Origin: Marinobacter adhaerens HP15
Lineage (GTDB): Bacteria; Pseudomonadota; Gammaproteobacteria; Pseudomonadales; Oleiphilaceae
Assembly (NCBI RefSeq): GCF_000166295.1
Contig: NC_017506.1
Span: 1,736,001-1,800,000, forward strand
Direction: 5' to 3'
Length of the DNA stretch: 64,000 nt
This document shows, in pieces, positions 1-64,000 of the stretch (positions within the stretch are counted from its first letter, which is position 1; each line of letters starts with the position of its first letter). A program made the translations under genes and the position numbers. A model generated the notes under the pieces. That model ran no database searches, had not been told where the DNA came from, and worked only from the letters and a program-made list of their open reading frames with translations.

Positions 1-236
1 GGCACGCTCCTGGGTGCATCGCCTGGTGCGTCGGTATCGCCGGAAGTCATGCTACGTTGCCTTGAACAGCTTTTGCCGTCTATTTTTACCAGTGAGGAAG
101 CCGGCAAAAAGAAAAAGAGATATTCCCCGAGGACAATCTGGATTTCCTGGCGAAAAATCCCGAGCGTTACCGGGAGATCCGGGATGCCGTCAATGAACGG
201 CTAGGGATCAAGCAGTCGGCATCGCAGCAGGACTGA
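1..236 (+). CDS. mqo: Malate:quinone oxidoreductase, C-terminal end (partial, frame break)
   Basis: The window opens inside a gene. The first frame reads TLLGASPGAS followed by a leucine-rich helix (MLRCLEQLLPSIF), matching the conserved LLGASPGAST segment near the C-terminus of Mqo, the membrane-associated FAD enzyme that oxidises malate to oxaloacetate and passes electrons to quinone. At about 106-117 (two consecutive AAAAAG runs) the frame must drop by one base; the continuing frame reads EIFPEDNLDFLAKNPERY and ends in a plausible Mqo tail with TGA at 234-236. Either one A is missing from the sequence or the gene is truly frameshifted. A -1 ribosomal slip on AAAAAG would also restore it, but that is speculative. 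Only about 78 codons are visible. Confidence 0.7.
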
Positions 237-265
237 CCAGGCCAACAAACAGCAGGGAGATTTTC

Positions 266-2002
266 ATGGACAGTAGAATCAGTGTGACCTCGCCCCTTGT
301 AATCCTTCACGGCGACGAGATGGCTCAGGTTGCGTTCGAACACATTCTCAAGAAGTTTGTGAACTCACGGCTTGATATTCAGCTTGAGGAAATCGATCTG
401 TCCGCGGAAAACCGGCTGCTGACCAATGGCCAGGTGGTTATTGATGCCATCGATTCGCTCCAACGCCACGGAGTGGGTGTAAAGAACGCTGGCATGACGG
501 TAAACCGCCAGCAGTTGGAGGACTTGCTCAGGAAACACCCGGGTGTGGATGGCGAAAATCTGCACCCGCTGGCGACCAAGTCCCCCAATGGTGCGATCCG
601 CAAGGGCATCAGTGGCAATATTACCCGTGAGGACATCCAGTTCCGTAACCTCAACATCCGCCGTCCACAGTGGGTCGGGCGTGACATTGAGGTGGATACC
701 ATGGAATTCGGCGGCATCAAGGACAGCTTTAACCAGCTTTCCCTGGCAACCGGCGTCGTCAAGCTGATGTTTGTGGGCAGCAGTGGCGACCCGGTAGAGC
801 TTCATCGCCGAGAGATTCGCAAAGGCGATCCGTGGCTGCTTGCGACGAATGACATCGAGGATGTGAAAGCCTGGGCGCATCGCTTTTTCCAACGTGCAAT
901 CGCAGAAAAACGAGACGTATACCTCGGCCTCAAGGATACGGTGATCCCCGGCTACGATGGGGCTATGCGCTCGGTGATCGAGGACATCTATCACAGTGAC
1001 TACAAGAAGCAGATTGAAGACCTGGGGCTGAATTACTACTACGAGCTGATCGATGCCCAGGCAGCACGTATTGTTTCCAATCCGCCGGAGCGTGCGCTCT
1101 GGGGTGTGCCGGATAATACCACCGGGCGAAAGCTGCTCAAGCTGGTGAACCAACTCAAGGAATTCGGCATTCCAGGCCGCGGGGCTCATGTGTCCATCTC
1201 ACGGATGAGCGCTGGGGGCGGCGACCAGTATGGTAGCTTCAACATGGCGGCCAAGGAGGATGGCATTCTCAAGGTGATCGTCGACGGTGACGAGAAACAT
1301 GCCCGCCGGGTTCGGAAAGGCGACCCAATGTTGCTTATGTCCAATGACCGTGAAGCCATCAAGGACTGGGTTCTGCAAGTCTTTCGGGATGCTTCGCGCA
1401 AGGACAAAGAGGTGTATTTCGGTCTCAAGCGCGAGTACATGGAGTACGACGAAGTTTACAGCGAGGTCATTACCGAAGTGCGCAGGGAACTGGCCAGCGA
1501 GCATACACCGCCGCCCTCGTTCATGATCATGCGGCCGTCCAGCCAGCTTAAAAAGATGATCACGGATCCACCGAGAAATGCGCTTTATCCCTCCCAGAAC
1601 CTCGACGGGGATATCTTCTCGGACATTTCCGCCGCGCTCGGGGGAAGCCTGGCGACGGCCAGTTCAATCATCGAGAGCAAAGACGGAACCATGCTGTTCG
1701 AGGCACCCCATGGCACCGCCCATGATCTTTACCTGAAGTATCTCGAGAGCGACGGTAAGGTAGCTCATTTCAACCCGTCGGCGCTGATTTTTGCCCTGGG
1801 CAACGCCCTGGAAACCCTGGGTGAGCGCGAAGGCAACGAGCCCCTGAGCCAGTATGCGGTGCAACTGAAGGCAGCATTGACCGACACCGTTGACCGGGGC
1901 ATTGTCACTGCCGATCTTAAAGGCAAGACCGTGGACCCGGATTCGGAACAAGTGGTCGATATGATTGGTTTTCTGGAGGCCGTGGAAAAGGCGCTCCAGT
2001 GA
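266..2002 (+). CDS. Isocitrate dehydrogenase-like protein with internal duplication
   Basis: A 578-residue member of the isocitrate/isopropylmalate dehydrogenase superfamily, resembling the eukaryotic-type NADP-IDH. Family features: an N-terminal GDEM segment (residues 16-19), KDTVIPGYDG around 223-232, NLDGDIFSDISAALGG around 445-460, FEAPHGTAHDLY around 478-489 and FNPSALIFALGNAL around 502-515. It is much longer than the usual 400-420 residues because a segment of roughly 120-130 residues is present twice (about 150-279 and 320-441); each half contains KGDPxLL, a xVYxGLK strand and a xxxPPxxAL(W/Y) ending. The first half keeps the substrate-domain signature and the second keeps the SD-type signature. 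RBS AGGGAG precedes the ATG. Probably decarboxylates isocitrate or a related 2-hydroxyacid; the duplication makes exact activity uncertain. Confidence 0.7.
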   Translation: MDSRISVTSPLVILHGDEMAQVAFEHILKKFVNSRLDIQLEEIDLSAENRLLTNGQVVIDAIDSLQRHGVGVKNAGMTVNRQQLEDLLRKHPGVDGENLHPLATKSPNGAIRKGISGNITREDIQFRNLNIRRPQWVGRDIEVDTMEFGGIKDSFNQLSLATGVVKLMFVGSSGDPVELHRREIRKGDPWLLATNDIEDVKAWAHRFFQRAIAEKRDVYLGLKDTVIPGYDGAMRSVIEDIYHSDYKKQIEDLGLNYYYELIDAQAARIVSNPPERALWGVPDNTTGRKLLKLVNQLKEFGIPGRGAHVSISRMSAGGGDQYGSFNMAAKEDGILKVIVDGDEKHARRVRKGDPMLLMSNDREAIKDWVLQVFRDASRKDKEVYFGLKREYMEYDEVYSEVITEVRRELASEHTPPPSFMIMRPSSQLKKMITDPPRNALYPSQNLDGDIFSDISAALGGSLATASSIIESKDGTMLFEAPHGTAHDLYLKYLESDGKVAHFNPSALIFALGNALETLGEREGNEPLSQYAVQLKAALTDTVDRGIVTADLKGKTVDPDSEQVVDMIGFLEAVEKALQ

Positions 2003-2117
2003 GCCGTTGAATCCCTGATCCGGTCAAAGGCGGCAACGTAAGGTTCTGGGGAGGGGCAACAGCCATTACTGTGCTCCCATACCGAAGAACAGACCTTTCA
2101 GACAGGAGCCGCCACTG

Positions 2118-2555
2118 ATGGCGTTTTACAACCGAAAGAAACTGGAATTACAGGAAGCGCTCGCAAAGCTTGAAGCTGCCAAAAGCCGCGTTCAGGAGCT
2201 GGAATCGGATTTTCAGGCTGTCGAGAAAGCCATGGCGGTTCTCGTTATGACGCAGGATGGCATTATCGAGCGGGCGAACCACAGGTTGTTGGACTTGCTC
2301 GGCTATCAGCCAGAGGCCTTGATCGGTCAGCACCATCGGGTTCTTTGCACCAGCGACTACGCGAAAAGCGAAGACTACATCCGGTTCTGGCGTGAGTTGG
2401 TTACCGGTAATGTTAAAAAGGGACGCTTTCCAGCTGTCCACGCTGACGGACACGAAGTCTGGTTAGAGGCTAGCTATTCGCCGGTGAAGGGAGAGCAGGG
2501 CGTGGCTACGCGAGTTATTGCTCTGGTTAACTCGGCACAGACTGCCGAAAAATAA
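2118..2555 (+). CDS. Single PAS-domain protein
   Basis: A 145-residue soluble protein. Residues 1-40 form a predicted coiled coil (KKLELQEALAKLEAAK). Residues about 40-138 are a PAS domain with the signature seen in PAS-type chemoreceptors: NHRLLDLLGY, GQHHRVLC, YIRFWREL, GRFPAVHADG and EVWLEASYSPV. No methyl-accepting, kinase or cyclase domain follows, so it is a stand-alone sensor or a truncated receptor fragment. RBS AGGAG lies upstream of the ATG. Ligand and partner are unknown. Confidence 0.7.
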   Translation: MAFYNRKKLELQEALAKLEAAKSRVQELESDFQAVEKAMAVLVMTQDGIIERANHRLLDLLGYQPEALIGQHHRVLCTSDYAKSEDYIRFWRELVTGNVKKGRFPAVHADGHEVWLEASYSPVKGEQGVATRVIALVNSAQTAEK

Positions 2556-2640
2556 TGGCGGTGCGCCGTAACATCTGGGCTGGTCGGGTTACTGATAGCG
2601 AATAGGAACGCCAACGTAGCAGAATCCGCAGGAGCCCAAG

Positions 2641-3210
2641 ATGGCGCACAAATTTGCAGAAATAGCGTTTACCAGAACCGTAAAACAGGTTCAGGAGGAA
2701 ATGGGCAGTCGCTCCGGTTATGCATCCATTGAGACCGGTCCTGACCGCAATAACGTTCTGAGGGATCGCGAACGCGGTTTTATTGAGGCCCGTGACAGTT
2801 TTTACATCGCCAGTGTTGGCGAAACCGGCTGGCCCTACATCCAGCATCGGGGCGGGCCGGCAGGGTTTCTGAAGGTGATTGATCAGTCGACAATCGGCTT
2901 TGCCGATTACTCTGGCAATCGCCAATACATCACCACGGGCAACGTACTCACCAATGATCGCGTCTCGCTTTTCCTGATGGATTATCCGAACAGGAGGAGA
3001 CTCAAACTGCTCGGACGAATGACTCTGGTTGGCCCCGAACAGCCGGGGATTCTGGAGCAACTGAGCGACAGCGATTACAAAGCACTGGTTGAAAGGGGCG
3101 TGATCATCCGTGTTGAAGCGTTCGACTGGAACTGTCCGCAGCACATAACCCCGCGATACACGCAGTCAGAAGTTGAAGCGTTGATTGACTCAATGGCCAA
3201 CGATGGCTGA
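2641..3210 (+). CDS. Pyridoxamine 5'-phosphate oxidase-like flavin protein
   Basis: A 189-residue protein of the PNPOx-like split-barrel family (FMN- or F420-type flavoproteins). Visible features are the barrel strands SFYIASVGETGWPYIQHRG, FADYSGNRQYITTGN, VSLFLMDYPNRRRLKLLGR, and the C-terminal WNCPQHITPRY motif typical of the general-stress pyridoxamine oxidase-like subgroup. It may bind FMN and reduce small molecules; no substrate can be read. RBS GCAGGAG precedes the ATG. It converges on the marR gene with only 5 bp between stops. Confidence 0.75.
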   Translation: MAHKFAEIAFTRTVKQVQEEMGSRSGYASIETGPDRNNVLRDRERGFIEARDSFYIASVGETGWPYIQHRGGPAGFLKVIDQSTIGFADYSGNRQYITTGNVLTNDRVSLFLMDYPNRRRLKLLGRMTLVGPEQPGILEQLSDSDYKALVERGVIIRVEAFDWNCPQHITPRYTQSEVEALIDSMANDG

Positions 3211-3215
3211 GCGCT

Positions 3216-3677
3216 TCAGAGGGTCGACTGCAGTTTGACGCTATAGCGTCTTAACTTGCCGACAGTCTCTGACCAGTCATCGGCCCCTACCATCTCCGTG
3301 AATTCATTGTGCGCGTCTTCCCACCTTGCGAGGGCCTGTTGGTAGATGTCCTCGCCCTCTTGCGTCAGAGAGAGACCCAGGGAACGCTTTTGCCCCGTCG
3401 GCCGGGATTCGAGGAGCCCCTTGGCAATCAGCTTTTCGACCGTTCTCTGCAGTGAAGTTCTCTCCATCCCGAGGAGTTCCGCAAGTTCATTTATGGAGTT
3501 GGGCGGAGAAAGCTTGATTGCGTTGAGTATGGAGAACTGTGTGATCCGAAGCCCTGTCTCCGCCAGGTGATGGTTGTAATGACGGGTTACCAGGCGTGAG
3601 AAAACGCGGGAGTAGAGGGCGGCGCAGGTTCTGGCAACATCCAGCGGCGTTGTTTCTTGTGATGAGTGGTCGACCAT
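3216..3677 (-). CDS. MarR-family transcriptional regulator
   Basis: A roughly 153-residue winged-helix repressor. The MarR core is visible: FSRLVTRHYNHHLAETGLRITQFSILNAI, helix-turn-helix SINELAELLGMERTSLQRTVEKL, wing KGLLESRPTGQKRSLGLSLTQEG. I chose the ATG at 3677 (MVDHSSQ). The reading frame stays open to 3749, but a palindromic element at 3697-3710 just upstream of this ATG also occurs before the hydrolase gene at 17710, so it is more likely an operator than coding sequence. The RBS is weak for every candidate start. Confidence 0.8.
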   Translation of the reverse strand: MVDHSSQETTPLDVARTCAALYSRVFSRLVTRHYNHHLAETGLRITQFSILNAIKLSPPNSINELAELLGMERTSLQRTVEKLIAKGLLESRPTGQKRSLGLSLTQEGEDIYQQALARWEDAHNEFTEMVGADDWSETVGKLRRYSVKLQSTL

Positions 3678-3696
3678 TATGGCAATCCGATAAATG

Positions 3697-3710
3697 AAGT
3701 GTATATGCAT
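3697..3710. promoter_or_regulatory. Probable MarR operator, marR copy
   Basis: AAGTGTATATGCAT lies 20 bp upstream of the chosen marR start. The same element, in inverted orientation with one mismatch, is at 17651-17664 upstream of the alpha/beta hydrolase gene. The core TGTATATACA at the second site is a perfect palindrome. Autoregulation by the adjacent MarR protein is inferred. Confidence 0.45.
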
Positions 3711-3858
3711 GATGGTAGGTTTCATCCCCCGAATAGTCCAGCGAGCCACCGGACAAGACCGAGTGAATTAAGACATCAGTTCCGTAACAGATTGGTGTTG
3801 CGAACGTCTGTGCAATAGGCGTCAGTTTTCTCAGTCTCCCAATGACAAGCGAGGCATT

Positions 3859-4839
3859 ATGAAAAACCAGGAACTCAACCTACTGCACGTATTCAGCGCG
3901 ATTATGACGGAAGGTTCCATCACCAGAGCGGCGGATCGTCTCGGCATGACCCAGCCCGCCGTTTCAAATGTGGTCTCAAGAATGCGAACGGCCTGGAAAG
4001 ATCCTCTCTTTGTAAAACGGGGGCGGCAGGTGGAGCCAACCTCCTATGCCCAAAGTCTCTGGGACCAGATCCGCAATCCCTTGCACGAGCTCTCCAACGC
4101 GGTAAATTCCACGCGCTTTACGCCAAGCGAGTCGCGTCGGACGTTCCGGGTTGCTGTCACCGACCTTATTCTTGAGATGGTCTGGCAACCGCTGGTTTCC
4201 GAGTTACAAGAGGCGGCTCCGGGCATTGACTTGCATGCGGTTCCTTTCTCGCCGGCTACCGCAGCAAACCATCTGCGCGAGGCCAGCGTGGACTTTGTGA
4301 TCGGCTTTTTCGAGCAGCATGATCACAGCCTCAGAAGCCTATGGCTCTTCGATACCGGCTACGTTCTTGCTATGAGGAGCGGGCACGAGCTGAGCGGACG
4401 GCCCGTCGATCTCGAGTCTTTTCTTTCAGCCCAGCACCTTCTTGCAACCATGTCGGGAGAGGCTCACGGTGTTGTAGACGACACTCTGCACAGGCGAGGA
4501 CTGGAGCGGAGAGTGGCAGTTACCGTCAACCATTTCTCCGCAGTGCCGAATTTGCTCAGGAATTCGGATCTGGTAGCCACGATTCCGGAGGTCATCACCG
4601 GAGACTGTGAGTTTTGTGCTGGTATTTCGCTCACAAGCCTACCGATTGACGTGGAGCCAACGAGTCTGTATCTGGCGTGGCACACCCGCCATGACCGGGA
4701 TCCCGGAATCATCTGGATCCGGAGTGTTATCGAGCGTGTGGCGAAGGCGTGCTGGGCAAAAGCAATGGCCGCCCGGGAGCTTGATTGTGGGCCGCTGACC
4801 GTTATTGAGCCCGGTCTGTACAATCGGCCCAGTAACTAG
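3859..4839 (+). CDS. LysR-family regulator, paralogue A
   Basis: A 326-residue LysR regulator with N-terminal helix-turn-helix (EGSITRAADRLGMTQPAVSNVVSRMR, residues about 18-43), linker helix and periplasmic-binding-like effector domain. It resembles the NodD/LeuO-like subgroup (DPLFVKRGRQVEPTSYA; LYLAWHTRHDRDPG near the C-terminus). It is closely similar along its length to the regulator at 20712-21665. Both have a gene for a tiny exported LADRKSD/PYSGQ peptide nearby, here starting 77 bp downstream on the same strand. The inducer is unknown. Confidence 0.85.
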   Translation: MKNQELNLLHVFSAIMTEGSITRAADRLGMTQPAVSNVVSRMRTAWKDPLFVKRGRQVEPTSYAQSLWDQIRNPLHELSNAVNSTRFTPSESRRTFRVAVTDLILEMVWQPLVSELQEAAPGIDLHAVPFSPATAANHLREASVDFVIGFFEQHDHSLRSLWLFDTGYVLAMRSGHELSGRPVDLESFLSAQHLLATMSGEAHGVVDDTLHRRGLERRVAVTVNHFSAVPNLLRNSDLVATIPEVITGDCEFCAGISLTSLPIDVEPTSLYLAWHTRHDRDPGIIWIRSVIERVAKACWAKAMAARELDCGPLTVIEPGLYNRPSN

Positions 4840-4916
4840 AACGCCTGTCCATTTGTTGGGCAGCTCCAGTGGTTAGTATTTCTCTCGTAGACATCAACCA
4901 CTGGAGAAAACTCATT

Positions 4917-5087
4917 ATGAAAAACGTCACTTCCAAAGCACTGCTACTTGTTTCTATTGCCCTGATCTCGGCGTCTGCAAGCGCCTCTCTTGCCGATCGA
5001 AAATCAGATGTTGATGATCACGGTGAGGCCGTAAGCAGCCCTTACTCAGGCCAGAAAGTCATTCGTGGTCAGGTCGTTTTGAAATAG
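4917..5087 (+). CDS. Small exported peptide, LADRKSD/PYSGQ family, one repeat
   Basis: A 56-residue protein. Residues 1-24 are a signal peptide (MKNVTSKALLLVSIALISAS then ASAS), leaving a mature peptide of about 32 residues that begins with LADRKSD and carries one PYSGQKVIRGQV motif. The ATG at 4917 was chosen because the signal peptide begins there; the upstream in-frame extension is not signal-like. A strong hairpin terminator follows. A related protein with two PYSGQ(I)VIRG repeats is encoded at 18599-18850. I do not recognise the family. It has no cysteines, and a secreted signalling, binding or structural role is possible. Confidence 0.7.
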   Translation: MKNVTSKALLLVSIALISASASASLADRKSDVDDHGEAVSSPYSGQKVIRGQVVLK

Positions 5088-5098
5088 CAAACAGTCAC

Positions 5099-5139
5099 AA
5101 AAAAGGGGGCAAGGATTCGTAATCCTTGCCCCCTTTTTT
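5099..5139. terminator. Bidirectional rho-independent terminator
   Basis: A near-perfect inverted repeat: A6-G5-C-AAGGATT, loop CGT, AATCCTT-G-C5-T6. It serves the peptide gene on the plus strand and the araC-type gene on the minus strand. Confidence 0.9.
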
Positions 5140-5155
5140 GTTGCGCCTTCAGTAT

Positions 5156-6025
5156 CTAGGCAACGTGCGCTTTTTCGGCAACGCTGGCGCTTACTGCCTC
5201 CGCTGCTGTCGTGTTCAATTTTTTCCATTCCCTGGGTGTCATCCCGGTGTTTTTCTTGAAGGCCCTGGAAAATCCCGATGCATCCTCGTAGCCCACTTCA
5301 AAGCAGATGATGGACATGGGTTTGTCTTTGAGAATCAGCTTCTTCGCAGCAGCTATCCGGGTGTTCTGGACGTACTCGCCGGGTGCCAATCCGAGGATGT
5401 TCTTGAAATGTTGAATGAAGGTTGATCGGGACATGGTTGCAACCTCTGCCAGCCTGTCCACGGACAGATCGCCATTCAGGTTTGAGTCGATGCAGCTTAG
5501 TACCTTACTTAGTTGCCTATCCGCCAATGCCGATAACAAACCTTTCGGCGTTTCTCCATCCGAGACGACATGCCGAAGCACATTGACAAATATCACCTCA
5601 ACCAGGCGATTCATGACGGCATCTCGCCCTTCCTGCGCCGCTTCGGCCTCCGCGAACAGCACATCCACGAAGGACCCAAGCCCCTGAACCGAAGATAGAG
5701 GCAGCACTACGGAGTCGGGCAGGGCGTCCAGGACAGGGTTCCGTGAACCTGTCTGGAACTTGATTGAAGCGCAAATCATCTCCGCGCCCTCACGATTGGC
5801 ACCAAAGAGCTGATGCGGTTGGGAGCGAACCGAAAAAATCATGGTCGGTTCTGACAGCGTGAGCTTCTCCCGGTTCGCTTCCATAATGTCGAGCACTCCG
5901 GATCGAAGCACGTGGATGTAGCCGGTTCCTTCTTCTTCAAAGGACGCCAGCCCGCAGAGCTGGCCCCGGAAGAAAACGCCGGCGTTCACATTAAGTTGGT
6001 CGAGGATGTAAGAAAGCCTGTCCAT
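5156..6025 (-). CDS. AraC-family regulator with cupin-like sensor domain
   Basis: A 289-residue regulator. The N-terminal half is the cupin_6-type sensor (FFRGQLCGLASFEEEGTGYIHVL, then PTMIFSVRSQPHQL). The C-terminal AraC DNA-binding domain has two helix-turn-helices (LSVDRLAEVATMSRSTFIQHFKN; PMSIICFEVGYEDASGFSRAFKK) and ends TPREWKK. ATG 6025 was chosen because GGAG lies 5 bases upstream. It is divergent from the YHS gene, so it may control YHS and the buf operon (inference). Confidence 0.85.
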   Translation of the reverse strand: MDRLSYILDQLNVNAGVFFRGQLCGLASFEEEGTGYIHVLRSGVLDIMEANREKLTLSEPTMIFSVRSQPHQLFGANREGAEMICASIKFQTGSRNPVLDALPDSVVLPLSSVQGLGSFVDVLFAEAEAAQEGRDAVMNRLVEVIFVNVLRHVVSDGETPKGLLSALADRQLSKVLSCIDSNLNGDLSVDRLAEVATMSRSTFIQHFKNILGLAPGEYVQNTRIAAAKKLILKDKPMSIICFEVGYEDASGFSRAFKKNTGMTPREWKKLNTTAAEAVSASVAEKAHVA

Positions 6026-6134
6026 AAGCACTCCAGATAATTGGCATAGAAGTTTGAACGATCGTACGCATTCAGTACCGCTCGAAGCCTTATTGTTTCA
6101 AACGTAGTCATCATTCATTCAAAGGAGATACCCA

Positions 6135-6605
6135 ATGACTCGTTTCAACAAACTTCGTGCCTTCGTTGCTGTTGCTGCCTTGAGCGCTGCCTCTGGTACT
6201 TTTGCTGCCGATATCGACATGAACGCCGACGCCAATGATGTTGCCATCAGCGGTTACGACCCGGTGGCCTACTTCTCTGATTCAGAGGCTACCAAAGGTT
6301 CTGCCGAATACACCGCTACCTATAAGAACGCGATCTACCATTTCTCCAGCGCAGAGAATCGCGATCTGTTTCGTGCCGACCCCAGTGCCTACGCGCCCCA
6401 ATACGGTGGCTACTGTGCGTTCGGCGTAACCATGGAGAAGAAGTTCGACGTTGATCCTGAAGCCTGGCGGATTGTCGACAACAAGCTTTACCTGAATCTG
6501 AACAAAGACGTGCAAACGCGTTGGCTCACGGATGTACCTGGCTTCATCGCCAATGCCAACGACATCTGGCCCGAGATCAAAACTGTGGAAGCAGCCGAGC
6601 TGTAA
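6135..6605 (+). CDS. Exported YHS-domain protein
   Basis: A 156-residue protein with a 24-residue signal peptide (LRAFVAVAALSAASGTFA) and a YHS domain: AISGYDPVAYF, YTATYKNAIYHFSSAENRDLF, PSAYAPQYGGYCAFG. YHS domains are linked to metal binding and heavy-metal handling; only one cysteine (YGGYCAFG) is present. It precedes bufA by 84 bp on the same strand and may be co-transcribed. RBS AAAGGAGA is strong. A periplasmic metal-related role is inferred from position. Confidence 0.8.
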   Translation: MTRFNKLRAFVAVAALSAASGTFAADIDMNADANDVAISGYDPVAYFSDSEATKGSAEYTATYKNAIYHFSSAENRDLFRADPSAYAPQYGGYCAFGVTMEKKFDVDPEAWRIVDNKLYLNLNKDVQTRWLTDVPGFIANANDIWPEIKTVEAAEL

Positions 6606-6689
6606 TCCTCTGCCAACGATATGAGCACGTCCCGGGGTCCTTGGCGTTTTCGGTCGAGGACCCTGAAACAAACTGTGAAGGTGATCGAT

Positions 6690-6974
6690 ATGAACCAGAA
6701 ACTTCTTTTCAGTGCGGCACTGGCCGCGGCATTGGCCGGTGCCATGTCTGCTCCCCTGGCTCACGCAGGTGGCAAAGAAAAGTGTTACGGCATTTCGCCT
6801 GTAGGTGGTAACGATTGTGCGAACCTTGCCGGTACCCACTCCTGTGCAGGGCAGTCCAAAGTCGCCAACGACCCGGGTGAGTACAAGATTGTCGAGAAGG
6901 GCACCTGTGAAGATCTGGGTGGCTTTGACAAGGAAACAGCCCTGAAAATCATTGCTGAGAAAAGCAAAGGTTAA
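6690..6974 (+). CDS. bufA1: Bufferin precursor BufA1 (DUF2282)
   Basis: A 94-residue DUF2282 protein with an N-terminal signal peptide (LLFSAALAAALAGAMSAPLAHA). The mature part has four cysteines in the family pattern: EKCYG, NDCAN, HSCAG, KGTCEDLGG. DUF2282 proteins are precursors of bufferins, ribosomally made copper-binding metallophores in which cysteines are modified (thiooxazole formation reported) by the adjacent DUF692/DUF2063 pair. ATG 6690 fits the signal peptide and RBS GAAGGTG. The operon order bufA-bufB-bufC-bufD follows directly. Confidence 0.88.
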   Translation: MNQKLLFSAALAAALAGAMSAPLAHAGGKEKCYGISPVGGNDCANLAGTHSCAGQSKVANDPGEYKIVEKGTCEDLGGFDKETALKIIAEKSKG

Positions 6975-6979
6975 GTGGC

Positions 6980-7891
6980 ATGGGTAATCGTCAGGACAAC
7001 GTCCCAGCCAAGCCCCAGCTCGCGAGCAGCACTGTTGGGGTAGGGTTACGACCAGACCATTATCAGGACGTTCTCGAGCACACCCCTTCGGTAGATTTTC
7101 TTGAGGTGCACTCGGAGAATTTCTTCGCGGAGGCAGGAATCGCTGTCGATGTGTTGAGGGAGGTTTCGGCAAGTACGCCAATCAGCCTTCATGGTACTTC
7201 GGCAGGTCTGGGCTCCGTTGAGGCGATTCCTGACGATTACCTCAAGCGACTCAAACGTCTTGTGGACCGGGTTGACCCGATATTGGTGTCAGACCACCTG
7301 TGTTTTACCTGGGCAAGGATCGGTGGGCGGCTCTTTCATGGTGGTGATCTTCTGCCGATTCCCTACACCGAAGACAGTCTCAGGCACGCGGCGAACAACA
7401 TTGACCGAATGCAACAGGCGCTGGGCCGCCAGATCGCGGTGGAGAACGTCTGTGCGTACATCGAGTTTGACCACAATGACTTCGACGAGGCCGCCTTTCT
7501 TAATGAAATCGTTGCCCGCACGGGCTGCGGTTTAATCCTTGATATCAATAACGTGATGGTGAACGCCCGTAATGCGCGAGTAGGCGATCCGGCGGATTTT
7601 GTTGACGATTATGTTGCCTCTCTCGATCACTCCGCCATTGCGGAAATTCATCTTGCGGGCTCAACGCCCGTGGATCGGCAAGAACTGCTGATCGATGACC
7701 ATGCCTGCCCGGTACCCGAGGCTGGGTGGCACGCGTATGGGCGTGTGCTCCGAAAGATCGGCCCGCGGCCCACGTTGATTGAGTGGGACAACAACCTTCC
7801 ATCATGGCGCGAGCTTCAGGGTGAAGCCATCAAGGCCAGGAAAGCACAAAGCCGTGTATTGAACAGGGAGCGAAGCCATGAACCTGTCTGA
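6980..7891 (+). CDS. bufB: BufB, DUF692 multinuclear iron enzyme
   Basis: A 303-residue DUF692 (MbnB/TglH-like) TIM-barrel enzyme, the di/tri-iron oxygenase that modifies precursor cysteines. Conserved segments: GVGLRPDHY, FLEVHSENFF, SLHGTSAGLG, SDHLCF, AVENVCAYIEF, GLILDINNVMVNARN, EIHLAGS and LIEWDNNLP; the His, Asp, Glu and Asn residues in them are the expected iron ligands. It starts 5 bp after bufA and overlaps bufC by 14 bp, so translational coupling is likely. Confidence 0.92.
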   Translation: MGNRQDNVPAKPQLASSTVGVGLRPDHYQDVLEHTPSVDFLEVHSENFFAEAGIAVDVLREVSASTPISLHGTSAGLGSVEAIPDDYLKRLKRLVDRVDPILVSDHLCFTWARIGGRLFHGGDLLPIPYTEDSLRHAANNIDRMQQALGRQIAVENVCAYIEFDHNDFDEAAFLNEIVARTGCGLILDINNVMVNARNARVGDPADFVDDYVASLDHSAIAEIHLAGSTPVDRQELLIDDHACPVPEAGWHAYGRVLRKIGPRPTLIEWDNNLPSWRELQGEAIKARKAQSRVLNRERSHEPV

Positions 7892-8627
7892 TTATCAGAG
7901 CCAGTTTCTGGCGTTCCTGTTCGGCGATATTAACGAGCCGGGGCTGCCCAATTCAGACGTGTATCGATTTGGCGTAGAGGCGAAAGCGGTTCGAGCCCTT
8001 GGGCACAGCTATCCGACGGTAAAGGCACTACTAGGACCGTCTGCTTTCGAGGAACTGGCCCTGGATTATTTCGGAGTGATCCGGAAACAGAGCGGCGATT
8101 GGAGTGATTTCGGCTGGGGATTTCCGAGCTGGATCATCTCGCATCGGATTTCAGACCGGGTTCCCTATCTCTCCGATGTGGCGCGACTCGACAACTACGT
8201 GGGCCGGGTCGAGCGCAGCCAGTATCAAGACGTGGACTTCCAGAGCTTTTCTGCGATTGGCGAAGATCTTTCGACCTGTCGGCTCATTCTCAATAGCGGG
8301 CTTGAGTTTTTCAGGTCCGTTTATCCGATCGTCAGCATATGGGAAGCACACAAAAGCCACACCCCGCAGGACACACTCAGCTTTGCCCAGGCAAAAAGAA
8401 TGATCGCCAAAGGCCGGGGCCAGAACGTCTTGGTCTATCGATCGGGTTGGCGAGGGATGGCGGAAGCCATCTCCGAAAAGGATATTGCGCTGCTGGAGCG
8501 GCTGAGAAAACAGCCAAGTATTGCCGAAGCCTTCGGTGAAGGTGTTCTGGACGAAACGAATTTTACCGGTTGGCTGCAAGACATGATCTCAAAAAGGGTC
8601 ATCGTCGGCGCCAGAACCATTCATTGA
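7878..8627 (+). CDS. bufC: BufC, DUF2063 partner protein
   Basis: A 249-residue DUF2063 protein: N-terminal DNA-binding-like helical domain (YQSQFLAFLFGD, YRFGVEAKAVRALGHSYPTVKALLG) and a C-terminal part similar to MbnC/RRE-like partners. In bufferin and methanobactin-like clusters this partner binds the precursor and the DUF692 enzyme to form the active complex. It overlaps bufB and is followed 12 bp later by bufD. Confidence 0.88.
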   Translation: MNLSDYQSQFLAFLFGDINEPGLPNSDVYRFGVEAKAVRALGHSYPTVKALLGPSAFEELALDYFGVIRKQSGDWSDFGWGFPSWIISHRISDRVPYLSDVARLDNYVGRVERSQYQDVDFQSFSAIGEDLSTCRLILNSGLEFFRSVYPIVSIWEAHKSHTPQDTLSFAQAKRMIAKGRGQNVLVYRSGWRGMAEAISEKDIALLERLRKQPSIAEAFGEGVLDETNFTGWLQDMISKRVIVGARTIH

Positions 8628-8639
8628 GAGGAAAATGAT

Positions 8640-9095
8640 ATGAAAACCTTAGCGTACAGTTTTTACGGATTAAACGATTCGGTCCAGCGAATTGTCGGCG
8701 GCATGCTACCTGTTGCACTTCTTCTTGGACGTCTCTATGTGGCATGGATCTTCTTCAAAGCCGGCCTGACAAAGATTGATGACTGGGGAACAACACTGTT
8801 TCTGTTTGAAGAAGAGTACAGCGTTCCGCTGTTGAGCCCCGAGATCGCAGCTTTCCTCGCAACGTTCGGAGAACTGGTTTTTCCGGTTCTTCTGGTGATT
8901 GGCCTGTTCTCGCTTGTGTCCTCGCTGGGGCTTTTTGTCATCAACATTGTTGCAGTTATCAGCCTTGAAATGATCGCGCCCGCAGCCGAACTGTATCACG
9001 TGGTCTGGGGCCTGATTCTGATGGCATTGGCCATGTGTGGCCCAGGCCTGCTATCGCTGGACAAACTGGTTGGAAACCGTGTGAGGAGAGCCTGA
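8640..9095 (+). CDS. bufD: BufD, DoxX-family membrane protein
   Basis: A 151-residue DoxX-type integral membrane protein with four predicted helices (MLPVALLLGRLYVAWIFFKAG; IAAFLATFGELVFPVLLVIGLF; LGLFVINIVAVISLEM; VVWGLILMALAMCGPG). A DoxX gene usually closes bufferin operons; it may supply reducing power or help export/maturation, which is not settled. It is followed by a hairpin terminator. Confidence 0.85.
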   Translation: MKTLAYSFYGLNDSVQRIVGGMLPVALLLGRLYVAWIFFKAGLTKIDDWGTTLFLFEEEYSVPLLSPEIAAFLATFGELVFPVLLVIGLFSLVSSLGLFVINIVAVISLEMIAPAAELYHVVWGLILMALAMCGPGLLSLDKLVGNRVRRA

Positions 9096-9115
9096 GCCAG
9101 TCCTGTTTACCCCTT

Positions 9116-9172
9116 GGCGTATTCGGTTTTCACCTTCGCATCGACATTGTTCGCCGAATACGCCCTTTTTAT
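9116..9172 (+). terminator. Terminator of the buf operon
   Basis: GGCGTATTCGG and CCGAATACGCC form an 11-bp perfect stem around a 27-base loop, followed by CTTTTTATT. It lies between bufD and the thioredoxin gene and argues against any thioredoxin start at 9114. Confidence 0.75.
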
Positions 9173-9203
9173 TCCTGAAGAACTTTCCCGGAGGAAATTC
9201 GTT

Positions 9204-9542
9204 GTGCCGATTGTAAATCTGAATACGTTTGACGAGCTGGGCGAACTGGCAAACCGACATGAGTGGTTGTTGCTGGATTTCTGGGCTCCCTGGTGTGCAC
9301 CGTGCAAAGTGATGAACCCGGTTATGGAACAGTTCAGCGAATTGAACCAAGAAACAGCGGTGATCAAGGTTGATGTGGATCAGAAGCATGAGATCGCAGC
9401 AAAGTTCGGCGTGCGAGCCATCCCAACGCTGGTTTTGCTCAGGCGTGATCAGTTCATGGGCCAGGAAACCGGGTCCAAATCTCTGAAGGATCTGGCCAGC
9501 TGGATCGACGGGCTGAAGCAAAAGGTATCCCAACTGGCGTGA
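9204..9542 (+). CDS. Thioredoxin-like protein with WCAPC active site
   Basis: A 112-residue thioredoxin fold protein. The active site is WCAPCK (C31, C34) instead of the classic WCGPC; cis-proline is in RAIPTLVLL. No signal peptide, so cytoplasmic. I chose GTG 9204 because GGAGGAAA lies 7-8 bases upstream; the longer in-frame extension runs through the preceding terminator. It follows the buf operon and precedes the MocR-ccoG module, in line with a thiol/copper redox neighbourhood. Confidence 0.85.
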   Translation: MPIVNLNTFDELGELANRHEWLLLDFWAPWCAPCKVMNPVMEQFSELNQETAVIKVDVDQKHEIAAKFGVRAIPTLVLLRRDQFMGQETGSKSLKDLASWIDGLKQKVSQLA

Positions 9543-9574
9543 ATTGTTGGCGTTTTTGAGAGTAAACTCAGTTT

Positions 9575-9598
9575 GCCGGGCCCGCGCCCGGCTTTTTT
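9575..9598 (+). terminator. Rho-independent terminator after thioredoxin
   Basis: GCCGGGC, short loop, GCCCGGC, then six T. It separates the thioredoxin from the MocR gene. Confidence 0.85.
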
Positions 9599-9626
9599 GT
9601 AAGAAGGCGGGGAGACAGATCAAACC

Positions 9627-11027
9627 ATGGCAAAGCCATTGCCGAGATACCAGAAACTTGAGGTAACCCTGCGAGACCAGATTGAAACTGGTCGATGGCG
9701 AGGTGGCGAGCGGCTCCCCTCAATAAGATCACTCTGCCAGGACTATCATCTCTCCAAGATTACTGTGCAGCACGCGCTGCAGCGGCTGGAAGCGCTCGGG
9801 CTCATAGAGGCTCGGGAACGCAGCGGTTTTTTTGTTGTACCTCCCCAGAATAAATTCGAGGTTCCCGGTCAAGCACCGACGCCGGACGAGCCAAAACCTG
9901 TGTCGGTAAGCCAGGTATTCCAGGACATAATGACCCGCAGCGCGGCTTTTGATCTGCTGCCGGCTTGTAACCGGGATGAGCCGCCACCGGGGATCATTCA
10001 ACTCAACCGGTCGATCGGTCGGGCTCTGAGGCGGCAGTCCACAAGATTTCAGTACTATGACGAGCCCGCAGGGGATCAGGAATTGCGTAATCAGATCGCT
10101 CTGAGAGCCGCCCGAAGAGGTTGGATTGCGCAAGCGGATGACTTCTGTATCACGTCGGGGTGTCAGCAATCGTTGTTTCTCGCGCTGATGGCTGTTTGCA
10201 AGAGTGGCGATGTGGTCGCGGTGGAAACTCCCGGTTTTTATGGCGTGCTGCAGCTACTTGAACAGCTTCAACTGCGGGTGATCGAGATACCTGCATCGCC
10301 GGAAAGTGGTATGAATGTGAGTGCGCTTGAGGATGTACTAAAGGTCTGGGATGTTAAAGCTTGTGTGGTGTCGCCAGCGTTTGCTACGCCTACCGGTTCT
10401 GTCATGCCGACTGAAGCGCGGAGAGGGTTACTGGCGCTGGCAGATCGGCATGACGTCGCCATCATCGAAGATGACATTTACGCTGAATCGGGCTGGTTGA
10501 ATGTGCCCGATACACTGAAAGCCATCGACACCTCTGCCCGGGTTATCCACTGCAGTTCCTTTTCAAAAGTTCTATCCCGCGATCTCCGTCTTGGATGGGT
10601 TTCAGGTGGAAGATGGCATGACGAAATCCTCAAACTGAAACTGACCTCCCAGTTGGCGAGTAGCCGATTCCTCCAGGAAGGCGTGGCAGGTTTCATCGCT
10701 GAGGGCGGTTACGCGTCGTTTTTGCGCCGCCACCGGCAGGACTTGCGGCGGCGAAGGGATCAGTTGCTTGAGCTTCTGAGTGGCTGGAACGTCTCTCTTC
10801 GGGTAACAACCCCCCATGGTGGTCTGGCTCTCTGGGTAGAGCTTCAGGAAGACGTCGACACACTGAGGCTCTACGGCAGGGCGCTCCAGGAGGGGATTGT
10901 GATTACGCCGGGAAATCTCTTCTCTGTATCCGGAAAGTTCTCCAACTGCCTTAGAATCAGCTTTGCTCACCCCTGGAACGCCGCCCGTGTTTCTGCCTTG
11001 AAGAGACTCCCTGAGTTAATGATCTGA
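9627..11027 (+). CDS. MocR-type GntR/aminotransferase regulator, copy 1
   Basis: A 466-residue PLP-dependent MocR regulator. Residues 1-70 are a GntR winged helix (GGERLPSIRSLCQDYHLSKITVQHALQRLEALG); the rest is a type-I aminotransferase fold with FITSGCQQSLFLALMA, IIEDDIYAESG and the PLP-lysine segment CSSFSKVLSRDLRLGW. It lies 115 bp upstream of ccoG copy 1, and the same pair recurs at 36026-38926. It probably senses a PLP-adduct-forming amine and controls ccoG through the conserved intergenic element; both are inference. Confidence 0.88.
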   Translation: MAKPLPRYQKLEVTLRDQIETGRWRGGERLPSIRSLCQDYHLSKITVQHALQRLEALGLIEARERSGFFVVPPQNKFEVPGQAPTPDEPKPVSVSQVFQDIMTRSAAFDLLPACNRDEPPPGIIQLNRSIGRALRRQSTRFQYYDEPAGDQELRNQIALRAARRGWIAQADDFCITSGCQQSLFLALMAVCKSGDVVAVETPGFYGVLQLLEQLQLRVIEIPASPESGMNVSALEDVLKVWDVKACVVSPAFATPTGSVMPTEARRGLLALADRHDVAIIEDDIYAESGWLNVPDTLKAIDTSARVIHCSSFSKVLSRDLRLGWVSGGRWHDEILKLKLTSQLASSRFLQEGVAGFIAEGGYASFLRRHRQDLRRRRDQLLELLSGWNVSLRVTTPHGGLALWVELQEDVDTLRLYGRALQEGIVITPGNLFSVSGKFSNCLRISFAHPWNAARVSALKRLPELMI

Positions 11028-11038
11028 ACTTCCACCAA

Positions 11039-11076
11039 CTGTCCCTATAAAAATTTAAAAAAGTGGTCCTGCCCCC
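11039..11076 (+). promoter_or_regulatory. Conserved element upstream of ccoG copy 1
   Basis: Between the MocR stop and ccoG, CTGTCCCTAT is followed by an A/T-rich tract (AAAAATTTAAAAA) and a C-rich stretch. The same arrangement occurs in the equivalent gap of the second module at 37444-37480, although surrounding bases have diverged. Likely a shared operator/promoter for ccoG, possibly bound by the MocR protein. Confidence 0.5.
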
Positions 11077-11142
11077 ATTCATCGCGACCGACTATCCTCC
11101 TGCCTTCCGTTTCTGATCGACCATGGCATAGGTGCGAAGCAA

Positions 11143-12536
11143 ATGAGTCGCCTGATCTCTGTTAAACAGATTGAATCTCCTGCTCCGGCCCCCGGGGCCA
11201 CCCAAAAAATCCAGCCCCGAAGCTTCTCCGGCGTTTATCGCCGACTCCGGATCGCGGGGGGACTGGTACTTTTCGCACTGTACTTCGGTGTCGCGTGGCT
11301 GGATTGGGGCGGAAGGCAGGCTGTGCTCTGGGATCTCGCAGAGAAGAAATTCCATATTTTCTCTGCGACGTTTTGGCCGGAAGACCTGGTGTTGCTTGCC
11401 GCGATTCTCCTGATCTGTGCCTTCGGCCTGTTTTTTTGACGGTTCTGGCGGGTCGAGTGTGGTGTGGATACGCCTGCCCGCAAAGTGTCTGGACATGGGT
11501 TTTCCTGTGGGCAGAGCGATTGGCAGAGGGAGATCGGAACAGGCGGCTCAAACTCGATGCCGCACCTCTCACCGCCAATAAAGTTGCTCGCCGGGGAATG
11601 AAACATGGTCTTTGGTTGCTGATTGGACTGGCTACGGCCATCACCTTCGTGGGGTATTTCACGCCTATTCGGGGCCTGGTCGCAGACCTTATTGCCATGG
11701 AAGCTTCGGGCTGGGCGGTCTTCTGGATCTTCTTTTTTACCAGCGCCACCTACCTGAATGCGGGATGGCTGAGGGAGAAAGTCTGTTTCCATATGTGCCC
11801 CTACGGCCGCTTTCAGTCATCCATGGTAGATGCCGATTCCCTGGTTATTTCCTACGATGCCGCGCGGGGGGAACCGCGAGGCTCACGTAAAAAAGACGAT
11901 GTACAAGTCTCTCAAGAGCTTGGAGATTGCATCGATTGCCAGATGTGTGTGCAGGTATGCCCGACCGGTATCGATATCCGCGATGGCTTGCAAATGGAAT
12001 GTATCGGATGTGCGGCGTGTATCGACGCCTGCGACTCGATCATGGACAAGATGGGATACGCCCGTGGACTGGTACGTTACGCCAGCGAGCGCGATCTGAA
12101 GGGAGGGAAAACGAACCTTCTGAGGCCACGACTGGTGGGGTATTTTGTGTTCCTCGCCTTGATGATTGGACTTTTTTCCTGGGGCGTGGCGTCCAGACCA
12201 CTGGTAACCCTCGACGTCGAGAGGGATCGCGGAATGTATCGCTATACAGGCGGGGGCAACATTGAAAACAGCTATTTGCTCAAGCTGACCAATAAAGACA
12301 GCAGCCCGAGATATCTGGTGATCGAGGTTGGCGGTTTTGAAGAATTTTCAACTACTGGTCCCGGAGGTATCGTCGTTGGAGCAGGTGAGCGGGTTGAAGT
12401 CCCATTTTCTGTCGCTGTTCCAAGCTCTTCCCTTGATTCCGGGGCCAACGACGTTGTTTTTGAGGTCAGTAGCCTGAATCACGAAGGGGCAGTGATAACC
12501 GGCACCACCACCTTTCTTGGCCCCCCTAAACACTGA
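11143..12536 (+). pseudogene. ccoG: CcoG (FixG) cytochrome oxidase accessory protein, copy 1, frameshifted
   Basis: Together the two frames encode a complete CcoG of about 464 residues: membrane helices, WCGYACPQSVW, CFHMCPYGRFQ, a double 4Fe-4S ferredoxin segment (CIDCQMCVQVCP ... CIGCAACIDACD) and the C-terminal Ig-like domain. CcoG reduces Cu(II) during cbb3 oxidase assembly. The first frame ends at 11437-11439 in a run of seven T followed by GA; one more T would read GLFFLTVLAGRVW, exactly as in the intact copy at 37535. So one T is missing, either a genuine knock-out, a sequencing undercall, or (least likely) a -1 slip on the T run. Call the gene broken as written. Confidence 0.8.
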
Positions 12537-12562
12537 TGGGATCGGTCTTTAGGATGAACAAA

Positions 12563-12593
12563 GGGACGGCCGCGAATCTCCATGAGCCGTCCC
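12563..12593. terminator. Terminator-like hairpin between convergent ccoG and dsbG
   Basis: GGGACGGC and GCCGTCCC form an 8-bp perfect stem with a 15-base loop between the two convergent genes. The T tail is weak on both strands. Confidence 0.45.
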
Positions 12594-12602
12594 CTTGGCT
12601 GC

Positions 12603-13370
12603 CTAGGGATTCAAGATGCGATTCAGTTCACTCTCTGGAGGCAGACCAAGGCGCATCTTCACATTACCGGTGGAATCTTTGTAATAAATTCCGGGAGTGG
12701 CACTAACGCCGAGGTTGGACATCAAGCGGTTATTCGCTTCCACCTGGGCTTTGCCTCGCTCCGAGGCTGCATGTACCGGCACGATGCCTCCACTTCGGAA
12801 GGTCTCAAAGTTCTTGATGTACGCGCCGTGTGGTCTGTTCGAGCCAAGGATTGTTGAGGCTTTCGCAATACTGTCGCTGGCAAGTACTCCGACCACAATA
12901 TGCCTGATTTGAACTTTGCCCTCGTTAATCCAAGGCAAGGCGGCTGTCCGGAACCTGTGACAATAAGGGCAGTTTGGGTCTACGAAGGCGTAAACCACGG
13001 TTTCTGCGTTCGGGTCACCGTCCTGAATCCAGTGGCTGTTTTCGAGCTCTGCCCAGGCCTGTTGATTTTTCGCATCATGGAAAAGCTCTTGGACTCTGGG
13101 AGCGGAGAGATTCAAACCTTTCTTATCGATCAGCGTTCCAACAAACGCATGCTCTCCGTCTTGGGTAACGTAGAGAGTGACCGGAGAACCGTTCGAATCG
13201 AGAATATACCCGGTCATACCGTCAATGGCCTCGAAGGAAGAGACCACCTTCAGTCCGCGATCCGTTACCTGTTTGATAATCGGAGCATGACTCCCGGAGC
13301 CATGAGCTGTTGCCGAGAAGAGAAAGGCCGCACTGATCACTGCCGCCAGCCCAGAGATCTTTTTATCCAT
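12603..13370 (-). CDS. dsbG: Thiol:disulfide interchange protein DsbG-like
   Basis: A 255-residue periplasmic protein. Signal peptide 1-23 (AAVISAAFLFSATAHG), N-terminal dimerisation domain with GMTGYILDSNG, then a thioredoxin-fold domain with active site CPYC (C134, C137) and cis-proline in SATPGIYY. CPYC and overall length match DsbG/DsbC-type isomerases, which correct or protect periplasmic cysteines. It converges on ccoG copy 1; a shared role in thiol or copper homeostasis is suggested by position only. Confidence 0.85.
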   Translation of the reverse strand: MDKKISGLAAVISAAFLFSATAHGSGSHAPIIKQVTDRGLKVVSSFEAIDGMTGYILDSNGSPVTLYVTQDGEHAFVGTLIDKKGLNLSAPRVQELFHDAKNQQAWAELENSHWIQDGDPNAETVVYAFVDPNCPYCHRFRTAALPWINEGKVQIRHIVVGVLASDSIAKASTILGSNRPHGAYIKNFETFRSGGIVPVHAASERGKAQVEANNRLMSNLGVSATPGIYYKDSTGNVKMRLGLPPESELNRILNP

Positions 13371-13612
13371 GACGTTTACCCTTTTTCAGAGGTGGATCAA
13401 GTCGTTGAGGGCTCTAATCTAGTGCTTTTCAAAGGCGGGGAGGCGGCGAATCGTGCTGAAAACTCGGCAGGATGTCTGAAAAGCAAACTCGGGGAGAAAG
13501 CGATGGGAAGATTGCGAAAATTAAGGCGGCGCCGGTGGGTATTAAAGTATCACTGGGCCGCCGGAATGGGATATGGCGCAGAATTCCCGGAGGGAACTCA
13601 ACGCCGTAAACA

Positions 13613-14083
13613 TCAAAGCCCCAAGTCACTGAGGCCAGGATGGTCACCCGGTCTACGACCGAGTGGCCAATGGAAAAGCCTGTCTGACTCTTTGATGGGA
13701 CTATCGTTGATGCATGCGAAACGGCGCTGCATCAGGCCGTCGGCATCGAATTCCCAGTTTTCGTTTCCGTAGGACCGGAACCAGTTTCCGCTGTCGTCGT
13801 GCCACTCGTAGGCATATCTCACGGCAATGCGGTTGTCAGTGTAAGCCCACAGCTCCTTGATCAGGCGGTAATCCAGCTCACGATTCCATTTACGGGTGAG
13901 GAACTCCTCGACCTGTTTGCGGCCGTTGGCGAACTCGGCCCGGTTGCGCCAGCGTGTGTCCTCTGTGTAGGCGAGGGCGACCTTCGCAGGGTCACGGCTG
14001 TTCCAGCCATCTTCTGCAAGGCGGACTTTTTCAATGGCACTTTCCCGTGTGAAGGGAGGTAGTGGTGGACGTTGGGTACTCAT
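13613..14083 (-). CDS. NTF2-like protein, DUF1348 family
   Basis: A 156-residue nuclear-transport-factor-2-like fold protein of the DUF1348 type: [91 protein letters not shown] 14083 has GGAGAAA upstream. The 46-bp gap to the upstream sigma factor gene on the same strand suggests one transcript. The function of this family is unknown. Confidence 0.75.
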
Positions 14084-14129
14084 AGGGTTTCTCCAATTGT
14101 GGCAAAACACAGTAACAAGGCCGCCTTGA

Positions 14130-14726
14130 TCAGAGCAGGGCGGCCAACTCGTTTCGTGCACGGTGCAGAATGACCCGCAGGTTTCCGTGAGAAATCTCCA
14201 GCACTTCAGACACCTGCGAACCTGTCATGGGGCTCATGCCCTTCAGCAGAATCGCGTTAGCGTGGTCCCGATTCATCTTCTTCAATTCAACGCGAATGCG
14301 TTCCTGAACCTTTGCAGTCTGGGTAGCCAGCTCCGGTTCGCTAAGATGCCCGGCGGTGCCACTAAATTGGTTGTCCTGAGAGCTATCGGATAACAGGGCG
14401 AGGCTGGGCGTTGCGGGAAACTCTTTCCGATTTTCCCGATACGTGTTGAAGGCTTTATTGGTGACAATACGGCACAGCCAGGTCTTGAGTGACGAACGGC
14501 CCTCGAAAGACCCAATGGCTCCAATGGCAGCCATCCAGGCCTCCTGAGCGATATCTTCGGCAACGGCTGCAGAGGTATATTTGGCCGCAACTCTCAGCAT
14601 TACCGGATGATATCGCCGGTAAGCTTCCGCAAAGGCTTTCGGGTGTCCGGCCTGCAAGCCATCAATCAGATCAGCTTCAAGCCCAAACACGGGCGCCTGC
14701 CGGGTAGTTTTGATTTGTATGTCCAT
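14130..14726 (-). CDS. ECF-type RNA polymerase sigma factor
   Basis: A 198-residue sigma-70-family ECF factor: region 2 ([51 protein letters not shown]) and region 4 ([40 protein letters not shown]). No anti-sigma gene is visible next to it. It is transcribed divergently from the TetR gene, across two TetR-type operators, so TetR may repress it together with the NTF2-like gene (inference). Confidence 0.85.
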
Positions 14727-14831
14727 CGTGCTCTTCTCCGTGCCGAGTTTGCTGGTGGTTCGCTAATGAAACCGACAACAACACCAGTCAAAAAACACCC
14801 TGTTCATAACGGCGCGTGGTATTTCTTGAAG

Positions 14832-14873
14832 TAGACAAGTCGGTCTATTTTTAATTCTAGACAGATCTGTCTA
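14832..14873. promoter_or_regulatory. Twin TetR operators
   Basis: TAGACAAGTCGGTCTA (14832-14847) and the perfect palindrome TAGACAGATCTGTCTA (14858-14873) sit 26 bp apart between the sigma factor and tetR genes. TAGAC-N-GTCTA is a typical operator class for TetR repressors of this kind. Confidence 0.75.
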
Positions 14874-14915
14874 ATTTGGTCAAGATATATTCAATGAAAA
14901 AACGGAGGTCCGCAG

Positions 14916-15485
14916 ATGGGACGAAGACAGGTTTTGATTGATACGGCATTGCGACTGTTCTATGAACATGGGATCCACGCTATCGGTATTAACCAGGTGC
15001 TCCAGGAGTCGGGTGTAGCAAAGCAAACGCTCTACAATCATTTCGAGAGCAAGGACAGCCTGGTAGAGGCTGCTGTCGCGCATCGCGACAAACTGTTTTT
15101 CCAATGGTTGGAGTCGCGAATGAGCAGTCAGCCCGCGGGAAGAGAGGCACTCATGGAGATGTTTGATGCGGTGCATGATTGGTTTAACAATCGCGTACCG
15201 ACATTGCATCGTTTCTATGGGTGCTTCTTTATCAATACCTGTGGTGAGTACAGCGATCCCGAGCACCCGGTACACAAACGATGTGCGGCTCACAAGACCA
15301 GGATTTTTGAACTCCTGAAGCAGCACGCCCGGGAAATCTGCAGTTCAGAAGCCGATGCAGAAGAGTTGGCTAATGCGCTGTTTTTGTTGAAAGAGGGCGC
15401 CATTGTTAAAGCGCATGTTGAAGGCGATCTGGACGCAGCACTAAAGGCTAAGGGGGTTGCCTCAAGAATGATATCGCCGCACTGA
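14916..15485 (+). CDS. TetR/AcrR-family repressor
   Basis: A 189-residue TetR regulator: N-terminal helix-turn-helix domain (LIDTALRLFYEHGIHAIGI, SGVAKQTLYNHFESKDSL) and an all-helical ligand domain with a C-rich centre (RFYGCFFINTCGEYSD). RBS ACGGAGG precedes the ATG. Two palindromes immediately upstream suggest autoregulation and control of the divergent ECF sigma gene. Confidence 0.85.
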   Translation: MGRRQVLIDTALRLFYEHGIHAIGINQVLQESGVAKQTLYNHFESKDSLVEAAVAHRDKLFFQWLESRMSSQPAGREALMEMFDAVHDWFNNRVPTLHRFYGCFFINTCGEYSDPEHPVHKRCAAHKTRIFELLKQHAREICSSEADAEELANALFLLKEGAIVKAHVEGDLDAALKAKGVASRMISPH

Positions 15486-15511
15486 GACACAGTGCGGCAA
15501 TATTCGAGTGG

Positions 15512-15757
15512 TTAACGATACCTTGAAACGGGCACATTCAGTCCGGAGGATCTCTGGCAATCCCGTTCGCTGGACAGTTTACCGAGCATGAAAACGCAGA
15601 ATGGGACGCAGTAGGTCAAGACTGCCGGCAGCCATTGAATTTTCTGATATCCGAACAGCGCATCATGTTGGTTGATCAGCAATAGAATCGAACCTACCAC
15701 AAGGGCAACCTTTGCTGCCTGTTTGTGGTAACGCCGGAACAGTTCAAGCAACTGCAT
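15512..15757 (-). CDS. NrtS-like small membrane protein
   Basis: An 81-residue protein with two membrane helices (AAKVALVVGSILLLINQHDAL and WLPAVLTYCVPFCVFMLGKL). The INQHDAL segment and TYCVPFCV ending resemble the NrtS family associated with nitrate/nitrite handling. It overlaps the 3' end of the upstream flavoprotein gene by 14 bp. The substrate is unproven. Confidence 0.6.
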   Translation of the reverse strand: MQLLELFRRYHKQAAKVALVVGSILLLINQHDALFGYQKIQWLPAVLTYCVPFCVFMLGKLSSERDCQRSSGLNVPVSRYR

Positions 15758-17165
15758 GGGATGCCTCCTCACGTTCTATCTTTTTCAACTGTTCTGCCGC
15801 ATTCCGGAAGGCGGTGCGAACACCCTCTTCAATAACCGGGTGATAGAAAGGCATCCCGAGTATCTCGTTTACCGTTAGAGACTGTTGCACGGCCCAGGCC
15901 AGAAGGTGACCAATATGCTCCGCAGCCGGTCCAAACATTTCTGCGCCAAGCAGAATGCCGCTGTGCTTGTCTGCGTAGACCTTAAGCATGCCCTGGTTTT
16001 TGGCCATTACGCGGCTTCTTCCCTGGTTGTGAAAGCTGACCGCCCCAGTGATGAAGGTGTGTGGCGCCAATTCGTGCGCTCGCTTGCCTATGCTGGCAAC
16101 CTGGGGGTCGGAAAAGACAACGCCCAACCCGGCCCGTCGATGGCCGCGTTCCACAGTGGGAAAGGTTCCCGCGTTGCTGCCCGCGATACGCCCCTCATCT
16201 GAAGCCTCATGCAACAGGGGCAACTCATTGTTAGCGTCACCCGCAATGAATATGTGCGGTGCACTGGTTTGCATGGTGTACCTATCAGAGTCTGGAACGC
16301 CGCGGGCGTCCAGGGCGATGCCGGTATTCTCGAGGCCGAGTTTGTCAGTGTTGGGAATGCGACCGGTTGCGGCCAGTACATAATCAACCACTACCGTGTG
16401 AACGATGCCTCCGGATGTGCGATAGGTCACCTGCACGCCGTTCAGGGTTTCCTTTGCTGCGAGGACTTCCGCGTGAAGGACGAGATCAAATTCGGACTGG
16501 AAAGTATCCGCAGCAATTTTCCGGATTTCGGAGTCGGCAATTCCACCGACCGATTCGTTGCGCGACAGCATCGTAACGTTGACGTTGAGTCGGCTTAGGG
16601 CCTGCCCCAATTCCAGACCGATAACACCGGCCCCGACAACAAGTACGGATGTCGGAAGATGTTCCAGTTCGAATACATCGTCGTTAACGAGCAGGCGGTT
16701 ACCCGCGCCCTCAAGTACTTCAGGAATAAACGGTCTGGAACCTGTTGCAATAACAATCCGGTCGGCAGTGATTTCAAGACCGTTATCAATCTGCAAACGA
16801 TGGGTATCCACGAACCGTGCGTAACCACGCACCTTATGGCTATCGTCAAACTCGTCGACATCGTCAACAACAAACCCGACGAACCGGTCGCGTTCTCTTC
16901 TCACGCGTTCCATAACCGCAGCACCGTCGGTTTCAACCGTCGGGACATTAAGCCCGAAAATCCCCGCATGCCTGGCGCCATGGGAGGCTTCTGCGGCGGC
17001 AATCAGAAGCTTACTGGGCATGCAGCCGACACGCGCGCAAGTGGTGCCATAGTGACTCCCCTCAATCAGCGCGATGCTGTCGGTATGTTTGCGAGCTTCG
17101 CGATAGGCACCCATACCGGCTGTGCCTGTGCCAATAATGGCAACATCAACTTTGCGTTTGAGCAT
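15744..17165 (-). CDS. Dihydrolipoamide dehydrogenase-like flavoprotein disulfide reductase
   Basis: A 473-residue class-I pyridine nucleotide-disulfide oxidoreductase. FAD motif GTGTAGMGAYREA (12-24), redox-active disulfide CARVGCMPSK (C43, C48), NAD motif VVGAGVIGLELGQALSRL, second FAD motif HIFIAGDAN and C-terminal dimer motif FYHPVIEEGVRTAFR with the HxxxxE catalytic pair. The active site differs from the CLNVGCIPSK of E3 subunits, which fits a stand-alone reductase rather than a pyruvate dehydrogenase component. It sits between glutaredoxin (30 bp upstream) and the NrtS-like gene, likely one operon. Confidence 0.85.
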   Translation of the reverse strand: MLKRKVDVAIIGTGTAGMGAYREARKHTDSIALIEGSHYGTTCARVGCMPSKLLIAAAEASHGARHAGIFGLNVPTVETDGAAVMERVRRERDRFVGFVVDDVDEFDDSHKVRGYARFVDTHRLQIDNGLEITADRIVIATGSRPFIPEVLEGAGNRLLVNDDVFELEHLPTSVLVVGAGVIGLELGQALSRLNVNVTMLSRNESVGGIADSEIRKIAADTFQSEFDLVLHAEVLAAKETLNGVQVTYRTSGGIVHTVVVDYVLAATGRIPNTDKLGLENTGIALDARGVPDSDRYTMQTSAPHIFIAGDANNELPLLHEASDEGRIAGSNAGTFPTVERGHRRAGLGVVFSDPQVASIGKRAHELAPHTFITGAVSFHNQGRSRVMAKNQGMLKVYADKHSGILLGAEMFGPAAEHIGHLLAWAVQQSLTVNEILGMPFYHPVIEEGVRTAFRNAAEQLKKIEREEASHAVA

Positions 17166-17195
17166 TTTTGCTCTCCTGTATGTTGTGAGGATCGT

Positions 17196-17489
17196 TCACA
17201 AGGTTTGATTGTGCTCAGCCGACTGGGCGGCATGGCGCTGGAGGTAATGCACGATGTCCTGGGATTCGTACAGCCAGCGAACCTCTCTGTTCGATTCAAT
17301 TCTCAGGCAAGGAACCTGTGCCCGACCGCCACCTTTGATCAGTTCCTCGCGGTAGGCCGGGTTTCTGGCGATATCACGTTCTTCCACTTCGATGTCGATG
17401 TGCTTCATCGCAGAGCGGGTGTACGCGCAAAAAGGGCATGAACGGTAGTGGTACAAAGAAAACGATGTGGCTTTTGAACTGACAGACAT
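17196..17489 (-). CDS. Glutaredoxin
   Basis: A 97-residue glutaredoxin-fold protein with active site CPFC (C18, C21), GGGRAQVPCLRIE with the cis-proline, and YESQDIVHYLQRH at the end, a layout shared with GST N-terminal-domain-like glutaredoxins. First gene of the probable operon with the disulfide reductase and NrtS-like gene; the reductase might recycle it, which is inference. Confidence 0.85.
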   Translation of the reverse strand: MSVSSKATSFSLYHYRSCPFCAYTRSAMKHIDIEVEERDIARNPAYREELIKGGGRAQVPCLRIESNREVRWLYESQDIVHYLQRHAAQSAEHNQTL

Positions 17490-17650
17490 GTGCTGTCTCC
17501 CTGGTCGTGAATGTGAGTGCCATTCTCCGCAGTTTGACCAAGGGGGAGGCGGCAGGACGGTTGGAAAAATTATCCATCTGTCTGAGCTCCGCGCTTAAGG
17601 TGATTGCATGTACAAGAAATGAACTACTAACACTTGCATCACCTTTCAAG

Positions 17651-17664
17651 ATGTATATACACTT
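17651..17664. promoter_or_regulatory. Probable MarR operator, hydrolase copy
   Basis: ATGTATATACACTT is the reverse complement, with one mismatch, of the element upstream of marR at 3697-3710, and contains the perfect palindrome TGTATATACA. It lies 46 bp upstream of the hydrolase start. Confidence 0.45.
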
Positions 17665-17709
17665 TAGAGCGATGAAGAACCGGTGTTCAACTAATTTAGG
17701 AAGACGGAA

Positions 17710-18540
17710 ATGAATCTTTCTCTGAATATATTTCAGGCTGCGTTCGGTGTTTACAGCCGATTGCTGCCATCCAGCGCGGCATCAAAAGCTGTCGGATTGA
17801 TGACCAGTCCCCGAATCAAGGTCGAAAGGCGCGCCTCATCCCGTGAATTGTTTGAGAGGGTGGTGCCACTCAATAACGATGGCTTGCTGTCAATTTATGG
17901 GAGTGGGCCAAAGAAAGTCCTGGTCCTTCATGGGTGGTCGGGTTGGATCGGCCAATTCAGGGATCTTATCCGTGAGATTGATCCGGATGAATGCACCGTT
18001 TATGCGGTTCATCCGGCCGGCCATGGCGATTCAACGGCCACCAAATCGCATCCGGGACGGTTTATTGAAGCCGTTCTGGACGCCCATGAATACGTGGGGA
18101 GTTCTTTTGATGTTGCGATCGGGCATTCACTGGGCGCTGCGGCCCTTGTATACGCCCAATCCGCCAGGGGGTGCTTCGACCGTCTCGTGCTCGTTTCAGG
18201 CCCGGCAACGATAGAGGGCGTGCTCAGTCGATTCGCCCGGTTTGTAAATCTTGGCGAGCGCAGTGAACGTCTTTTTGTTCGCGACATGGAAGAAACGGTA
18301 GGACTGAGTGTTGATCGATTGGATCTGATTGCGCTTGCGCCTGGAATCGAGGTACCCGTTTTGCTCATCCATGATGATTCTGATTCGGAAGTTCCGGTTA
18401 CTGAATCCGTTGCACTGAACGAGGCGTTTCCAAGGAGCCGTTTAACCCATACAACGGGGTATGGCCATAGCCGGCTGTTGCGGAATCCGGAAGTCGTTCG
18501 AGAGATCGTCGAATTTACACATTCACCGTTCCGACCATAA
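17710..18540 (+). CDS. Alpha/beta hydrolase
   Basis: A 276-residue alpha/beta-hydrolase-fold protein. HGWSGWIGQF forms the oxyanion region, GHSLGAAAL holds the nucleophile serine, and LLIHDDSDSEVP and YGHSRLL supply the acid and histidine. No signal peptide. Substrate unknown; probably an ester or acyl thioester. The operator-like site shared with marR suggests induction by whatever that regulator senses. Confidence 0.8.
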   Translation: MNLSLNIFQAAFGVYSRLLPSSAASKAVGLMTSPRIKVERRASSRELFERVVPLNNDGLLSIYGSGPKKVLVLHGWSGWIGQFRDLIREIDPDECTVYAVHPAGHGDSTATKSHPGRFIEAVLDAHEYVGSSFDVAIGHSLGAAALVYAQSARGCFDRLVLVSGPATIEGVLSRFARFVNLGERSERLFVRDMEETVGLSVDRLDLIALAPGIEVPVLLIHDDSDSEVPVTESVALNEAFPRSRLTHTTGYGHSRLLRNPEVVREIVEFTHSPFRP

Positions 18541-18550
18541 CCCGAGACTG

Positions 18551-18573
18551 AAAAAAGCACCGTCCATGGTGCC
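18551..18573 (-). terminator. Terminator of the two-repeat peptide gene
   Basis: Read on the minus strand: GCACC, loop, GGTGC then six T. It is placed 26 bp beyond the stop of the peptide gene. Confidence 0.75.
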
Positions 18574-18598
18574 AGGACGCAAATGAGACATCTGAGAC

Positions 18599-18850
18599 TC
18601 AACCGTGGCTTTCGGGCTGCACCTGGCCACGGATGACGATCTGACCGCTGTACGGAGCAGGTTTGGCCGCATGGTTGTCGGCGTCGCGATCCTGAATCTC
18701 ACCGCGAATCACGATTTGGCCGCTGTAGGGAGCGGGCTGAGCCTGCTCGGAGCGGGGTTCGTCTGATTTGCGGTCTGCGAGGGTCGCATGAGCGGGCAGG
18801 GCAGCCAAGGTAATGAGGGAAGCCAGGGTAACCAGTGCAAATTTACGCAT
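18599..18850 (-). CDS. Small exported protein, LADRKSD/PYSGQ family, two repeats
   Basis: An 83-residue protein with signal peptide 1-22 (FALVTLASLITLAALPAHA), then LADRKSDEP and two copies of PAPYSGQIVIRG(E/Q) separated by a charged linker (DRDADNHAAK). It is the paralogue of the 56-residue protein at 4917. ATG 18850 was chosen because GGAG lies 8 bases upstream. Cysteine-free, polar and repeat-containing. No known family comes to mind; exported or periplasmic location is supported by the signal peptide. Confidence 0.7.
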   Translation of the reverse strand: MRKFALVTLASLITLAALPAHATLADRKSDEPRSEQAQPAPYSGQIVIRGEIQDRDADNHAAKPAPYSGQIVIRGQVQPESHG

Positions 18851-19142
18851 TTTCAATTCTCCACAGTTTGAGTTGATTTAGCTGACTCCGATACCGGAAT
18901 CGGTCGGATATCAGATGAGCAAATTGTGGGACTGAACAATGTGGAGGAATAATTCTGAAACGGTATGGCAAACATCATTGCCAGTGATGGGGGTTGATGA
19001 CGACTGCCCAAAAACCGCACGTATTACTACTTATCTATCAACCGAGGTGATGTTTTAAATATCAACGCTTGATTAGTTCTGAGGGCCAGGAGTTCGAAAA
19101 ATAGCAGCCATCTTTTCTACCGACACAATTTCGGAGTTGGCT

Positions 19143-20167
19143 ATGATTTTCGATTTTTGACCATTTCTCTTATGGGCCTTGTTTTGGCTTCGTCAGCGCT
19201 GGCAGAGTCGGCGGATTCGGTACTTGCGCTCTCCACGGACAACGACCTGTTCGCTCCAACGCAAACAGATCGGGATTACACCGCCGGTGTAGCGATTACC
19301 TATTCCTCCAATTCCGAGGATTTCATTGGGAATCCGGTGTCCCGGGTGAGCCAGGGGCTGGACAGTTTTGTGTTGCCCTATCTGGGCCAAGAGGAGGGGA
19401 GCCCGCAGAGCGCCGCGATTGAGCTGGGGGTTTATGGCTTCACCCCTGAGGAAATCAAGGAATCCGCGATTGACCGTAGCGATCGGCCCTACAGCAGTCT
19501 GGTCTACCTGTCCTCAAGCCAGAGTTACCAGGCTCTCGGCGTCGATTCGGGCTGGACGACATCCATGACCGTGGGTGTTCTGGGACTCGATGTATTCAAA
19601 TCCGGCCAGAACGCGGTCCACAAGGTGGTAGGTAGCGACCGCGCGAACGGTTGGGACCATCAGATCTCGAATGGTGGTGAGCCGACTTTCCGATACTCGG
19701 CGGCGTATCACCAGTACCTGGATGCCAGCGAATCGGATCAAAAGTTCAAAGTGACCTATTTCGGATCGGTCGGATACCTGACCGAGTTTGGAGCAGCATT
19801 GGTTTTCCGGGATGGCCTGATTTCCTCTCCGGACAACCGATTTAACCCCGAGCTGATGGCCTACGGTGAGCGTGCGCCCGGAGTTTCTGCACCAGGCGGA
19901 CGTGAGAATTATTTCTGGGGCGGGGTGTCGGTGAAAGCCCGGGCTTACAACGCCTTTCTACAAGGCCAGTTTCGTGAATCGGACCATGAACTGGATGCCA
20001 ATGATCTGAACATCCTGCTGGCTGAAGTATGGGCTGGTTATACCCACAGTTTCCTGGCGGGCACCGAGCTCAGTTATGTGTTGCGTGTTCAGAGTTCCGA
20101 AATCAAATCCGGGACGGGAAATCGCACGCTGGCCTGGGGCGGGCTGGTATTCAGCAAACGGCTTTGA
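19143..20167 (+). CDS. LpxR-like outer-membrane lipid A deacylase (5' frame break)
   Basis: A roughly 340-residue LpxR-family beta-barrel (DUF2219). The mature start reads ESADSVLALSTDNDLFAPTQ and TDRDYTAGVAITY, which are the conserved catalytic NDxLF and TDRDYT segments of lipid A 3'-O-deacylases. The ATG at 19143 follows a good RBS (CGGAG) but hits TGA after five codons; adding one T to the T5 run at 19154-19158 would give MIFDFLTISLMGLVLASSAL, a perfect signal peptide. As written, translation would need the TTG at 19157 or ATG at 19172. Either a base is missing or the gene is naturally impaired. Confidence 0.7.
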
Positions 20168-20284
20168 AGTCCGGACCGACACTCATCATTAGGGGAAATA
20201 GAACTTATACCGTCCAGTAATTGGTTTTTCCGCGCAGCTGGCTGCAGTGTGTGAACCAATCTATTTGTAAAAGGAGTGGAACCT

Positions 20285-20608
<324 letters not shown>

Positions 20609-20620
20609 ACCTCTTCAGCG

Positions 20621-20643
20621 GCCTCCCCATCGGGAGGCTTCTT
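20621..20643 (+). terminator. Hairpin after thioredoxin
   Basis: GCCTCCC, loop, GGGAGGC then TTCTTC. Short T tail, so probably a moderate terminator. Confidence 0.6.
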
Positions 20644-20711
20644 CATACTGCAATTGCGGTTCGGGTTCTTCCGGGCCAGACTTGTCAGGGTCCATCCTTC
20701 AGGAACGTTGA

Positions 20712-21665
20712 ATGAAAACGCAAGAACTTCAGCTGTTGTACATTTTTGATGCGATCATGACCGAACGCTCCGTGACCCGAGCAGCTGATCGACTTTCCAT
20801 GACTCAGCCTGCCGTCTCCAATGCGATTTCCCGAATGCGCCAGATCTGGAACGACCCATTGTTTGTGCGAAAGGGTCGTAACATCGAGCCAACGTCTTAC
20901 GCGCTCAGTCTGTGGGATCAGGTGGGGGATCACATGTACGCATTGACGAATGCGGTGAGTGCCACGCAGTTTGATCCGGCCACCTCGAAGCGGAAATTCC
21001 GCATAGCGGTCACGGATGTGACTGTTGAAATGATTTGGCGACAGCTGATTGAACTTCTTGAGGACCAGGCGCCGGGCGTTGATATCCACGCCGTCCCCTA
21101 CACGCCGGAGGGCACGTACGAAGATTTGCGCGAGGCGCATGTTGATCTCGCGGTCGGCATGCTTACCCAGCACGATCACAGTTTGCGAAGTACGTGGTTG
21201 TTTGAAGGCGGGTATGTTCTGGCGATGCGAGCCGACCATCCGCTCGCCGGCAGGCAGATCACCATGGAGGAATTTCTCGAGGCCCGGCACCTGCTCGTGA
21301 CTATGTCGGGGGATGCGCACGGATTCGTGGACAGCTACCTTGATCAAAAGGGCCAGAACCGACGCATTGCCGCGACGGTAAACCATTTTTCGATTGTTCC
21401 CCAGGTCCTCAGGGATTCAAACCTGATCGCCGCGGTCCCCGAGTTGATAAGCCAGGATTGTGGCTTCGTGGATGGGCTATGGATGGGGCAGTTGCCTTTC
21501 GAAGTGGATCCAACCAGCCTGTATCTCATCTGGCACACACGCCACGACCGTGATCCCGGAATCGTGTGGTTGCGGAACCACGTGGAACGGCTCCTTCGCG
21601 AGCGCTGGCACGACATTATGACCAACTCGCCCTGTGGCCGGTCTGCAGTAAAAGCCATCGCCTGA
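20712..21665 (+). CDS. LysR-family regulator, paralogue B
   Basis: A 317-residue LysR regulator closely similar to the one at 3859 throughout: helix-turn-helix RSVTRAADRLSMTQPAVSNAISRMR, DPLFVRKGRNIEPTSYALSLW, MTQHDHSLRSTWLF-type effector segment and LYLIWHTRHDRDPGI. It follows LpxR and thioredoxin genes; a PYSGQ peptide gene lies 1.9 kb upstream. Recent duplication of a regulator-peptide locus is inferred. Confidence 0.85.
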   Translation: MKTQELQLLYIFDAIMTERSVTRAADRLSMTQPAVSNAISRMRQIWNDPLFVRKGRNIEPTSYALSLWDQVGDHMYALTNAVSATQFDPATSKRKFRIAVTDVTVEMIWRQLIELLEDQAPGVDIHAVPYTPEGTYEDLREAHVDLAVGMLTQHDHSLRSTWLFEGGYVLAMRADHPLAGRQITMEEFLEARHLLVTMSGDAHGFVDSYLDQKGQNRRIAATVNHFSIVPQVLRDSNLIAAVPELISQDCGFVDGLWMGQLPFEVDPTSLYLIWHTRHDRDPGIVWLRNHVERLLRERWHDIMTNSPCGRSAVKAIA

Positions 21666-21856
21666 AACAATTAAACATTCACTCATCATTTTCCGTGATG
21701 ACAAAGATACGGCAACGGAATTATTCAGCCTCCCGAAAACTCCCAATAATCCTAAGCAGATGTCGCGAATTGCGGCATTGGCAAGGGCTCGGTTGAACCA
21801 CGATTGATCCGGCCAGCTTGCCCAATAATCTGCATTTTTTGGAGTTGGGAGGGAGA

Positions 21857-22615
21857 ATGAACGGCCAAACGAACTGCTCGTCTATGGGCTCCAGCTGGAA
21901 GCCTGCTGCAATCACCGATACCGCTGACCAGAAATGGTACAAGCCAATCATTTCTTTAAATGCTGATCAGAGTGGCAACAGGGACGTGTACAAGGCTTTC
22001 CGATTCTCCCGGGGCCTTCTCGGGGCATACTTCCGGTTCCTTGCATCCCATGAGTACAGAATGCTGAGGAAAGTCGAGCACCTGGATTTCACCCCCGATC
22101 AGGTCAGGCGCCCATCAGACGCCGCGCCCACCATCCATTATCGTCTGATCGAGGGAAGGCCGGTAAAGGAGATTGCGGCAGGCAAGGGTGTACCGGACAA
22201 CTTTTTCTCACAGCTTTTCACGGATGTGAAAACCCTGCACCAGCATGGCGTGGCCCACATGGACCTTGGCAATTCCGGAAACATTCTGGTTTCGGGGCGT
22301 GGCGACCCTGCAATCATCGATTTCGGCTCAGCCATTCCCCTGAGTTGGCTCCCAACACCCCTTCAGGGCTGGGCCTGCCGCAAGGATATCCTTGGAGTTC
22401 TGAAGCTCTGGCATCGTTTCGATAGTGAATCCATGCCTTTGTTTCTTGTGCATTACTACCAGAGCAATTATCGCAAAAACATATACACGCCCAGGCGCTT
22501 TCTGAAGGCGCTGAGGCGTTGGGTAACGGGAGGCGCTGACAAAGAAGGCCTGTCCGGATTGACGACCGTGATCAGTGTGTTCTTCGGTCTCCTGGTACTG
22601 GTTTCTTTCACCTAA
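21857..22615 (+). CDS. Protein kinase-like protein with C-terminal membrane anchor
   Basis: A 252-residue protein. The middle has a kinase-like catalytic centre: HGVAHMDLGNSGNILVS (HxDxxxxN form of the catalytic loop) and AIIDFGSAI (DFG), placing it in the RIO/lipopolysaccharide-kinase/aminoglycoside-kinase-like superfamily. The N-lobe is reduced (KAFRFSRGLLGAYFRFLASHEYRML) without a clear glycine loop. Residues 234-252 (LTTVISVFFGLLVLVSF) are a C-terminal membrane helix. ATG 21857 was chosen for RBS GGGAGGGAG. Substrate could be a sugar, lipid or protein. Confidence 0.6.
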   Translation: MNGQTNCSSMGSSWKPAAITDTADQKWYKPIISLNADQSGNRDVYKAFRFSRGLLGAYFRFLASHEYRMLRKVEHLDFTPDQVRRPSDAAPTIHYRLIEGRPVKEIAAGKGVPDNFFSQLFTDVKTLHQHGVAHMDLGNSGNILVSGRGDPAIIDFGSAIPLSWLPTPLQGWACRKDILGVLKLWHRFDSESMPLFLVHYYQSNYRKNIYTPRRFLKALRRWVTGGADKEGLSGLTTVISVFFGLLVLVSFT

Positions 22616-22683
22616 AGAGCGGCATTCGCCGCTCCATTTTATGCCTTCCGGCTAACGAAAACTGGTGAGCGAACCAGGCAAAA

Positions 22684-22715
22684 AAAAAGGGCGGTCACTT
22701 TGACCGCCCTTTTTC
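22684..22715. terminator. Bidirectional terminator
   Basis: A-rich tract, GGGCGGTCA, loop CTT, TGACCGCCC, T-rich tract. Serves the kinase-like gene (+) and the micro-protein gene (-). Confidence 0.9.
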
Positions 22716-22727
22716 GTTGTAGTCAGC

Positions 22728-22871
22728 TTAGTTGCTGATACCAAGCTCGAATGTTTCGATCGCTGGATTGTTTCCACGTTCGATATCTTCCTGGCTTACA
22801 CCTTCAGCCTGTGCGAAAGCAGAGAAAGCGATTACAGAGAAAACGAGAAAGAACTTGTTGATTGCGTTCAT
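22728..22871 (-). CDS. 47-residue exported micro-protein
   Basis: MNAINKFFLVFSVIAFSAFA is a clear signal peptide followed by a mature tail of about 26 residues beginning QAEGVSQEDIERG and ending ELGISN. RBS AAGGTGG lies about 8 bases upstream of the ATG on the minus strand, and a strong terminator follows 13 bp after the stop. These signals make a real gene likely despite the size. No cysteines; function unknown. Confidence 0.65.
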   Translation of the reverse strand: MNAINKFFLVFSVIAFSAFAQAEGVSQEDIERGNNPAIETFELGISN

Positions 22872-22979
22872 GTGATATTCCACCTTTTAAGAGAATTAAG
22901 TTAGACAGCATCGCCGTATTGGCTTGATGGTTATTCTCTTGGTTTCCCGTCCTCAGAAAAAATTGCTTTGCGGTATACA

Positions 22980-23876
22980 TCACATCAGGTCAGGTGATGG
23001 GTTAACTTCAACTTCAATTACTTCTCTGATTGCGCCCCGACCACCCGCGTACAGGTTCTCGATTCTGTTATCGGTTCCAACAGTCAGCCGCACGTTGACG
23101 ACACTGGGTGAGGGCTCGGCCATCCAGCGACCCTGTTCGATGGTGAATTCCTGCTTCTGACTAGCCAGTCGCTCGCGCAGATAGCAGGCCAGCGGGCCAG
23201 CAGCCATTCCCGTTGCAGACTCCTCCAGGATGCCGTACCGGGGGGCGAACATGCGGGCTCCTGCGTCTCTGCCTTCGCCAACGCCGTCGAAGGAGAACAC
23301 GTAGAACCCTATAAGATCCAGAGCTTCGCTAAGTTGCTCAATGAGACCGAAATCTGGCTCAAGACCCTTGATTGTCGAGCCGTCGCGAATGCCAATCACC
23401 ACAAAGCTGTTGCCGGTATTGACCAACATTGGCTCGGCACCTTCGATCAGATCGTCGGTGGTGATTCCAAGAGAGAGCAGGGCGGCCTGCAGATCAGGCT
23501 CGTTCAGAGCTTCGAAACGAGGGGCTCTCTGTTCCATATAAGCCGCTTTACCTTCCATGATGATGGATCTCAGGCCATCAATGGTCTCCTTCGACGACCG
23601 GTCATTCGCTAGCAGGCCTTTCTGTTGCAGAAAACTGAAGGTCGCGATTGTGGCGTGGCCGCAATGAGCGATTTGCTGGGTAGGCGTAAAGAATTCCAGT
23701 TTGATATCAGCCGCGTCAGATGGAGAAACGAAAGCCGTTTCTGAGAGGCCAACTGCGGCAGCGATTCTCTGCTTTTCTGCATGGCTGAATCGCTCGGCGT
23801 GCAGCACCACACCTGCAGGGTTGCCGCCGGAATTACCGTCAACAAAGGCACTTATGACAGGGACTTCAATTTTCAC
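22980..23876 (-). CDS. PhzF-family isomerase-like protein
   Basis: A 298-residue PhzF/DapF-fold protein: SAFVDGNSGGNPAGVVL, GLSETAFVSPS with the catalytic-type glutamate, EFFTPTQQIAHCGHATIA, and ARMFAPRYGILEESATGMAAG. PhzF enzymes isomerise small hydroxy-diene acids, but most homologues outside phenazine clusters have unknown substrates; no phenazine genes are here. It is divergent from the LysR gene at 23992, which probably controls it. Confidence 0.85.
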   Translation of the reverse strand: MKIEVPVISAFVDGNSGGNPAGVVLHAERFSHAEKQRIAAAVGLSETAFVSPSDAADIKLEFFTPTQQIAHCGHATIATFSFLQQKGLLANDRSSKETIDGLRSIIMEGKAAYMEQRAPRFEALNEPDLQAALLSLGITTDDLIEGAEPMLVNTGNSFVVIGIRDGSTIKGLEPDFGLIEQLSEALDLIGFYVFSFDGVGEGRDAGARMFAPRYGILEESATGMAAGPLACYLRERLASQKQEFTIEQGRWMAEPSPSVVNVRLTVGTDNRIENLYAGGRGAIREVIEVEVNPSPDLM

Positions 23877-23899
23877 GATGATTGCTCCTTCAGTTATTG

Positions 23900-23973
23900 A
23901 GTCACTTAATCTTTTCAGTGACTGGCTCCTGTAACAAACGGATAAAACCCCACTACACTTAATGTGAAATTAA
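23900..23973. promoter_or_regulatory. Inverted repeats in the phzF-lysR divergent promoter
   Basis: Two elements: AGTCACT/AGTGACT spaced by 10 bases (23900-23923) and TTAAT-N5-ATTAA (23959-23973), the latter a LysR-type half-site pair next to the regulator start. Likely the control region for both genes. Confidence 0.45.
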
Positions 23974-23991
23974 TCGTAGGCGATCCAGAAA

Positions 23992-24879
23992 ATGCAAAAG
24001 CTGCCGCCCCTTAGGGCTCTTCAGGCGTTTCGGTACGCATCTCGGGAGCTAAGCTTCAAGTCCGCTGCTGAAGCGCTGAACATTTCCCAGGCAGCGGTGA
24101 GTACCCATATCCGCGGGCTTGAAGAGTTCCTTGGTATGAAGCTCTTTGTCAGGTTGACCCGCGAAGTGAAATTAACGCATGAAGGCCGGAAGCTCTCCGG
24201 CTATGTGGAGACGGGGTTTCAGGAGCTGGAAAAAGGCATTGCGCTGTTTGCGCCAGACTCGAACCCTGGGCGCTTAACCGTGGCCACGGTGCCATCCTTT
24301 GCCAGTCGATGGCTGGTTCCCCGCATTGATTCGTTTCAGCGGGCTCATCCAGAAATACAACTTAGCTTGCAGCCTAATCTGCAACTGGTGAATTTCCAGG
24401 GCGATGGTGTCGACCTGGCGATCCGCTTCGGCAATGGTGAGTACCCGGGGCTTGAATCCAGGCTTTTGCAAAAAGAAAAGCTTTTACCGGTGTGCCACAG
24501 CAGTGTGACTGAAGGTAAGCCCGTTACGCCGGAGAACCTGGCTCGGCTTCCATGGCTGATCGATGAATCGGTTGATCTGGAGCGCTCATGGTTGGTATTT
24601 CAGGAAAAACTCGGAATAAAAATACCGGACAACGCTATAACGCTTCGGGTTACAGAAGGGACGACGCTTGTAGAGGCCGTTCTTGCTGGCCGAGGGATTG
24701 CCTTAATGCGGTACAGCCTTGTTGCCGATCTATTGAAAGCAGGATTAATCCAGAGCCCAATCGATATTTCTGTGCCAGCGGAGTACCAATATTACCTTGT
24801 GGCACCTGAGGCTAAATTTCGTACCGACAAAGTCCGGGCCTTTGTTTCCTGGATCAGTAGGGCAGTGCGTTCAGGATGA
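23992..24879 (+). CDS. LysR regulator, GcvA-like subgroup
   Basis: A 295-residue LysR protein: LPPLRALQAFRYASRELSFK, AAEALNISQAAVSTHIRGLEEFLG helix-turn-helix, effector domain with ASRWLVPRIDSFQRAHPEIQL and GDGVDLAIRFGNGEYPGL, a layout typical of GcvA/TrpI/AmpR-like members. Divergent from phzF. Confidence 0.85.
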   Translation: MQKLPPLRALQAFRYASRELSFKSAAEALNISQAAVSTHIRGLEEFLGMKLFVRLTREVKLTHEGRKLSGYVETGFQELEKGIALFAPDSNPGRLTVATVPSFASRWLVPRIDSFQRAHPEIQLSLQPNLQLVNFQGDGVDLAIRFGNGEYPGLESRLLQKEKLLPVCHSSVTEGKPVTPENLARLPWLIDESVDLERSWLVFQEKLGIKIPDNAITLRVTEGTTLVEAVLAGRGIALMRYSLVADLLKAGLIQSPIDISVPAEYQYYLVAPEAKFRTDKVRAFVSWISRAVRSG

Positions 24880-24998
24880 ATTCCTATGCAGAAATATTGC
24901 GGTCGCGATAAGGAGAAAACGATTATTTTGCTTTGTAAGGCCGCAGAAAATGCTAAGTTCTTGTTATGCCCACGACCTTCCAATAAAGGATAGTAGAG

Positions 24999-25409
24999 AT
25001 GATGCGAACTGAGTTTCTTCAGGAATTGATCAAGCAGCTCTCGCCAAAACTGGATTCGACAACTTATGTCTACTGCACAGTACCCAAGGCCAGGTATGGC
25101 GAACTGGAACACCTTAACCCGATTGTCAGCATTGCCGAACTGGAAGGCCTGACGCTGGTAATTCCTCTTGAGCAGGCCAAAGCCGAGGGCCTGGACTACT
25201 ACAGAATCTTCCGGCGCATTACTCTGGAAGGGCATTCAAGCCTGGAGGCCCTGGGGCTCACATCGGTGGTAACAAGCCTGTTGGCAGAGAGAGGCATCAC
25301 CACCAATGTGATAGCCGGGTTCTACCATGACCACATGTTCGTGCCCAGTGACCGCACTGAGGAGGCCATGAAGGCGCTGAAGGAGCTGGCTAATAACCCG
25401 AACGGCTAA
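24999..25409 (+). CDS. ACT-domain protein
   Basis: A 136-residue protein made of two small ACT-like modules: TYVYCTVPKARYGELEHLNPI, AELEGLTLVIPLEQAKAEGL, then FRRITLEGHSSLEALGLTSVV, LAERGITTNVIAGFYHDHMF and a C-terminal helix. Such stand-alone ACT proteins (DUF2241-like) are thought to bind amino acids or related ligands. RBS AAAGGATAG precedes the ATG pair; a terminator follows. Confidence 0.75.
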   Translation: MMRTEFLQELIKQLSPKLDSTTYVYCTVPKARYGELEHLNPIVSIAELEGLTLVIPLEQAKAEGLDYYRIFRRITLEGHSSLEALGLTSVVTSLLAERGITTNVIAGFYHDHMFVPSDRTEEAMKALKELANNPNG

Positions 25410-25417
25410 TCGGACAT

Positions 25418-25447
25418 CCGGCTGTCCTTGTAACAGCCGGTTTCTCT
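25418..25447 (+). terminator. Terminator after the ACT gene
   Basis: CCGGCTGT, 7-base loop, ACAGCCGG, then TTTCTCT. Confidence 0.75.
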
Positions 25448-25478
25448 ACAGCCTGGAAATGGGTTATCAACCCGTCAA

Positions 25479-25598
25479 TCAATTGTCGGTCGGTTTTGTC
25501 GGCACTTGAGTCCGAACGGCTGCGAATCGCAGGGCAACGGCCAGGGTGAAAAATGCCGCCAAGCCGCCGAAGAGAGTAATTACAGGAACAATGTTCAT
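25479..25598 (-). CDS. 39-residue single-helix membrane micro-protein
   Basis: MNIVPVITLFGGLAAFFTLA starts a single membrane helix (residues about 3-27), followed by a short polar tail ending TQVPTKPTDN. GGAGG lies about 10 bases upstream of the ATG on the minus strand. No known family is recognised; coding status rests on RBS and hydrophobic profile. Confidence 0.5.
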   Translation of the reverse strand: MNIVPVITLFGGLAAFFTLAVALRFAAVRTQVPTKPTDN

Positions 25599-25877
25599 AG
25601 GATTAAAACCTCCAGTAGGACTAATTGCGGCCTGTCGTCTGTTGTCAGCATTCCGGGCCTGAAAATCAGCGATGTCTGACCCCGATATTTGCACGACAGG
25701 TTATGTGCAAGCTCACTATTAGTCTACGAGGAAGAGGCTGTGATGGGCGTAGGCAGAAACCATTATTACGGGTATGCAAATACACTTAGACGAGCGCCAA
25801 ACCGCGGAAAGATCCGTTTCTTGCCAGCCGCTCGTCCAAGTTGCACAAGCAATCGAATATAGATTATCTATGTTGCT

Positions 25878-26879
25878 ATGTCTCAGATAACGTCATTGTA
25901 TGTCTATAAAGTTGCCGGTCAGGCAAGCCCGGGCGTAGAAACGCGCGACTTGATACGGGAACTTGGCCTTCCGGTAGACGGCCCCATCGATCCAACGCAG
26001 ATGGTGTCTTCAGCGGCGTATTACGGCTTTTTTGCCGAACTGGTTGATCGCGATCCCGATGGCGTTGTCCTGCCATTGAGGATCGGCGCTGCCATGCGAA
26101 GCGACGAGTACGGTGCTTTTGGTCTGGCGTGGAAATCCGCACCAACTTTGCGAGGCTCTTTCACCAGGGCAGAGCGTTACGGGCATGTACTGGGTAGCGC
26201 GGAAACCTACTCACTCGAAAAGACGGAAGAGGGCTTTCTCTTCAACCTTGAAAAAGCAGGCGATGGTTCTCGGGGCATGCTGCTCTCCAATGAGGCCAGC
26301 ATGTCGGCGGTAACGACCATCAGCGAAGAAGTAAGCGCCTCACGCTTCGTACCGATGGCCATCTATTTCAAGCATGCGCCGCTAGGCAATACCAGCGTGT
26401 ATGAGTCCCATTTTGGCTGTCCCGTTCATTTCGAGTCGGGTCGCGATGCGATGCTTGTGAGTAACGAAAGCATCGATACACCCAACAAGCTGGGCGACGA
26501 ATCCATCGCCCGTTTTTTTGACCAGCATCTTGAGCTGCAACTGAATTCGCTCAAAGGCGATACTGAACTGCAGCAACAAGTCAGGCGTGCTGTCGCCAAC
26601 GTGCTGAGTGAGGGTGTACCGAAGCTGTCACGAATCGCCTCCGAGTTGAAGATGGGCGCCCGGACATTGCAAAGAAGATTGTCTGAGCAGGGCTATTCAT
26701 TTCAAACCATTGTCGACATGGCGCAGAAAGATCTCGCACAGCGACTTCTGCGCGAGACAGACTACAGTCTTGCCGAAGTTGCCTTCCTGACGGGGTTTGC
26801 GGAACAAAGTGGGTTCACTCGGGCCTTCAAGCGTTGGGCGGGACAGACGCCACGATCCTATCGACTTCGAGCTCGCTGA
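25878..26879 (+). CDS. AraC-family regulator (arabinose-binding-like sensor domain)
   Basis: A 333-residue regulator of the OruR/ArgR-like AraC subgroup: long N-terminal sensor (LIRELGLPVDGPIDPTQMVS, GAFGLAWKSAPTLRGSFTRA, FGCPVHFESGRDAMLVSNES) and C-terminal DNA-binding domain with VPKLSRIASELKMGARTLQRRLS and YSLAEVAFLTGFAEQSGFTRAFKRWAGQTPRSYR. It lies directly upstream of the NmrA-like gene. A decayed copy of its 3' end and downstream promoter lies at 32890-33104. Confidence 0.85.
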   Translation: MSQITSLYVYKVAGQASPGVETRDLIRELGLPVDGPIDPTQMVSSAAYYGFFAELVDRDPDGVVLPLRIGAAMRSDEYGAFGLAWKSAPTLRGSFTRAERYGHVLGSAETYSLEKTEEGFLFNLEKAGDGSRGMLLSNEASMSAVTTISEEVSASRFVPMAIYFKHAPLGNTSVYESHFGCPVHFESGRDAMLVSNESIDTPNKLGDESIARFFDQHLELQLNSLKGDTELQQQVRRAVANVLSEGVPKLSRIASELKMGARTLQRRLSEQGYSFQTIVDMAQKDLAQRLLRETDYSLAEVAFLTGFAEQSGFTRAFKRWAGQTPRSYRLRAR

Positions 26880-26990
26880 AGCGAGGTTCAAGCTTGTCGT
26901 CAGCTGCACAAACTCTGGCACCCTGGGGCAATAACAAACAACACTGTTCCTCGAAAATTGACTTGCACTTACGAGAAAAGGAGCAAGTCA
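26880..26990 (+). promoter_or_regulatory. Control region of the NmrA-like gene, duplicated at 32972-33104
   Basis: The gap between the AraC stop and the NmrA start contains AAACTCTGGCA and GGCAATAACA and then TTCCTCGAAAATTGACTTGC. Nearly the same string order is found upstream of the DUF1772 gene at 33105. Likely AraC-type binding sites plus promoter, shared by both targets. Confidence 0.5.
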
Positions 26991-27833
26991 ATGAAACCAT
27001 CCAATCAGTCACATCAAACAATTCTTGTCGTAGGCGGTACCGGAAAAACCGGGAAACGCGTCGTTGAACAGCTTAAAAGCATTGGTCATGAGGTTCGAGT
27101 TGGGTCCCGCTCAGCGATCCCGTCTTTTGATTGGGCCAACGAGAAAAGCTGGGACGCCTGCCTCACTGGCGTAACCTCAGCCTACATCACTTACTCACCT
27201 GACCTGGCAATGCCTGGCGCAACTGACGCTATCCAGGCGTTCGTTAGCCTGGCCAGACGCCGCGGAGTGAAGCGACTTGTGCTGTTATCAGGGCGTGGCG
27301 AAGCCGAGGCACAAGCCTGCGAAGACATTGTTCAGGAATCTGGCCTCGAATGGACGGTGGTCCGCGCAAGCTGGTTTAACCAGAACTTCTCTGAAGGCGC
27401 ATTCATCGACATGGTGTTGAATGGCGCCATCACTCTGCCAGCCGGTGATCAGGTCGAGCCCTTCGTTGATGTCGATGACATCGCAGACGTGGCTGTTGCG
27501 GCCCTGACTCAGGACAGCCACAGCGGGCGCATCTATGAAGTGACGGGGCCAAGACTCATGACCTTTGCAGACGTGGCCAACGATCTTTCCCGCGCGACCG
27601 GTCGCGAGATTTCATTCATCGACGTGCCTCACAAGAGCTTTATTACAGAGATGGAGAACTCCGGGGCGCCCGAGGATGTGGTCTGGATGCTGGACTATCT
27701 CTTCGCAACGGTTCTTGACGGCCGCAACGCCCATTTGACCGATGGCGTACAACAGGCACTTGGCCGGCCACCGAAAGACTTTGCAACCTTTGCAGAGGAA
27801 GTGGCAAACACGGGTATCTGGGAAGAACGATAA
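26991..27833 (+). CDS. NmrA/SDR-like NAD(P)-binding protein
   Basis: A 280-residue atypical short-chain dehydrogenase. Rossmann motif VVGGTGKTGKRVVEQL (13-28), VKRLVLLSGRGEAEAQ, WTVVRASWFNQNFSEG and PFVDVDDIADVAVAAL match the NmrA/azoreductase-like (QorB) group. No YxxxK catalytic pair is evident, so it could be a quinone reductase or redox sensor. ATG 26991 chosen for RBS AAAAGGAG. Target of the upstream AraC protein by position. Confidence 0.8.
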   Translation: MKPSNQSHQTILVVGGTGKTGKRVVEQLKSIGHEVRVGSRSAIPSFDWANEKSWDACLTGVTSAYITYSPDLAMPGATDAIQAFVSLARRRGVKRLVLLSGRGEAEAQACEDIVQESGLEWTVVRASWFNQNFSEGAFIDMVLNGAITLPAGDQVEPFVDVDDIADVAVAALTQDSHSGRIYEVTGPRLMTFADVANDLSRATGREISFIDVPHKSFITEMENSGAPEDVVWMLDYLFATVLDGRNAHLTDGVQQALGRPPKDFATFAEEVANTGIWEER

Positions 27834-27931
27834 ACGAGTCTGGCCCCCGAAATGAACCAGGTTTGGCAGGCGCTTGCAGCAGTTGTCAAACCTGACCCTT
27901 TCCCACTTTCAACTCACAGGGAACATGAAGA

Positions 27932-28348
27932 ATGCTGGATAAGATACTGTTAACAATATCAATCGCACTTTACGCCATTGCTGTTCCGTATTTGGAAATT
28001 AACGACACCCACGTGTTCAACCCGGACTGGGTAGCCCATGCGAGATTGCACGAAGTGTGGCAACTGATTACCAACTCTTCTCTCGGTGCGATTGCCCTGT
28101 GGCTTACCTGGATGTCTGTCGATGGAAAGGGCAAAGCAAGTGTTATTGCGCTGGTGGTCACCGGCGGTTTCCTTGCAGCCTATGCCTTGCAGGGTTTATA
28201 CGGCGGATCAATGGTGCATCCAGATGGTACGGAAAAGACTGTATCAGGCATCAATGTCGGCGTGATTGGATTCGGTTGGGTATTTGTGAGTTCCGTTTTC
28301 ACACTCGTGAGAGCAGGGCGCCTTTCTGTCATGCAGCAGGAAAGTTAA
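27932..28348 (+). CDS. Four-helix membrane protein of unknown function
   Basis: A 138-residue protein with four hydrophobic helices: ILLTISIALYAIAVPYLEI, LGAIALWLTWMSV, SVIALVVTGGFLAAYALQGLY and VGVIGFGWVFVSSVFTLVRA. The loop HVFNPDWVAHARLHEVWQLI is rich in His/Trp and conserved-looking. It follows the NmrA-like gene by 98 bp and may share its transcript. Family not recognised beyond a DUF-type membrane protein. Confidence 0.7.
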   Translation: MLDKILLTISIALYAIAVPYLEINDTHVFNPDWVAHARLHEVWQLITNSSLGAIALWLTWMSVDGKGKASVIALVVTGGFLAAYALQGLYGGSMVHPDGTEKTVSGINVGVIGFGWVFVSSVFTLVRAGRLSVMQQES

Positions 28349-28408
28349 ATGGAACCAACAGGACAGGAAGTGCTCCAGGGGACTTCTCTGTAACAATAAG
28401 ACTGCCCT

Positions 28409-28430
28409 GATAGTCAAAGGAGTGACTATC
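28409..28430 (+). promoter_or_regulatory. Hairpin with SD-like loop upstream of 28455 gene
   Basis: GATAGTCA and TGACTATC form a perfect 8-bp stem; the 6-base loop is AAGGAG, a Shine-Dalgarno sequence. A TTG at 28432 opens an 8-codon frame ending in a TGA that overlaps the ATG at 28455. It could be a translational control element, or a simple operator palindrome. Confidence 0.3.
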
Positions 28431-28454
28431 GTTGATTAGGTTCGGGAGGGCGCC

Positions 28455-28793
28455 ATGACCGCTTTAACTCAGGTATCGCAGGGAAATTATGTACCGACAG
28501 AGGGAATGAAGGAGCTTTTGCGGCGGTGGTTTTATCTGAAGTTCGTTCAGAAAAAGAGCACCGTAGAGTTGATGGCGACAGCCTCCGACCTTCGAAATAA
28601 AAGCGCGTTGAGCATCGTGGCGCTGTTGGACGTTGACGAGCAAATGATCTCGCAAGTGGTCGGCAAGAAAAGGCTCATCTTTGTTCAGAACTGCCACGCT
28701 TACCTGAAGGGCTCGGTCAATCCTGCAGACCTGGGATCCGGCGTTTCAAGCAACCAATACCTGGAACTGTCTTGTGATCTTTCAGCTTGGTAG
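28455..28793 (+). CDS. Hypothetical protein, 112 residues
   Basis: Starts MTALTQVSQGNYVPTEGMKE; a basic helix (LLRRWFYLKFVQKKSTVELM) and later VVGKKRLIFVQNCHAYLKGS. No signal peptide or membrane segment and no family recognised. RBS GGGAGGGCG lies before the ATG, and a strong terminator follows the stop, supporting a real gene. Confidence 0.6.
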   Translation: MTALTQVSQGNYVPTEGMKELLRRWFYLKFVQKKSTVELMATASDLRNKSALSIVALLDVDEQMISQVVGKKRLIFVQNCHAYLKGSVNPADLGSGVSSNQYLELSCDLSAW

Positions 28794-28798
28794 CGATG

Positions 28799-28845
28799 AA
28801 ATAGAGATCACGGTGGCCCCTTTTCGCCACCGTGATCTCTATTTT
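28799..28845. terminator. Bidirectional terminator
   Basis: A 19-bp perfect stem (AAATAGAGATCACGGTGGC and its complement) around CCCTTTTC, flanked by A and T tracts, between convergent genes. Confidence 0.9.
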
Positions 28846-28846
28846 G

Positions 28847-29395
28847 TTACTCCGACAGCGGTTTTACCGACGGGAAATCGATATCAGTCGCTAAGACCCG
28901 GTTGATGTAATTGGTCAGAACGTTCAGGGCTACGTTGCCAATGATTTCGACCAGCTCGGCGTCGCTGTATCCGGCTGAGCGAACCTTCTGAACGTCGTCA
29001 TTTGAAACGTTTCCTCGATCCTTTGTGATCTTTGCTGCGAACTCGAGGGCAACGGCCGCTTTCTCGTCGTCCGAGTGTCCGCGTCTCGCAGCCTCGATTT
29101 CCTCAGAACTAAGTTTTGCAACGTTTCTGCCCAAGTAATCATGAGCCGCCAGGCAGTATTCGCAGTCGTTTATCTCCGCGACCGCCAACGCAATGCGCTC
29201 TCGCGTTTGGGCTGACAAAGAACCAGCGCTGAGGGCGCCGTTCAGGCCAAGATATCCTTCAAGGGTTTTGGGGCTATTCGCAGTAATGCGGAATAAATTG
29301 GGAACAGTACCCAAAAGGCTATTCACAGCTTCGAGCAATGCCCGCGAGGCTTGGGGAGCCTCTGAAATTGAGGCTGGTGTTGGAATGCGTGACAT
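28847..29395 (-). CDS. Carboxymuconolactone decarboxylase/AhpD-like peroxidase-related protein
   Basis: A 182-residue CMD-fold protein. ERIALAVAEINDCEYCLAAHDYLG holds the CxxC (C78, C81) and the conserved Glu and His of AhpD-like alkylhydroperoxidases. ATG 29395 chosen for GGAGAAACG upstream. It is divergent from the LysR gene at 29524 with a LysR-type palindrome between them, so it is probably the regulated target. Likely peroxide or electrophile reduction. Confidence 0.85.
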   Translation of the reverse strand: MSRIPTPASISEAPQASRALLEAVNSLLGTVPNLFRITANSPKTLEGYLGLNGALSAGSLSAQTRERIALAVAEINDCEYCLAAHDYLGRNVAKLSSEEIEAARRGHSDDEKAAVALEFAAKITKDRGNVSNDDVQKVRSAGYSDAELVEIIGNVALNVLTNYINRVLATDIDFPSVKPLSE

Positions 29396-29474
29396 ATCGT
29401 TTCTCCTGTTGATTTCGTTAAGGAGCATCGATATTAAAATTTCAGAATCAATTAATAATTGGTGCATAGAGCAA

Positions 29475-29495
29475 TTCACTATTACGCATTGTGAA
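29475..29495. promoter_or_regulatory. LysR operator between CMD and lysR genes
   Basis: TTCAC-N11-GTGAA, a perfect LysR-style dyad, sits 29 bp before the regulator start and 80 bp before the CMD start. Confidence 0.6.
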
Positions 29496-29523
29496 ATTAA
29501 CAATTCGGTAGGATGGCCGCTGT

Positions 29524-30438
29524 ATGGATAAGATTGCATTGATGCGCGTCTTCGTGGAGGCCGCCGAACGCGAAAGCTTCGTAGGGGCTAGCCAGAGGCT
29601 AGACATGTCAGCCCCGGCTGTTACCCGTGCAATCGCCCAGTTGGAGGGCTCGTTGGGCGTTCGCTTATTCAACCGCACCACCAGGCGTGTCCGTTTGACT
29701 GAGTCTGGTAACCGCTACTTTCAGGATGCCAAGAGAATTCTGGAGGAAATTGAGGAGGTCGAGTCGGCGCTATTGGGGATTTACAGGGAACCAAAGGGCA
29801 TTTTGTCTGTGACAGCGCCTGTGCTGTTTGGGAGAAAATACATTGTTCCCATCCTTATTGAGTTCCTCGACAGACACCCGGAAATCCAGGTGAAGGCAGC
29901 TTTCTACGATCGAGTGAGCAATATTCTCGATGAGGGCCTGGATGTAGCAATCCGTATCGGCAACCTGAAAGACTCCAGCCAGTTCGCTGTCAGGGTTGGG
30001 AATGTCCAAAAGGTAGTGTGTGGCTCTCCGGATTATTTAAGAAAACATGGCCTGCCAAATCATCCAGCTGACCTTGCTGATCACCAGATTATCCAGTCTT
30101 CTGCGGTAGAACCATCAACGACCTGGTGGTTTGAGTCATCTGAGGGCAAGACTTCTGTACGAGTCTCGCCGCGCCTCCAATTTAATCAGAATGACTCTGC
30201 AATCTCTGCAGTAAAGAGCGGCTACGGAATTACGCGGCTAATGTCATATCAAGTTGGAGAGGAATTCCAAACCGGTTCGTTAGTACGAATTCTCCAGGAA
30301 CACGAACCCGAACCCATACCGATAAATATTGTTTACCTTGAGGGGTTGAGAGCGAGCGCCAAAATTCGCTCGTTCGTGGACCTGGCTAAAGTGAGGCTTC
30401 AGAATAATCTGCTGATCAACCATCAAATAAAACCCTGA
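29524..30438 (+). CDS. LysR-family regulator
   Basis: A 304-residue LysR protein of the DsdC/PtxR/AaeR-like subgroup: MDKIALMRVFVEAAERESFVGASQRL, SAPAVTRAIAQLEGSLG, RLFNRTTRRVRLTESG, then a substrate domain with VAIRIGNLKDSSQFAVRVG. Divergent from the AhpD-like gene. Confidence 0.88.
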   Translation: MDKIALMRVFVEAAERESFVGASQRLDMSAPAVTRAIAQLEGSLGVRLFNRTTRRVRLTESGNRYFQDAKRILEEIEEVESALLGIYREPKGILSVTAPVLFGRKYIVPILIEFLDRHPEIQVKAAFYDRVSNILDEGLDVAIRIGNLKDSSQFAVRVGNVQKVVCGSPDYLRKHGLPNHPADLADHQIIQSSAVEPSTTWWFESSEGKTSVRVSPRLQFNQNDSAISAVKSGYGITRLMSYQVGEEFQTGSLVRILQEHEPEPIPINIVYLEGLRASAKIRSFVDLAKVRLQNNLLINHQIKP

Positions 30439-30462
30439 ATTCAGTGTCCAAGCTGAGGCTCG

Positions 30463-31005
30463 TTAGGTGGCCCGGGGTTCAAAAGCAAAGGCACTCAATA
30501 CCTGTTCAAGCTTTTCAACCAGATCGCTATTCGTCAGCTCGCCGCGATCGACATCAAAGTTATCGAAAAAGCTTGGAATGCTGAGGCTGCCAACGACCTT
30601 GCCATTAAAAAAGGGAGCAGCGGTTTCAGCAAGCTTCAGCACGGTATTTCCGCCACCGGGCCCCGGAGACGTGGCGAGCATCACGATCGGTTTGTCACGG
30701 TAGACGTTCCGGCCAATTCGACTCATCCAATCGAAGAGGTTTTTAAACGCTACAGTGAAATTGCCATTGTGCTCGGCAAAGGAAACCAGAATCACGTCCG
30801 CTTGTTCGATCCTGGCCTGGAAGGCATGCGCGCACTTAGGAATGCCGTATTGCTCCTCCAGGTCGATGTTGTAGATCGGCAAGTCAAAATCATTAATCTC
30901 AACATAATCGATCTCAGCATTCGCCAGCTTGGTCGCAGCGTATTTCACGAGTTGTTTATTGATGGATTTGCGACTGTTGGTCGCGGCAAACGTTAATACT
31001 TTCAT
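30463..31005 (-). CDS. NADPH-dependent FMN reductase-like protein
   Basis: A 180-residue flavodoxin-fold reductase: AATNSRKSINKQLVKYAA, VSFAEHNGNFTVAFKNLFDWMSRIG and TSPGPGGGNTVLK (FMN-binding loops). Its ATG overlaps the pirin stop (ATGA), so the two genes are translationally coupled. It probably reduces quinones, chromate or azo compounds; substrate unknown. Confidence 0.85.
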   Translation of the reverse strand: MKVLTFAATNSRKSINKQLVKYAATKLANAEIDYVEINDFDLPIYNIDLEEQYGIPKCAHAFQARIEQADVILVSFAEHNGNFTVAFKNLFDWMSRIGRNVYRDKPIVMLATSPGPGGGNTVLKLAETAAPFFNGKVVGSLSIPSFFDNFDVDRGELTNSDLVEKLEQVLSAFAFEPRAT

Positions 31006-31874
31006 ACAAGGCTCCCCAACTCTCCCGCGTTATAACGAGCAACCACCTCATCGATTTCTTGTTGAGTGCTCATTGCAAACGGTCCGTATTGAACGAAATT
31101 TTCATTGATTGTCTCACCCGAGAGCACCGCAAAATGGCTGCTTGATGAAGACTTTCCGCGTATCGTGAGTGCCTCGCCCTCTGCACCATCAATCGCGCTG
31201 GACTCTCCCTGGTGGAGCGTGAACCATTCGCCGCGCACGTGAAATTCGATGTCGCCTTCAACTGAATAGATCCAGGCATTGAAGCCCGTTTGAATGCGGT
31301 GTTCGAATAACGATGTTTTGTCAGCAAAACCATCAAGAATAGTGGCTGGCCATACCGACGCCGCGTCCGTCTCGACCCCGTTGCTTCGGCCAAGAACCAG
31401 CCGCACACGATAGCCCGGGCCGTTCAGGGTCGGCATGTCTTCTCGCTTCACATGCAGGGAGCTTGGCGCCTGGTGCTTCATGCGGCCGGGCAAGTTAACG
31501 AAAACCTGTAGTCCATGAATCGTGGCGCCTTCTCGCGGTGCCTCGTCGTGAACGGCACCGCTGCCCGCATTCAGCCAGTAGAGGTCACCAGGGTTAATGT
31601 CGAAGTCATTCCCCAGCGAATCGCGGTTGTTGAATTTGCCTTCCGTATCTTCAAACAAAACGGTGACTGCCGAGAGGCCAGCGTGAGGGTGGGCGCCAAA
31701 GGTAGGTGCCGTCATAGTGTAGTGATCCACCATGATGAAGGGATCCATGGCCCCATAAAACTGCCCGTGGCGAAAACCCACACCCGTGAACCCTGAGCCG
31801 ACACTCAGTGGACTCCCCTTTACCGGGGCAAGAGCTGTTATCGAGCCATGTTGTTGAGCAACCTGATAGGCCAT
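31002..31874 (-). CDS. Pirin-family protein
   Basis: A 290-residue bicupin pirin: HGSITALAPVKGSPLSVGSGFTGVGFRHG, TAPTFGAHPHAGLSAVTVLFED with the metal-binding HPHAG, LYWLNAGSGAVHDEAPREG, and a C-terminal ILDGFADKTSLFEHRIQTG region. Pirins are metal-binding cupins, some with quercetinase activity, some acting as redox sensors. ATG 31874 has GGAGAAAG upstream. Operon with the FMN reductase; divergent from a LysR gene. Confidence 0.88.
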   Translation of the reverse strand: MAYQVAQQHGSITALAPVKGSPLSVGSGFTGVGFRHGQFYGAMDPFIMVDHYTMTAPTFGAHPHAGLSAVTVLFEDTEGKFNNRDSLGNDFDINPGDLYWLNAGSGAVHDEAPREGATIHGLQVFVNLPGRMKHQAPSSLHVKREDMPTLNGPGYRVRLVLGRSNGVETDAASVWPATILDGFADKTSLFEHRIQTGFNAWIYSVEGDIEFHVRGEWFTLHQGESSAIDGAEGEALTIRGKSSSSSHFAVLSGETINENFVQYGPFAMSTQQEIDEVVARYNAGELGSLV

Positions 31875-31944
31875 AGTCTTTCTCCGTTCCATATGTGATC
31901 TGAAAATAATCTAGCAGCTTGGTATCTAAACAAAAATGGCTAAA

Positions 31945-31966
31945 ATATGAACTATACGTTCCATAT
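31945..31966. promoter_or_regulatory. Palindrome between pirin and lysR genes
   Basis: ATATGAAC and GTTCCATAT form an imperfect dyad 13 bp upstream of the LysR start and 70 bp upstream of the pirin start; likely the LysR operator. Confidence 0.5.
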
Positions 31967-31979
31967 ATAGGACGCTAGT

Positions 31980-32891
31980 GTGAGCATTGACCTGAACGAC
32001 TACTTCTATTTCGTGCATGTTGTTGAAAAGAAGGGTTACACCGCAGCGGCAAAGGCATTGGACATGCCCAAGTCGCGACTGAGCCGACATGTTGCTCAGC
32101 TGGAGGAGCGCCTTGGTGTGAGGCTGCTTCAGAGAAGTTCCCGCAATGTCGCCGTTACCGAAGAAGGGAAGAGCTTCTACCAGCATGCTCGAAAGCTCGT
32201 TGACCAATTCGAAATGGCTGAAGCAGCAATGGACAATAGAGGTGGAAGGCTTTCAGGAAAGGTTGTGATCAGTTGTTCGCTGGGTGTGGCGCAATTTGTT
32301 CTGTTCGATATCGTGACTGATTTCGCCAGGTTGCACCCGAACGTGCTTATCGAACAACGCGTCACCAACTCCATGATCGACTTGATTACTGAGGGAGTAG
32401 ACATCGCTATTCGCGGGCACAGTGGTGAATTGCCTGATTCGAGTTTGATACAGCGGTTTATCGCGAATGTGGAATGGCAGTTTTATTGCTCGCCTGGTTA
32501 TCTGGAGCAACTAGAACAACTGCAAACACCTTATGATTTCGCCAGTTGTCGTTTCTTAAAGGTGGGGAGAGCCGGCGCGAAAGAGGCGATTCCCTTGCAG
32601 CACAAAGATGGTCTTCGTACCCATCAGACTACCCATATCGCACTTTGCTCAGAGGATATGTCGACAATTAGGCAAGCCGCAATCGATGGCCTGGGCGTTA
32701 CTGCATTGCCTGATTATGTCTGCAGAGCACCCGTTGAAGCCGGCCAGCTCGTTCGGGTATTGCCAGCCTGGGTATCCCAGTACGCAAGCCTCAGTCTGTT
32801 GATGCCATCACGGGTAGGTGTGCCACCGCATACAAAAGCTTTAGCCGAGTTCATTCGAGAGCGGCTGCCATTGGCTGTGAGGCCGCAATAG
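31980..32891 (+). CDS. LysR-family regulator
   Basis: A 303-residue LysR protein of the same broad subgroup as 29524: GTG start, LNDYFYFVHVVEKKGYTAAAK, MPKSRLSRHVAQLEERLG helix-turn-helix, RLLQRSSRNVAVTEEG, substrate domain with VDIAIRGHSGELPDSSL. It probably controls the divergent pirin-FMN reductase operon. Confidence 0.87.
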   Translation: MSIDLNDYFYFVHVVEKKGYTAAAKALDMPKSRLSRHVAQLEERLGVRLLQRSSRNVAVTEEGKSFYQHARKLVDQFEMAEAAMDNRGGRLSGKVVISCSLGVAQFVLFDIVTDFARLHPNVLIEQRVTNSMIDLITEGVDIAIRGHSGELPDSSLIQRFIANVEWQFYCSPGYLEQLEQLQTPYDFASCRFLKVGRAGAKEAIPLQHKDGLRTHQTTHIALCSEDMSTIRQAAIDGLGVTALPDYVCRAPVEAGQLVRVLPAWVSQYASLSLLMPSRVGVPPHTKALAEFIRERLPLAVRPQ

Positions 32892-32971
32892 ACGGAGCAG
32901 GGCGGATGTACACGGCTTTCAAGCGTTGAGCAGAACAGACTCAAAAGTCCTATCGACTATGGATTGGTTGA
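32890..32971 (+). pseudogene. Relic of an AraC-gene 3' end
   Basis: Directly after the LysR stop the DNA resembles the last codons of the AraC gene at 25878-26879: one frame reads TAFKR-stop-AEQTQKSYRLW against RAFKRWAGQTPRSYRL, with TTCAAGCGTTG and TCCTATCGACT identical. The similarity continues into the following noncoding region. An AraC gene has been lost here, leaving its tail and downstream control region next to the DUF1772 gene. Confidence 0.6.
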
Positions 32972-33104
32972 GGCTGTGTTTGAATTTGTCGCCCTCGGCA
33001 AAAACTTTGGCATGCTGCGGCAATAACATCCGACATGGTTCCACGAAAATTGGCTTGTACCTGAACCAACTAACGTTCATTGCCCGTCTGACAGGAGCCA
33101 TATT

Positions 33105-33599
33105 ATGACTTTGCTTGAACTCGCACTGATCGTGGCTACGTTGCTAGCTGCCTTAACCGCTGGGTTTGTCTTTTCCTTTGCATCGGTTGTTATGCCAGGA
33201 ATTGGAAACTTAACGGATAAGGAATTCATTCGCGCATTTCAGGCTATCGACGGCGTGATCCAGGCCGGTCATCCCGTCTTTGGTCTTGTATGGATCGGAT
33301 CCGTCTTTGCTTTAGTGGCAGCGGCGATTCTGGCAGTCCTGCAGAACGACGGCCTTGTGCCAACCTTGGTAGTTGCCAGTGCCGTCGTCTATACCCTCGG
33401 GGTCCAACTACCAACATTCCTGATTAATGTTCCGCTCAATAACGCCCTACAAATGTTGAATGTGGACGACATGGATGAACTCATGCTTGCCTCAGAACGG
33501 CGCTCTTTTGAAAATCGCTGGGTACGATGGAACCTGATAAGGACTGCATTTGCTTCCGGGGTTAGCGTTTCATTGATGCTGGTTCTGCTGTGGCTTTGA
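33105..33599 (+). CDS. DUF1772 membrane protein
   Basis: A 164-residue DUF1772 (anthrone-oxygenase-like) protein with four membrane helices: LLELALIVATLLAALTAGFV, FGLVWIGSVFALVAAAILAV, TLVVASAVVYTLGVQLPTF and FASGVSVSLMLVLLWL; family motif FLINVPLNNAL and RWVRWNLIRT near the end. RBS AGGAG. Its upstream region is homologous to that before the NmrA-like gene at 26991, so both are probably co-regulated. Confidence 0.85.
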   Translation: MTLLELALIVATLLAALTAGFVFSFASVVMPGIGNLTDKEFIRAFQAIDGVIQAGHPVFGLVWIGSVFALVAAAILAVLQNDGLVPTLVVASAVVYTLGVQLPTFLINVPLNNALQMLNVDDMDELMLASERRSFENRWVRWNLIRTAFASGVSVSLMLVLLWL

Positions 33600-33990
33600 C
33601 AGAGCCTGCCGGCAGGGAGATGGCTGTGGAGCGGTTAGACGACCAACCTAACCGCTTAAATCCCTGAATCGCTGAATCAACAACTTAAGAACCTTTTTCA
33701 ACACAAAGTGCTTAAAAAAGCCCAGCCATGTCTTTGTCATTGGTTGGTCAAACTTTTCCACGCAAAGTACTTAAAATGGCGTACGGGTCCTCAGGGTATT
33801 GGAAGCTGCGCCGCTTGCGAGCTAGGGGAGGACGAGCGCTTTCAGATGGCTTGGCGAGAAACGCTGCTAAACAAAAGCGAACGTTCAAAGCTTGAAAGGC
33901 GGGCCTGAAACTTGCCCGCCCTTACTCATCTCTCCGGGTTATGCTCCAGTTATCTTTTAACCTCAGGTAGGTGGCTGGAAAACGCAGATG
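33600..33990. other. Gene-poor spacer with short repeats
   Basis: No convincing gene. A 66-codon frame opening with GTG at 33708 lacks an RBS and recognisable sequence. Two copies of CACAAAGTGCTTAAAA / CGCAAAGTACTTAAAA lie about 55 bp apart (near 33702 and 33759). A hairpin (33898-33920) precedes the end of the region. Confidence 0.5.
33898..33920. terminator. Hairpin, possible terminator
   Basis: GGCGGGC, 9-base loop, GCCCGCC, followed by CTTACT. Weak T tail. Confidence 0.4.
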
Positions 33991-34392
33991 TCATCGCTTC
34001 GGCAGCGGATCATCAATGTTGATGATTCTGCGGTCGTAGAAAAAATGACTGCTGGGCTGATAGCTCTCCGGAAGGGTGTGGTCGTGAGTTTTCAGAACCA
34101 GCAGTTGTGAGACCAACTTCCAGCCCATGGCGTTGGTGTTGTACAGCACCTCGCCGCAGTCCCGGCAGAAAACCCGCGTCATGCGTTTAGTCGGGTGCTG
34201 GAAGGTGTTCACTGAATCGGCCCCATGCGCAATCTCCACCTGATCCGCTTCCCACGCTAGAACCGAATGATAGGGCACCTGAAGCAGGTCCCGGCAGTCT
34301 TCGCAGTGGCAATAGCCGTGTACTTTTGGGGCGCCTGTCATGGTGACTTCCACGGCGCCACAGTCGCAGTGAACGGAATGTTGTTCAGTCAT
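33991..34392 (-). CDS. GFA/CENP-V-type zinc protein
   Basis: A 133-residue protein of the GFA (glutathione-dependent formaldehyde-activating-like) fold. Zinc ligands: HCDCG (C9, C11), GYCHCEDCRD (C28, C30, C33) and VFCRDCGEVL. It overlaps the cupin gene by 8 bp. ATG 34392 has GGGAGGAC upstream. Catalytic function of most GFA proteins is unproven; glutathione adduct binding is typical. Confidence 0.82.
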   Translation of the reverse strand: MTEQHSVHCDCGAVEVTMTGAPKVHGYCHCEDCRDLLQVPYHSVLAWEADQVEIAHGADSVNTFQHPTKRMTRVFCRDCGEVLYNTNAMGWKLVSQLLVLKTHDHTLPESYQPSSHFFYDRRIINIDDPLPKR

Positions 34393-34783
34393 GGCGTTGT
34401 CCTCCCGGTTTGTTTTCGACGATGATCGCAATCACCGTGTTGTTGCCGACGTTGGTTACCCGGTGAGTCCAAGCCTCGTGCCACATGACATGCCCGTCTG
34501 GCACTTCGGCCTCCAAGGTGTCGCCATTAAGAGTTTGAATGCTCAATTGGCCGCCCTGTTGGAAATACACCGTCTCATCGTGGTGCCGGTGCATCGCGTC
34601 GGACTCGCCTGGCTCAAGCACCATTTTTAAAACCAGAACTTCGTCGTTTCCTTTCAGCACAGTGTAGTAGTCAGGCGATGCGATATGGGCAGGGTTGAGA
34701 GGCTCTTCCTCTGCGGCCACTACGGTGGAAGCCGACGCGAACAGGGTAAACAGCAGCAGGCTTGCATAGATTTTCGTCGGCAT
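34385..34783 (-). CDS. Exported cupin protein
   Basis: A 132-residue protein with signal peptide (IYASLLLFTLFASASTVVA) and one cupin barrel (VLEPGESDAMHRHHDETVYFQQGG with a His-rich metal motif; GHVMWHEAWTHRVTNVG). Middle gene of the mdaB-cupin-GFA set. ATG 34783 chosen for ACAGGAG upstream. Role unknown; periplasmic by signal. Confidence 0.8.
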   Translation of the reverse strand: MPTKIYASLLLFTLFASASTVVAAEEEPLNPAHIASPDYYTVLKGNDEVLVLKMVLEPGESDAMHRHHDETVYFQQGGQLSIQTLNGDTLEAEVPDGHVMWHEAWTHRVTNVGNNTVIAIIVENKPGGQRHD

Positions 34784-34796
34784 GGTGGCTCCTGTC

Positions 34797-35387
34797 TTAT
34801 CCTGGAATATGTGCTTCGAGGTGTTGGGTAAAGCGCTGGAAGTCTTTCTCAACCTGCGGGTTTTTCATCACGTCGTAGCAGGCGAAGGTTTCCAGCGGTT
34901 CCATGGCAAAGAACCGGAAGTTCATGTGCATGGGGAACAGCAGGTCGTCCACGCTTTTGCCCTGGAACAGATATTCGTCGGGATTGTCGAACGATTCTTG
35001 CGGCGCGTTGAACGTCAGCGATATCAGATACTTTTTACCCGCCAGTGTGCCGCCGGTGCCGTAATTCGACTTGGGTGCATCCTCTGTTCGGCCATCGCCG
35101 TTACACAGGGCGCCGCCCATGCCAGCGGTGTACACCTCGTCCATGTACTTCTTGAATGTCCAGGGCACACCCATCCAGTTGACAGGGGTTTGCAGAATCA
35201 CGATGTCGGCCCACTGATGGTTTTTCAGTTCCTGGTCCACGTTCCAGCCGTTGTCCACTTCGACTATGCGGGTTTTGTGGCCCTTGGCAGTCAGTAGTTC
35301 ATCGGCTATCTGCACCAGAGTGCCGTTAAGTTTGCCTTCCGCAAAGGAATAGTGATGGTGAGCGTTGATGATAAGAACGTTGCTCAT
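34797..35387 (-). CDS. mdaB: NADPH:quinone reductase MdaB-like
   Basis: A 196-residue flavodoxin-fold quinone reductase: NAHHHYSFAEGKLNGTL, QTPVNWMGVPWTFKKYMDEV, YGTGGTLAGKKYLISLTFNAP and FACYDVMKNPQVEKD, all characteristic of MdaB. It two-electron reduces quinones, avoiding semiquinone radicals. First gene of the minus-strand operon, divergent from HxlR. Confidence 0.9.
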   Translation of the reverse strand: MSNVLIINAHHHYSFAEGKLNGTLVQIADELLTAKGHKTRIVEVDNGWNVDQELKNHQWADIVILQTPVNWMGVPWTFKKYMDEVYTAGMGGALCNGDGRTEDAPKSNYGTGGTLAGKKYLISLTFNAPQESFDNPDEYLFQGKSVDDLLFPMHMNFRFFAMEPLETFACYDVMKNPQVEKDFQRFTQHLEAHIPG

Positions 35388-35412
35388 GAAAGCCTCCGGT
35401 TCGTTGAATTTT

Positions 35413-35451
35413 CAGGTAACCTATCCATTGCAGGTATATTAAAGTTACCTG
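35413..35451. promoter_or_regulatory. HxlR operators in the mdaB-hxlR gap
   Basis: CAGGTAAC at 35413-35420 and the dyad CAGGTA-N9-TACCTG at 35431-35451; GTAACCTG recurs at 35480-35487. These lie between the divergent genes and are likely bound by the HxlR protein. Confidence 0.6.
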
Positions 35452-35509
35452 TACTATGCGATCAATTAGTATACTTTTAGTAACCTGCTATTTATTTGGG
35501 GGTGGAGTC

Positions 35510-35869
35510 ATGGGCAGCCATGTAGAAACAGACGCTCAGGGCCGCAAAACCGCGGTCAACGTCTGCCTGGAACCCTGCGCCATTGAGCGCGGCATGCGCA
35601 TTATCGGAGGAAAGTGGACGGGATCGATCATCTTTCACCTGAAAGACGGCCCTGTGCGCTTCAATGATCTGGCTCGCATGCTGGGCGGCGCCAGCAAGAA
35701 GATGATTGATCAACGGTTGAAGGAGCTGGAAGCCCGACAGATGGTGGTGCGAAAAGTCATCAACGACCGGCCAGTGGCGGTGACCTATGAGTTGACGGAC
35801 TTCGGGCGCAGTGCATTGAAGATTCTGGATGAGTTGCGGATGTGGTCAGACGAGCACAAAATTAAGTAA
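35510..35869 (+). CDS. HxlR-family regulator
   Basis: A 119-residue winged-helix regulator: NVCLEPCAIERGMRIIGGKWT (paired cysteines, a redox or electrophile sensor feature of HxlR/YodB/QorR types), VRFNDLARMLGGASKKMIDQRLKELE and TYELTDFGRSALKIL. ATG 35510 follows GGTGGAG. Probably represses mdaB-cupin-GFA and responds to quinones or diamide-type stress. Confidence 0.88.
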   Translation: MGSHVETDAQGRKTAVNVCLEPCAIERGMRIIGGKWTGSIIFHLKDGPVRFNDLARMLGGASKKMIDQRLKELEARQMVVRKVINDRPVAVTYELTDFGRSALKILDELRMWSDEHKIK

Positions 35870-36025
35870 CCCTATGAGTCGATCTGGAGTGGGCAGGGGC
35901 CTCCTTGAACTGAAGTTGGCCATGGTGGCCTATTCACTGCCTGTAAACCCATGAGAAATGGGGGTTACTGCATTTATTACGCCGATGATGGCATGGTCCA
36001 CACCAAGTTCTGGGGGAGACTCTCT

Positions 36026-37435
36026 TTGGCTGAAGAAACGCACCGCTATCAGCAGCTGGAGCAGTGGATACTGCAAGGCATCATTGACGGTCGCTGGAAG
36101 TCGGGTGATCGTCTGCCATCCATTCGGGAGATATGTGCACAACAGGGCGTGTCAAAAGCCACAGTCCAGCATGCCCTGCAGCGACTTGAGGCACAGGGGT
36201 TTCTGGAGGTTCGGCCAAAGGCAGGCCATTTCGTTACCCTGGCGCCTAAAGCCACTGCACCGCCGAGAACCACCTCCCGTATTGAAGCGCCGCGCCCCGT
36301 CAATGTTAGTGATTTACTGCTGGACATTATGGATCGAAATGCGGCGTTCGATCTTCTCCCCAAACTGCATGCCGGCGAATTGCCACCAGGAATCGTAAGC
36401 CTCAACCGAGCCATTGGGAGAGCGCTTCGGAGGCAGCGTGGCGCCGACTTCCAGTATTACGACAAGCCTGCAGGCGATCTGAAATTGCGGGAACAGCTTG
36501 GGCTTCTGCTGGCTAAACGAGGGTGGCCAGTGACGCCAGATGAACTATGTATAACCTCGGGCTGTCAACATGCCTTGTTCCTGGCGCTCATGGCTTGCTG
36601 TCAGCGCGGGGACGTCGTTGCCGTGGAATCGCCGGGTTTCTATGGGGTACTGCAACTGCTGGAACAACTCGGTTTGCAAGTTATGGAAATACCAACCTCC
36701 ACGGCAAGCGGTATGGATATGGACGCCCTTGAAGAAGCACTGGGGCGCTGGAACATCCAGGCATGCGTCGTGTCTCCGGCGTTTGCTACGCCAGGAGGGG
36801 CGTTGATGTCCGAGGCTCCCCGGCGACGACTGATGGCCCTGGCGGAAAAGTACGATCTGGCCGTTATCGAAGACGATATATACGCGGAGTCGGGGTTTTC
36901 CCGGGTTCCCGACACTCTTAAAGCGCTGGATGAGAACAATCGTGTCATCCACTGCAGTTCGTTTTCCAAGGTGTTATCCAGGGACCTGCGGCTGGGCTGG
37001 ATTTCAGGGGCACGCTGGCATCAGCGGATACTGCACCTGAAAATGGTGACTCAACTGGCCAGTAGCCGCTACTTACAACAGGGCGTTGCGGCCTATATGG
37101 AAGAAGGTGAGCTGTCCGCCCATCTCCGCAGGCAACGAAAGGTGCTGAGTGAGCAACGCGACCGGCTACTGGCTTCACTGCTCGCATGGCCGGTGTCGGT
37201 AAGAGTGACGGCGCCCCAGGGCGGCCTGGCGGTCTGGCTGGAACTGCCTGCAACGGTCGACACCCTGGCTGTATACCCCAAGGCGCTTGACGCAGGTGTT
37301 GTGATCACGCCCGGCCCACTTTTTTCCGCATCGGGTAAGTATGGCAATTGTCTGAGGATCAGCTTTTCCCATCCCTGGGATGAGCGAAGAATCCGCGCCC
37401 TGAATCAACTACCAGAGTTGCTGTATCTTACCTGA
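36026..37435 (+). CDS. MocR-type GntR/aminotransferase regulator, copy 2
   Basis: About 469 residues from the TTG at 36026, which has GGGGGAG 6 bases upstream; longer starts at 35951 or 35993 are possible but add sequence with no counterpart in copy 1. GntR helix-turn-helix (GDRLPSIREICAQQGVSKAT), FDLLPKLHAGELPPGIVSLN, CITSGCQHALFLALMA, VIEDDIYAESGF and lysine site CSSFSKVLSRDLRLGWISGA are collinear with the copy at 9627. Followed by a conserved element and intact ccoG. Confidence 0.85.
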   Translation: MAEETHRYQQLEQWILQGIIDGRWKSGDRLPSIREICAQQGVSKATVQHALQRLEAQGFLEVRPKAGHFVTLAPKATAPPRTTSRIEAPRPVNVSDLLLDIMDRNAAFDLLPKLHAGELPPGIVSLNRAIGRALRRQRGADFQYYDKPAGDLKLREQLGLLLAKRGWPVTPDELCITSGCQHALFLALMACCQRGDVVAVESPGFYGVLQLLEQLGLQVMEIPTSTASGMDMDALEEALGRWNIQACVVSPAFATPGGALMSEAPRRRLMALAEKYDLAVIEDDIYAESGFSRVPDTLKALDENNRVIHCSSFSKVLSRDLRLGWISGARWHQRILHLKMVTQLASSRYLQQGVAAYMEEGELSAHLRRQRKVLSEQRDRLLASLLAWPVSVRVTAPQGGLAVWLELPATVDTLAVYPKALDAGVVITPGPLFSASGKYGNCLRISFSHPWDERRIRALNQLPELLYLT

Positions 37436-37443
37436 CGGCCCAT

Positions 37444-37480
37444 CTGTCCCTATTAAAAATTAAAAATTTGAGCCTGCACC
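37444..37480 (+). promoter_or_regulatory. Conserved element upstream of ccoG copy 2
   Basis: CTGTCCCTAT followed by TAAAAATTAAAAATTTG, the counterpart of the element at 11039-11076. Only this stretch is conserved in the otherwise diverged gap. Confidence 0.5.
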
Positions 37481-37534
37481 GATCCCGTGGAACTGGATAA
37501 CCTCACTGTCAGATAGAACGACTGTAAGTGAGTA

Positions 37535-38926
37535 ATGAGCCAGAATATCCCGCTTCGCAATATTGATACCGTTCCTGACCGCCCCACGCTCATGGATAAA
37601 ATTCATACCCGCAGTTTCAAGGGCTATTTCAGGCGACTGAGAATCCTTGGTGGAGCACTCCTGTTTGCTCTGTATTTTGGAACGGTCTGGTTAACCAGCG
37701 GAGACCGCCAGGCGGTCTTATGGGACCTTTCTGAGAAGCAGTTCCATATTTTCGGCAGTACCTTCTGGCCTCAGGATCTGGTTCTCCTGTCAGCAATCCT
37801 GATCATATGCGCAGTCGGGCTATTCTTTTTGACCGTGCTGGCCGGGCGGGTCTGGTGCGGATATACCTGTCCCCAAAGCGTGTGGATGTGGATATTCATG
37901 TGGGCAGAGAAAGTCACCGAGGGCGACCGAAACCAGCGCATCAAACTTGACCAGGCTCCAATGAGCATCGCCAAGTTTTTCAAACGCGCCCGGAAGCATA
38001 CGCTCTGGTTGCTGATCAGCCTTGCGACAGCCGTGACGTTCGTTGGTTACTTCACGCCCATCCGGGAACTGCTACCCAATCTGATTACCATGGATATTGG
38101 GGCAACGGCTCTTTTCTGGGTCTTTTTCTTCACGGTGGCAACCTACACCAACGCAGGATGGCTCCGTGAGAAAGTGTGCCTGCATATGTGTCCCTACGGC
38201 CGTTTCCAGTCGTCCATGCTGGATCAGGACTCATTGGTCATTACCTATGATGCAGCGCGAGGCGAGTCCAGAGGCCCCCGGAAGAAAGGGGCGGATTACA
38301 AGTCGGAAGGGCTGGGTGATTGTATCGACTGCCAGATGTGCGTTCAGGTGTGCCCTACGGGTATCGATATTCGCGATGGCCTGCAGATGGAGTGCATAGC
38401 CTGTGCGGCGTGCATTGACGCCTGTGATTCGGTCATGGAAAAAATGGCCTACGGTACGGGGCTGATTCGCTACACCAGCGAGCGGGCATTGAATGGAGGT
38501 GGACTGCGTATTGTCAGGCCAAGGATGCTCGGTTACGCCGTCGTTCTACTCGCAATGATTTCAGCGTTGTCCTGGGCTTTCGTCTCCAGACCAATGCTGA
38601 CACTTGATATCGAAAAAGACCGTGGCTTGTTTCGATACAACACGCAAGGCCATATCGAAAACAGTTATGTATTGAAGATCCTCAACAAGAGCCAGCACAG
38701 TCAGAGTTATAACATCGGTGTGTCTGGAGTGGACGGCCTGCAACTGAGCTCTGCAGCGCCTGTGTCTGTAGGAGCAAGGGAGAGAGTTGAGCTTCCGATT
38801 ACCGTATCCGTTGCACCGGAGTCCCTTGAGACTGAAGTCAGTGCTATCAATTTCCATCTTCAATCAGTGAAAGATCCGGCACTGAAACTCGTCGCAAACA
38901 GTAAATTCGTGGGGACAATACAATGA
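37535..38926 (+). CDS. ccoG: CcoG (FixG) cytochrome oxidase accessory protein, copy 2, intact
   Basis: A 463-residue CcoG with about five membrane helices, WCGYTCPQSVW, CLHMCPYGRFQ, two 4Fe-4S motifs (CIDCQMCVQVCP and CIACAACIDACD) and a C-terminal periplasmic Ig-like domain. CcoG reduces copper during cbb3 oxidase maturation. The region where copy 1 is frameshifted reads CAVGLFFLTVLAGRVW here without a break. No ccoNOP genes are in the window. It overlaps the EAL gene by 4 bp. Confidence 0.92.
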   Translation: MSQNIPLRNIDTVPDRPTLMDKIHTRSFKGYFRRLRILGGALLFALYFGTVWLTSGDRQAVLWDLSEKQFHIFGSTFWPQDLVLLSAILIICAVGLFFLTVLAGRVWCGYTCPQSVWMWIFMWAEKVTEGDRNQRIKLDQAPMSIAKFFKRARKHTLWLLISLATAVTFVGYFTPIRELLPNLITMDIGATALFWVFFFTVATYTNAGWLREKVCLHMCPYGRFQSSMLDQDSLVITYDAARGESRGPRKKGADYKSEGLGDCIDCQMCVQVCPTGIDIRDGLQMECIACAACIDACDSVMEKMAYGTGLIRYTSERALNGGGLRIVRPRMLGYAVVLLAMISALSWAFVSRPMLTLDIEKDRGLFRYNTQGHIENSYVLKILNKSQHSQSYNIGVSGVDGLQLSSAAPVSVGARERVELPITVSVAPESLETEVSAINFHLQSVKDPALKLVANSKFVGTIQ

Positions 38927-40980
38927 CTGAAAACCACATGCATGAGGTCATGGACCGGCTGTCACCGTCGGTCTTCGCCGGTCTGCTAACCGTCGATGGC
39001 GTGCTCACATACGCCAATAAGGCTGCGCTGGATGCCATTGGCGCACAAGCCGAGGAGGTGCTGGGCCGACCGTTCGATGCCACCCCCTGGTGGCGGTTCT
39101 CGGACCAGAGCCGGCAACGTCTGCGTGAGTCGATACGGGCCGCCGGCCGGGGCCTTGCGTCCCGCTTTGACGTGCCTATCCTTGATCTCAATGGCCGGGT
39201 GCGGACCATGGATTTCACCCTGCACCCGGTCTACGACGACAACGGAAACGTCACCTATCTGGTACCTTCCGGGCGCGACATCACGGAGCGCAGGCAGGCG
39301 GAGCGGGAGCTGCGGCTGACCCAGTTCGCAGTGGATCACGCGCGGGGCGCAATGTTCCAGATCGATGCCGACGGGCGGGTACGCTATGCCAATCGCGCGG
39401 CCTGCGACATGCTCGGGTACGCCCGCGAAGACCTTACAGGACGCTTGCTTTCCGATATCGATCCCACCATGACGGAAGGGGTATGGCGGGAGCATTTGCA
39501 CGAGTTGAAGGCGCAGGGCTCGGCACGACTTGAGTCACTCGCCCGCCGCAGCGACGGGGGACTGATCCCCATCGAGGTAACCGCCACCTACATCGAGTAC
39601 GAAGGTGAGCCCGTCAGCTTCTCCTATGTCGACGATCTCACGGCCCGTAGGGCATCCGAGGAGCGCATCCACTATCTAACCCGATTCGACGGCCTTACCC
39701 GGTTGCCGAACCGGACTGCACTCCACGAACGCCTCGAACAGGCCATCGAGTCGGCGCAACACAGCAACTCGTCTGTGGCGCTTCTGATTGTCGGGCTCGA
39801 CCGCCTGGGGCTGGTCAACGACGCCCTGGGGCACGCGGGCGGAGACGAGGTGCTTCGCGCCATCGCCGAGAGGCTGTCCGCATGCGCGGAAACACCCGCG
39901 ACCGTGGCCCGTATTGGCGGGGATGAATTTGCGATCATGTACACGACAGATACGCAGCAGGATCTCCATGCCGAGTATTGGATTCAACGCATCCTTGAGT
40001 CAGTCTCCGAGCCCTTGCGGATCGACGATCAGGAGATCTGCCTAACCTGCAGCATTGGCTCTGCCGCCTATCCAACCGACGGAACGGACTCGGGAGAGCT
40101 GTTCAAGAACGCCTCTTCAGCGCTGCGCTGTGCCAAGGGCCGGGGGCGCAACATGCACCAGGCTTATGCCATTGCCACGGCCAACCGGGATCCGGAGCGA
40201 CTGTTCCTGGAGTCAGCGCTGCGCGGTGCTCAGAAGTACGGCGAGTTCAGCGTACATTACCAACCCCGTATCGACGTGGACACCGGCGCGCCCGTTGGCG
40301 CTGAAGCACTGTTGCGCTGGCATCACCCCGACAAGGGTATGATTTCGCCTGCGCGTTTTATCCCTATTGCGGAGGAGACCGGCCTGATCGAATCGATAGG
40401 GGAGTGGGTGCTGCGAGCGGCATGCGAGCAGAACAGGCTCTGGCGTGAAAGTGACCTGAAGCCCGGACGCATTGGCGTGAACCTCTCAGCCCGGCAGTTC
40501 CGCCACGCAGACCTCGCTCTGCGGGTGGTGCAACTACTTAAAGAGTCCGGCCTGGACCCGGAACATCTGGAACTCGAAATCACCGAAAGCATGCTCATGG
40601 AGGACGTCGATGCTGCGATCACGACAATGACGTGCCTCAAGGATTACGGCGTGAGCATCGCGCTGGACGACTTCGGCACCGGTTACTCCTGCCTGAGCTA
40701 CCTGAAGCGCTTCCCGATCGATACGCTCAAAATCGACCAGTCGTTCGTCCGCGAAATCACCAGTGATCCGGCCAGTGCCGCGATCGCCGACGCCATCATC
40801 GCCATGGCCCAACGCCTGGGTCTGGATGTCATCGCCGAAGGCGTGGAGACCCCGGAGCAGTGCCGATTGCTGCGTGAAAGCGGATGTCGGCTTATGCAGG
40901 GCTACCTGTTTGCAAGACCGGTGCCGGCAGAGGATCTGACCAAACTGCTGCGTGTTGGGAACCTCGGCAAGCACCTCTGA
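38923..40980 (+). CDS. PAS-PAS-GGDEF-EAL cyclic-di-GMP protein
   Basis: A 685-residue protein without membrane helices: PAS 1 (about 10-125), PAS 2 (130-245), GGDEF (about 250-415; GGDEF at 332-336) and EAL (about 430-680; EALLRW at 461, DDFGTGYS, KIDQSFV, EGVE). The EAL site looks complete, so phosphodiesterase activity is expected. In the GGDEF domain the usual DxD metal residue is GLD (291), suggesting weak cyclase activity. Its ATG overlaps ccoG (ATGA). Base composition looks more GC-rich than its neighbours. Confidence 0.9.
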   Translation: MTENHMHEVMDRLSPSVFAGLLTVDGVLTYANKAALDAIGAQAEEVLGRPFDATPWWRFSDQSRQRLRESIRAAGRGLASRFDVPILDLNGRVRTMDFTLHPVYDDNGNVTYLVPSGRDITERRQAERELRLTQFAVDHARGAMFQIDADGRVRYANRAACDMLGYAREDLTGRLLSDIDPTMTEGVWREHLHELKAQGSARLESLARRSDGGLIPIEVTATYIEYEGEPVSFSYVDDLTARRASEERIHYLTRFDGLTRLPNRTALHERLEQAIESAQHSNSSVALLIVGLDRLGLVNDALGHAGGDEVLRAIAERLSACAETPATVARIGGDEFAIMYTTDTQQDLHAEYWIQRILESVSEPLRIDDQEICLTCSIGSAAYPTDGTDSGELFKNASSALRCAKGRGRNMHQAYAIATANRDPERLFLESALRGAQKYGEFSVHYQPRIDVDTGAPVGAEALLRWHHPDKGMISPARFIPIAEETGLIESIGEWVLRAACEQNRLWRESDLKPGRIGVNLSARQFRHADLALRVVQLLKESGLDPEHLELEITESMLMEDVDAAITTMTCLKDYGVSIALDDFGTGYSCLSYLKRFPIDTLKIDQSFVREITSDPASAAIADAIIAMAQRLGLDVIAEGVETPEQCRLLRESGCRLMQGYLFARPVPAEDLTKLLRVGNLGKHL

Positions 40981-41007
40981 CTCGGCTTGGGCTGACATCG
41001 CCAGTAA

Positions 41008-42888
41008 TCAGCCGTCGTTCCTCGGTGGTGTCCACGACGGTGTTTCGTCCTCGATTCGCCGTGCGTCTTCCCGCATGGCGTGACCCAGTGACTCGTCCAG
41101 TTTCATGAACAGCTCCCCGTAGCGTGGGCTGAAATGGATGCCTTCCTGGATGTTGCGCCAGGCGCTGAACAGTTGGTCTTCGTTGGCTTTTTCGCTGGCG
41201 ACAAAGGATTGGGTCATCCGGCGAGCGCGTTCGGGGTGGACACCCATGGCGGTGAGGGCATCGCCGCCGAGAGCCAGGGCGGAGTAGTAGGTTTCGCTCA
41301 CTACGTCGTCGGCGCCGGCTTCTCGCAGTTCGTAGCCGTGGCCGCGGTCGAAGGCGCGGGCCAGTACCCAGACCTCCGGGTAAAGCTGTTTGACATGACG
41401 CACCAGATTAACGGCCCGGTCGCGGTCATCAATGGCGACGACGAGCAGGCGAGCCTCGGCAATGCCAGCGGTTTCCAGTAGCTGGATACGGGTGGCGTCG
41501 CCAAAGTAGCTTGTCAGTTGGATCCGCCGCAGGTTTTCGATCTGCTCCAGGGCATGGTCCAGGGCAACGCTGGGAATGTTGTTGGCGCGAAGCAACCGGC
41601 AGACGATCTGCCCGAAGCGGCCGACCCCTGCCACAATCACCGGCGCCTGCTCTTCTATCTCATCCGGCTCCGCTTCTTCATTGGAGGCCTTCTGATAGCG
41701 GGGCAGCACCACCCGCTCATAGACAATGAACAACAGCGGTGTCAGGAACATGGACAGGGCCACGACCAGTGACAGCATCTGCGCGGTGTCCGCCGGGATC
41801 ACACGGTTCTGGGTGCTGTAGGTCAGCAGCACAAACCCGAATTCACCGGCCTGGGCGAGCCCGAGGGTGAACAGCCAGCCTTCACTGCTGCGGATGCGGA
41901 AGGCGAGGGCCAGAACAACCAGAATCAGTGCCTTGCCAATGATCACCGCCAGGGCGAGAAGCAGGACGATATCCCAGGACTCCGCCAGAACGCCGAAATT
42001 GATTCCCGCGCCCACGGTAATGAAGAACAGCCCCAGCAGCAGCCCTTTGAACGGCTCGATATTGGCTTCCAGTTCGTGCCGGAATTCGCTGTTGGCCAGC
42101 ACCACACCGGCCAGGAATGCGCCAAGTGCCGGTGACAGGTCTACCAGGCTCATGAGCGCCGCGATGCCGATAATGAGCATCAGGGACGTGGCGGTGAATA
42201 CCTCCCGCATGCCGGACTTCACCACGTAGCGGAACAGTGGCCGGCTCAGGTAATGGCCGCAGACAATCACCAGCACGATCGCACCGACAACGGCCAGCCC
42301 ATGTGCCCAGCCCGGCAGGTTCTCAACCAGGCTCAGGCTGCTGTGTCCGTGCTCTGCATCGGTGGCGGAGATTCCGGACACGGCCAGCAGCGGGATGACG
42401 GCCAACATGGGAATCACCGCAATGTCCTGGAAAAGCAGCACCGAGAAGGCACTCTGGCCACCTTCGGTTTTGACCAGACCCTTTTCGGTCAGCGTCTGCA
42501 ACACAATCGCGGTTGAGGAGAGGGAGAAGAGAAACCCTACCGCCACGGCGGTTTGCCAGGCCATCCCCAACGACCAGGCAAAGCCGGTAGCGGCGGCTGC
42601 GGTCAGTGTGACCTGCAGGCCGCCGAGGCCGAGCAGCCGGACCCGCATGGCCCAGAGAGATTTGGGATCAAGCTCCATCCCCACCAGGAACAGCATCATC
42701 ACCACGCCGAATTCGGCAAAATGCTGAAGGGTGACCGTCTCCTGGCCCACCAGCCCGGTCACCGGTCCGATGACGACACCGGCCACCAGGTAACCGAGTA
42801 CCGACCCCAGCCCGAGCCGCCTGGCCAGCGGCACCGCGATGACCGCCGCCACCAGGTATATAAACGCCTGAACAAAGTAGTCAGTCAT
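41008..42888 (-). CDS. CPA2-family cation:proton antiporter, KefB/KefC-like
   Basis: A 626-residue membrane protein: about 12 helices in residues 1-380 (LGSVLGYLVAGVVIGPVTG, VVMMLFLVGMELDP, FLFSLSSTAIVLQTL, LSPALGAFLAGVVLANSEF) and a cytosolic RCK/TrkA-N domain (VIVAGVGRFGQIVCRLL, VALDHALEQIE) followed by a 100-residue tail. Similar to KefB/KefC, which export K+ gated by glutathione adducts; no KefF/KefG partner gene is adjacent. Physiological ion unproven. Confidence 0.9.
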   Translation of the reverse strand: MTDYFVQAFIYLVAAVIAVPLARRLGLGSVLGYLVAGVVIGPVTGLVGQETVTLQHFAEFGVVMMLFLVGMELDPKSLWAMRVRLLGLGGLQVTLTAAAATGFAWSLGMAWQTAVAVGFLFSLSSTAIVLQTLTEKGLVKTEGGQSAFSVLLFQDIAVIPMLAVIPLLAVSGISATDAEHGHSSLSLVENLPGWAHGLAVVGAIVLVIVCGHYLSRPLFRYVVKSGMREVFTATSLMLIIGIAALMSLVDLSPALGAFLAGVVLANSEFRHELEANIEPFKGLLLGLFFITVGAGINFGVLAESWDIVLLLALAVIIGKALILVVLALAFRIRSSEGWLFTLGLAQAGEFGFVLLTYSTQNRVIPADTAQMLSLVVALSMFLTPLLFIVYERVVLPRYQKASNEEAEPDEIEEQAPVIVAGVGRFGQIVCRLLRANNIPSVALDHALEQIENLRRIQLTSYFGDATRIQLLETAGIAEARLLVVAIDDRDRAVNLVRHVKQLYPEVWVLARAFDRGHGYELREAGADDVVSETYYSALALGGDALTAMGVHPERARRMTQSFVASEKANEDQLFSAWRNIQEGIHFSPRYGELFMKLDESLGHAMREDARRIEDETPSWTPPRNDG

Positions 42889-42993
42889 CAGTTATGTCCT
42901 TGGGCCGAAAATCGGAGATTCGTCCTCTAACCTTAGACCAACCGCTGTAATTCGCCTCGGGGAACAGTGTGGCCCTGATTCCTTCGTGCCGCC

Positions 42994-43021
42994 TTGCTTT
43001 CGATCCACCTCGAACTATACT
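42994..43021 (+). promoter_or_regulatory. Candidate sigma-70 promoter of the clpK gene
   Basis: TTGCTT, 16-base spacer, TATACT, ending about 120 bp before the clpK ATG. The 5' leader that follows contains two similar C-rich blocks (GGGCTCTGCCCCC and GGGCTCCGCCCC). No clear sigma-32 motif was seen. Confidence 0.35.
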
Positions 43022-43143
43022 TAAATTTAAGCTTCTCCCGGGCTCTGCCCCCTTCCAGACTTTACTGGGCTCCGCCCCTTCTCCAAGGCTTAGCCGTTCC
43101 CATACGACTGTTGTAAGCCACACAACAGTACTACGGAGGGAAC

Positions 43144-45882
43144 ATGGGCAAGAGCGCGGAACAATCACCGCAAGTATCCTGCGATATCTGCCGGCAACGC
43201 CCTGCGGCTCTGCAGGTAACCGTTTCACAGGCCGGTCGAAGACGCACCCTCAACGTATGCCAAACGGATTATTTGCGCCTGAGAGCACGAAGTGCCTCTC
43301 CGTTTGAATCCCTGTTTGGCAGCGGGCTGCACTCCGACGATTTCTTCGAGCGGCTGGCGCGAGACGAGGATTTCGGCTTTGGCAGTGTCGCCAGTCGAGA
43401 GAATGGCCGGCCGCAGGATAGCGAATCGATCGCCCTCGGTGACCTGCTTAGTGAGCAAAGCGAGCAGATTCTGCAGCAAGCCGCGGCTACCGCGGCGGAG
43501 TGGGGTTCGCAGCTCATTGATACCAGCCACCTGCTTTACGCGCTGGCCGATAACGATGTGGTGCAGGCGCTGCTCAAGCGATACCAGCTGTCTGCCAGGG
43601 ACCTCAAGACCCAGGTTGAGCAACTGACACCCAAAGGTGCGAGCGAACCCGAAACGGACGGGCCTGCAAAGATCGGAGTTTCCCCACGGGTGAAAGCAGC
43701 GCTACAGCACGCCTTCCAGGCGTCGAGAGACCTTGGGCATGGGTACATTGGTCCCGAGCACCTTCTGATCGGTTTGGCCGAGGAGGAGGGGCTGGCCAGC
43801 GACTTGCTGAACCGTTACGGCCTTTCTGCACACAGTCTTCGGCAGAAGACTGTGCAGGTGGTCGGGAAGGGGGCGCAGGAGGGGCGACTGCCGGAGCAAA
43901 GCGACACACCCACCCTGGACAAGTACAGTCGGGATCTCACGGCACTGGCTAACGAGGGCAAGCTGGACCCGGTGATCGGTCGAGCGGCCGAGGTTGAGAG
44001 CCTGATCGAGGTTCTCTCCCGGCGCCGTAAGAACAACCCCGTTCTTATCGGTGAGCCGGGCGTCGGCAAGACCGCCATTGTTGAAGGGCTGGCGCAGCGA
44101 ATTGTTCACAACGAAGTACCGGACCTGTTGCAGAACAAACGAGTGGTTGAGCTAAACATCAACTCGCTGGTGGCGGGCTCCCAGTATCGTGGTCAATTCG
44201 AGGAGCGGATCAAACAGGTCCTCGACGAGATTACTTCCCACCAAAACAAGATTGTGCTGTTCATCGACGAGCTACACACCATTGTCGGCGCCGGATCGAC
44301 CGGGGGTGAGGGCGGGCTGGACGTCGCAAACACTCTCAAGCCACAACTGGCGCGTGGCGAACTGCATTTGGTCGGGGCGACCACGCTGGCCGAATACCAG
44401 AAGCACATCGAAAAAGACGCAGCGCTGGAGCGGCGGCTGCAACCGGTGTTCGTCGCCGAACCAACGATTGACCAGACCATCAATATACTCAGGGGGCTCA
44501 GGGATCGACTGGAGGCCCACCACAAGGTGACGATCACCGACGAGGCGATTGTCGCCGCCGTCGAGATGGCGGACCGCTACGTTACCAACCGGTTCCTGCC
44601 GGACAAGGCCATCGATCTGATCGATCAGGCGGCTGCCCGGGTACGAATCGGTGGCACTTCGCGGCCGCCGGAGCTTCACGAGCTTGGTGCACAGATCGAC
44701 CAATTGCGGCGCGAACGTGACTACGCATCCAACCGCAAGGATTTCGAGCGCGCGAGCGCGCTGGAAGCTCGTATCGAAGAACACCAAGGCGACTATGATC
44801 AAGGCCTCGAGGAATGGAACACGACCCGGAGCACTAGCGCTAACCAGGTAGACGTCGAAGATGTGGCACAGATCGTTTCGCGTCTCACCGGCGTTCCGGT
44901 GGCAGAGCTCACCACTGAGGAGCGCACGAGGCTGATGGAGATGGAACAGCGTCTACATCAGCGGGTTGTCGGTCAGGACGAGGCGGTAACTGCGGTATCC
45001 GATGCCGTGCGCCTTTCTCGCGCCGGGCTGGGCGACCGCCGCCGTCCCATCGCAACCTTCTTCTTCCTCGGACCCACGGGCGTGGGTAAGACGGAATTGA
45101 CCAAAGCCCTTGCGGAAACGGTATTTGGTGATGAAGAGGCGATGATCCGTATTGACATGAGCGAGTACATGGAGCGGCATACGGTCGCGCGCCTCATCGG
45201 GGCGCCTCCCGGGTACGTAGGGCACGAGGAAGGGGGTCAGCTTACCGAAAAGGTGCGCAGAAAGCCGTACAGCGTCGTTCTGCTGGACGAGTTCGAGAAA
45301 GCACATATGGATGTCCAGAACGTGCTGCTACAGGTCTTCGAGGATGGGCGGCTCACTGATGGCAAGGGGCGCGTTGTGGACTTCACCAATACCATCATAA
45401 TCGCTACGAGCAACATCGGTTCCGATGTTATCCGGGAAAACATCGAGGCCCCGGAGGACAAGCGCAAGGACGACGCGGAATTGAAGTCGGAGCTGTTGAA
45501 CGTGCTTCGTCGCTATCTCCGCCCGGAGTTCATCAACCGCATTGATGAGATCATCGTGTTCCACGCACTCGATCGCAAGCAAATCGGTGACATCGTAGGT
45601 CTGCAGCTCGAGCGCGTGAAGCGTATCGCGCACGGGCAGGGCTTGACGGTGGAGTTTGACGACTCACTCATCGACCACTTGGCGGATGTCGGCTACCGGC
45701 CGGAGTTTGGTGCGCGCGAACTTCGTCGCCAGATCCGATCCCTGATCGAGACGCGCCTTGCGAGTGCCGTGTTGCGGGGCGACATAGAGGAAGGTGATAG
45801 CCTGCGCTTCGTCTACGACGAGGGTCGAAGTGAGATCCGCTGGGAGAAGGAAGCAAAGGTGCCTGCCTCCGAACCGGAGTGA
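43144..45882 (+). CDS. clpK: ClpK/ClpG-type AAA+ disaggregase
   Basis: A 912-residue Hsp100 ATPase. N-terminal zinc-finger-like segment ([15 protein letters not shown] ... NVCQTDY; C13, C16, C39), then Clp-N repeats, NBD1 ([23 protein letters not shown]), a UVR-like middle segment ([15 protein letters not shown]), and NBD2 ([23 protein letters not shown]). No (I/L)GF ClpP-docking loop is visible in NBD2, in line with ClpK/ClpG, stand-alone disaggregases that give extreme heat tolerance and are commonly carried on mobile islands. The usual sHsp and other stress-island partners are absent here. Confidence 0.85.
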
Positions 45883-46868
45883 CAAATGAAGGACAGAGTA
45901 TGTTTACTCCGAATTCCATTCCCTATCAGCAACAACCTGGCTTTCAGCGCACCTACCGCCAAGGCCGCCTGAGCCTTGGCCTTTTCTTCCCCCTCGAAGC
46001 CTTTACCGGCGATACGCCGAGTATGCTCGACCAGGTCAGCTTGGCCCAAAATGCCGAAAAGCTGGGTTTCTCCGCCCTTTGGTTTCGCGACGTGCCGTTA
46101 CGCGACCCCAGCTTCGGGGATTCGGGCCAGGTGTTCGACCCCTGGGTCTACCTGGGTTTTATGGCAGCACATACTCACTCGATTGCGCTGGGTACCGCGT
46201 CGGTCATCCTGCCAATCCGTAATCCCCTGCACACTGCCAAGGCCGCAACGAGTGTCGATCAGCTCAGTGGTGGCCGTCTGTTACTCGGCGTGGCTTCCGG
46301 TGACCGTCCAGTAGAGTTCCCGGCATTCGGTGTCGACCCGGAGCAACGCGGCAGCCTGTTCCGCGAATACCTCAAGGTATTTCGCGAGGTACAGCTCAGC
46401 AGTTTCGTGCCTATAACCTGGTCCGGCGGCACGCTTGAGGGAGCCGATTTGATTCCCAAGCCGACCACGGCGGAAATTCCTTTCTTCGTTACCGGCCATA
46501 GCCGTCAGACGCTGGAGTGGATCGCCCGTTACAGTCATGGGTGGATCAGTTATCCGCGTCCCCCGAAGTCCCAGCAAGTGGTTGTCGAGAACTGGCGCAC
46601 GGCGGTTCGTGATGAATGTGGCGAGCTGTTCAAACCCTTCAGCCAGTCACTTTATCTCGACCTGACAGATAACCCGCAGACACCACCACGGCCGATCCAC
46701 TTGGGGTATCAACTGGGACGGCATCGCCTTATTGCGCTACTACACATCTTGCAGGAGATCGGCGTAAACCATGTGATTATCAATCTGAAATACGGCCAAC
46801 GACCTGCCGGCGAGGTCGTTGAGGAAATCGGTGAATTCGTTTTACCTGACTTCGCCATGTCGGCATAA
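45879..46868 (+). CDS. Luciferase-like (LLM class) flavin oxidoreductase
   Basis: A 329-residue bacterial-luciferase-fold protein: LSLGLFFPLEAF, QNAEKLGFSALWFRDVPLR, TASVILPIRNPLHTAKAATSVDQLSGGRLLLGVASGD. It overlaps clpK by 4 bp (ATGA), so the two are coupled; ATG at 45900 (MFTPN) is an alternative start. Reduced-flavin-dependent; substrate unknown. Confidence 0.82.
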   Translation: MTNEGQSMFTPNSIPYQQQPGFQRTYRQGRLSLGLFFPLEAFTGDTPSMLDQVSLAQNAEKLGFSALWFRDVPLRDPSFGDSGQVFDPWVYLGFMAAHTHSIALGTASVILPIRNPLHTAKAATSVDQLSGGRLLLGVASGDRPVEFPAFGVDPEQRGSLFREYLKVFREVQLSSFVPITWSGGTLEGADLIPKPTTAEIPFFVTGHSRQTLEWIARYSHGWISYPRPPKSQQVVVENWRTAVRDECGELFKPFSQSLYLDLTDNPQTPPRPIHLGYQLGRHRLIALLHILQEIGVNHVIINLKYGQRPAGEVVEEIGEFVLPDFAMSA

Positions 46869-46916
46869 AAGCCGGTCAGGAGCTGTACGGGGGAGGGCAT
46901 CGCCAGTGTTCAAAAT

Positions 46917-47738
46917 CTAGCCGAAGAAGGCGAGGGTGCGAACCTCGATACTCTCTCGAGGCGGGGCTCCTGGCGGCGTATTGGGGTCCTGGAAGGCCGT
47001 ATGGGGGGTGAAGCGGGCACGGCCGTCGTGACGCGAGTCATACCCTTTGATCAGCAAGGCTTCGTCACGGCGCATGTCCGGAAAATAGTACCAGCGCTGG
47101 CGCGGATTGTAGGCCAGGTGGTAGATCTCACCGATACGATCCGGGTAGACCAGGTCGGTGGCCAGCAGGTCATCGGAGTCGAGCGTCGATGCGTCCAGCA
47201 GCGCCAGCGGCGAACGCTTGACGGGCCCATTTATGGGGCGCCATAGGTTGATCTGAGCTACCGGCATTGCCGCCAGAGCGTCGGCCTGTTCGCTGCCCAG
47301 CACGTCGCGCACACGCTCAGGCCCTGAGCGCTCGGTGTAGTCATTATGCACGCGGCTGGCCGGGCCGCGAATGCCCCGTTGCTCGGCATCGCTACGCCGG
47401 GTGTGGTCGAAGATGACGACGCGGCTCGCTCCCGTCAGCTCTTTAATCAAAGCCTCGACTTCGGCATAGTAGACGCTTTCCACCAACGTATCGTCGTAAA
47501 GGTCCTCGACCACCGTGTCCCGCCGATGAAGTTCGAACCCCTGCTTGTCCAGAGAAAGGCTGTCTACCAGCGGTCGGCCGTTGTATATCGTGACGTCGCG
47601 CTCCTCCTGTTCTGCAAAGTAGTGCGGTTCACTGTCACCGGTCAGGGCTTCGGTATGCACATAGGGCTTCGCGTCGTGCTTGACCAGATAGGTGAGCGTC
47701 GTGGTAATGCTGGCGGGCATGTCCGCTGAGTGCTGCAA
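46917..47738 (-). CDS. CmcJ/NvfI-like oxidoreductase family protein
   Basis: A 273-residue protein resembling the CmcJ/asaB/NvfI family (2-oxoglutarate-dioxygenase-like fold, many fungal and some bacterial members): ESVYYAEVEALIKELTGASRVVIFDHTRRS, RVHNDYTERSGPERV, INLWRPINGPVKRSPLALLDA, YHLAYNPRQRWYYFPDM, LIKGYDSRHDGRARFTPHTAFQDP. I chose TTG 47738 because AGGAGG lies 6 bases upstream; ATG 47720 has none. Iron ligands fit HND and the later His. Substrate unknown. Confidence 0.65.
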   Translation of the reverse strand: MQHSADMPASITTTLTYLVKHDAKPYVHTEALTGDSEPHYFAEQEERDVTIYNGRPLVDSLSLDKQGFELHRRDTVVEDLYDDTLVESVYYAEVEALIKELTGASRVVIFDHTRRSDAEQRGIRGPASRVHNDYTERSGPERVRDVLGSEQADALAAMPVAQINLWRPINGPVKRSPLALLDASTLDSDDLLATDLVYPDRIGEIYHLAYNPRQRWYYFPDMRRDEALLIKGYDSRHDGRARFTPHTAFQDPNTPPGAPPRESIEVRTLAFFG

Positions 47739-47982
47739 GAAACACCTCCTGGTCCGCTGAACGCGTCCAGAGTGTGGTGTCATCGTGGGGGCGCGATAGC
47801 TTTAGAGTTCTTCACTACCAAGTATAGGCCATCAGACGGCAACTTTCCCTGCCTTGGCCCGGTTCTTTGGTCAAATGTTACATCGCGTCGTAATCGCTCA
47901 CGGGGTGCACCTTCGCGTAGTGAGCTATAGTGTTAGTAGAGCCCCACTCAGTATTCTCTCAACCAGTCAACCTGAGGTCATT

Positions 47983-49311
47983 ATGACCGAGTCGACCCAC
48001 CATCCGAACGATCAGCCGGCCTCAACCGACACCGTGTATGGAATGCCGGCCTATCCCGATAGGGCTGCGGCCGTCAACGAAGTGCATGCACGCCCACACC
48101 TCATGATTCAGGCCCCGAGGGAGATGTTGCAGTTCGCTTTCATGACGGGAGGAAATCTGACCAAGGATAAGTTGGCGATGAATGAGTTGTCTGGGCGTCT
48201 CCACGTGGCTGAGCCTGACCAATCTACGTCCTTTCATGGCTTGACCTGGGAAGACGGAGGCCTGCATTGCGAAAAGCACTCGGAGTATTCCACGTATCTG
48301 TGGTGTGCCGAGCTTGATCCCGAAACCGGAGAACCGCGCGGCGAGAATCCTTTCAAGCATGGATTCATACCTCCCGGCCCGGTGGTATCGGGCGTGCGCC
48401 TGACGTTTCTTCCATGGAATTCGGATACTGAGAAGGAGGTAGATCGCTTCGATCCTTCCTGCCTTTGTTACTCGCTGGTAGAAAGTGGGGACGCTGCCAT
48501 CCTCACCGATTTCCGACAGGATGAAGACGGCCTGACGCACATCCTGATCCTTGCGCGTGATTTAAAACCCGCACGAGCGGGGGCGCTGGCGCAACGCCTT
48601 CTGGAGATCGAGACCTACCGGACCTTAGCCTTGTTGTCGTTGCCATTGACCAGGTCAATGACGACGGAGCTGCGAAGCATGGAGTCACAACTGGCCATGA
48701 TGACTGATGAGATGTCTACGAACTCGGAAGCGCGGCGTGATAACCATTCCCTTCTGTCAGAATTGACCAGTCTGGGTGCAAAACTGGAGGCCTGTGTTGC
48801 TGCGAATCTCTATCGATTTGGCGCCAGCCGGGCTTACTACGAGATTGTTGAAGAGAGGTTGGCAACGCTAGTGGAGGAGGGCGTATCGGGATACTTCACC
48901 TGGCGGGATTTCCTTCAGCGTCGTATTGCTCCTGCGATGCGAACCTGCCTTTCGGTTAAAGAGCGCCAGGCCAAGCTCTCCGACGAACTGACCCGAAACA
49001 TCTCACTGCTGCGCTCCTGGGTCGATGTCGAACTGGAACGTCAGAATCGGGACTTGCTGGCGTCGATGAACAACCGAGTCAAGCTGCAATTGCGTCTTCA
49101 GCAAACGGTTGAAGGCCTGTCTGTGGCAGCAATTTCATATTACGTCGTGAGTCTTTCAGGCTATTTCCTGAAGGGTATTCCATTCATTTACGATGTTGTC
49201 ACACCGGTGATGTCGGTACTGGTACCCGTCGTGATGCTGTCGATCTGGTGGAAAGTTCGTCGGATCAGGCATGCCCACGAGGATTCCACGGCGCTGGAAA
49301 GGTCTTACTGA
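47983..49311 (+). CDS. DUF3422-family membrane protein
   Basis: A 442-residue DUF3422 protein: AAAVNEVHARPHLMIQAPREMLQFAF at the start, long helical middle region (METQL-like SMESQLAMMTDEMST, ARREN-like segments) and two C-terminal membrane helices (VAAISYYVVSLSGYFLKGI; VMSVLVPVVMLSIWWKV) linked by FIYDVV. It resembles a coiled-coil sensor or CorA-like architecture, but function is unknown. ATG 47983 is the first start inside the conserved region. Confidence 0.8.
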   Translation: MTESTHHPNDQPASTDTVYGMPAYPDRAAAVNEVHARPHLMIQAPREMLQFAFMTGGNLTKDKLAMNELSGRLHVAEPDQSTSFHGLTWEDGGLHCEKHSEYSTYLWCAELDPETGEPRGENPFKHGFIPPGPVVSGVRLTFLPWNSDTEKEVDRFDPSCLCYSLVESGDAAILTDFRQDEDGLTHILILARDLKPARAGALAQRLLEIETYRTLALLSLPLTRSMTTELRSMESQLAMMTDEMSTNSEARRDNHSLLSELTSLGAKLEACVAANLYRFGASRAYYEIVEERLATLVEEGVSGYFTWRDFLQRRIAPAMRTCLSVKERQAKLSDELTRNISLLRSWVDVELERQNRDLLASMNNRVKLQLRLQQTVEGLSVAAISYYVVSLSGYFLKGIPFIYDVVTPVMSVLVPVVMLSIWWKVRRIRHAHEDSTALERSY

Positions 49312-49421
49312 CGATCTACCGGCTTGAAACGCGAAAAGGGGAAATCGGCAATCGTGGAGCGTCCGCTTTCGGACGCAACCATTTGATGGGTTCAGTCATC
49401 TGATCTTTCTGGGGTGAGGCT

Positions 49422-49688
49422 ATGGCAGGTGGATGGTCACGTGATGGTTCGGTTCAGGAACAGATCGACGCAAGCGTTGAAGACGAGATTGAGCGCGCTC
49501 GCAGCCAGCTTACCGTGGGTGAGAGTGCCGCGAAATGCGATGAATGTTGCGCGCCAATTCCAGAGGCCCGGCGCAAGGCGATTCCCGGAGTTCGGCTTTG
49601 TATTGACTGCCAGTCGGCCCATGAAAAGCGGAATACCCGGGCTAGCGGTATCAATCGGAGGGGCAGTAAGGATAGCCAGCTTCGATAG
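49422..49688 (+). CDS. DksA/TraR-type C4 zinc-finger protein
   Basis: An 88-residue protein: acidic/coil N-terminus (VEDEIERARSQLTVGESA), zinc finger CDECCAPIPEARRKAIPGVRLCIDCQ (CxxC-n17-CxxC). Similar in size to YbiI/TraR-like members, which bind RNA polymerase through the secondary channel. RBS GGGGTGAGG precedes the ATG. Confidence 0.85.
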   Translation: MAGGWSRDGSVQEQIDASVEDEIERARSQLTVGESAAKCDECCAPIPEARRKAIPGVRLCIDCQSAHEKRNTRASGINRRGSKDSQLR

Positions 49689-49711
49689 CCGCTGGGTTTG
49701 CATGCCGATCC

Positions 49712-49730
49712 GAATGTTCGCTTTGCGACC
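49712..49730. repeat. 19-bp direct repeat, left copy
   Basis: GAATGTTCGCTTTGCGACC occurs here and identically at 52748-52766. The two copies bracket the merR-ADC-OYE cassette. It resembles a widespread intergenic repeat class (GAATGTCCGCTTT...) in proteobacteria. Confidence 0.6.
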
Positions 49731-49871
49731 GTTCCGCATCCGAGGCAATCCCTAAACAAAAACGGGCATTGAGATTCGAATAACATGACCGCGTAGTGAC
49801 AGACAACTGGGCGCCTGCCGCAGCAATTGGTAAAGTTAAATCACGCGTTAATCTTTAACTGGCAGGCACGC

Positions 49872-50288
49872 ATGAAAATCAGTGAAATTGCCAAGCTCAC
49901 GCAGCTGGCACCTTCCAAGATCCGCTTTTATGAACACATCGGATTGCTGAAAAACGTGCAACGCAAGGCAAACGGCTATCGCAGCTATCCGCCCGAAGCG
50001 GTCACCGTGCTGAAGCTTATTACCACGGCGCAACAGGCTGGATTTAGTCTGGATGAGCTGAGATCTCTGCTTCCGTCGGACATGGAAGCGTGGGACCACA
50101 GTTTTCTTCTGCAATCACTCCACCAGAAGGTTCGGGATATTGAGGACATGGAGCAGAAGCTGGCTGCCAGTAAAGCCCAGTTGCTGGATGTTCTGGCGGA
50201 TATTGAGGCCAAACCGGAGGACATGGATTGTGCCGACAACGCAAAACGGGTGCTTTCCCAGTATGGTCTGGGAAAGCCCGAGCACTGA
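49872..50288 (+). CDS. MerR-family regulator
   Basis: A 138-residue MerR protein: MKISEIAKLTQLAPSKIRFY helix-turn-helix, wing EHIGLLKNVQRKANGYRSYPPEAVTVLK, then a long coiled-coil helix. No cysteine metal-binding site at the C-terminus except C209-type single residue (MDCADN), so probably not a metal sensor. Likely acts on the two 19-bp-spacer promoters at 51297-51372. Confidence 0.85.
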   Translation: MKISEIAKLTQLAPSKIRFYEHIGLLKNVQRKANGYRSYPPEAVTVLKLITTAQQAGFSLDELRSLLPSDMEAWDHSFLLQSLHQKVRDIEDMEQKLAASKAQLLDVLADIEAKPEDMDCADNAKRVLSQYGLGKPEH

Positions 50289-50290
50289 CC

Positions 50291-51259
50291 TCAGTCGTTC
50301 AGGGAAGCCAGTGGTTTTGGCGCGTAAAGTGCGCTCTGAAAGCTGGGAACGTAGTCGTATCGGACCATCTCACCAAGATCCAAGCTGCGAATAAAGTCCG
50401 AGAACTCACCCTCACCCAACTCAAGATTGACGGCTTCGTCATCCATGGTCGAACCATGTTTGAGTTGGCGTGAATCGGCGTGGCCATAGACCAGGCGCCC
50501 ATCCTGATCAATATTAATGAAGCTGTTAGTCACAAGGGTTTCTTCTTCGGAAACATCCTCCAATCGTTCGGTCTCAAATACAAAATCCAGTTTTCCGCTT
50601 TTCTGGTCCATCACTTCAAAGGTCACCGAGTGATCGCTCATCCGGTAGTTAATGCCTATCAGCCATTTGGGCAGGTTGTATCCGACTACACCGCGTACCC
50701 GCGCCAGTTCAGTATCCACAGGCAGCTTGAGAACATAACCCCAGAAATCTGCATTTCGGGACTGCCGGAAGAGGCTGATAGGGCCCCTGTTGGCGTTGCC
50801 AGGCTTGGTAGTGACTATCGCCAGCGAGATTTCGTTGTAAGAGTCATTGTCGCAGTAGTGATAGGCGTAGCCCGTCAGCGCTACTAACCCCCTGCCTGGC
50901 CAGATACTTAAGGGTTGAACCTGCTCTCGCACCTCTTCGGGCATGAGCGAGGTGAGACGGTCCAGATCGGCGGTAAAAATCGCCGTCACCTTGCTGTTTT
51001 CATAGTAAAAATTTGGTGAATAGGATTCAAACCCAATATCCACTTTCTGTTTTTCCAGCGTTCGAAACCAGCTCAGATCGGTTTCCGGCGATTCCTCTGC
51101 AATGACCGAGAGTGGCGGGTTCGAACGGAATCGATCGTAGAGGCCGTCCTCGATAACGGGTACGTCGTAACCCGCAATGTCTATGATGGTGGTCTCCGCG
51201 TGGGACAGTGAAGACATAAGCGCCAGTGCCAGCCCTGCTGCTCTGTGTGTGAATCTCAT
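50291..51259 (-). CDS. Exported acetoacetate-decarboxylase-fold protein
   Basis: A 322-residue protein with signal peptide (HRAAGLALALMSSLSHA) and an acetoacetate decarboxylase (ADC) family domain: FTADLDRLTSLMPEEVR, LSIWPGRGLVALTGYAYHYCDNDSYNEISLAIVT, GYVLKLPVDTELARVRGVVGYNLPKWLIGI (RVRGxxGYxLPK motif). ADC-fold proteins are normally cytosolic; the signal peptide is unusual, so it may not be a true decarboxylase. ATG 51259 follows GGGAGGT. Divergent from the OYE gene. Confidence 0.8.
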   Translation of the reverse strand: MRFTHRAAGLALALMSSLSHAETTIIDIAGYDVPVIEDGLYDRFRSNPPLSVIAEESPETDLSWFRTLEKQKVDIGFESYSPNFYYENSKVTAIFTADLDRLTSLMPEEVREQVQPLSIWPGRGLVALTGYAYHYCDNDSYNEISLAIVTTKPGNANRGPISLFRQSRNADFWGYVLKLPVDTELARVRGVVGYNLPKWLIGINYRMSDHSVTFEVMDQKSGKLDFVFETERLEDVSEEETLVTNSFINIDQDGRLVYGHADSRQLKHGSTMDDEAVNLELGEGEFSDFIRSLDLGEMVRYDYVPSFQSALYAPKPLASLND

Positions 51260-51296
51260 TCCTAGTACCTCCCAATGTGTGTTGGTTGCGGGAAGC

Positions 51297-51327
51297 ACCT
51301 TAAGGTTAAATCTAACTTTAAGGTCAA
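51297..51327 (-). promoter_or_regulatory. MerR-type promoter of the ADC gene
   Basis: On the minus strand TTGACC (51327-51322), 19-base spacer, TAAGGT (51302-51297). The spacer carries an imperfect palindrome with 11-base arms starting CCTTAAGGTTA at 51298-51323. The over-long spacer with a central dyad is the hallmark of MerR-activated promoters. Confidence 0.7.
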
Positions 51328-51341
51328 CCTTTATTTTCCTG

Positions 51342-51372
51342 TTGACCTTAAAGTTGACTTTAAGGATAGAGT
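51342..51372 (+). promoter_or_regulatory. MerR-type promoter of the OYE gene
   Basis: TTGACC (51342-51347), 19-base spacer, TAGAGT (51367-51372). The dyad CCTTAAAGTTGACTTTAAGG occupies 51346-51365, with 9-bp perfect arms. Confidence 0.7.
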
Positions 51373-51398
51373 CGCCTCACATCCTAAGGAGGTGACCC

Positions 51399-52622
51399 AT
51401 GAACGTATTTCAACCACTCTTGCTCCCGAATGGCACCCAGGTGCCTAACCGAATTGCCAAGGCCGCCATGGAAGAGAACATGGCGGATTCGAATTTCGCC
51501 CCCTCGGAGGGCCTCATTCAGCTATACCGGGCGTGGGCCGAAGGTGGTTCCGGCCTTTTGATAAGCGGAAATGTGATGATTGACCGCCGGGCGATGACCG
51601 GTCCGGGCGGCGTGGTTCTGGAGAACGACGATCAATTGCCACTCTTCAAACGATGGGCTGACACCGGGCGAGCGCGGGGCGCGCAGTTCTGGATGCAGAT
51701 TAATCATCCCGGTCGTCAAATGCCGGGCGATCTGGCGCAGGAAACCTGGGCGCCGTCGCCGATATCCGTCGATCTGGGCAAGATGTCCAAGCATTTCAAT
51801 CCGCCACGAGAGCTTACGGAAGAAAAGATCCAAGATGTGATTGCGCGTTTCATTGAAACAGCCAGACTGGCTGAGCAGGCCGGGTTCACGGGCGTCGAGG
51901 TCCACGGCGCGCACGGGTACCTGATCAGTCAGTTCCTGTCACCGCTGACCAACAAGCGCCGGGATCAGTGGGGCGGCTCGCTTGAGAATCGCGCACGCCT
52001 GTTGATCGAGGTGGTTCGCGGTATCCGCGCTGCGGTGTCACCGGACTTCGCCGTGGCAGTAAAACTGAACTCCGCCGACTTTCAGCGAGGTGGCTTCAGT
52101 CAGGATGATGCACGGCAGGTTGTGTCCATGCTGAACCCTCTGGGTGTGGACCTGGTCGAGCTGTCGGGTGGCAGCTACGAGGCGCCTGCCATGCACGGGG
52201 GTGCCCGGGATGGCCGCACCTTGGCAAGAGAAGCCTATTTCTTTGAATTCGCCAAAGACATCCAGGCCTTCGCAAGAATGCCAGTCATGGTGACGGGTGG
52301 CGTACGCCGCTTGCCCGTGGCAGAGCAGGTCGTGAGTAGCGGCGTGGACATGGTAGGCATCGCAACGGCGCTGGCCATCGATCCAAACTTGCCGAGAGAC
52401 TGGGAAAACGGCCGAAACAGCGCACCGGAACTGTCCCCGATCACCTGGAAAAACAAACCTTTGGCATCCCTGGCGTATATGTCGGTGGTGAAATACCAGC
52501 TGCTCAAACACAGCCTGGGAAAGCCTGCCAAACCGGAAGTGTCGCCGCTTTGGGCTCTGGCTTGCGGACAACTGAACAACACTGTTCGTAGCCGCAGGTA
52601 CCGCAGGAAAATGGCGGCTTAA
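51399..52622 (+). CDS. Old Yellow Enzyme-family NADH:flavin oxidoreductase
   Basis: A 407-residue OYE/2,4-dienoyl-CoA-reductase-like TIM barrel: VPNRIAKAAMEENMA, MQINHPGRQM, AGFTGVEVHGAHGYLISQFL, SPLTNKRRDQWGGSLENRARLL, and C-terminal VDMVGIATALAIDPNLPRDW. FMN-dependent reduction of electron-poor alkenes. The RBS AAGGAGGTGA is excellent. Controlled by the MerR-type promoter together with the divergent ADC gene. Confidence 0.9.
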   Translation: MNVFQPLLLPNGTQVPNRIAKAAMEENMADSNFAPSEGLIQLYRAWAEGGSGLLISGNVMIDRRAMTGPGGVVLENDDQLPLFKRWADTGRARGAQFWMQINHPGRQMPGDLAQETWAPSPISVDLGKMSKHFNPPRELTEEKIQDVIARFIETARLAEQAGFTGVEVHGAHGYLISQFLSPLTNKRRDQWGGSLENRARLLIEVVRGIRAAVSPDFAVAVKLNSADFQRGGFSQDDARQVVSMLNPLGVDLVELSGGSYEAPAMHGGARDGRTLAREAYFFEFAKDIQAFARMPVMVTGGVRRLPVAEQVVSSGVDMVGIATALAIDPNLPRDWENGRNSAPELSPITWKNKPLASLAYMSVVKYQLLKHSLGKPAKPEVSPLWALACGQLNNTVRSRRYRRKMAA

Positions 52623-52662
52623 TGCGCGGTCGAGGGAAGCCGGCAATTTTGGCTTTTTGAAG

Positions 52663-52700
52663 CGTTGGCAGGTCGAATTCGCCGTGATCGCCTGCCAACG
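52663..52700. terminator. Inverted repeat after the OYE gene
   Basis: CGTTGGCAGG and CCTGCCAACG, 10-bp perfect arms around an 18-base loop. No T tail, so it may be structural or a recombination feature. Confidence 0.4.
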
Positions 52701-53095
52701 TTGTCGCAACTTTGACCAGGCTGAACGCTCGCTTTCGAGATCTATATGAATGTTCGCTTTGCGACCAAAGCTTCAGTTTCGAACCTCCACCGACCAACTT
52801 CGTCACCCGGAGTCGCCAGTTGCCGTTCGACGTCGTCATTGGCATTGCCCCAGAGCAGATCGGAAACGATCGGTTCTTTTCCGATTAGCGTGAGAATTAG
52901 CTCCCGAAGTCGGGACGGCATCGATTATCGTCAGTTTCTGTCACTTGAAATGTGATTTGACGCTTGTTCGTAGTTCGTCAACCGACCCCCGTTTCTCGCG
53001 GTTTTCCCGTTGGTTGCCATACTTATGAAACCGGAAGAGGGCGCTTGGCCGGGCCTGGAATTCCCCCCTGAAATTGACAGAACCCTGGACGGGAA
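52701..53095. other. Noncoding left flank of the accessory island
   Basis: No convincing gene. Holds the right copy of the 19-bp repeat (52748-52766) and scattered imperfect repeats (GAACGCTCGCTTTCGA, TCCCGAAGTCGGGA). The sequence immediately before the recombinase start is C/G-rich and may contain its att or res site, which cannot be decided by eye. Confidence 0.5.
52748..52766. repeat. 19-bp direct repeat, right copy
   Basis: Identical to 49712-49730 (GAATGTTCGCTTTGCGACC). Confidence 0.6.
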
Positions 53096-53835
53096 ATGTC
53101 AAAATCCATCACCAGCGCGCGGTCACTTCCGCGCCCGTCCCGAAATACGCGTTCGCTCGGCTTTCAGGAGCGTCCACTGGTCTCGTTCCCGATCACCGAG
53201 GTACCATCGATTGGGACCGACTCATCGACAAGCGGCCGTTGCTGCCGGAAACCCTCGACACCATGCCCAAGTACCTGCTCAAGCCCGAGGTACTGACGCT
53301 GCTGGAGGCCGAGACCCACCCCATGCACCGGCTGATCCTGGATCTGATGTGGTGCATCGGCGCGCGGGTCTCCGAGGTGCTGACGATCACGCCGGCGAGT
53401 TTCATTGATGACGGCTACGACTTCGGGGTGGTCCTCAAGACGATCAAGCAAGGGGCCGGGCGGCCGAGCAAACGCAGCCTGCAACGCTCGCCCAAGCGCT
53501 TTATTCCGATTCTGGATAGAGACTTTCAGACCCGGATCCAGAGCTACCTGTGGATGGGGAAGTTTCGGCAGGACGAGCGGATCTTTCCGATCACGCGCCA
53601 AGCGGTCAGTGCCAACATCGATCGGCTGATCGACCAGGTGGGGGGAGAGCCGCCGTTCAAGATCGGGTGCCATACCTTTCGGCACAGCTTCGCGGTGCAT
53701 CTGCTGCTGTACGGCCGACCGCTGAAGTTTGTGAGCCAACTGCTCGGGCATCGAAGCGTGGAATCCACAGAGGTTTACACAAATGTGTTAGCGTTCGACG
53801 GAGCGCATTTCTTGGAAGGCGTAGATTTTCACTGA
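53096..53835 (+). CDS. Tyrosine site-specific recombinase (possible 5' frame break)
   Basis: The C-terminal 200 residues are a tyrosine recombinase: GARVSEVLTI (catalytic Arg), CHTFRHSFAVHLL (HxxR) and LGHRSVESTEVYTNVL (H/Y). That frame is open to 53074, but its first 40 residues are unconvincing. The ATG at 53096 in another frame reads RSLGFQERPLVSFPITEVPS, and one extra G in the GGG at 53213-53215 would join it to DRLIDKRPLLPETLDTMPK. So a missing base or frame break is likely. Such short recombinases mark mobile islands or plasmid-type resolvases. Confidence 0.75.
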
Positions 53836-54007
53836 CCCTTCTCTGGGAGGAAGGGCATTCGCGAACGGAAATGAAGATCGCAAAGCCAACCGTGTTAGAT
53901 GTAAGCTCTCTACTGACGGGACTTCTAAATAATTGTTTTACAATGTCGCAGGCATTGGGTGCTTGCAAACATACCGGGCTTTGGACAAAGCCGTGTTGGG
54001 AGTAGAA

Positions 54008-57000
54008 ATGGCTCTCTTGAGAACTGAGATCGAAAAGGCACTCGAAGAGCTCATCTCCCAAGAAGAAGGAATGCGTTTTCAAGGGCTCGCGGTTGTTATT
54101 GGCAAGTTGCGCTGGCCCGAACTCGTTGCCCGTCAGCGCAAGAAAGATTTGGGACTTGATGCCTACGCGCGCGCAAGCCTGACTCAGGAAAATGTTGGCA
54201 AGGGCCTCGCCGCGTCAATCACCCCAACCCTTACAAAAATTTCCCACGATGTAGTGACCGCCAAAGAGAACTTTCCTGATCTGAGAAAGCTCATCTTCGT
54301 GACACCCGCCAAAGTTGGGAACGCCGACCGCAAAAAATGGGAAGATAAGATAGAGCAAGATCACGGTATCGAACTGCATGTCATCGAGCGCGAGGAAATT
54401 ATCACTCTTATGCAGATGCCAGAGAGTGCCTCGCTATTAGCAAGCTTTCTCTATCTTAAGCACGATATCGAGCCTCCTGCTGAAAGTGTCGTTGCCAAGG
54501 CCAAGCGAGCCGCTGAAGTAGTCGTGCAAAATTGGTTTTCAAAGACAAAGAACCAGCCCCTCATTGATCTACTGGCGGTCCGTTTAGATCACGATGGAGC
54601 AGAATCTGACGATTTGCTGTCACTAGAACAAATCGACCAAGCGTTGTCCCAAAGCCGACGCATTGTTCTCGAAGGACCTGCCGGCCGAGGCAAAACTACA
54701 ACATTAATACAGCTGGGGTTAAAGTCTCGATTTGCTGGAATCCCCTTGATGATCGAGCTTCCGGCCTGGGCATCTTCAGGCCGGGAAATTCTTGAATATG
54801 TTGCCGGCATGCCTGCGTTTCAGGCTGAAGGTCTCACCTCTGCCGACTTGGCGCAATTACAGACGGTGGAACCCTTCTTGTTCCTGCTGAACGGGTGGAA
54901 CGAGATCGCGGAGTCAAACTCTGTACGAGCAGTAGAAGCACTTAAGTTGCTCGAACGAGATTTCCCGAGCTCTGGGATCATAGTCGCAACAAGAAAACAT
55001 CACTTCACACCCCCTTTGCCAGGCGCGACGCAGTTGAGATTGCTGCGCCTCCGACATTCCGAGAGAACCAGTTACCTAGAGGCCCGACTTGGGGGAAAAG
55101 GTAGAGCCCTTCGTATCCGTATCGATTCTGAACCTGCTCTGGATGATCTAACCCTTACGCCTTTCGTGCTCTCTGAAGTAGCTTCACTCTTTGAAGCAGG
55201 CGCGGATATTCCGTCCACGAAAATCGGCATTCTTTCTGAAGTTCTTCGACTGCAAGAACAACGAGACGAGCATAGGAATGCTTTACTCACTGCACCTATT
55301 TTTGGACGTCAAACGGATTTCCTAAAGACTTTAGCAACGGAGATGACTCGCCGAGGAACGGTGTATCTGGGTGAAGCCGAGGCCCGCTCTTTTACCGCCG
55401 ACATAACCAATGAGCTTGTGGCCTGCGGGCAGCTTTCCCCCGCTGGGTCGCCCGAGGTACTCTCGCTGCTGACGGCTCACCACGTACTCGAACGAATTGA
55501 CTATCCAAAGATAGCGTTTCAGTTTGAGCATCAACAGGTTCAAGAATACTATGCTGCGCTGGATCTTTTTGAACGCCTACTCGATATTGGGGAGGGGGAT
55601 CAAGAAGCGATTGAGCGTTTCAAGGAGCAATACGTCAACGATCCAGTGTGGGGCGAACCGGTTCGAATGATCGCCGAAATGTGTGCGGAGTCTACTGAGG
55701 ACGAAGCTTTACATGACAGAGCCGTCAGCGCCGGCGTGAAGCTTGTGGGAATGACGTTGTCCGTCGATATCGTATTCGCCGGTGAGCTTGCTAGACTTTG
55801 TGGCAAGCTTATATGGAAGAAGGTCCGTGATTCGGTTGGAGAGAGACTTCGAAACGTTTACACAGTTCAAGAGGGGGCTTTTCGACAACTCGCCCTAGCG
55901 GCTATGCTTGGCACCGGCTCCGACGACTTCAAAGATATAATTATTCCAGTTCTTTCAGGATCAGACCAACAGTCTCGCCTCAAGACCTACAGGCTCTTCC
56001 CATCTATTGAAACCTCATCTCTTGGACCGAACTGGCGCGATGAAGTGCGAGGCTGGAGTGAGGAGGCTAGATCTGATTTTGTTGCCGAATTGCTTCACCA
56101 TCGCTTAAAAGTTGAGATTGCTAACTTTGCTGCTGAAGATGAGAGTAAGGTTGTGAAGAGTGCAGCGATATCTGGTCTTCTATGGACAGGATCGGAGGAG
56201 GTTCTGGCTCGAGTTCTCGAGTCCTTGGATCCGGAAACCTTCGAGGAGCTTGCATGCCAACATACCAACGAATTTCCAAAGGATCTCAGGCCCAAGCAAA
56301 TCATTGCGATCCGCCATCGTCTAGATGCGACCCAAGACCCTTCTAGTCGCCTTAGAATGGGTTTGGAGTTGATAGAATTAGGAGAACGACGGTTAGCGGA
56401 AATCATCAAAGATGCGATGACCGCACTCTCTGGTAGTGAACTGAGCAAAATTGGTTCGCCGACCGTTAAGCACGCTCTCGAGTATATTGGAAGAACCGAT
56501 CCAGAGTGGGAAAGCGATTGGGTTGCTATCAGGATTGCCGAAGGCTCTCTTTGGGACCCCAAATACTGGCTGCCTTTTGTTACATGTGTTTCCGATGATT
56601 TAACCGACAAGCTCCTGACTCGCCTTGAAACCGAGGATCTGCGGAAAGAGCGCATTGACGGCCTCATTTTTGCGGTCTCGAAGCTATCAAACGAAAATAT
56701 ATCTGCCCGTGTCTTTAGCAAATTGCGTGAGCTTCAAGGGAGAGTAGACGAAGATCACGACAAAAAGCATGAATTTGAGTCCCAGATAATTTGGCAGCTA
56801 GAAGCTTTGTTTCGTAGTTTTCCCGGAGACGTCGCTGCGGCAGGAATTCTCTCCTCTGCATCCTGTCGGGATCCTCTTGACATCAAAGTTACCACTCAAG
56901 TTTTAACCAGAATAGCTTCGGATATGGAGCCTCTGAAAATCTGTAATGATGATCTAAGAGTGCAGCTCCGTTATTACCTGAGAAGTACCATAGATATCGT

Positions 57001-58552
57001 ACTGGAGCAGGACGATTTTAACGGCAAGGAAAAGGCCGACATGGCTTCTTCGATTGCACGAATCGGGGAACCCGGAGACATTGAGCTCCTGGTGAGGCTC
57101 ATCTACGCCGATATAGAAAGAATTCGCCAAGGAAAGGCTGCACGAGCTTCCGGAGATTCTGGTCCTCGCGTTAATGGTTCATATATGAGCTATTCTCGGT
57201 GGCATATTGCCTCTGCGAGATTACTCGACTCTTGCGGAGCCAACGAGGTCCTCATTGACTTGCTCTCAGAGCCGGAGTATCGCTCCGACGCGGCGGCTGC
57301 AATGGCAGTCGATTTTTTGCCCAAGTCGAGTCAGTTTTTCTCTCGTCCCTTTCGATCGGACATAATGTGGGCTGCGCGCGAAGGGCGCTCTACGTCGCCG
57401 GCCGACGACCAGTGGCGCACGCGGTTTGCATCCGCAATTAATTCCGAAATCGAGCGCCTACGAGAACGAGCCCCTGAGGGGAAATCCTTCCCAATCCTGG
57501 CACAGCTTGCAAATGCGCTTGCTGCCGTAGATGGCCACGGTTCCGCGGCAACAGTGTTAGAAATAATTGGAAAGCCTGACGAGTGGAACCAATTCATTTG
57601 TCTCGACGCCGCTGAACGATTACTTATCGCTGGAGTCCTGCTGCCGGTGAATACTCTATTTTCACAGGTGAATCCCATCCTTGAGAGAACTAGACACTGG
57701 CTCCAAAAATCGGAGAGGGATTTACTACGACGAGCCCTGGTGCTCTGTCCATTCGTAGATGACCCAAAGCTTGGAATCGCCAAGATGCGGGAGGTGCTTA
57801 GCAAACGCCAATTCCGAGGATACGAGCTGAGGGAACTTATAATGGCTCTTGGGGAGAGTCGATCGGAGGCGGCCTCGGAGCTCTTATACGATCTAGCAAC
57901 TGATCCACAGATCTTTCGGGAATGCGATGATTACCTCATCGATGCCCTCTCAAAACTCAACAAGCCGCTAGCGCGTGAACTGCTCCTCGGTCTTGTCGAT
58001 CCGGAGATTCCTGACCTCTTATTAACACGCCGCCCTCAGCGTGAGGACGTACTGGTGGGGCGCCTTGCCGAACTGGCTCAGGATGATGCCGAAGTGGGCG
58101 AACGGCTACGGAAGTTGTGCGAGTCAGATATTCCGATACTGATTAGAGATATCCTTTCGAAAGTAATGAACTTGATTGGGACGCCAGAAGCCTTTAGCGC
58201 CAGCCTAAGCCTGATTGATGACACCAGGCAAATAGCTATTCCACAAGGTATTTGGAGTCTGCTCAATAACGCGTTTATTAATCGACGCCCCCACGCACAG
58301 AATTCCAGTATCTTTGAGCTAAGTCCAAGCTCGTCAAATCAATTGCGTACTGAGCTATTTCGAATGGCGATTAGGGATGAAAAACGATGGAAGTCTGCCT
58401 TAAGGCTTCTTGTTGAAATCGAGGAATGGCGCTTGGAGCAGGGGAGGCCGACAATTGAACCTCGTCATCCCGATCTTACATCTGGGCAACCATGGCCGCC
58501 ATGGGAGGCTTTCGGCCATCCTAATCAGAAAACGCTCGACGGTCACTTATGA
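54008..58552 (+). CDS. NACHT-type STAND NTPase with nuclease-like N-terminus, candidate defence protein
   Basis: A 1514-residue protein starting at ATG 54008 (RBS GGGAG). Residues about 1-150 look like a PD-(D/E)xK-type nuclease or Mrr-like domain (GMRFQGLAVVIGKLRWPELV, RKKDLGLDAYARA with D47 and D51, TKISHDVVTAKENF), although a clear catalytic lysine pattern is missing. Residues about 210-480 form a NACHT-like NTPase: Walker A GPAGRGKT (223-230), Walker B FLFLLNGWNE (290-299), sensor IIVATRK. About 600-1500 is a helical HEAT/TPR-like solenoid. This nuclease-NTPase-repeat order is that of NLR-like/Avs phage sensors. No partner gene is adjacent; a recombinase lies upstream. Confidence 0.75.
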   Translation: MALLRTEIEKALEELISQEEGMRFQGLAVVIGKLRWPELVARQRKKDLGLDAYARASLTQENVGKGLAASITPTLTKISHDVVTAKENFPDLRKLIFVTPAKVGNADRKKWEDKIEQDHGIELHVIEREEIITLMQMPESASLLASFLYLKHDIEPPAESVVAKAKRAAEVVVQNWFSKTKNQPLIDLLAVRLDHDGAESDDLLSLEQIDQALSQSRRIVLEGPAGRGKTTTLIQLGLKSRFAGIPLMIELPAWASSGREILEYVAGMPAFQAEGLTSADLAQLQTVEPFLFLLNGWNEIAESNSVRAVEALKLLERDFPSSGIIVATRKHHFTPPLPGATQLRLLRLRHSERTSYLEARLGGKGRALRIRIDSEPALDDLTLTPFVLSEVASLFEAGADIPSTKIGILSEVLRLQEQRDEHRNALLTAPIFGRQTDFLKTLATEMTRRGTVYLGEAEARSFTADITNELVACGQLSPAGSPEVLSLLTAHHVLERIDYPKIAFQFEHQQVQEYYAALDLFERLLDIGEGDQEAIERFKEQYVNDPVWGEPVRMIAEMCAESTEDEALHDRAVSAGVKLVGMTLSVDIVFAGELARLCGKLIWKKVRDSVGERLRNVYTVQEGAFRQLALAAMLGTGSDDFKDIIIPVLSGSDQQSRLKTYRLFPSIETSSLGPNWRDEVRGWSEEARSDFVAELLHHRLKVEIANFAAEDESKVVKSAAISGLLWTGSEEVLARVLESLDPETFEELACQHTNEFPKDLRPKQIIAIRHRLDATQDPSSRLRMGLELIELGERRLAEIIKDAMTALSGSELSKIGSPTVKHALEYIGRTDPEWESDWVAIRIAEGSLWDPKYWLPFVTCVSDDLTDKLLTRLETEDLRKERIDGLIFAVSKLSNENISARVFSKLRELQGRVDEDHDKKHEFESQIIWQLEALFRSFPGDVAAAGILSSASCRDPLDIKVTTQVLTRIASDMEPLKICNDDLRVQLRYYLRSTIDIVLEQDDFNGKEKADMASSIARIGEPGDIELLVRLIYADIERIRQGKAARASGDSGPRVNGSYMSYSRWHIASARLLDSCGANEVLIDLLSEPEYRSDAAAAMAVDFLPKSSQFFSRPFRSDIMWAAREGRSTSPADDQWRTRFASAINSEIERLRERAPEGKSFPILAQLANALAAVDGHGSAATVLEIIGKPDEWNQFICLDAAERLLIAGVLLPVNTLFSQVNPILERTRHWLQKSERDLLRRALVLCPFVDDPKLGIAKMREVLSKRQFRGYELRELIMALGESRSEAASELLYDLATDPQIFRECDDYLIDALSKLNKPLARELLLGLVDPEIPDLLLTRRPQREDVLVGRLAELAQDDAEVGERLRKLCESDIPILIRDILSKVMNLIGTPEAFSASLSLIDDTRQIAIPQGIWSLLNNAFINRRPHAQNSSIFELSPSSSNQLRTELFRMAIRDEKRWKSALRLLVEIEEWRLEQGRPTIEPRHPDLTSGQPWPPWEAFGHPNQKTLDGHL

Positions 58553-58578
58553 TCAAGTCGTTTAAAGGATGTGCTTAA

Positions 58579-58673
58579 CGGCTGCCAACGCAGAAGAACA
58601 GCATCATCGATGAGCTATTGCCGCTCGATTGGAATTCGGCCGCTTCTGACAAGTTATAATTTCGGACGCTTAC
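58579..58673 (+). mobile_element. IS66-family transposase remnant, C-terminal end with inverted repeat
   Basis: One frame reads RLPTQKNSIIDELLPLDWNS then stops at 58657, the hallmark C-terminus of IS66 TnpC (RLPTxxxxxIDELLPxxW). The end CGGACGCTTAC (58663-58673), read inversely GTAAGCGTCCG, matches an IS66-type terminal repeat. The element ends 5 bp before the next gene's ATG. Nothing upstream of the tail is preserved. Confidence 0.65.
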
Positions 58674-58677
58674 GCAT

Positions 58678-59841
58678 ATGGAAGGTATAGAAGTAATAAT
58701 CAACATTTTTGCGCAGATGATTAGTGCTTTTTGGGCAGATCATCTCCCGGTCATCGGGAGTTTTGCTCGTGACATTGCTGTAGCCGTCTCGGCAGTCTGG
58801 GCTGTGTGGGCTGGACAAAAGGGGTTGCGTAAATATCTTTATGACGAGGACCTCAAAGAGCGGGCAAAGAGAGTTCGTTCCGCAAATGAAGTGGCTCATC
58901 ACGAAGCTCGTAAGGTATTGGAAGATATTGAATCTACTGATACCAACACCCGGCCTGTTACGGAAGATGACCTCGATGCATACCGGAACTGGGCAGAAAA
59001 ACTTAATAGGGCTACTCGCGGCAGCAGCTCATCTGTCCAGACATACGCATTCTTTTTGCGTCAGTTTTTGTCAGTGGTTAAGCCTAATTATAAGTCTCAG
59101 TATGGTGCTAGCGAATCCATTGTGACTCTTGATCTTCTCAACCTGGTTTACGCAATCGCACATATGATCGCCCATGAGGCAGCACATATAGTCGATGTGC
59201 CAGATTATCCAGAACTAAAAAAGAATTTGTCGAAGGGGAAAGGTGCCTATCGTGTTGTGCCTAAACATACCTCCGTGCGATTTCCTGGGGGGCGGTACGG
59301 GCTTGATTTAAATCCTCAATCCGAACCTGCACACGAGTTTTATTCAGCGGTCGTAGCGGTAACTTCGAGTAGAGTACTTCGAAAAGAATGCCTGAGGATT
59401 ATTCGATCAAACTTACCAGTCGTACAAAAATTGTTTCGGTATGGGATTTATTTCCCGCCTCGGTTAGACGTGGATCGGACCCTTGGACCTAATTCACTGC
59501 CTATCCTCTTCTCAGGCCAATTGTATTTAATCGGCCTCAAGCGAGACTTTGTGGCGGCTGAAAAACAAAGTGGGTATGTATGGAAGGCGTGGTATGCGGA
59601 GTTAGGCGGAGGAATCAAGTTCACAAATACGTCAGAGTGGTTGAGCCATATAGGGAAAAACTACTTTGATCTTGTCAATGATTCGCAGGAGTTCAATAAA
59701 AACTTTCAGAAGGCAACTGTCTATGCGGGTGAGATTATCGAGGTTCCTGTACCGGAATCAGAAGTAAAGAAACTCTCGTTGCTCCGGAAGTGGGCGCTCA
59801 AGAAGTGGTTGGGTAAACTTGGTGTGCCTACTAAAGGCTAG
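58678..59841 (+). CDS. Membrane-anchored protein with HExxH motif, unknown function
   Basis: A 387-residue protein. Residues about 20-46 (LPVIGSFARDIAVAVSAVWA) form an N-terminal membrane helix followed by a charged helix (LRKYLYDEDLKERAKRV). In the middle AHMIAHEAAHIVDV carries HEAAH (166-170), an HExxH zinc-peptidase-type motif, with E/H residues downstream (EPAHEFYSAVV). No family recognised. The ATG lies 5 bp after an IS66 end, without an evident RBS, so the true N-terminus or its promoter may have been altered by the insertion. Codon usage is AT-rich, like the STAND gene. Confidence 0.6.
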   Translation: MEGIEVIINIFAQMISAFWADHLPVIGSFARDIAVAVSAVWAVWAGQKGLRKYLYDEDLKERAKRVRSANEVAHHEARKVLEDIESTDTNTRPVTEDDLDAYRNWAEKLNRATRGSSSSVQTYAFFLRQFLSVVKPNYKSQYGASESIVTLDLLNLVYAIAHMIAHEAAHIVDVPDYPELKKNLSKGKGAYRVVPKHTSVRFPGGRYGLDLNPQSEPAHEFYSAVVAVTSSRVLRKECLRIIRSNLPVVQKLFRYGIYFPPRLDVDRTLGPNSLPILFSGQLYLIGLKRDFVAAEKQSGYVWKAWYAELGGGIKFTNTSEWLSHIGKNYFDLVNDSQEFNKNFQKATVYAGEIIEVPVPESEVKKLSLLRKWALKKWLGKLGVPTKG

Positions 59842-59961
59842 CTTAGGTGAGGCCTGATTACCGTCATGGGCTTGGCATACTGCGGAGCATGACGAAGCGT
59901 CTCGATATCAACCAACTCTTCGACAATTCGTCGCGAGCTCCGGCGAGGCCGGAGGGTACGA

Positions 59962-60057
59962 GAGTTGATGCGCAGCAACGCGATTATTAAGAAGCTGACC
60001 CATGAAGTGACCATTCTCAAACCCCGGAAGGTGCAGTCAAAGTATTACCCAAACTGA
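59962..60057 (+). pseudogene. IS66-type TnpC N-terminal remnant
   Basis: ELMRSNAIIKKLTHEVTILK resembles the leucine-zipper-like N-terminal segment of IS66 TnpC (xxLRDAxIxKLxxELxxLK). It stops at 60055-60057. Together with the C-terminal remnant at 58579 it suggests that the membrane-protein gene lies between pieces of two IS66-type copies. Confidence 0.4.
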
Positions 60058-60410
60058 CATAGTTCTGGCCAGACCTGACGCTATTACACAATCGAAATTA
60101 ACCGCCGGAATCCTACGTATTGAACGCCCAAAAGGCACTATCCTATGAAAATCTCGAAAACGTTCAGAATCATAGAGATAGAGTCATGGACGACGGATTT
60201 AGGACTTCTTGTGAAAATTTAGTACTTTCTGTGGCTATTCTTTAGCACTTTCTGTGGTCGTCCACAAACGGGCAAAACAGCATCCAATCCCCAGTATCCA
60301 ACTGCGCATAATGTATATTATGTTAAATAGGGTGTAGGGGTACAAAGTTAGAAACTTATAAAAATGCTCGCCCTCCAATCCGCAACTCGCCTGTCCGGCT
60401 CTCGGGTCTT
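60058..60410. other. Noncoding right edge of the accessory island
   Basis: No gene is visible. AT-rich, holds the tandem repeats at 60198-60257 and a short inverted-type string TGTATATTATGTTAAATA near 60310. Marks the boundary to conserved genes. Confidence 0.5.
60198..60257 (+). repeat. Three short tandem repeats
   Basis: TTTAGTACTTTCTGTGG (60218-60234) and TTTAGCACTTTCTGTGG (60241-60257) differ at one base with a 23-bp step; TTTAGGACTTCTTGTG (60198-60213) is a degenerate third copy. Iteron-like or transposon-end-like. Confidence 0.6.
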
Positions 60411-60446
60411 CAATAAAACTGGGCTGGGATGAGCAATCCCAGCCCC
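60411..60446 (-). terminator. Terminator of the minus-strand operon
   Basis: GGGCTGGGAT and ATCCCAGCCC (10-bp perfect stem, 5-base loop); on the minus strand it is followed by AGTTTTATT. Confidence 0.85.
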
Positions 60447-60451
60447 CGCGT

Positions 60452-61081
60452 TCAGGAATCGCTATCGGTTTCCTCTACCACATTCTCGGCATGCCTCTTT
60501 GCCAGCTCTTCGAGCGTTATATATTCACACTCTTTTTCGGCCATAAACGAGTCTGCGGAATCGATAAGAATATTGTCGTCGCGCATGAATCGGCGACCCA
60601 GCAGAGCCGGATAGGAAAACTTGCCGCGGTCTGTCAGTGAAAACTGCGTGGTATGGGTGGTTCCGGCAATGCAGAAGTCCATCATGACCACATATCGCTT
60701 CTGGGATGGCGCGCCTTTTCGTTTGATCAGGACAGTTCGCTCAACCGGCCGTTCGAACTCCAGAATGACGTCGTCATGGTCCAGTTCGCCCTCGGTCGGC
60801 TGGTCTTCGTGGTCACCCAGTGGAATCTGGAAACTGACCCACTCCTCGCCGTCGCGCTCAAAGCCCTCGATGTTGACCGCGTGCAGAGACGACGTTTTGG
60901 CGCCTGTATCGAGTCGCGCCTTCAGCCTCAGGTTGGTATCTTTCATGACTACCCATTCAACATAGCCAAGGGTTTCCGGCGGTCGCTGCTGGTTATTGTT
61001 GGCGTCGGCCTCCGCAGAAACCGCCATCGCTGATGGAAAAACCAATGTCACAGCCAACAACGCCCTAATAACAAGCCTCAT
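60452..61081 (-). CDS. Exported retropepsin-like ATP-dependent zinc protease family protein
   Basis: A 209-residue protein with signal peptide (VIRALLAVTLVFPSAMAVSA) and a retropepsin-like fold (PF05618 type): RLKARLDTGAKTSSLHA with the DTG catalytic motif, VEFERPVERTVLIKRKGA-like strand, FSYPALLGRRFMRDDNILID. Homologues are linked to RimK in some species (RimB), but rimK is not in the window. Its ATG overlaps the stop of the ACP phosphodiesterase gene by 4 bp. Confidence 0.82.
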   Translation of the reverse strand: MRLVIRALLAVTLVFPSAMAVSAEADANNNQQRPPETLGYVEWVVMKDTNLRLKARLDTGAKTSSLHAVNIEGFERDGEEWVSFQIPLGDHEDQPTEGELDHDDVILEFERPVERTVLIKRKGAPSQKRYVVMMDFCIAGTTHTTQFSLTDRGKFSYPALLGRRFMRDDNILIDSADSFMAEKECEYITLEELAKRHAENVVEETDSDS

Positions 61082-61653
61082 TCAATACCTCCTGCAAATA
61101 CCTGTAAATCCGGGAAAAATGATAAAAAATTGTGCTCCAGTTCTTCCTGGTTTGCGCGGATTTCCGTGATTATGCCGGCGAAATCATTTCTGAACCGTAT
61201 GCGCCCTGCAACGCGGTCCAGTGCCTTCCCGATGTTTTCAAGGTCCTGGTAGGCCCCGAACCAGTCGTTCCACACCATCATTCGGGTAACTCTGGCCATT
61301 TTCTCCGGCATGAGATGTTCTTTCTGCTGCAACTCGTTGTATATGCAGCGAATAAATGCCTCTTGCTCAATTTCACTGAACCGGTCCCAGTGTTTGAGAA
61401 GAAAATGGTCATAGAGAATATCGAGCGCAACGCCGGCAAATCGACGACGTTGGCGGGAGAACACCTGTTTGCTGGCAAGTACGTCGGGGTGCTGGTCGGT
61501 GAAGCTGTCGACCGCCCGATGATGGCGGACGCCCTGCTTCACCGGGTCCGGCAGCGTCGAGAGATCGACGCCCCGGGTAAAGTCACCGAGGATGCTCCCC
61601 ACCCGAGCTTCAGGTGAGTCCGGCGCGAGAAATACATGAGCCAGATGGTTCAA
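61078..61653 (-). CDS. acpH: ACP phosphodiesterase
   Basis: A 191-residue AcpH-like protein: NHLAHVFLAPDSPEARVGSI, LGDFTRGV, HHRAVDSFTDQHPDV, RRRFAGVALDILYDHFLLKHW. It removes 4'-phosphopantetheine from acyl carrier protein; the Asp and His residues in the HHRxxDxxTD and YDHxL segments match the catalytic metal ligands. The start is a TTG with GGGGAG upstream. Coupled to the following gene. Confidence 0.9.
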   Translation of the reverse strand: MNHLAHVFLAPDSPEARVGSILGDFTRGVDLSTLPDPVKQGVRHHRAVDSFTDQHPDVLASKQVFSRQRRRFAGVALDILYDHFLLKHWDRFSEIEQEAFIRCIYNELQQKEHLMPEKMARVTRMMVWNDWFGAYQDLENIGKALDRVAGRIRFRNDFAGIITEIRANQEELEHNFLSFFPDLQVFAGGIE

Positions 61654-61676
61654 ACAGTCTCCCCGGTGGCCTGGTT

Positions 61677-62219
61677 TCAGAAGTTGAATTGAATACCGAC
61701 GCCCAGACCATCGACTTCGGCATTACTGTCTTCATAATAACGCATGTATTCAAGGTTGCCGGACAGGTTCGGCGCAAATTCCATATTCATGCCGATGCCG
61801 TAGGAAACGTCCGTTTCATCCTCGGTGGCAGTGCCCAGAAACGAAGAAGCTTCGATTTCGACCCGGGTGAAACCGAGGATAGCGTACGGCGTAATGGGTG
61901 ATTCGTTGGCCAGATTGAACGTGGCGTAGCCGCCGAAGAAGTTATCCAGTGAATAATCGACTCCGCCGATGCGGTCGTCATCTACGCCAAAACCGCCCCG
62001 CGCTTCGATGCCCAGATACGGCGTCGCCATCACGCCAACTTTGGCAGACAGCGTGCCTACGTCGGCATCCGCGTTACCGCTCTCAAGGTTCATGAAAGTG
62101 TAGTTCAGGCCTGTGTAGAGCCCGCCAACGCCAGACTTGTACATATCCTGGGCGGATGCGGCTCCTGCAGCAGCCATACCGGTGGCAAAGATAACGGCAA
62201 TTGAACGTACGTGTTTCAT
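61677..62219 (-). CDS. Outer-membrane beta-barrel protein
   Basis: A 180-residue OmpA/porin-family-like small barrel: signal peptide (AVIFATGMAAAGAASA), alternating aromatic strands (GGLYTGLNYTFMNLE, PYLGIEARGGFG, PYAILGFTRVEIEAS) and a C-terminal FxF strand (GVGIQFNF) recognised by the BAM complex. RBS AAGGAGA. Confidence 0.85.
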   Translation of the reverse strand: MKHVRSIAVIFATGMAAAGAASAQDMYKSGVGGLYTGLNYTFMNLESGNADADVGTLSAKVGVMATPYLGIEARGGFGVDDDRIGGVDYSLDNFFGGYATFNLANESPITPYAILGFTRVEIEASSFLGTATEDETDVSYGIGMNMEFAPNLSGNLEYMRYYEDSNAEVDGLGVGIQFNF

Positions 62220-62364
62220 TTTTTATCTCCTTAACCGAATTGTTCGGTGTACATCGCTGAACTTGCACCAGACTGACGCGTTTTGCCATCAGAAAGATCC
62301 GCATTTACGCGTTATTTACACCGATTTAATTCGCCGGTAATTTCAGCATCCGCGCGGTGTTACC

Positions 62365-63882
62365 TTGCGGAAGGCCGACCCCACAGGTATTCTGACGCCG
62401 TCTCCCGGTATCAGCTGGCTCGAGCATCCATTGAGAAATCTCTACCCCGTCATTTTCATTGTCAGCGTCATGTTCGTGCTTTTGAGCATTTTCATGACAT
62501 TGCCTGTCATCCTGCTTGCGGGATCTGAAGCGCCGAACGCCATGGCGTTTGCAGAATCGGCCGCTATTGTCTGGGGCCTCGGTATACTGGGAATGGCCGC
62601 CACCTACCGCAAACCGAGAGATCTGAAGCCCAGGTACATGTTCGTACTCACGGTATCTTCTTGGTTCATTATTGCCCTGTTTTCATCCCTTCCTTTCTAT
62701 CTGAGTGACCTGGGCATTTCTGCCGCAGACGCCTTTTTCGAGGGCACCTCGGGGATTACCACCACCGGGGCAACAGTGCTCAGCGGCCTCGATGATATGG
62801 ACAGGGATCTCTTGATCTGGCGGTCCATCCTGCAATGGATCGGTGGTATCGGGATTATCGGTATGTTCGTTGCGGTACTCCCGTTTCTGCGGGTCGGCGG
62901 CATGCGGCTGTTCGCCACCGAGTCTTCGGAATGGACCGACAAGGCTCTGCCAAGGATGAAAACACTCAGCCGTGGCTTGCTGGTGGTTTATCTGGCGTTT
63001 TCGATCATTGCGGTGGTTACCTACTGGTTTTCTGGCATGACGCTCTTCGATGCCTTCAACCATGGTCTTACCAGCATCGCCACCGGTGGCTTTTCCACCT
63101 CGGATCTTTCCATGGGCAAGTTCAATGATCTGATCCTCATGGAAGCCACATTTTTCATGATTATCGGCAGCTTGCCCTTCTTCCTTTTCGTGCGTGAAAT
63201 GCATGGCCAACACGGCGTTCTTTTCCGGGATCAGCAGGTGCGATTGTTTCTCGCGATCCTGTTTTTTGTACCGCTGCTTCTGACACTCTACCGCTGGATG
63301 GTGTCACCGGTTCCCTTCGATCCCATCCATAACTACGCCTCTACCCTGTTTAACGTCACTTCTGTGGTAACCACCACGGGCTATGCTTCCGAAGATTATT
63401 CCGCCTGGGGCCCTCTGGCGTTCGTGCTGTTCTTTTTCCTGATGTTCGTGGGCGGCTGCTCTGGTTCCACGGCCGGCGGCATGAAAATCTTCCGGTTCCA
63501 GCTTTCCCTGATCATCCTGCGTGAGCAATTGATGCGCCTGCTGCACCCTCGTGCGGTTCTTACCCGTAACTACAACGGCCGGGCCGTGAGCGATGAGATT
63601 ATCTCGTCGATGATTGCATACACGTTCATCTTCCTGCTCTGTCTTTTGCTGATCACGGTTGCCCTGGCCGCCATGCAGCTGGACTTTGTCACGGCACTGT
63701 CTGGCGCCCTCACCTCGCTGACCAATGTCGGCCCCGGCCTTGGGGACATCATTGGTCCTGCGGGTAATTTCGGGCCGCTTCCCGATGCCGCAAAATGGGT
63801 ACTGTCTGTGGGTATGCTCATGGGGCGTCTGGAGATACTGAGCGTGGTGATCGTTCTTTCGCCGGCGTTCTGGCGCAGCTGA
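62365..63882 (+). CDS. trkH: TrkH-family potassium uptake protein
   Basis: A 505-residue Trk/Ktr membrane subunit with four pore-loop selectivity segments: TSGITTTGATVL, TSIATGGFST, SVVTTTGYAS and TSLTNVGPGLG; about eight further helices. The start is a TTG with a modest RBS; no ATG lies in the conserved N-terminus. It needs TrkA for gating; trkA is not in the window. Confidence 0.92.
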   Translation: MRKADPTGILTPSPGISWLEHPLRNLYPVIFIVSVMFVLLSIFMTLPVILLAGSEAPNAMAFAESAAIVWGLGILGMAATYRKPRDLKPRYMFVLTVSSWFIIALFSSLPFYLSDLGISAADAFFEGTSGITTTGATVLSGLDDMDRDLLIWRSILQWIGGIGIIGMFVAVLPFLRVGGMRLFATESSEWTDKALPRMKTLSRGLLVVYLAFSIIAVVTYWFSGMTLFDAFNHGLTSIATGGFSTSDLSMGKFNDLILMEATFFMIIGSLPFFLFVREMHGQHGVLFRDQQVRLFLAILFFVPLLLTLYRWMVSPVPFDPIHNYASTLFNVTSVVTTTGYASEDYSAWGPLAFVLFFFLMFVGGCSGSTAGGMKIFRFQLSLIILREQLMRLLHPRAVLTRNYNGRAVSDEIISSMIAYTFIFLLCLLLITVALAAMQLDFVTALSGALTSLTNVGPGLGDIIGPAGNFGPLPDAAKWVLSVGMLMGRLEILSVVIVLSPAFWRS

Positions 63883-63885
63883 GGC

Positions 63886-64000
63886 CTACCTGAGCCAGAG
63901 TATGGCAGGGTTTTCCAGAGGAAGGTTCAGGCGTTCATCCCGCACTCGCAGGCGCGGCGTGTAGTGTCCTTCGGGGCGTGAAGGCACTGTGCATTCATAA
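63886..64000 (-). CDS. C-terminal fragment of an unidentified gene (partial)
   Basis: On the minus strand a frame open to the window edge ends PEGHYTPRLRVRDERLNLPL and then ENPAILWLR before TAG at 63886-63888. Composition is protein-like and its convergence with trkH is normal spacing. I do not recognise the family. Confidence 0.45.
   Translation of the reverse strand, partial: YECTVPSRPEGHYTPRLRVRDERLNLPLENPAILWLR

Follow-up and report, generated by a model that had tools for sequence, protein, structure and literature searches.

The window analysed here is a stretch of 64,000 nucleotides from Marinobacter adhaerens HP15 (NC_017506.1), and the gene of interest sits towards its right end, where the following features set the scene:

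33635..60167, no strand: variable region (island) holding the gene, delimited by synteny with genome G009
53074..53835, plus strand: tyrosine recombinase, island-associated (PF00589)
54008..58552, plus strand: NACHT (NLR-related) protein, candidate single-gene defence receptor (intact frame, homologues)
58565..58674, no strand: mobile-element relic (blastn to plasmid DNA)

The frame at 54008-58552 is intact over its 1514 codons and encodes the 1514-residue protein that a sequence-only reading of this DNA had proposed, with the ATG start supported by homologues beginning at the same residue. As 959 of the 8000 scored proteins match it at E <= 1e-3, the open reading frame is not a chance one; most of the matches listed (120) are 60-64% identical to it over the full length, and such full-length homologues at about 60% identity come from several phyla. 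The gene itself is rare, being present in one of 38 genomes, namely the window's own, and missing from the 24 other genomes of the genus (1/25 within the genus). Among 72,556 plasmid records, 21 match the protein in part and none over 80% of it, 50,697 phage records yielded a single match, to residues 229-673 at 27% identity (E 2e-33), and a search of viral contigs by two peptide patterns gave 52 stretches, none of them a confirmed relative.

The island setting, also part of that reading, is borne out, as the gene lies within a variable region of 26.5 kb: on the left, synteny with G009 stops at 33634 (the G009 contig running at least 1500 bases past the match), and on the right it restarts at 60168. 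The bordering tyrosine recombinase is likewise real (Phage_integrase, E 2.9e-15), and its DNA has a 91% identical copy elsewhere in G009, while the supposedly AT-richer character of the DNA holds modestly, the gene having a GC content of 50.8%, compared with 53.4% over 1-39 kb, 58.3% over 39-54 kb and 53.7% in the DNA to its right. Just downstream of the gene, the 110-bp fragment at 58565-58674 has matches in plasmid DNA, one of which falls within a gene annotated as “Mobile element protein”; the neighbouring 387-residue frame (58678-59841) has no plasmid match, and a guessed 17-base end motif gave no match either. As for the presumed IS66 remnants, a frame at about 59.9-60.06 kb resembles IS66 on visual inspection. 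In the window's own genome, nothing beside the gene was recognised as a further defence gene.

The single-gene reading agrees with the comparison of 17 places (16 homologue loci and the window, open reading frames of at least 80 aa), in which no neighbour family recurs in more than three; the one that reaches three is resolvase-like, and three other families occur in two places each. Defence genes do adjoin several homologues: an ApeA-type HEPN gene in L002, PDC-S06 in L008, PDC-S31 in L010, and a type I methyltransferase in L015, with AbiEi/AbiEii and PDC-S11 also among the neighbour matches. The expectation that homologues would have defence neighbours stood as far as these named genes go, and did not extend to a measured enrichment. 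The scan of 89 of the 196 flanking open reading frames of at least 170 aa matched 112 PADLOC families against nine in the control, a contrast that is overstated because many families fall on one protein (24 on one frame; the families listed were the first 25 of the 112, each on one member). The control (89 of 96 frames, 15 of 16 places fetched, from eight genomes of the window's order, hosts not matched) had member counts of five for mad3, three for mad8, two for each of three RtcR-type models and one for each of four others, a sum of 17 and hence up to 17 frames. Scanned singly, 20 of the 89 flanking frames gave four matches at 1e-15 (L008, L010, L013 and L015), the one in L013 being RecD-like. 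In short, the neighbour evidence does not amount to a clean or measured enrichment of defence genes near the homologues.

It is at this point that a non-defence reading, i.e., a STAND signalling or regulatory protein travelling on islands by chance, would find its footing, since the neighbour control is not clean, no phage experiment exists and the close identity between phyla might stem from a cellular partner that is itself conserved. We consider it very improbable nonetheless, given that the gene is rare, patchily distributed and placed in a variable region, that specific defence genes adjoin several homologues, and that HNH-type N-termini occur on the same receptor body (an HNH-type domain fills the N-terminal slot in six of eight distant relatives). 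A defence-receptor function of the 1514-residue protein, as judged from its sequence and relatives, seems highly probable.

The receptor body comprises the following parts:

54620..55567, plus strand: NTPase module of NACHT type, about residues 205-520, including the winged-helix “FxHQQxQE” (family profile compared with NLRC4 chains)
54674..54697, plus strand: Walker A GPAGRGKT, residues 223-230 (invariant residues)
54890..54904, plus strand: Walker B NGWNE, first Asp changed to Asn295 (conservation)
55805..58237, plus strand: HEAT-like helical solenoid, presumed sensor (subthreshold HEAT_2 and alphaRep matches)
58262..58498, plus strand: NCAB2, NACHT C-terminal alpha/beta 2 domain (PF22726)

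The P-loop and the NACHT-like Walker B (LLNGWNE, residues 293-299) are present as first read, and the suspected NLR relation was recovered when the family profile was compared with the PDB, where it matches the NACHT chains of NLRC4 (E 1e-5 over profile positions 219-446); positions 504-531, the winged-helix part, also align to NLRC4, scoring about 1 bit alone. The window's own protein has no Pfam NACHT match, and its homologue P0136 has one at 28.2 bits (cut-off 26.7). PADLOC and NCBIfam gave weak P-loop matches only, those in PADLOC being to GajB, Cas3d and mad8, and no Avs model was matched in that library, which we take to include them. Walker A, Walker B and a downstream winged helix, by which a bacterial NACHT module is recognised, are all found, and G226, G228, K229, T230 and T231 are invariant in 67 alignment rows. 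The first Walker B residue, where an acidic one is expected of bacterial NACHT proteins, is Asn in 284 of 284 proteins compared (the window's own included), as opposed to Asp in seven of eight distant relatives; with the remainder of the module intact, Asn295 is treated as a variant and not as class-defining, and the loss of the Asp may weaken ATP hydrolysis. The protein is, then, a large bacterial protein related to the immune receptors of animals, of the already known NACHT kind.

The helical repeats claimed for the rest of the protein fared less evenly: their HEAT-like nature is supported, weakly, by a HEAT_2 match below the Pfam cut-off and by designed HEAT-like alphaRep chains in the PDB that match around residues 712-810 (E 3.9e-6, single repeats alone being not significant). 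The lowest-conservation bins (residues 701-1000) fall in this part of the protein. At the C-terminus, PF22726 matches at E 1.3e-24 (86.9 bits against a cut-off of 27), which makes the receptor one of the NCAB2 type. Small NCAB2 frames were considered as separate genes and dropped, the one in G147 (L168) looking like a decayed gene; in L167 the NCAB2 stretch is short and unannotated, and no complete gene was seen in its surroundings.

The most peculiar part is the N-terminal domain, whose features are:

54008..54457, plus strand: N-terminal domain, residues 1-150, effector slot with Mrr-like motif order (weak collinear hhalign alignment with Mrr families)
54146..54160, plus strand: D47-x-G49-x-D51 motif, counterpart of Mrr DGGxD, D51 being the catalytic Asp position (conservation)
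54215..54223, plus strand: S70-I71-T72 replacing (E/Q)xK (conservation)
54236..54250, plus strand: K77 ... D81, candidate relocated active-site residues (conservation; catalytic role inferred)

Residues 1-50 form the best conserved 50-residue bin of the protein (mean 0.84). Among 41 non-redundant sequences, D47, G49, D51, S70 and D81 are each found in all 41, K77 and E19 in 40, and T72 in 39 (Ser in the remaining two), with Q25 invariant in 67 alignment rows. The D ... (E/Q)xK motif of PD-(D/E)XK/Mrr nucleases is thus half kept: D51 is there, (E/Q)xK reads SxT, and the Lys is missing at its position in 41 of 41. An E/QxK pattern after DxGxD does occur in 17 of 285 proteins, six of these matches lying downstream of S-x-T, and among the matches listed (five of the six) it sits in a loop or helix, not a strand. 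The sequence-only reading was right in seeing no textbook catalytic triad, and the change, found throughout the family, is not decay.

Its description of the N-terminus as nuclease-like did not hold up as such. None of the families in Pfam, the PDB or PADLOC takes in residues 1-150, a PDB search with the domain alone gave a single chance-level match (E 1.6), and a one-by-one Pfam scan of the N-domains of 18 family members found no restriction family. In hhalign, with loci L142, L143 and L151 left out of the profile comparison with the Mrr families, the N-domain scored 15.5 against Mrr_cat (as high in 15 of 60 shuffles), 20.3 against Mrr_cat_2 (1/60), 20.1 against both together (0/60, then 4/300 in a longer run) and 14.8 against Cap4_nuclease (14/60), and among nine decoy slices cut from the protein itself the top scores were 23.7 (against the N-domain) and 19.8 (against Mrr). 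As shuffles and decoys score similarly, no significance is claimed by score, and what is remarkable is solely how long the collinear alignment runs: 121 columns, with at least 100 seen in one of 300 shuffles and none of nine decoys. Over these columns the motif order parallels that of the Mrr families (helix FQ, DxGxD, strand, FxTP, strand LxVI), a profile likeness that is suggestive only.

It is the parallel motif order that makes a wholly different enzyme with its own chemistry on the same receptor, i.e., a new effector type, improbable, even though the domain has no library family and shows a strict motif around DxGxDA, SxT, K77 and D81. Somewhat better placed, and still rather unlikely, is the same receptor with a catalytically dead restriction-endonuclease fold that would bind a partner protein or nucleic acid (DNA or RNA), with defence proceeding via assembly or a recruited host or second factor. 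The loss of ExK across the whole family speaks for it, as does homologue P0213, which carries a C-terminal fusion to pP_pnuc_1, a predicted pPIWI-associating nuclease, a fusion that could point to an N-domain unable to cut unaided; inactive effector versions are also described for other NTPase conflict systems (PMC7159879). A simple scaffold would need less than the almost exceptionless retention of D47, D51, S70, T72, K77 and D81, and the scarcity of recurrent neighbours likewise speaks against it. Whether the N-domain has nuclease chemistry appears to us, on its motifs, an evenly balanced matter, and a catalytic role for K77 and D81 is inferred only.

As a whole, a single-gene, NCAB2-type NACHT receptor against phage, with a rebuilt Mrr-like nuclease as its N-domain, is our leading explanation, at a little short of an even chance. 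The NLRC4 match of the family profile, NCAB2 and the HNH-type N-termini of the distant relatives favour it, as does the analogous pairing of a PD-(D/E)XK DNase with NACHT in bNACHT25/32; strict conservation at both altered sites, the long collinear alignment with the Mrr families, patchy occurrence, the variable region and the named defence genes near several homologues do so too, and the nuclease fusion of P0213 counts on both sides. Against it stand the missing ExK Lys, an Mrr score that some shuffles match and that decoys come near or surpass, the absence of any library family over the N-domain, the lost Walker B Asp, the extra nuclease of P0213, neighbour evidence that is not clean enrichment, and no defence gene identified beside the gene here.

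Under this favoured explanation, the solenoid and NCAB2 domain would hold the NACHT module inactive in the resting cell until a phage-derived or phage-induced signal, the putative ligand, binds at the solenoid/NCAB2 end. The NACHT module would then bind nucleotide and presumably oligomerise, bringing together and activating the N-terminal domains, each most likely an Mrr-like restriction-endonuclease fold with a rebuilt active site (D51 kept, ExK changed to SxT, with K77, D81, E19 or Q25 as possible substitutes). These would attack nucleic acid, presumably as nucleases, and the infected cell would stop before phage release, a putative abortive outcome. A more far-reaching and tentative proposal is that the S-x-T domain represents a new immune effector class (through a distinct chemistry or a remodelled nuclease site) joined to a NACHT switch working mainly by binding, not hydrolysing, nucleotide, because the Walker B aspartate has been given up. 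The effector-motif and Walker B changes appear to have been fixed together across a family spanning several phyla.

What is new here is not the NACHT kind, which is known, rather that both enzyme-like sites are unusually changed and that relatives keep the changes strictly. Since bacterial NACHT proteins are related to the inflammasome receptors of animals, a subfamily that is widespread and has its effector motif and NTPase acid altered yet strictly kept would test which catalytic steps NLR-type immunity needs, and a receptor body with a natural N-terminal swap (HNH type in distant relatives, from all eight of which the present N-domain is absent, or S-x-T type) would be useful for separating sensing from killing.

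Set beside known systems, the protein shares with mammalian NLRC4 the NACHT module and an aligned winged-helix motif. NLRC4 carries a CARD; here no CARD was found, a HEAT-like solenoid and NCAB2 are present instead, and NGWNE stands in place of DGYNE. With the Mrr_cat and Mrr_cat_2 nucleases (PF04471, PF13156) it has in common the motif order, DxGxD and the FxT strand, and it differs from them in reading SxT for (E/Q)xK, the profile match being not significant by score. The HNH-NACHT-NCAB2 protein on Rhizobium etli p42d (L063) is alike at 24% identity over residues 226-1105 and in its Pfam NCAB2, and unlike in its HNH-type N-terminal slot and intact Walker B Asp. Comparable in layout are bNACHT25 and bNACHT32 of bacterial NACHT clade 6, which, according to PMC12169576, pair a PD-(D/E)XK DNase with NACHT and need a nuclease residue for defence: each is a single protein with an N-terminal PD-(D/E)XK-type slot, a central NACHT and a C-terminal sensing part, and an Asp conserved at a similar place, around residue 50 (D48 in them, D51 here), is a likeness by position. 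The same source gives them NCH1 and a DNase needing D48, whereas the present family combines NCAB2, S-x-T and a Walker B Asn.

The NACHT gene is an open frame of 1514 codons whose start ATG is also the first residue of the homologues, and the GGGAG just ahead of it resembles a ribosome-binding site. The frame could also open at a TTG, giving 1539 aa, a form that finds no support among the homologues. The features on which the following rests are:

53074-53835: tyrosine recombinase, the window's own
54008-58552 (+): NACHT gene, GC 50.8%, versus 58.3% at 39-54 kb and about 53.5% farther left and on the right
residues 1419-1497 of the NACHT protein: NCAB2 domain (Pfam, 86.9 bits, cut-off 27)

Searched against the PDB, a profile built from 67 family rows matched NLRC4 chains across profile positions 219-446 (E 1e-5 and 1.3e-5) and, very weakly, in a further piece on the winged-helix motif (positions 504-531), as well as designed HEAT-like alphaRep proteins at about 712-810 (best E 3.9e-6; single repeats alone were not significant). 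Because of these NLRC4 and alphaRep matches, a NACHT module can be assigned to the centre of the protein, and at least some of its long C-terminal part appears to be HEAT-like. Pfam HEAT_2 and nSTAND_NTPase5 both stay under their own cut-offs on this protein, and the homologue P0136 exceeds the Pfam NACHT cut-off.

The N-terminal domain (residues 1-150) is the first of two places where an active site seems to have been altered. The alignment comprised 251 of 285 proteins (length 1400-1800 aa, near-copy P0002 excluded), with a non-redundant set of 41 of these 251 rows, mutually at most 72% identical; the window protein shares 36-63% identity with the 40 others. R44, D47, G49, D51, S70, D81 and T99 are invariant in all 41, E19 and K77 are each kept in 40, and position 72 is Thr in 39 and Ser in the remaining two. 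Across 284 proteins, a pattern also requiring the downstream Lys recovered S-x-T in 273, S-x-S in two and S-x-A in one, and missed eight. With a looser pattern six proteins went unmatched; each of them has a shifted start, and the same ASIT is visible in four, the stretch read for the other two being too short to decide. The succession of elements in the domain, namely FQ helix, DxGxD, strand, F-x-T-P strand and L-x-V-I strand, runs parallel to that of Mrr sequences, which have DGGxD or DTGxD followed by (E/Q)xK, the position at which S-x-T stands here. An hhalign comparison with 30 Mrr_cat and 5 Mrr_cat_2 sequences placed 121 columns in register; as 4 of 300 column shuffles equalled its score and decoys rivalled it, the likeness to the Mrr families is suggestive. 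Catalytic residues can migrate within the restriction-endonuclease superfamily, e.g., in Cfr10I.

Within the window's phylum the domain is rare: a profile search of 398 genomes matched two, the window's own and one other, in which it lies in a 327-aa stand-alone protein (locus L021, 1495-2478) with D51 and S-x-T kept. Similar stretches, which we take to be Rpn-like, lie on either side of that protein. One homologue, P0213, carries a C-terminal pP_pnuc_1 fusion (residues 1579-1710; 81.9 bits, cut-off 26.3).

Eight distant relatives (L063-L067 on plasmids, L069-L071 in genomes) share the NACHT part, and seven of them also NCAB2, the shorter L067 being without it. BLASTP with residues 1-175 did not find the N-domain in any of the eight, giving weak matches in later parts (E 0.028 or worse); six (L063-L067, L070) start instead with an HNH-type domain, its C..C, H, N, H recognised by eye, and L069 and L071 have N-termini of other kinds. 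The N-terminus of L063 is annotated “HNH endonuclease”, and among the five HNH-type relatives scanned, two gave a subthreshold Pfam HNH_2 match (E 0.024 and 0.09). Since the N-domain is absent from all eight and six have an HNH-type start, it occupies a swappable slot in which domains of nuclease type are found. Elsewhere, a 1426-aa frame with a Cap4_nuclease match (L169, G280:C1:4013468) lies about 24 kb from the same genome's HNH-NACHT-NCAB2 gene.

The second altered site is the Walker B motif, DGYNE in NLRC4, whereas the window protein has Asn295 in place of the first Asp. All 284 proteins, the window's own included, have Asn there, versus Asp in seven of the eight distant relatives (L070 read separately) and Asn in L069, so the loss of the Asp is fixed in this subfamily but does not extend to its wider relatives in general. 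Asn295 may affect hydrolysis.

The protein search (8000 candidates scored) gave 959 proteins with E <= 1e-3; among the 120 matches listed, identity is mostly 60-64% over the full length, and the names include Rokubacteria, Thiobacillus, Halomonas, Planctomycetes, Nitrospirae and Pseudomonas. A single scan of genome contigs yielded 16 loci, whose titles name proteobacterial and delta-type lineages, Planctomycetota, Rokubacteria, Nitrospira and Acidobacteria. In the 16-row tree, two copies from one planctomycete genome separate, one adjoining an alphaproteobacterium (86/80, branch not starred), which fits horizontal transfer weakly, as 8 of the 13 inner branches stay open and the branch leading to the window row is long (0.66). 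A literature search mostly without subscription papers found no use of the term NCAB2 and, among the titles and abstract openings listed, none about this NACHT-NCAB2 subfamily; the clade numbers reportedly come from the NACHT survey of Kibby et al. 2023. Among side observations, phage record MT837468.1 (6.8 kb, “Bacteriophage sp.”) holds a NACHT-like stretch at 4910-6205 (27% identity with residues 229-673, E 2e-33), and remnants at L168 5858-8355 and L167 6001-6249 hold an NCAB2 stretch, the former looking like a decayed NACHT-type gene adjoining a 1357-aa protein with an Mrr_cat match within its frame.

A search of 38 genomes, of which 25 (the window's own among them) belong to the same genus, finds the gene in the window's own only. 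A close copy of the right-hand flank gene is present in 21 other same-genus genomes, 11 of which were compared; the match resumes at 60.17-60.52 kb in all 11 (chosen for holding that gene, 60.45-61.08 kb), and no alignment of at least 100 bases to window 45.0-60.0 kb was found in their fetched DNA. Synteny with the related genome G009 runs on the left up to 33634, ending inside a contig, and on the right again from 60168; in genome G023 a single contig carries both flanks, separated by about 32 kb, and different genes lie close to the right one. Left of its own right flank, G009 (L073, G009:C5, 7954-12360) has a tyrosine-recombinase-like fragment and genes resembling a mercury operon at the same hotspot. 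The window also holds a mobile-element relic. Close to such relics, a 387-aa orphan protein (58678-59841, +) has a hydrophobic N-terminus and a HEAAH stretch (HExxH-like by eye), with no Pfam match below E 0.1 and no PADLOC or plasmid match. Within the same variable region, a block of 60% GC encodes a Clp-type AAA+ disaggregase (43144-45882, +), presumably resembling ClpK/ClpG of stress-tolerance islands.

In the 17 places compared, each neighbour family occurs in at most three, the sole family in three being resolvase-like. Neighbours include ApeA N-terminal and HEPN domains (L002), PDC-S06 (L008), PDC-S31 (L010), a RecD-like helicase (L013) and a type I methyltransferase (L015), and AbiEi, AbiEii, PDC-S11, SLATT_5 and DUF4062, described as an antiphage NADase (PMC13174449), are found among the 89 neighbour ORFs. 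Specific defence genes thus adjoin homologues at at least 4 named loci of 16. PADLOC families at 1e-10 number 112 for these 89 ORFs versus 9 for 89 control ORFs (counts of families, not proteins); as the control member counts total 17 and the neighbour families cluster on few proteins, no measured enrichment is claimed.

The protein, which the sequence-only reading had taken for a single-gene defence system, stands as a real, island-borne, NLR-related defence candidate. Its best reading is that the solenoid/NCAB2 end would sense a trigger, the NACHT module would then assemble, and the N-domain would act as the effector, leading to arrest or death of the cell. In bNACHT25/32, defence depends on a conserved residue in the DNase at the N-terminus, and DNA is degraded upon infection (PMC12169576); for DS-8, effector residues and also a NACHT residue are required (PMC13092281). 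The candidate is ordinary in plan, its unusual side being two apparently altered active sites, both strictly kept.
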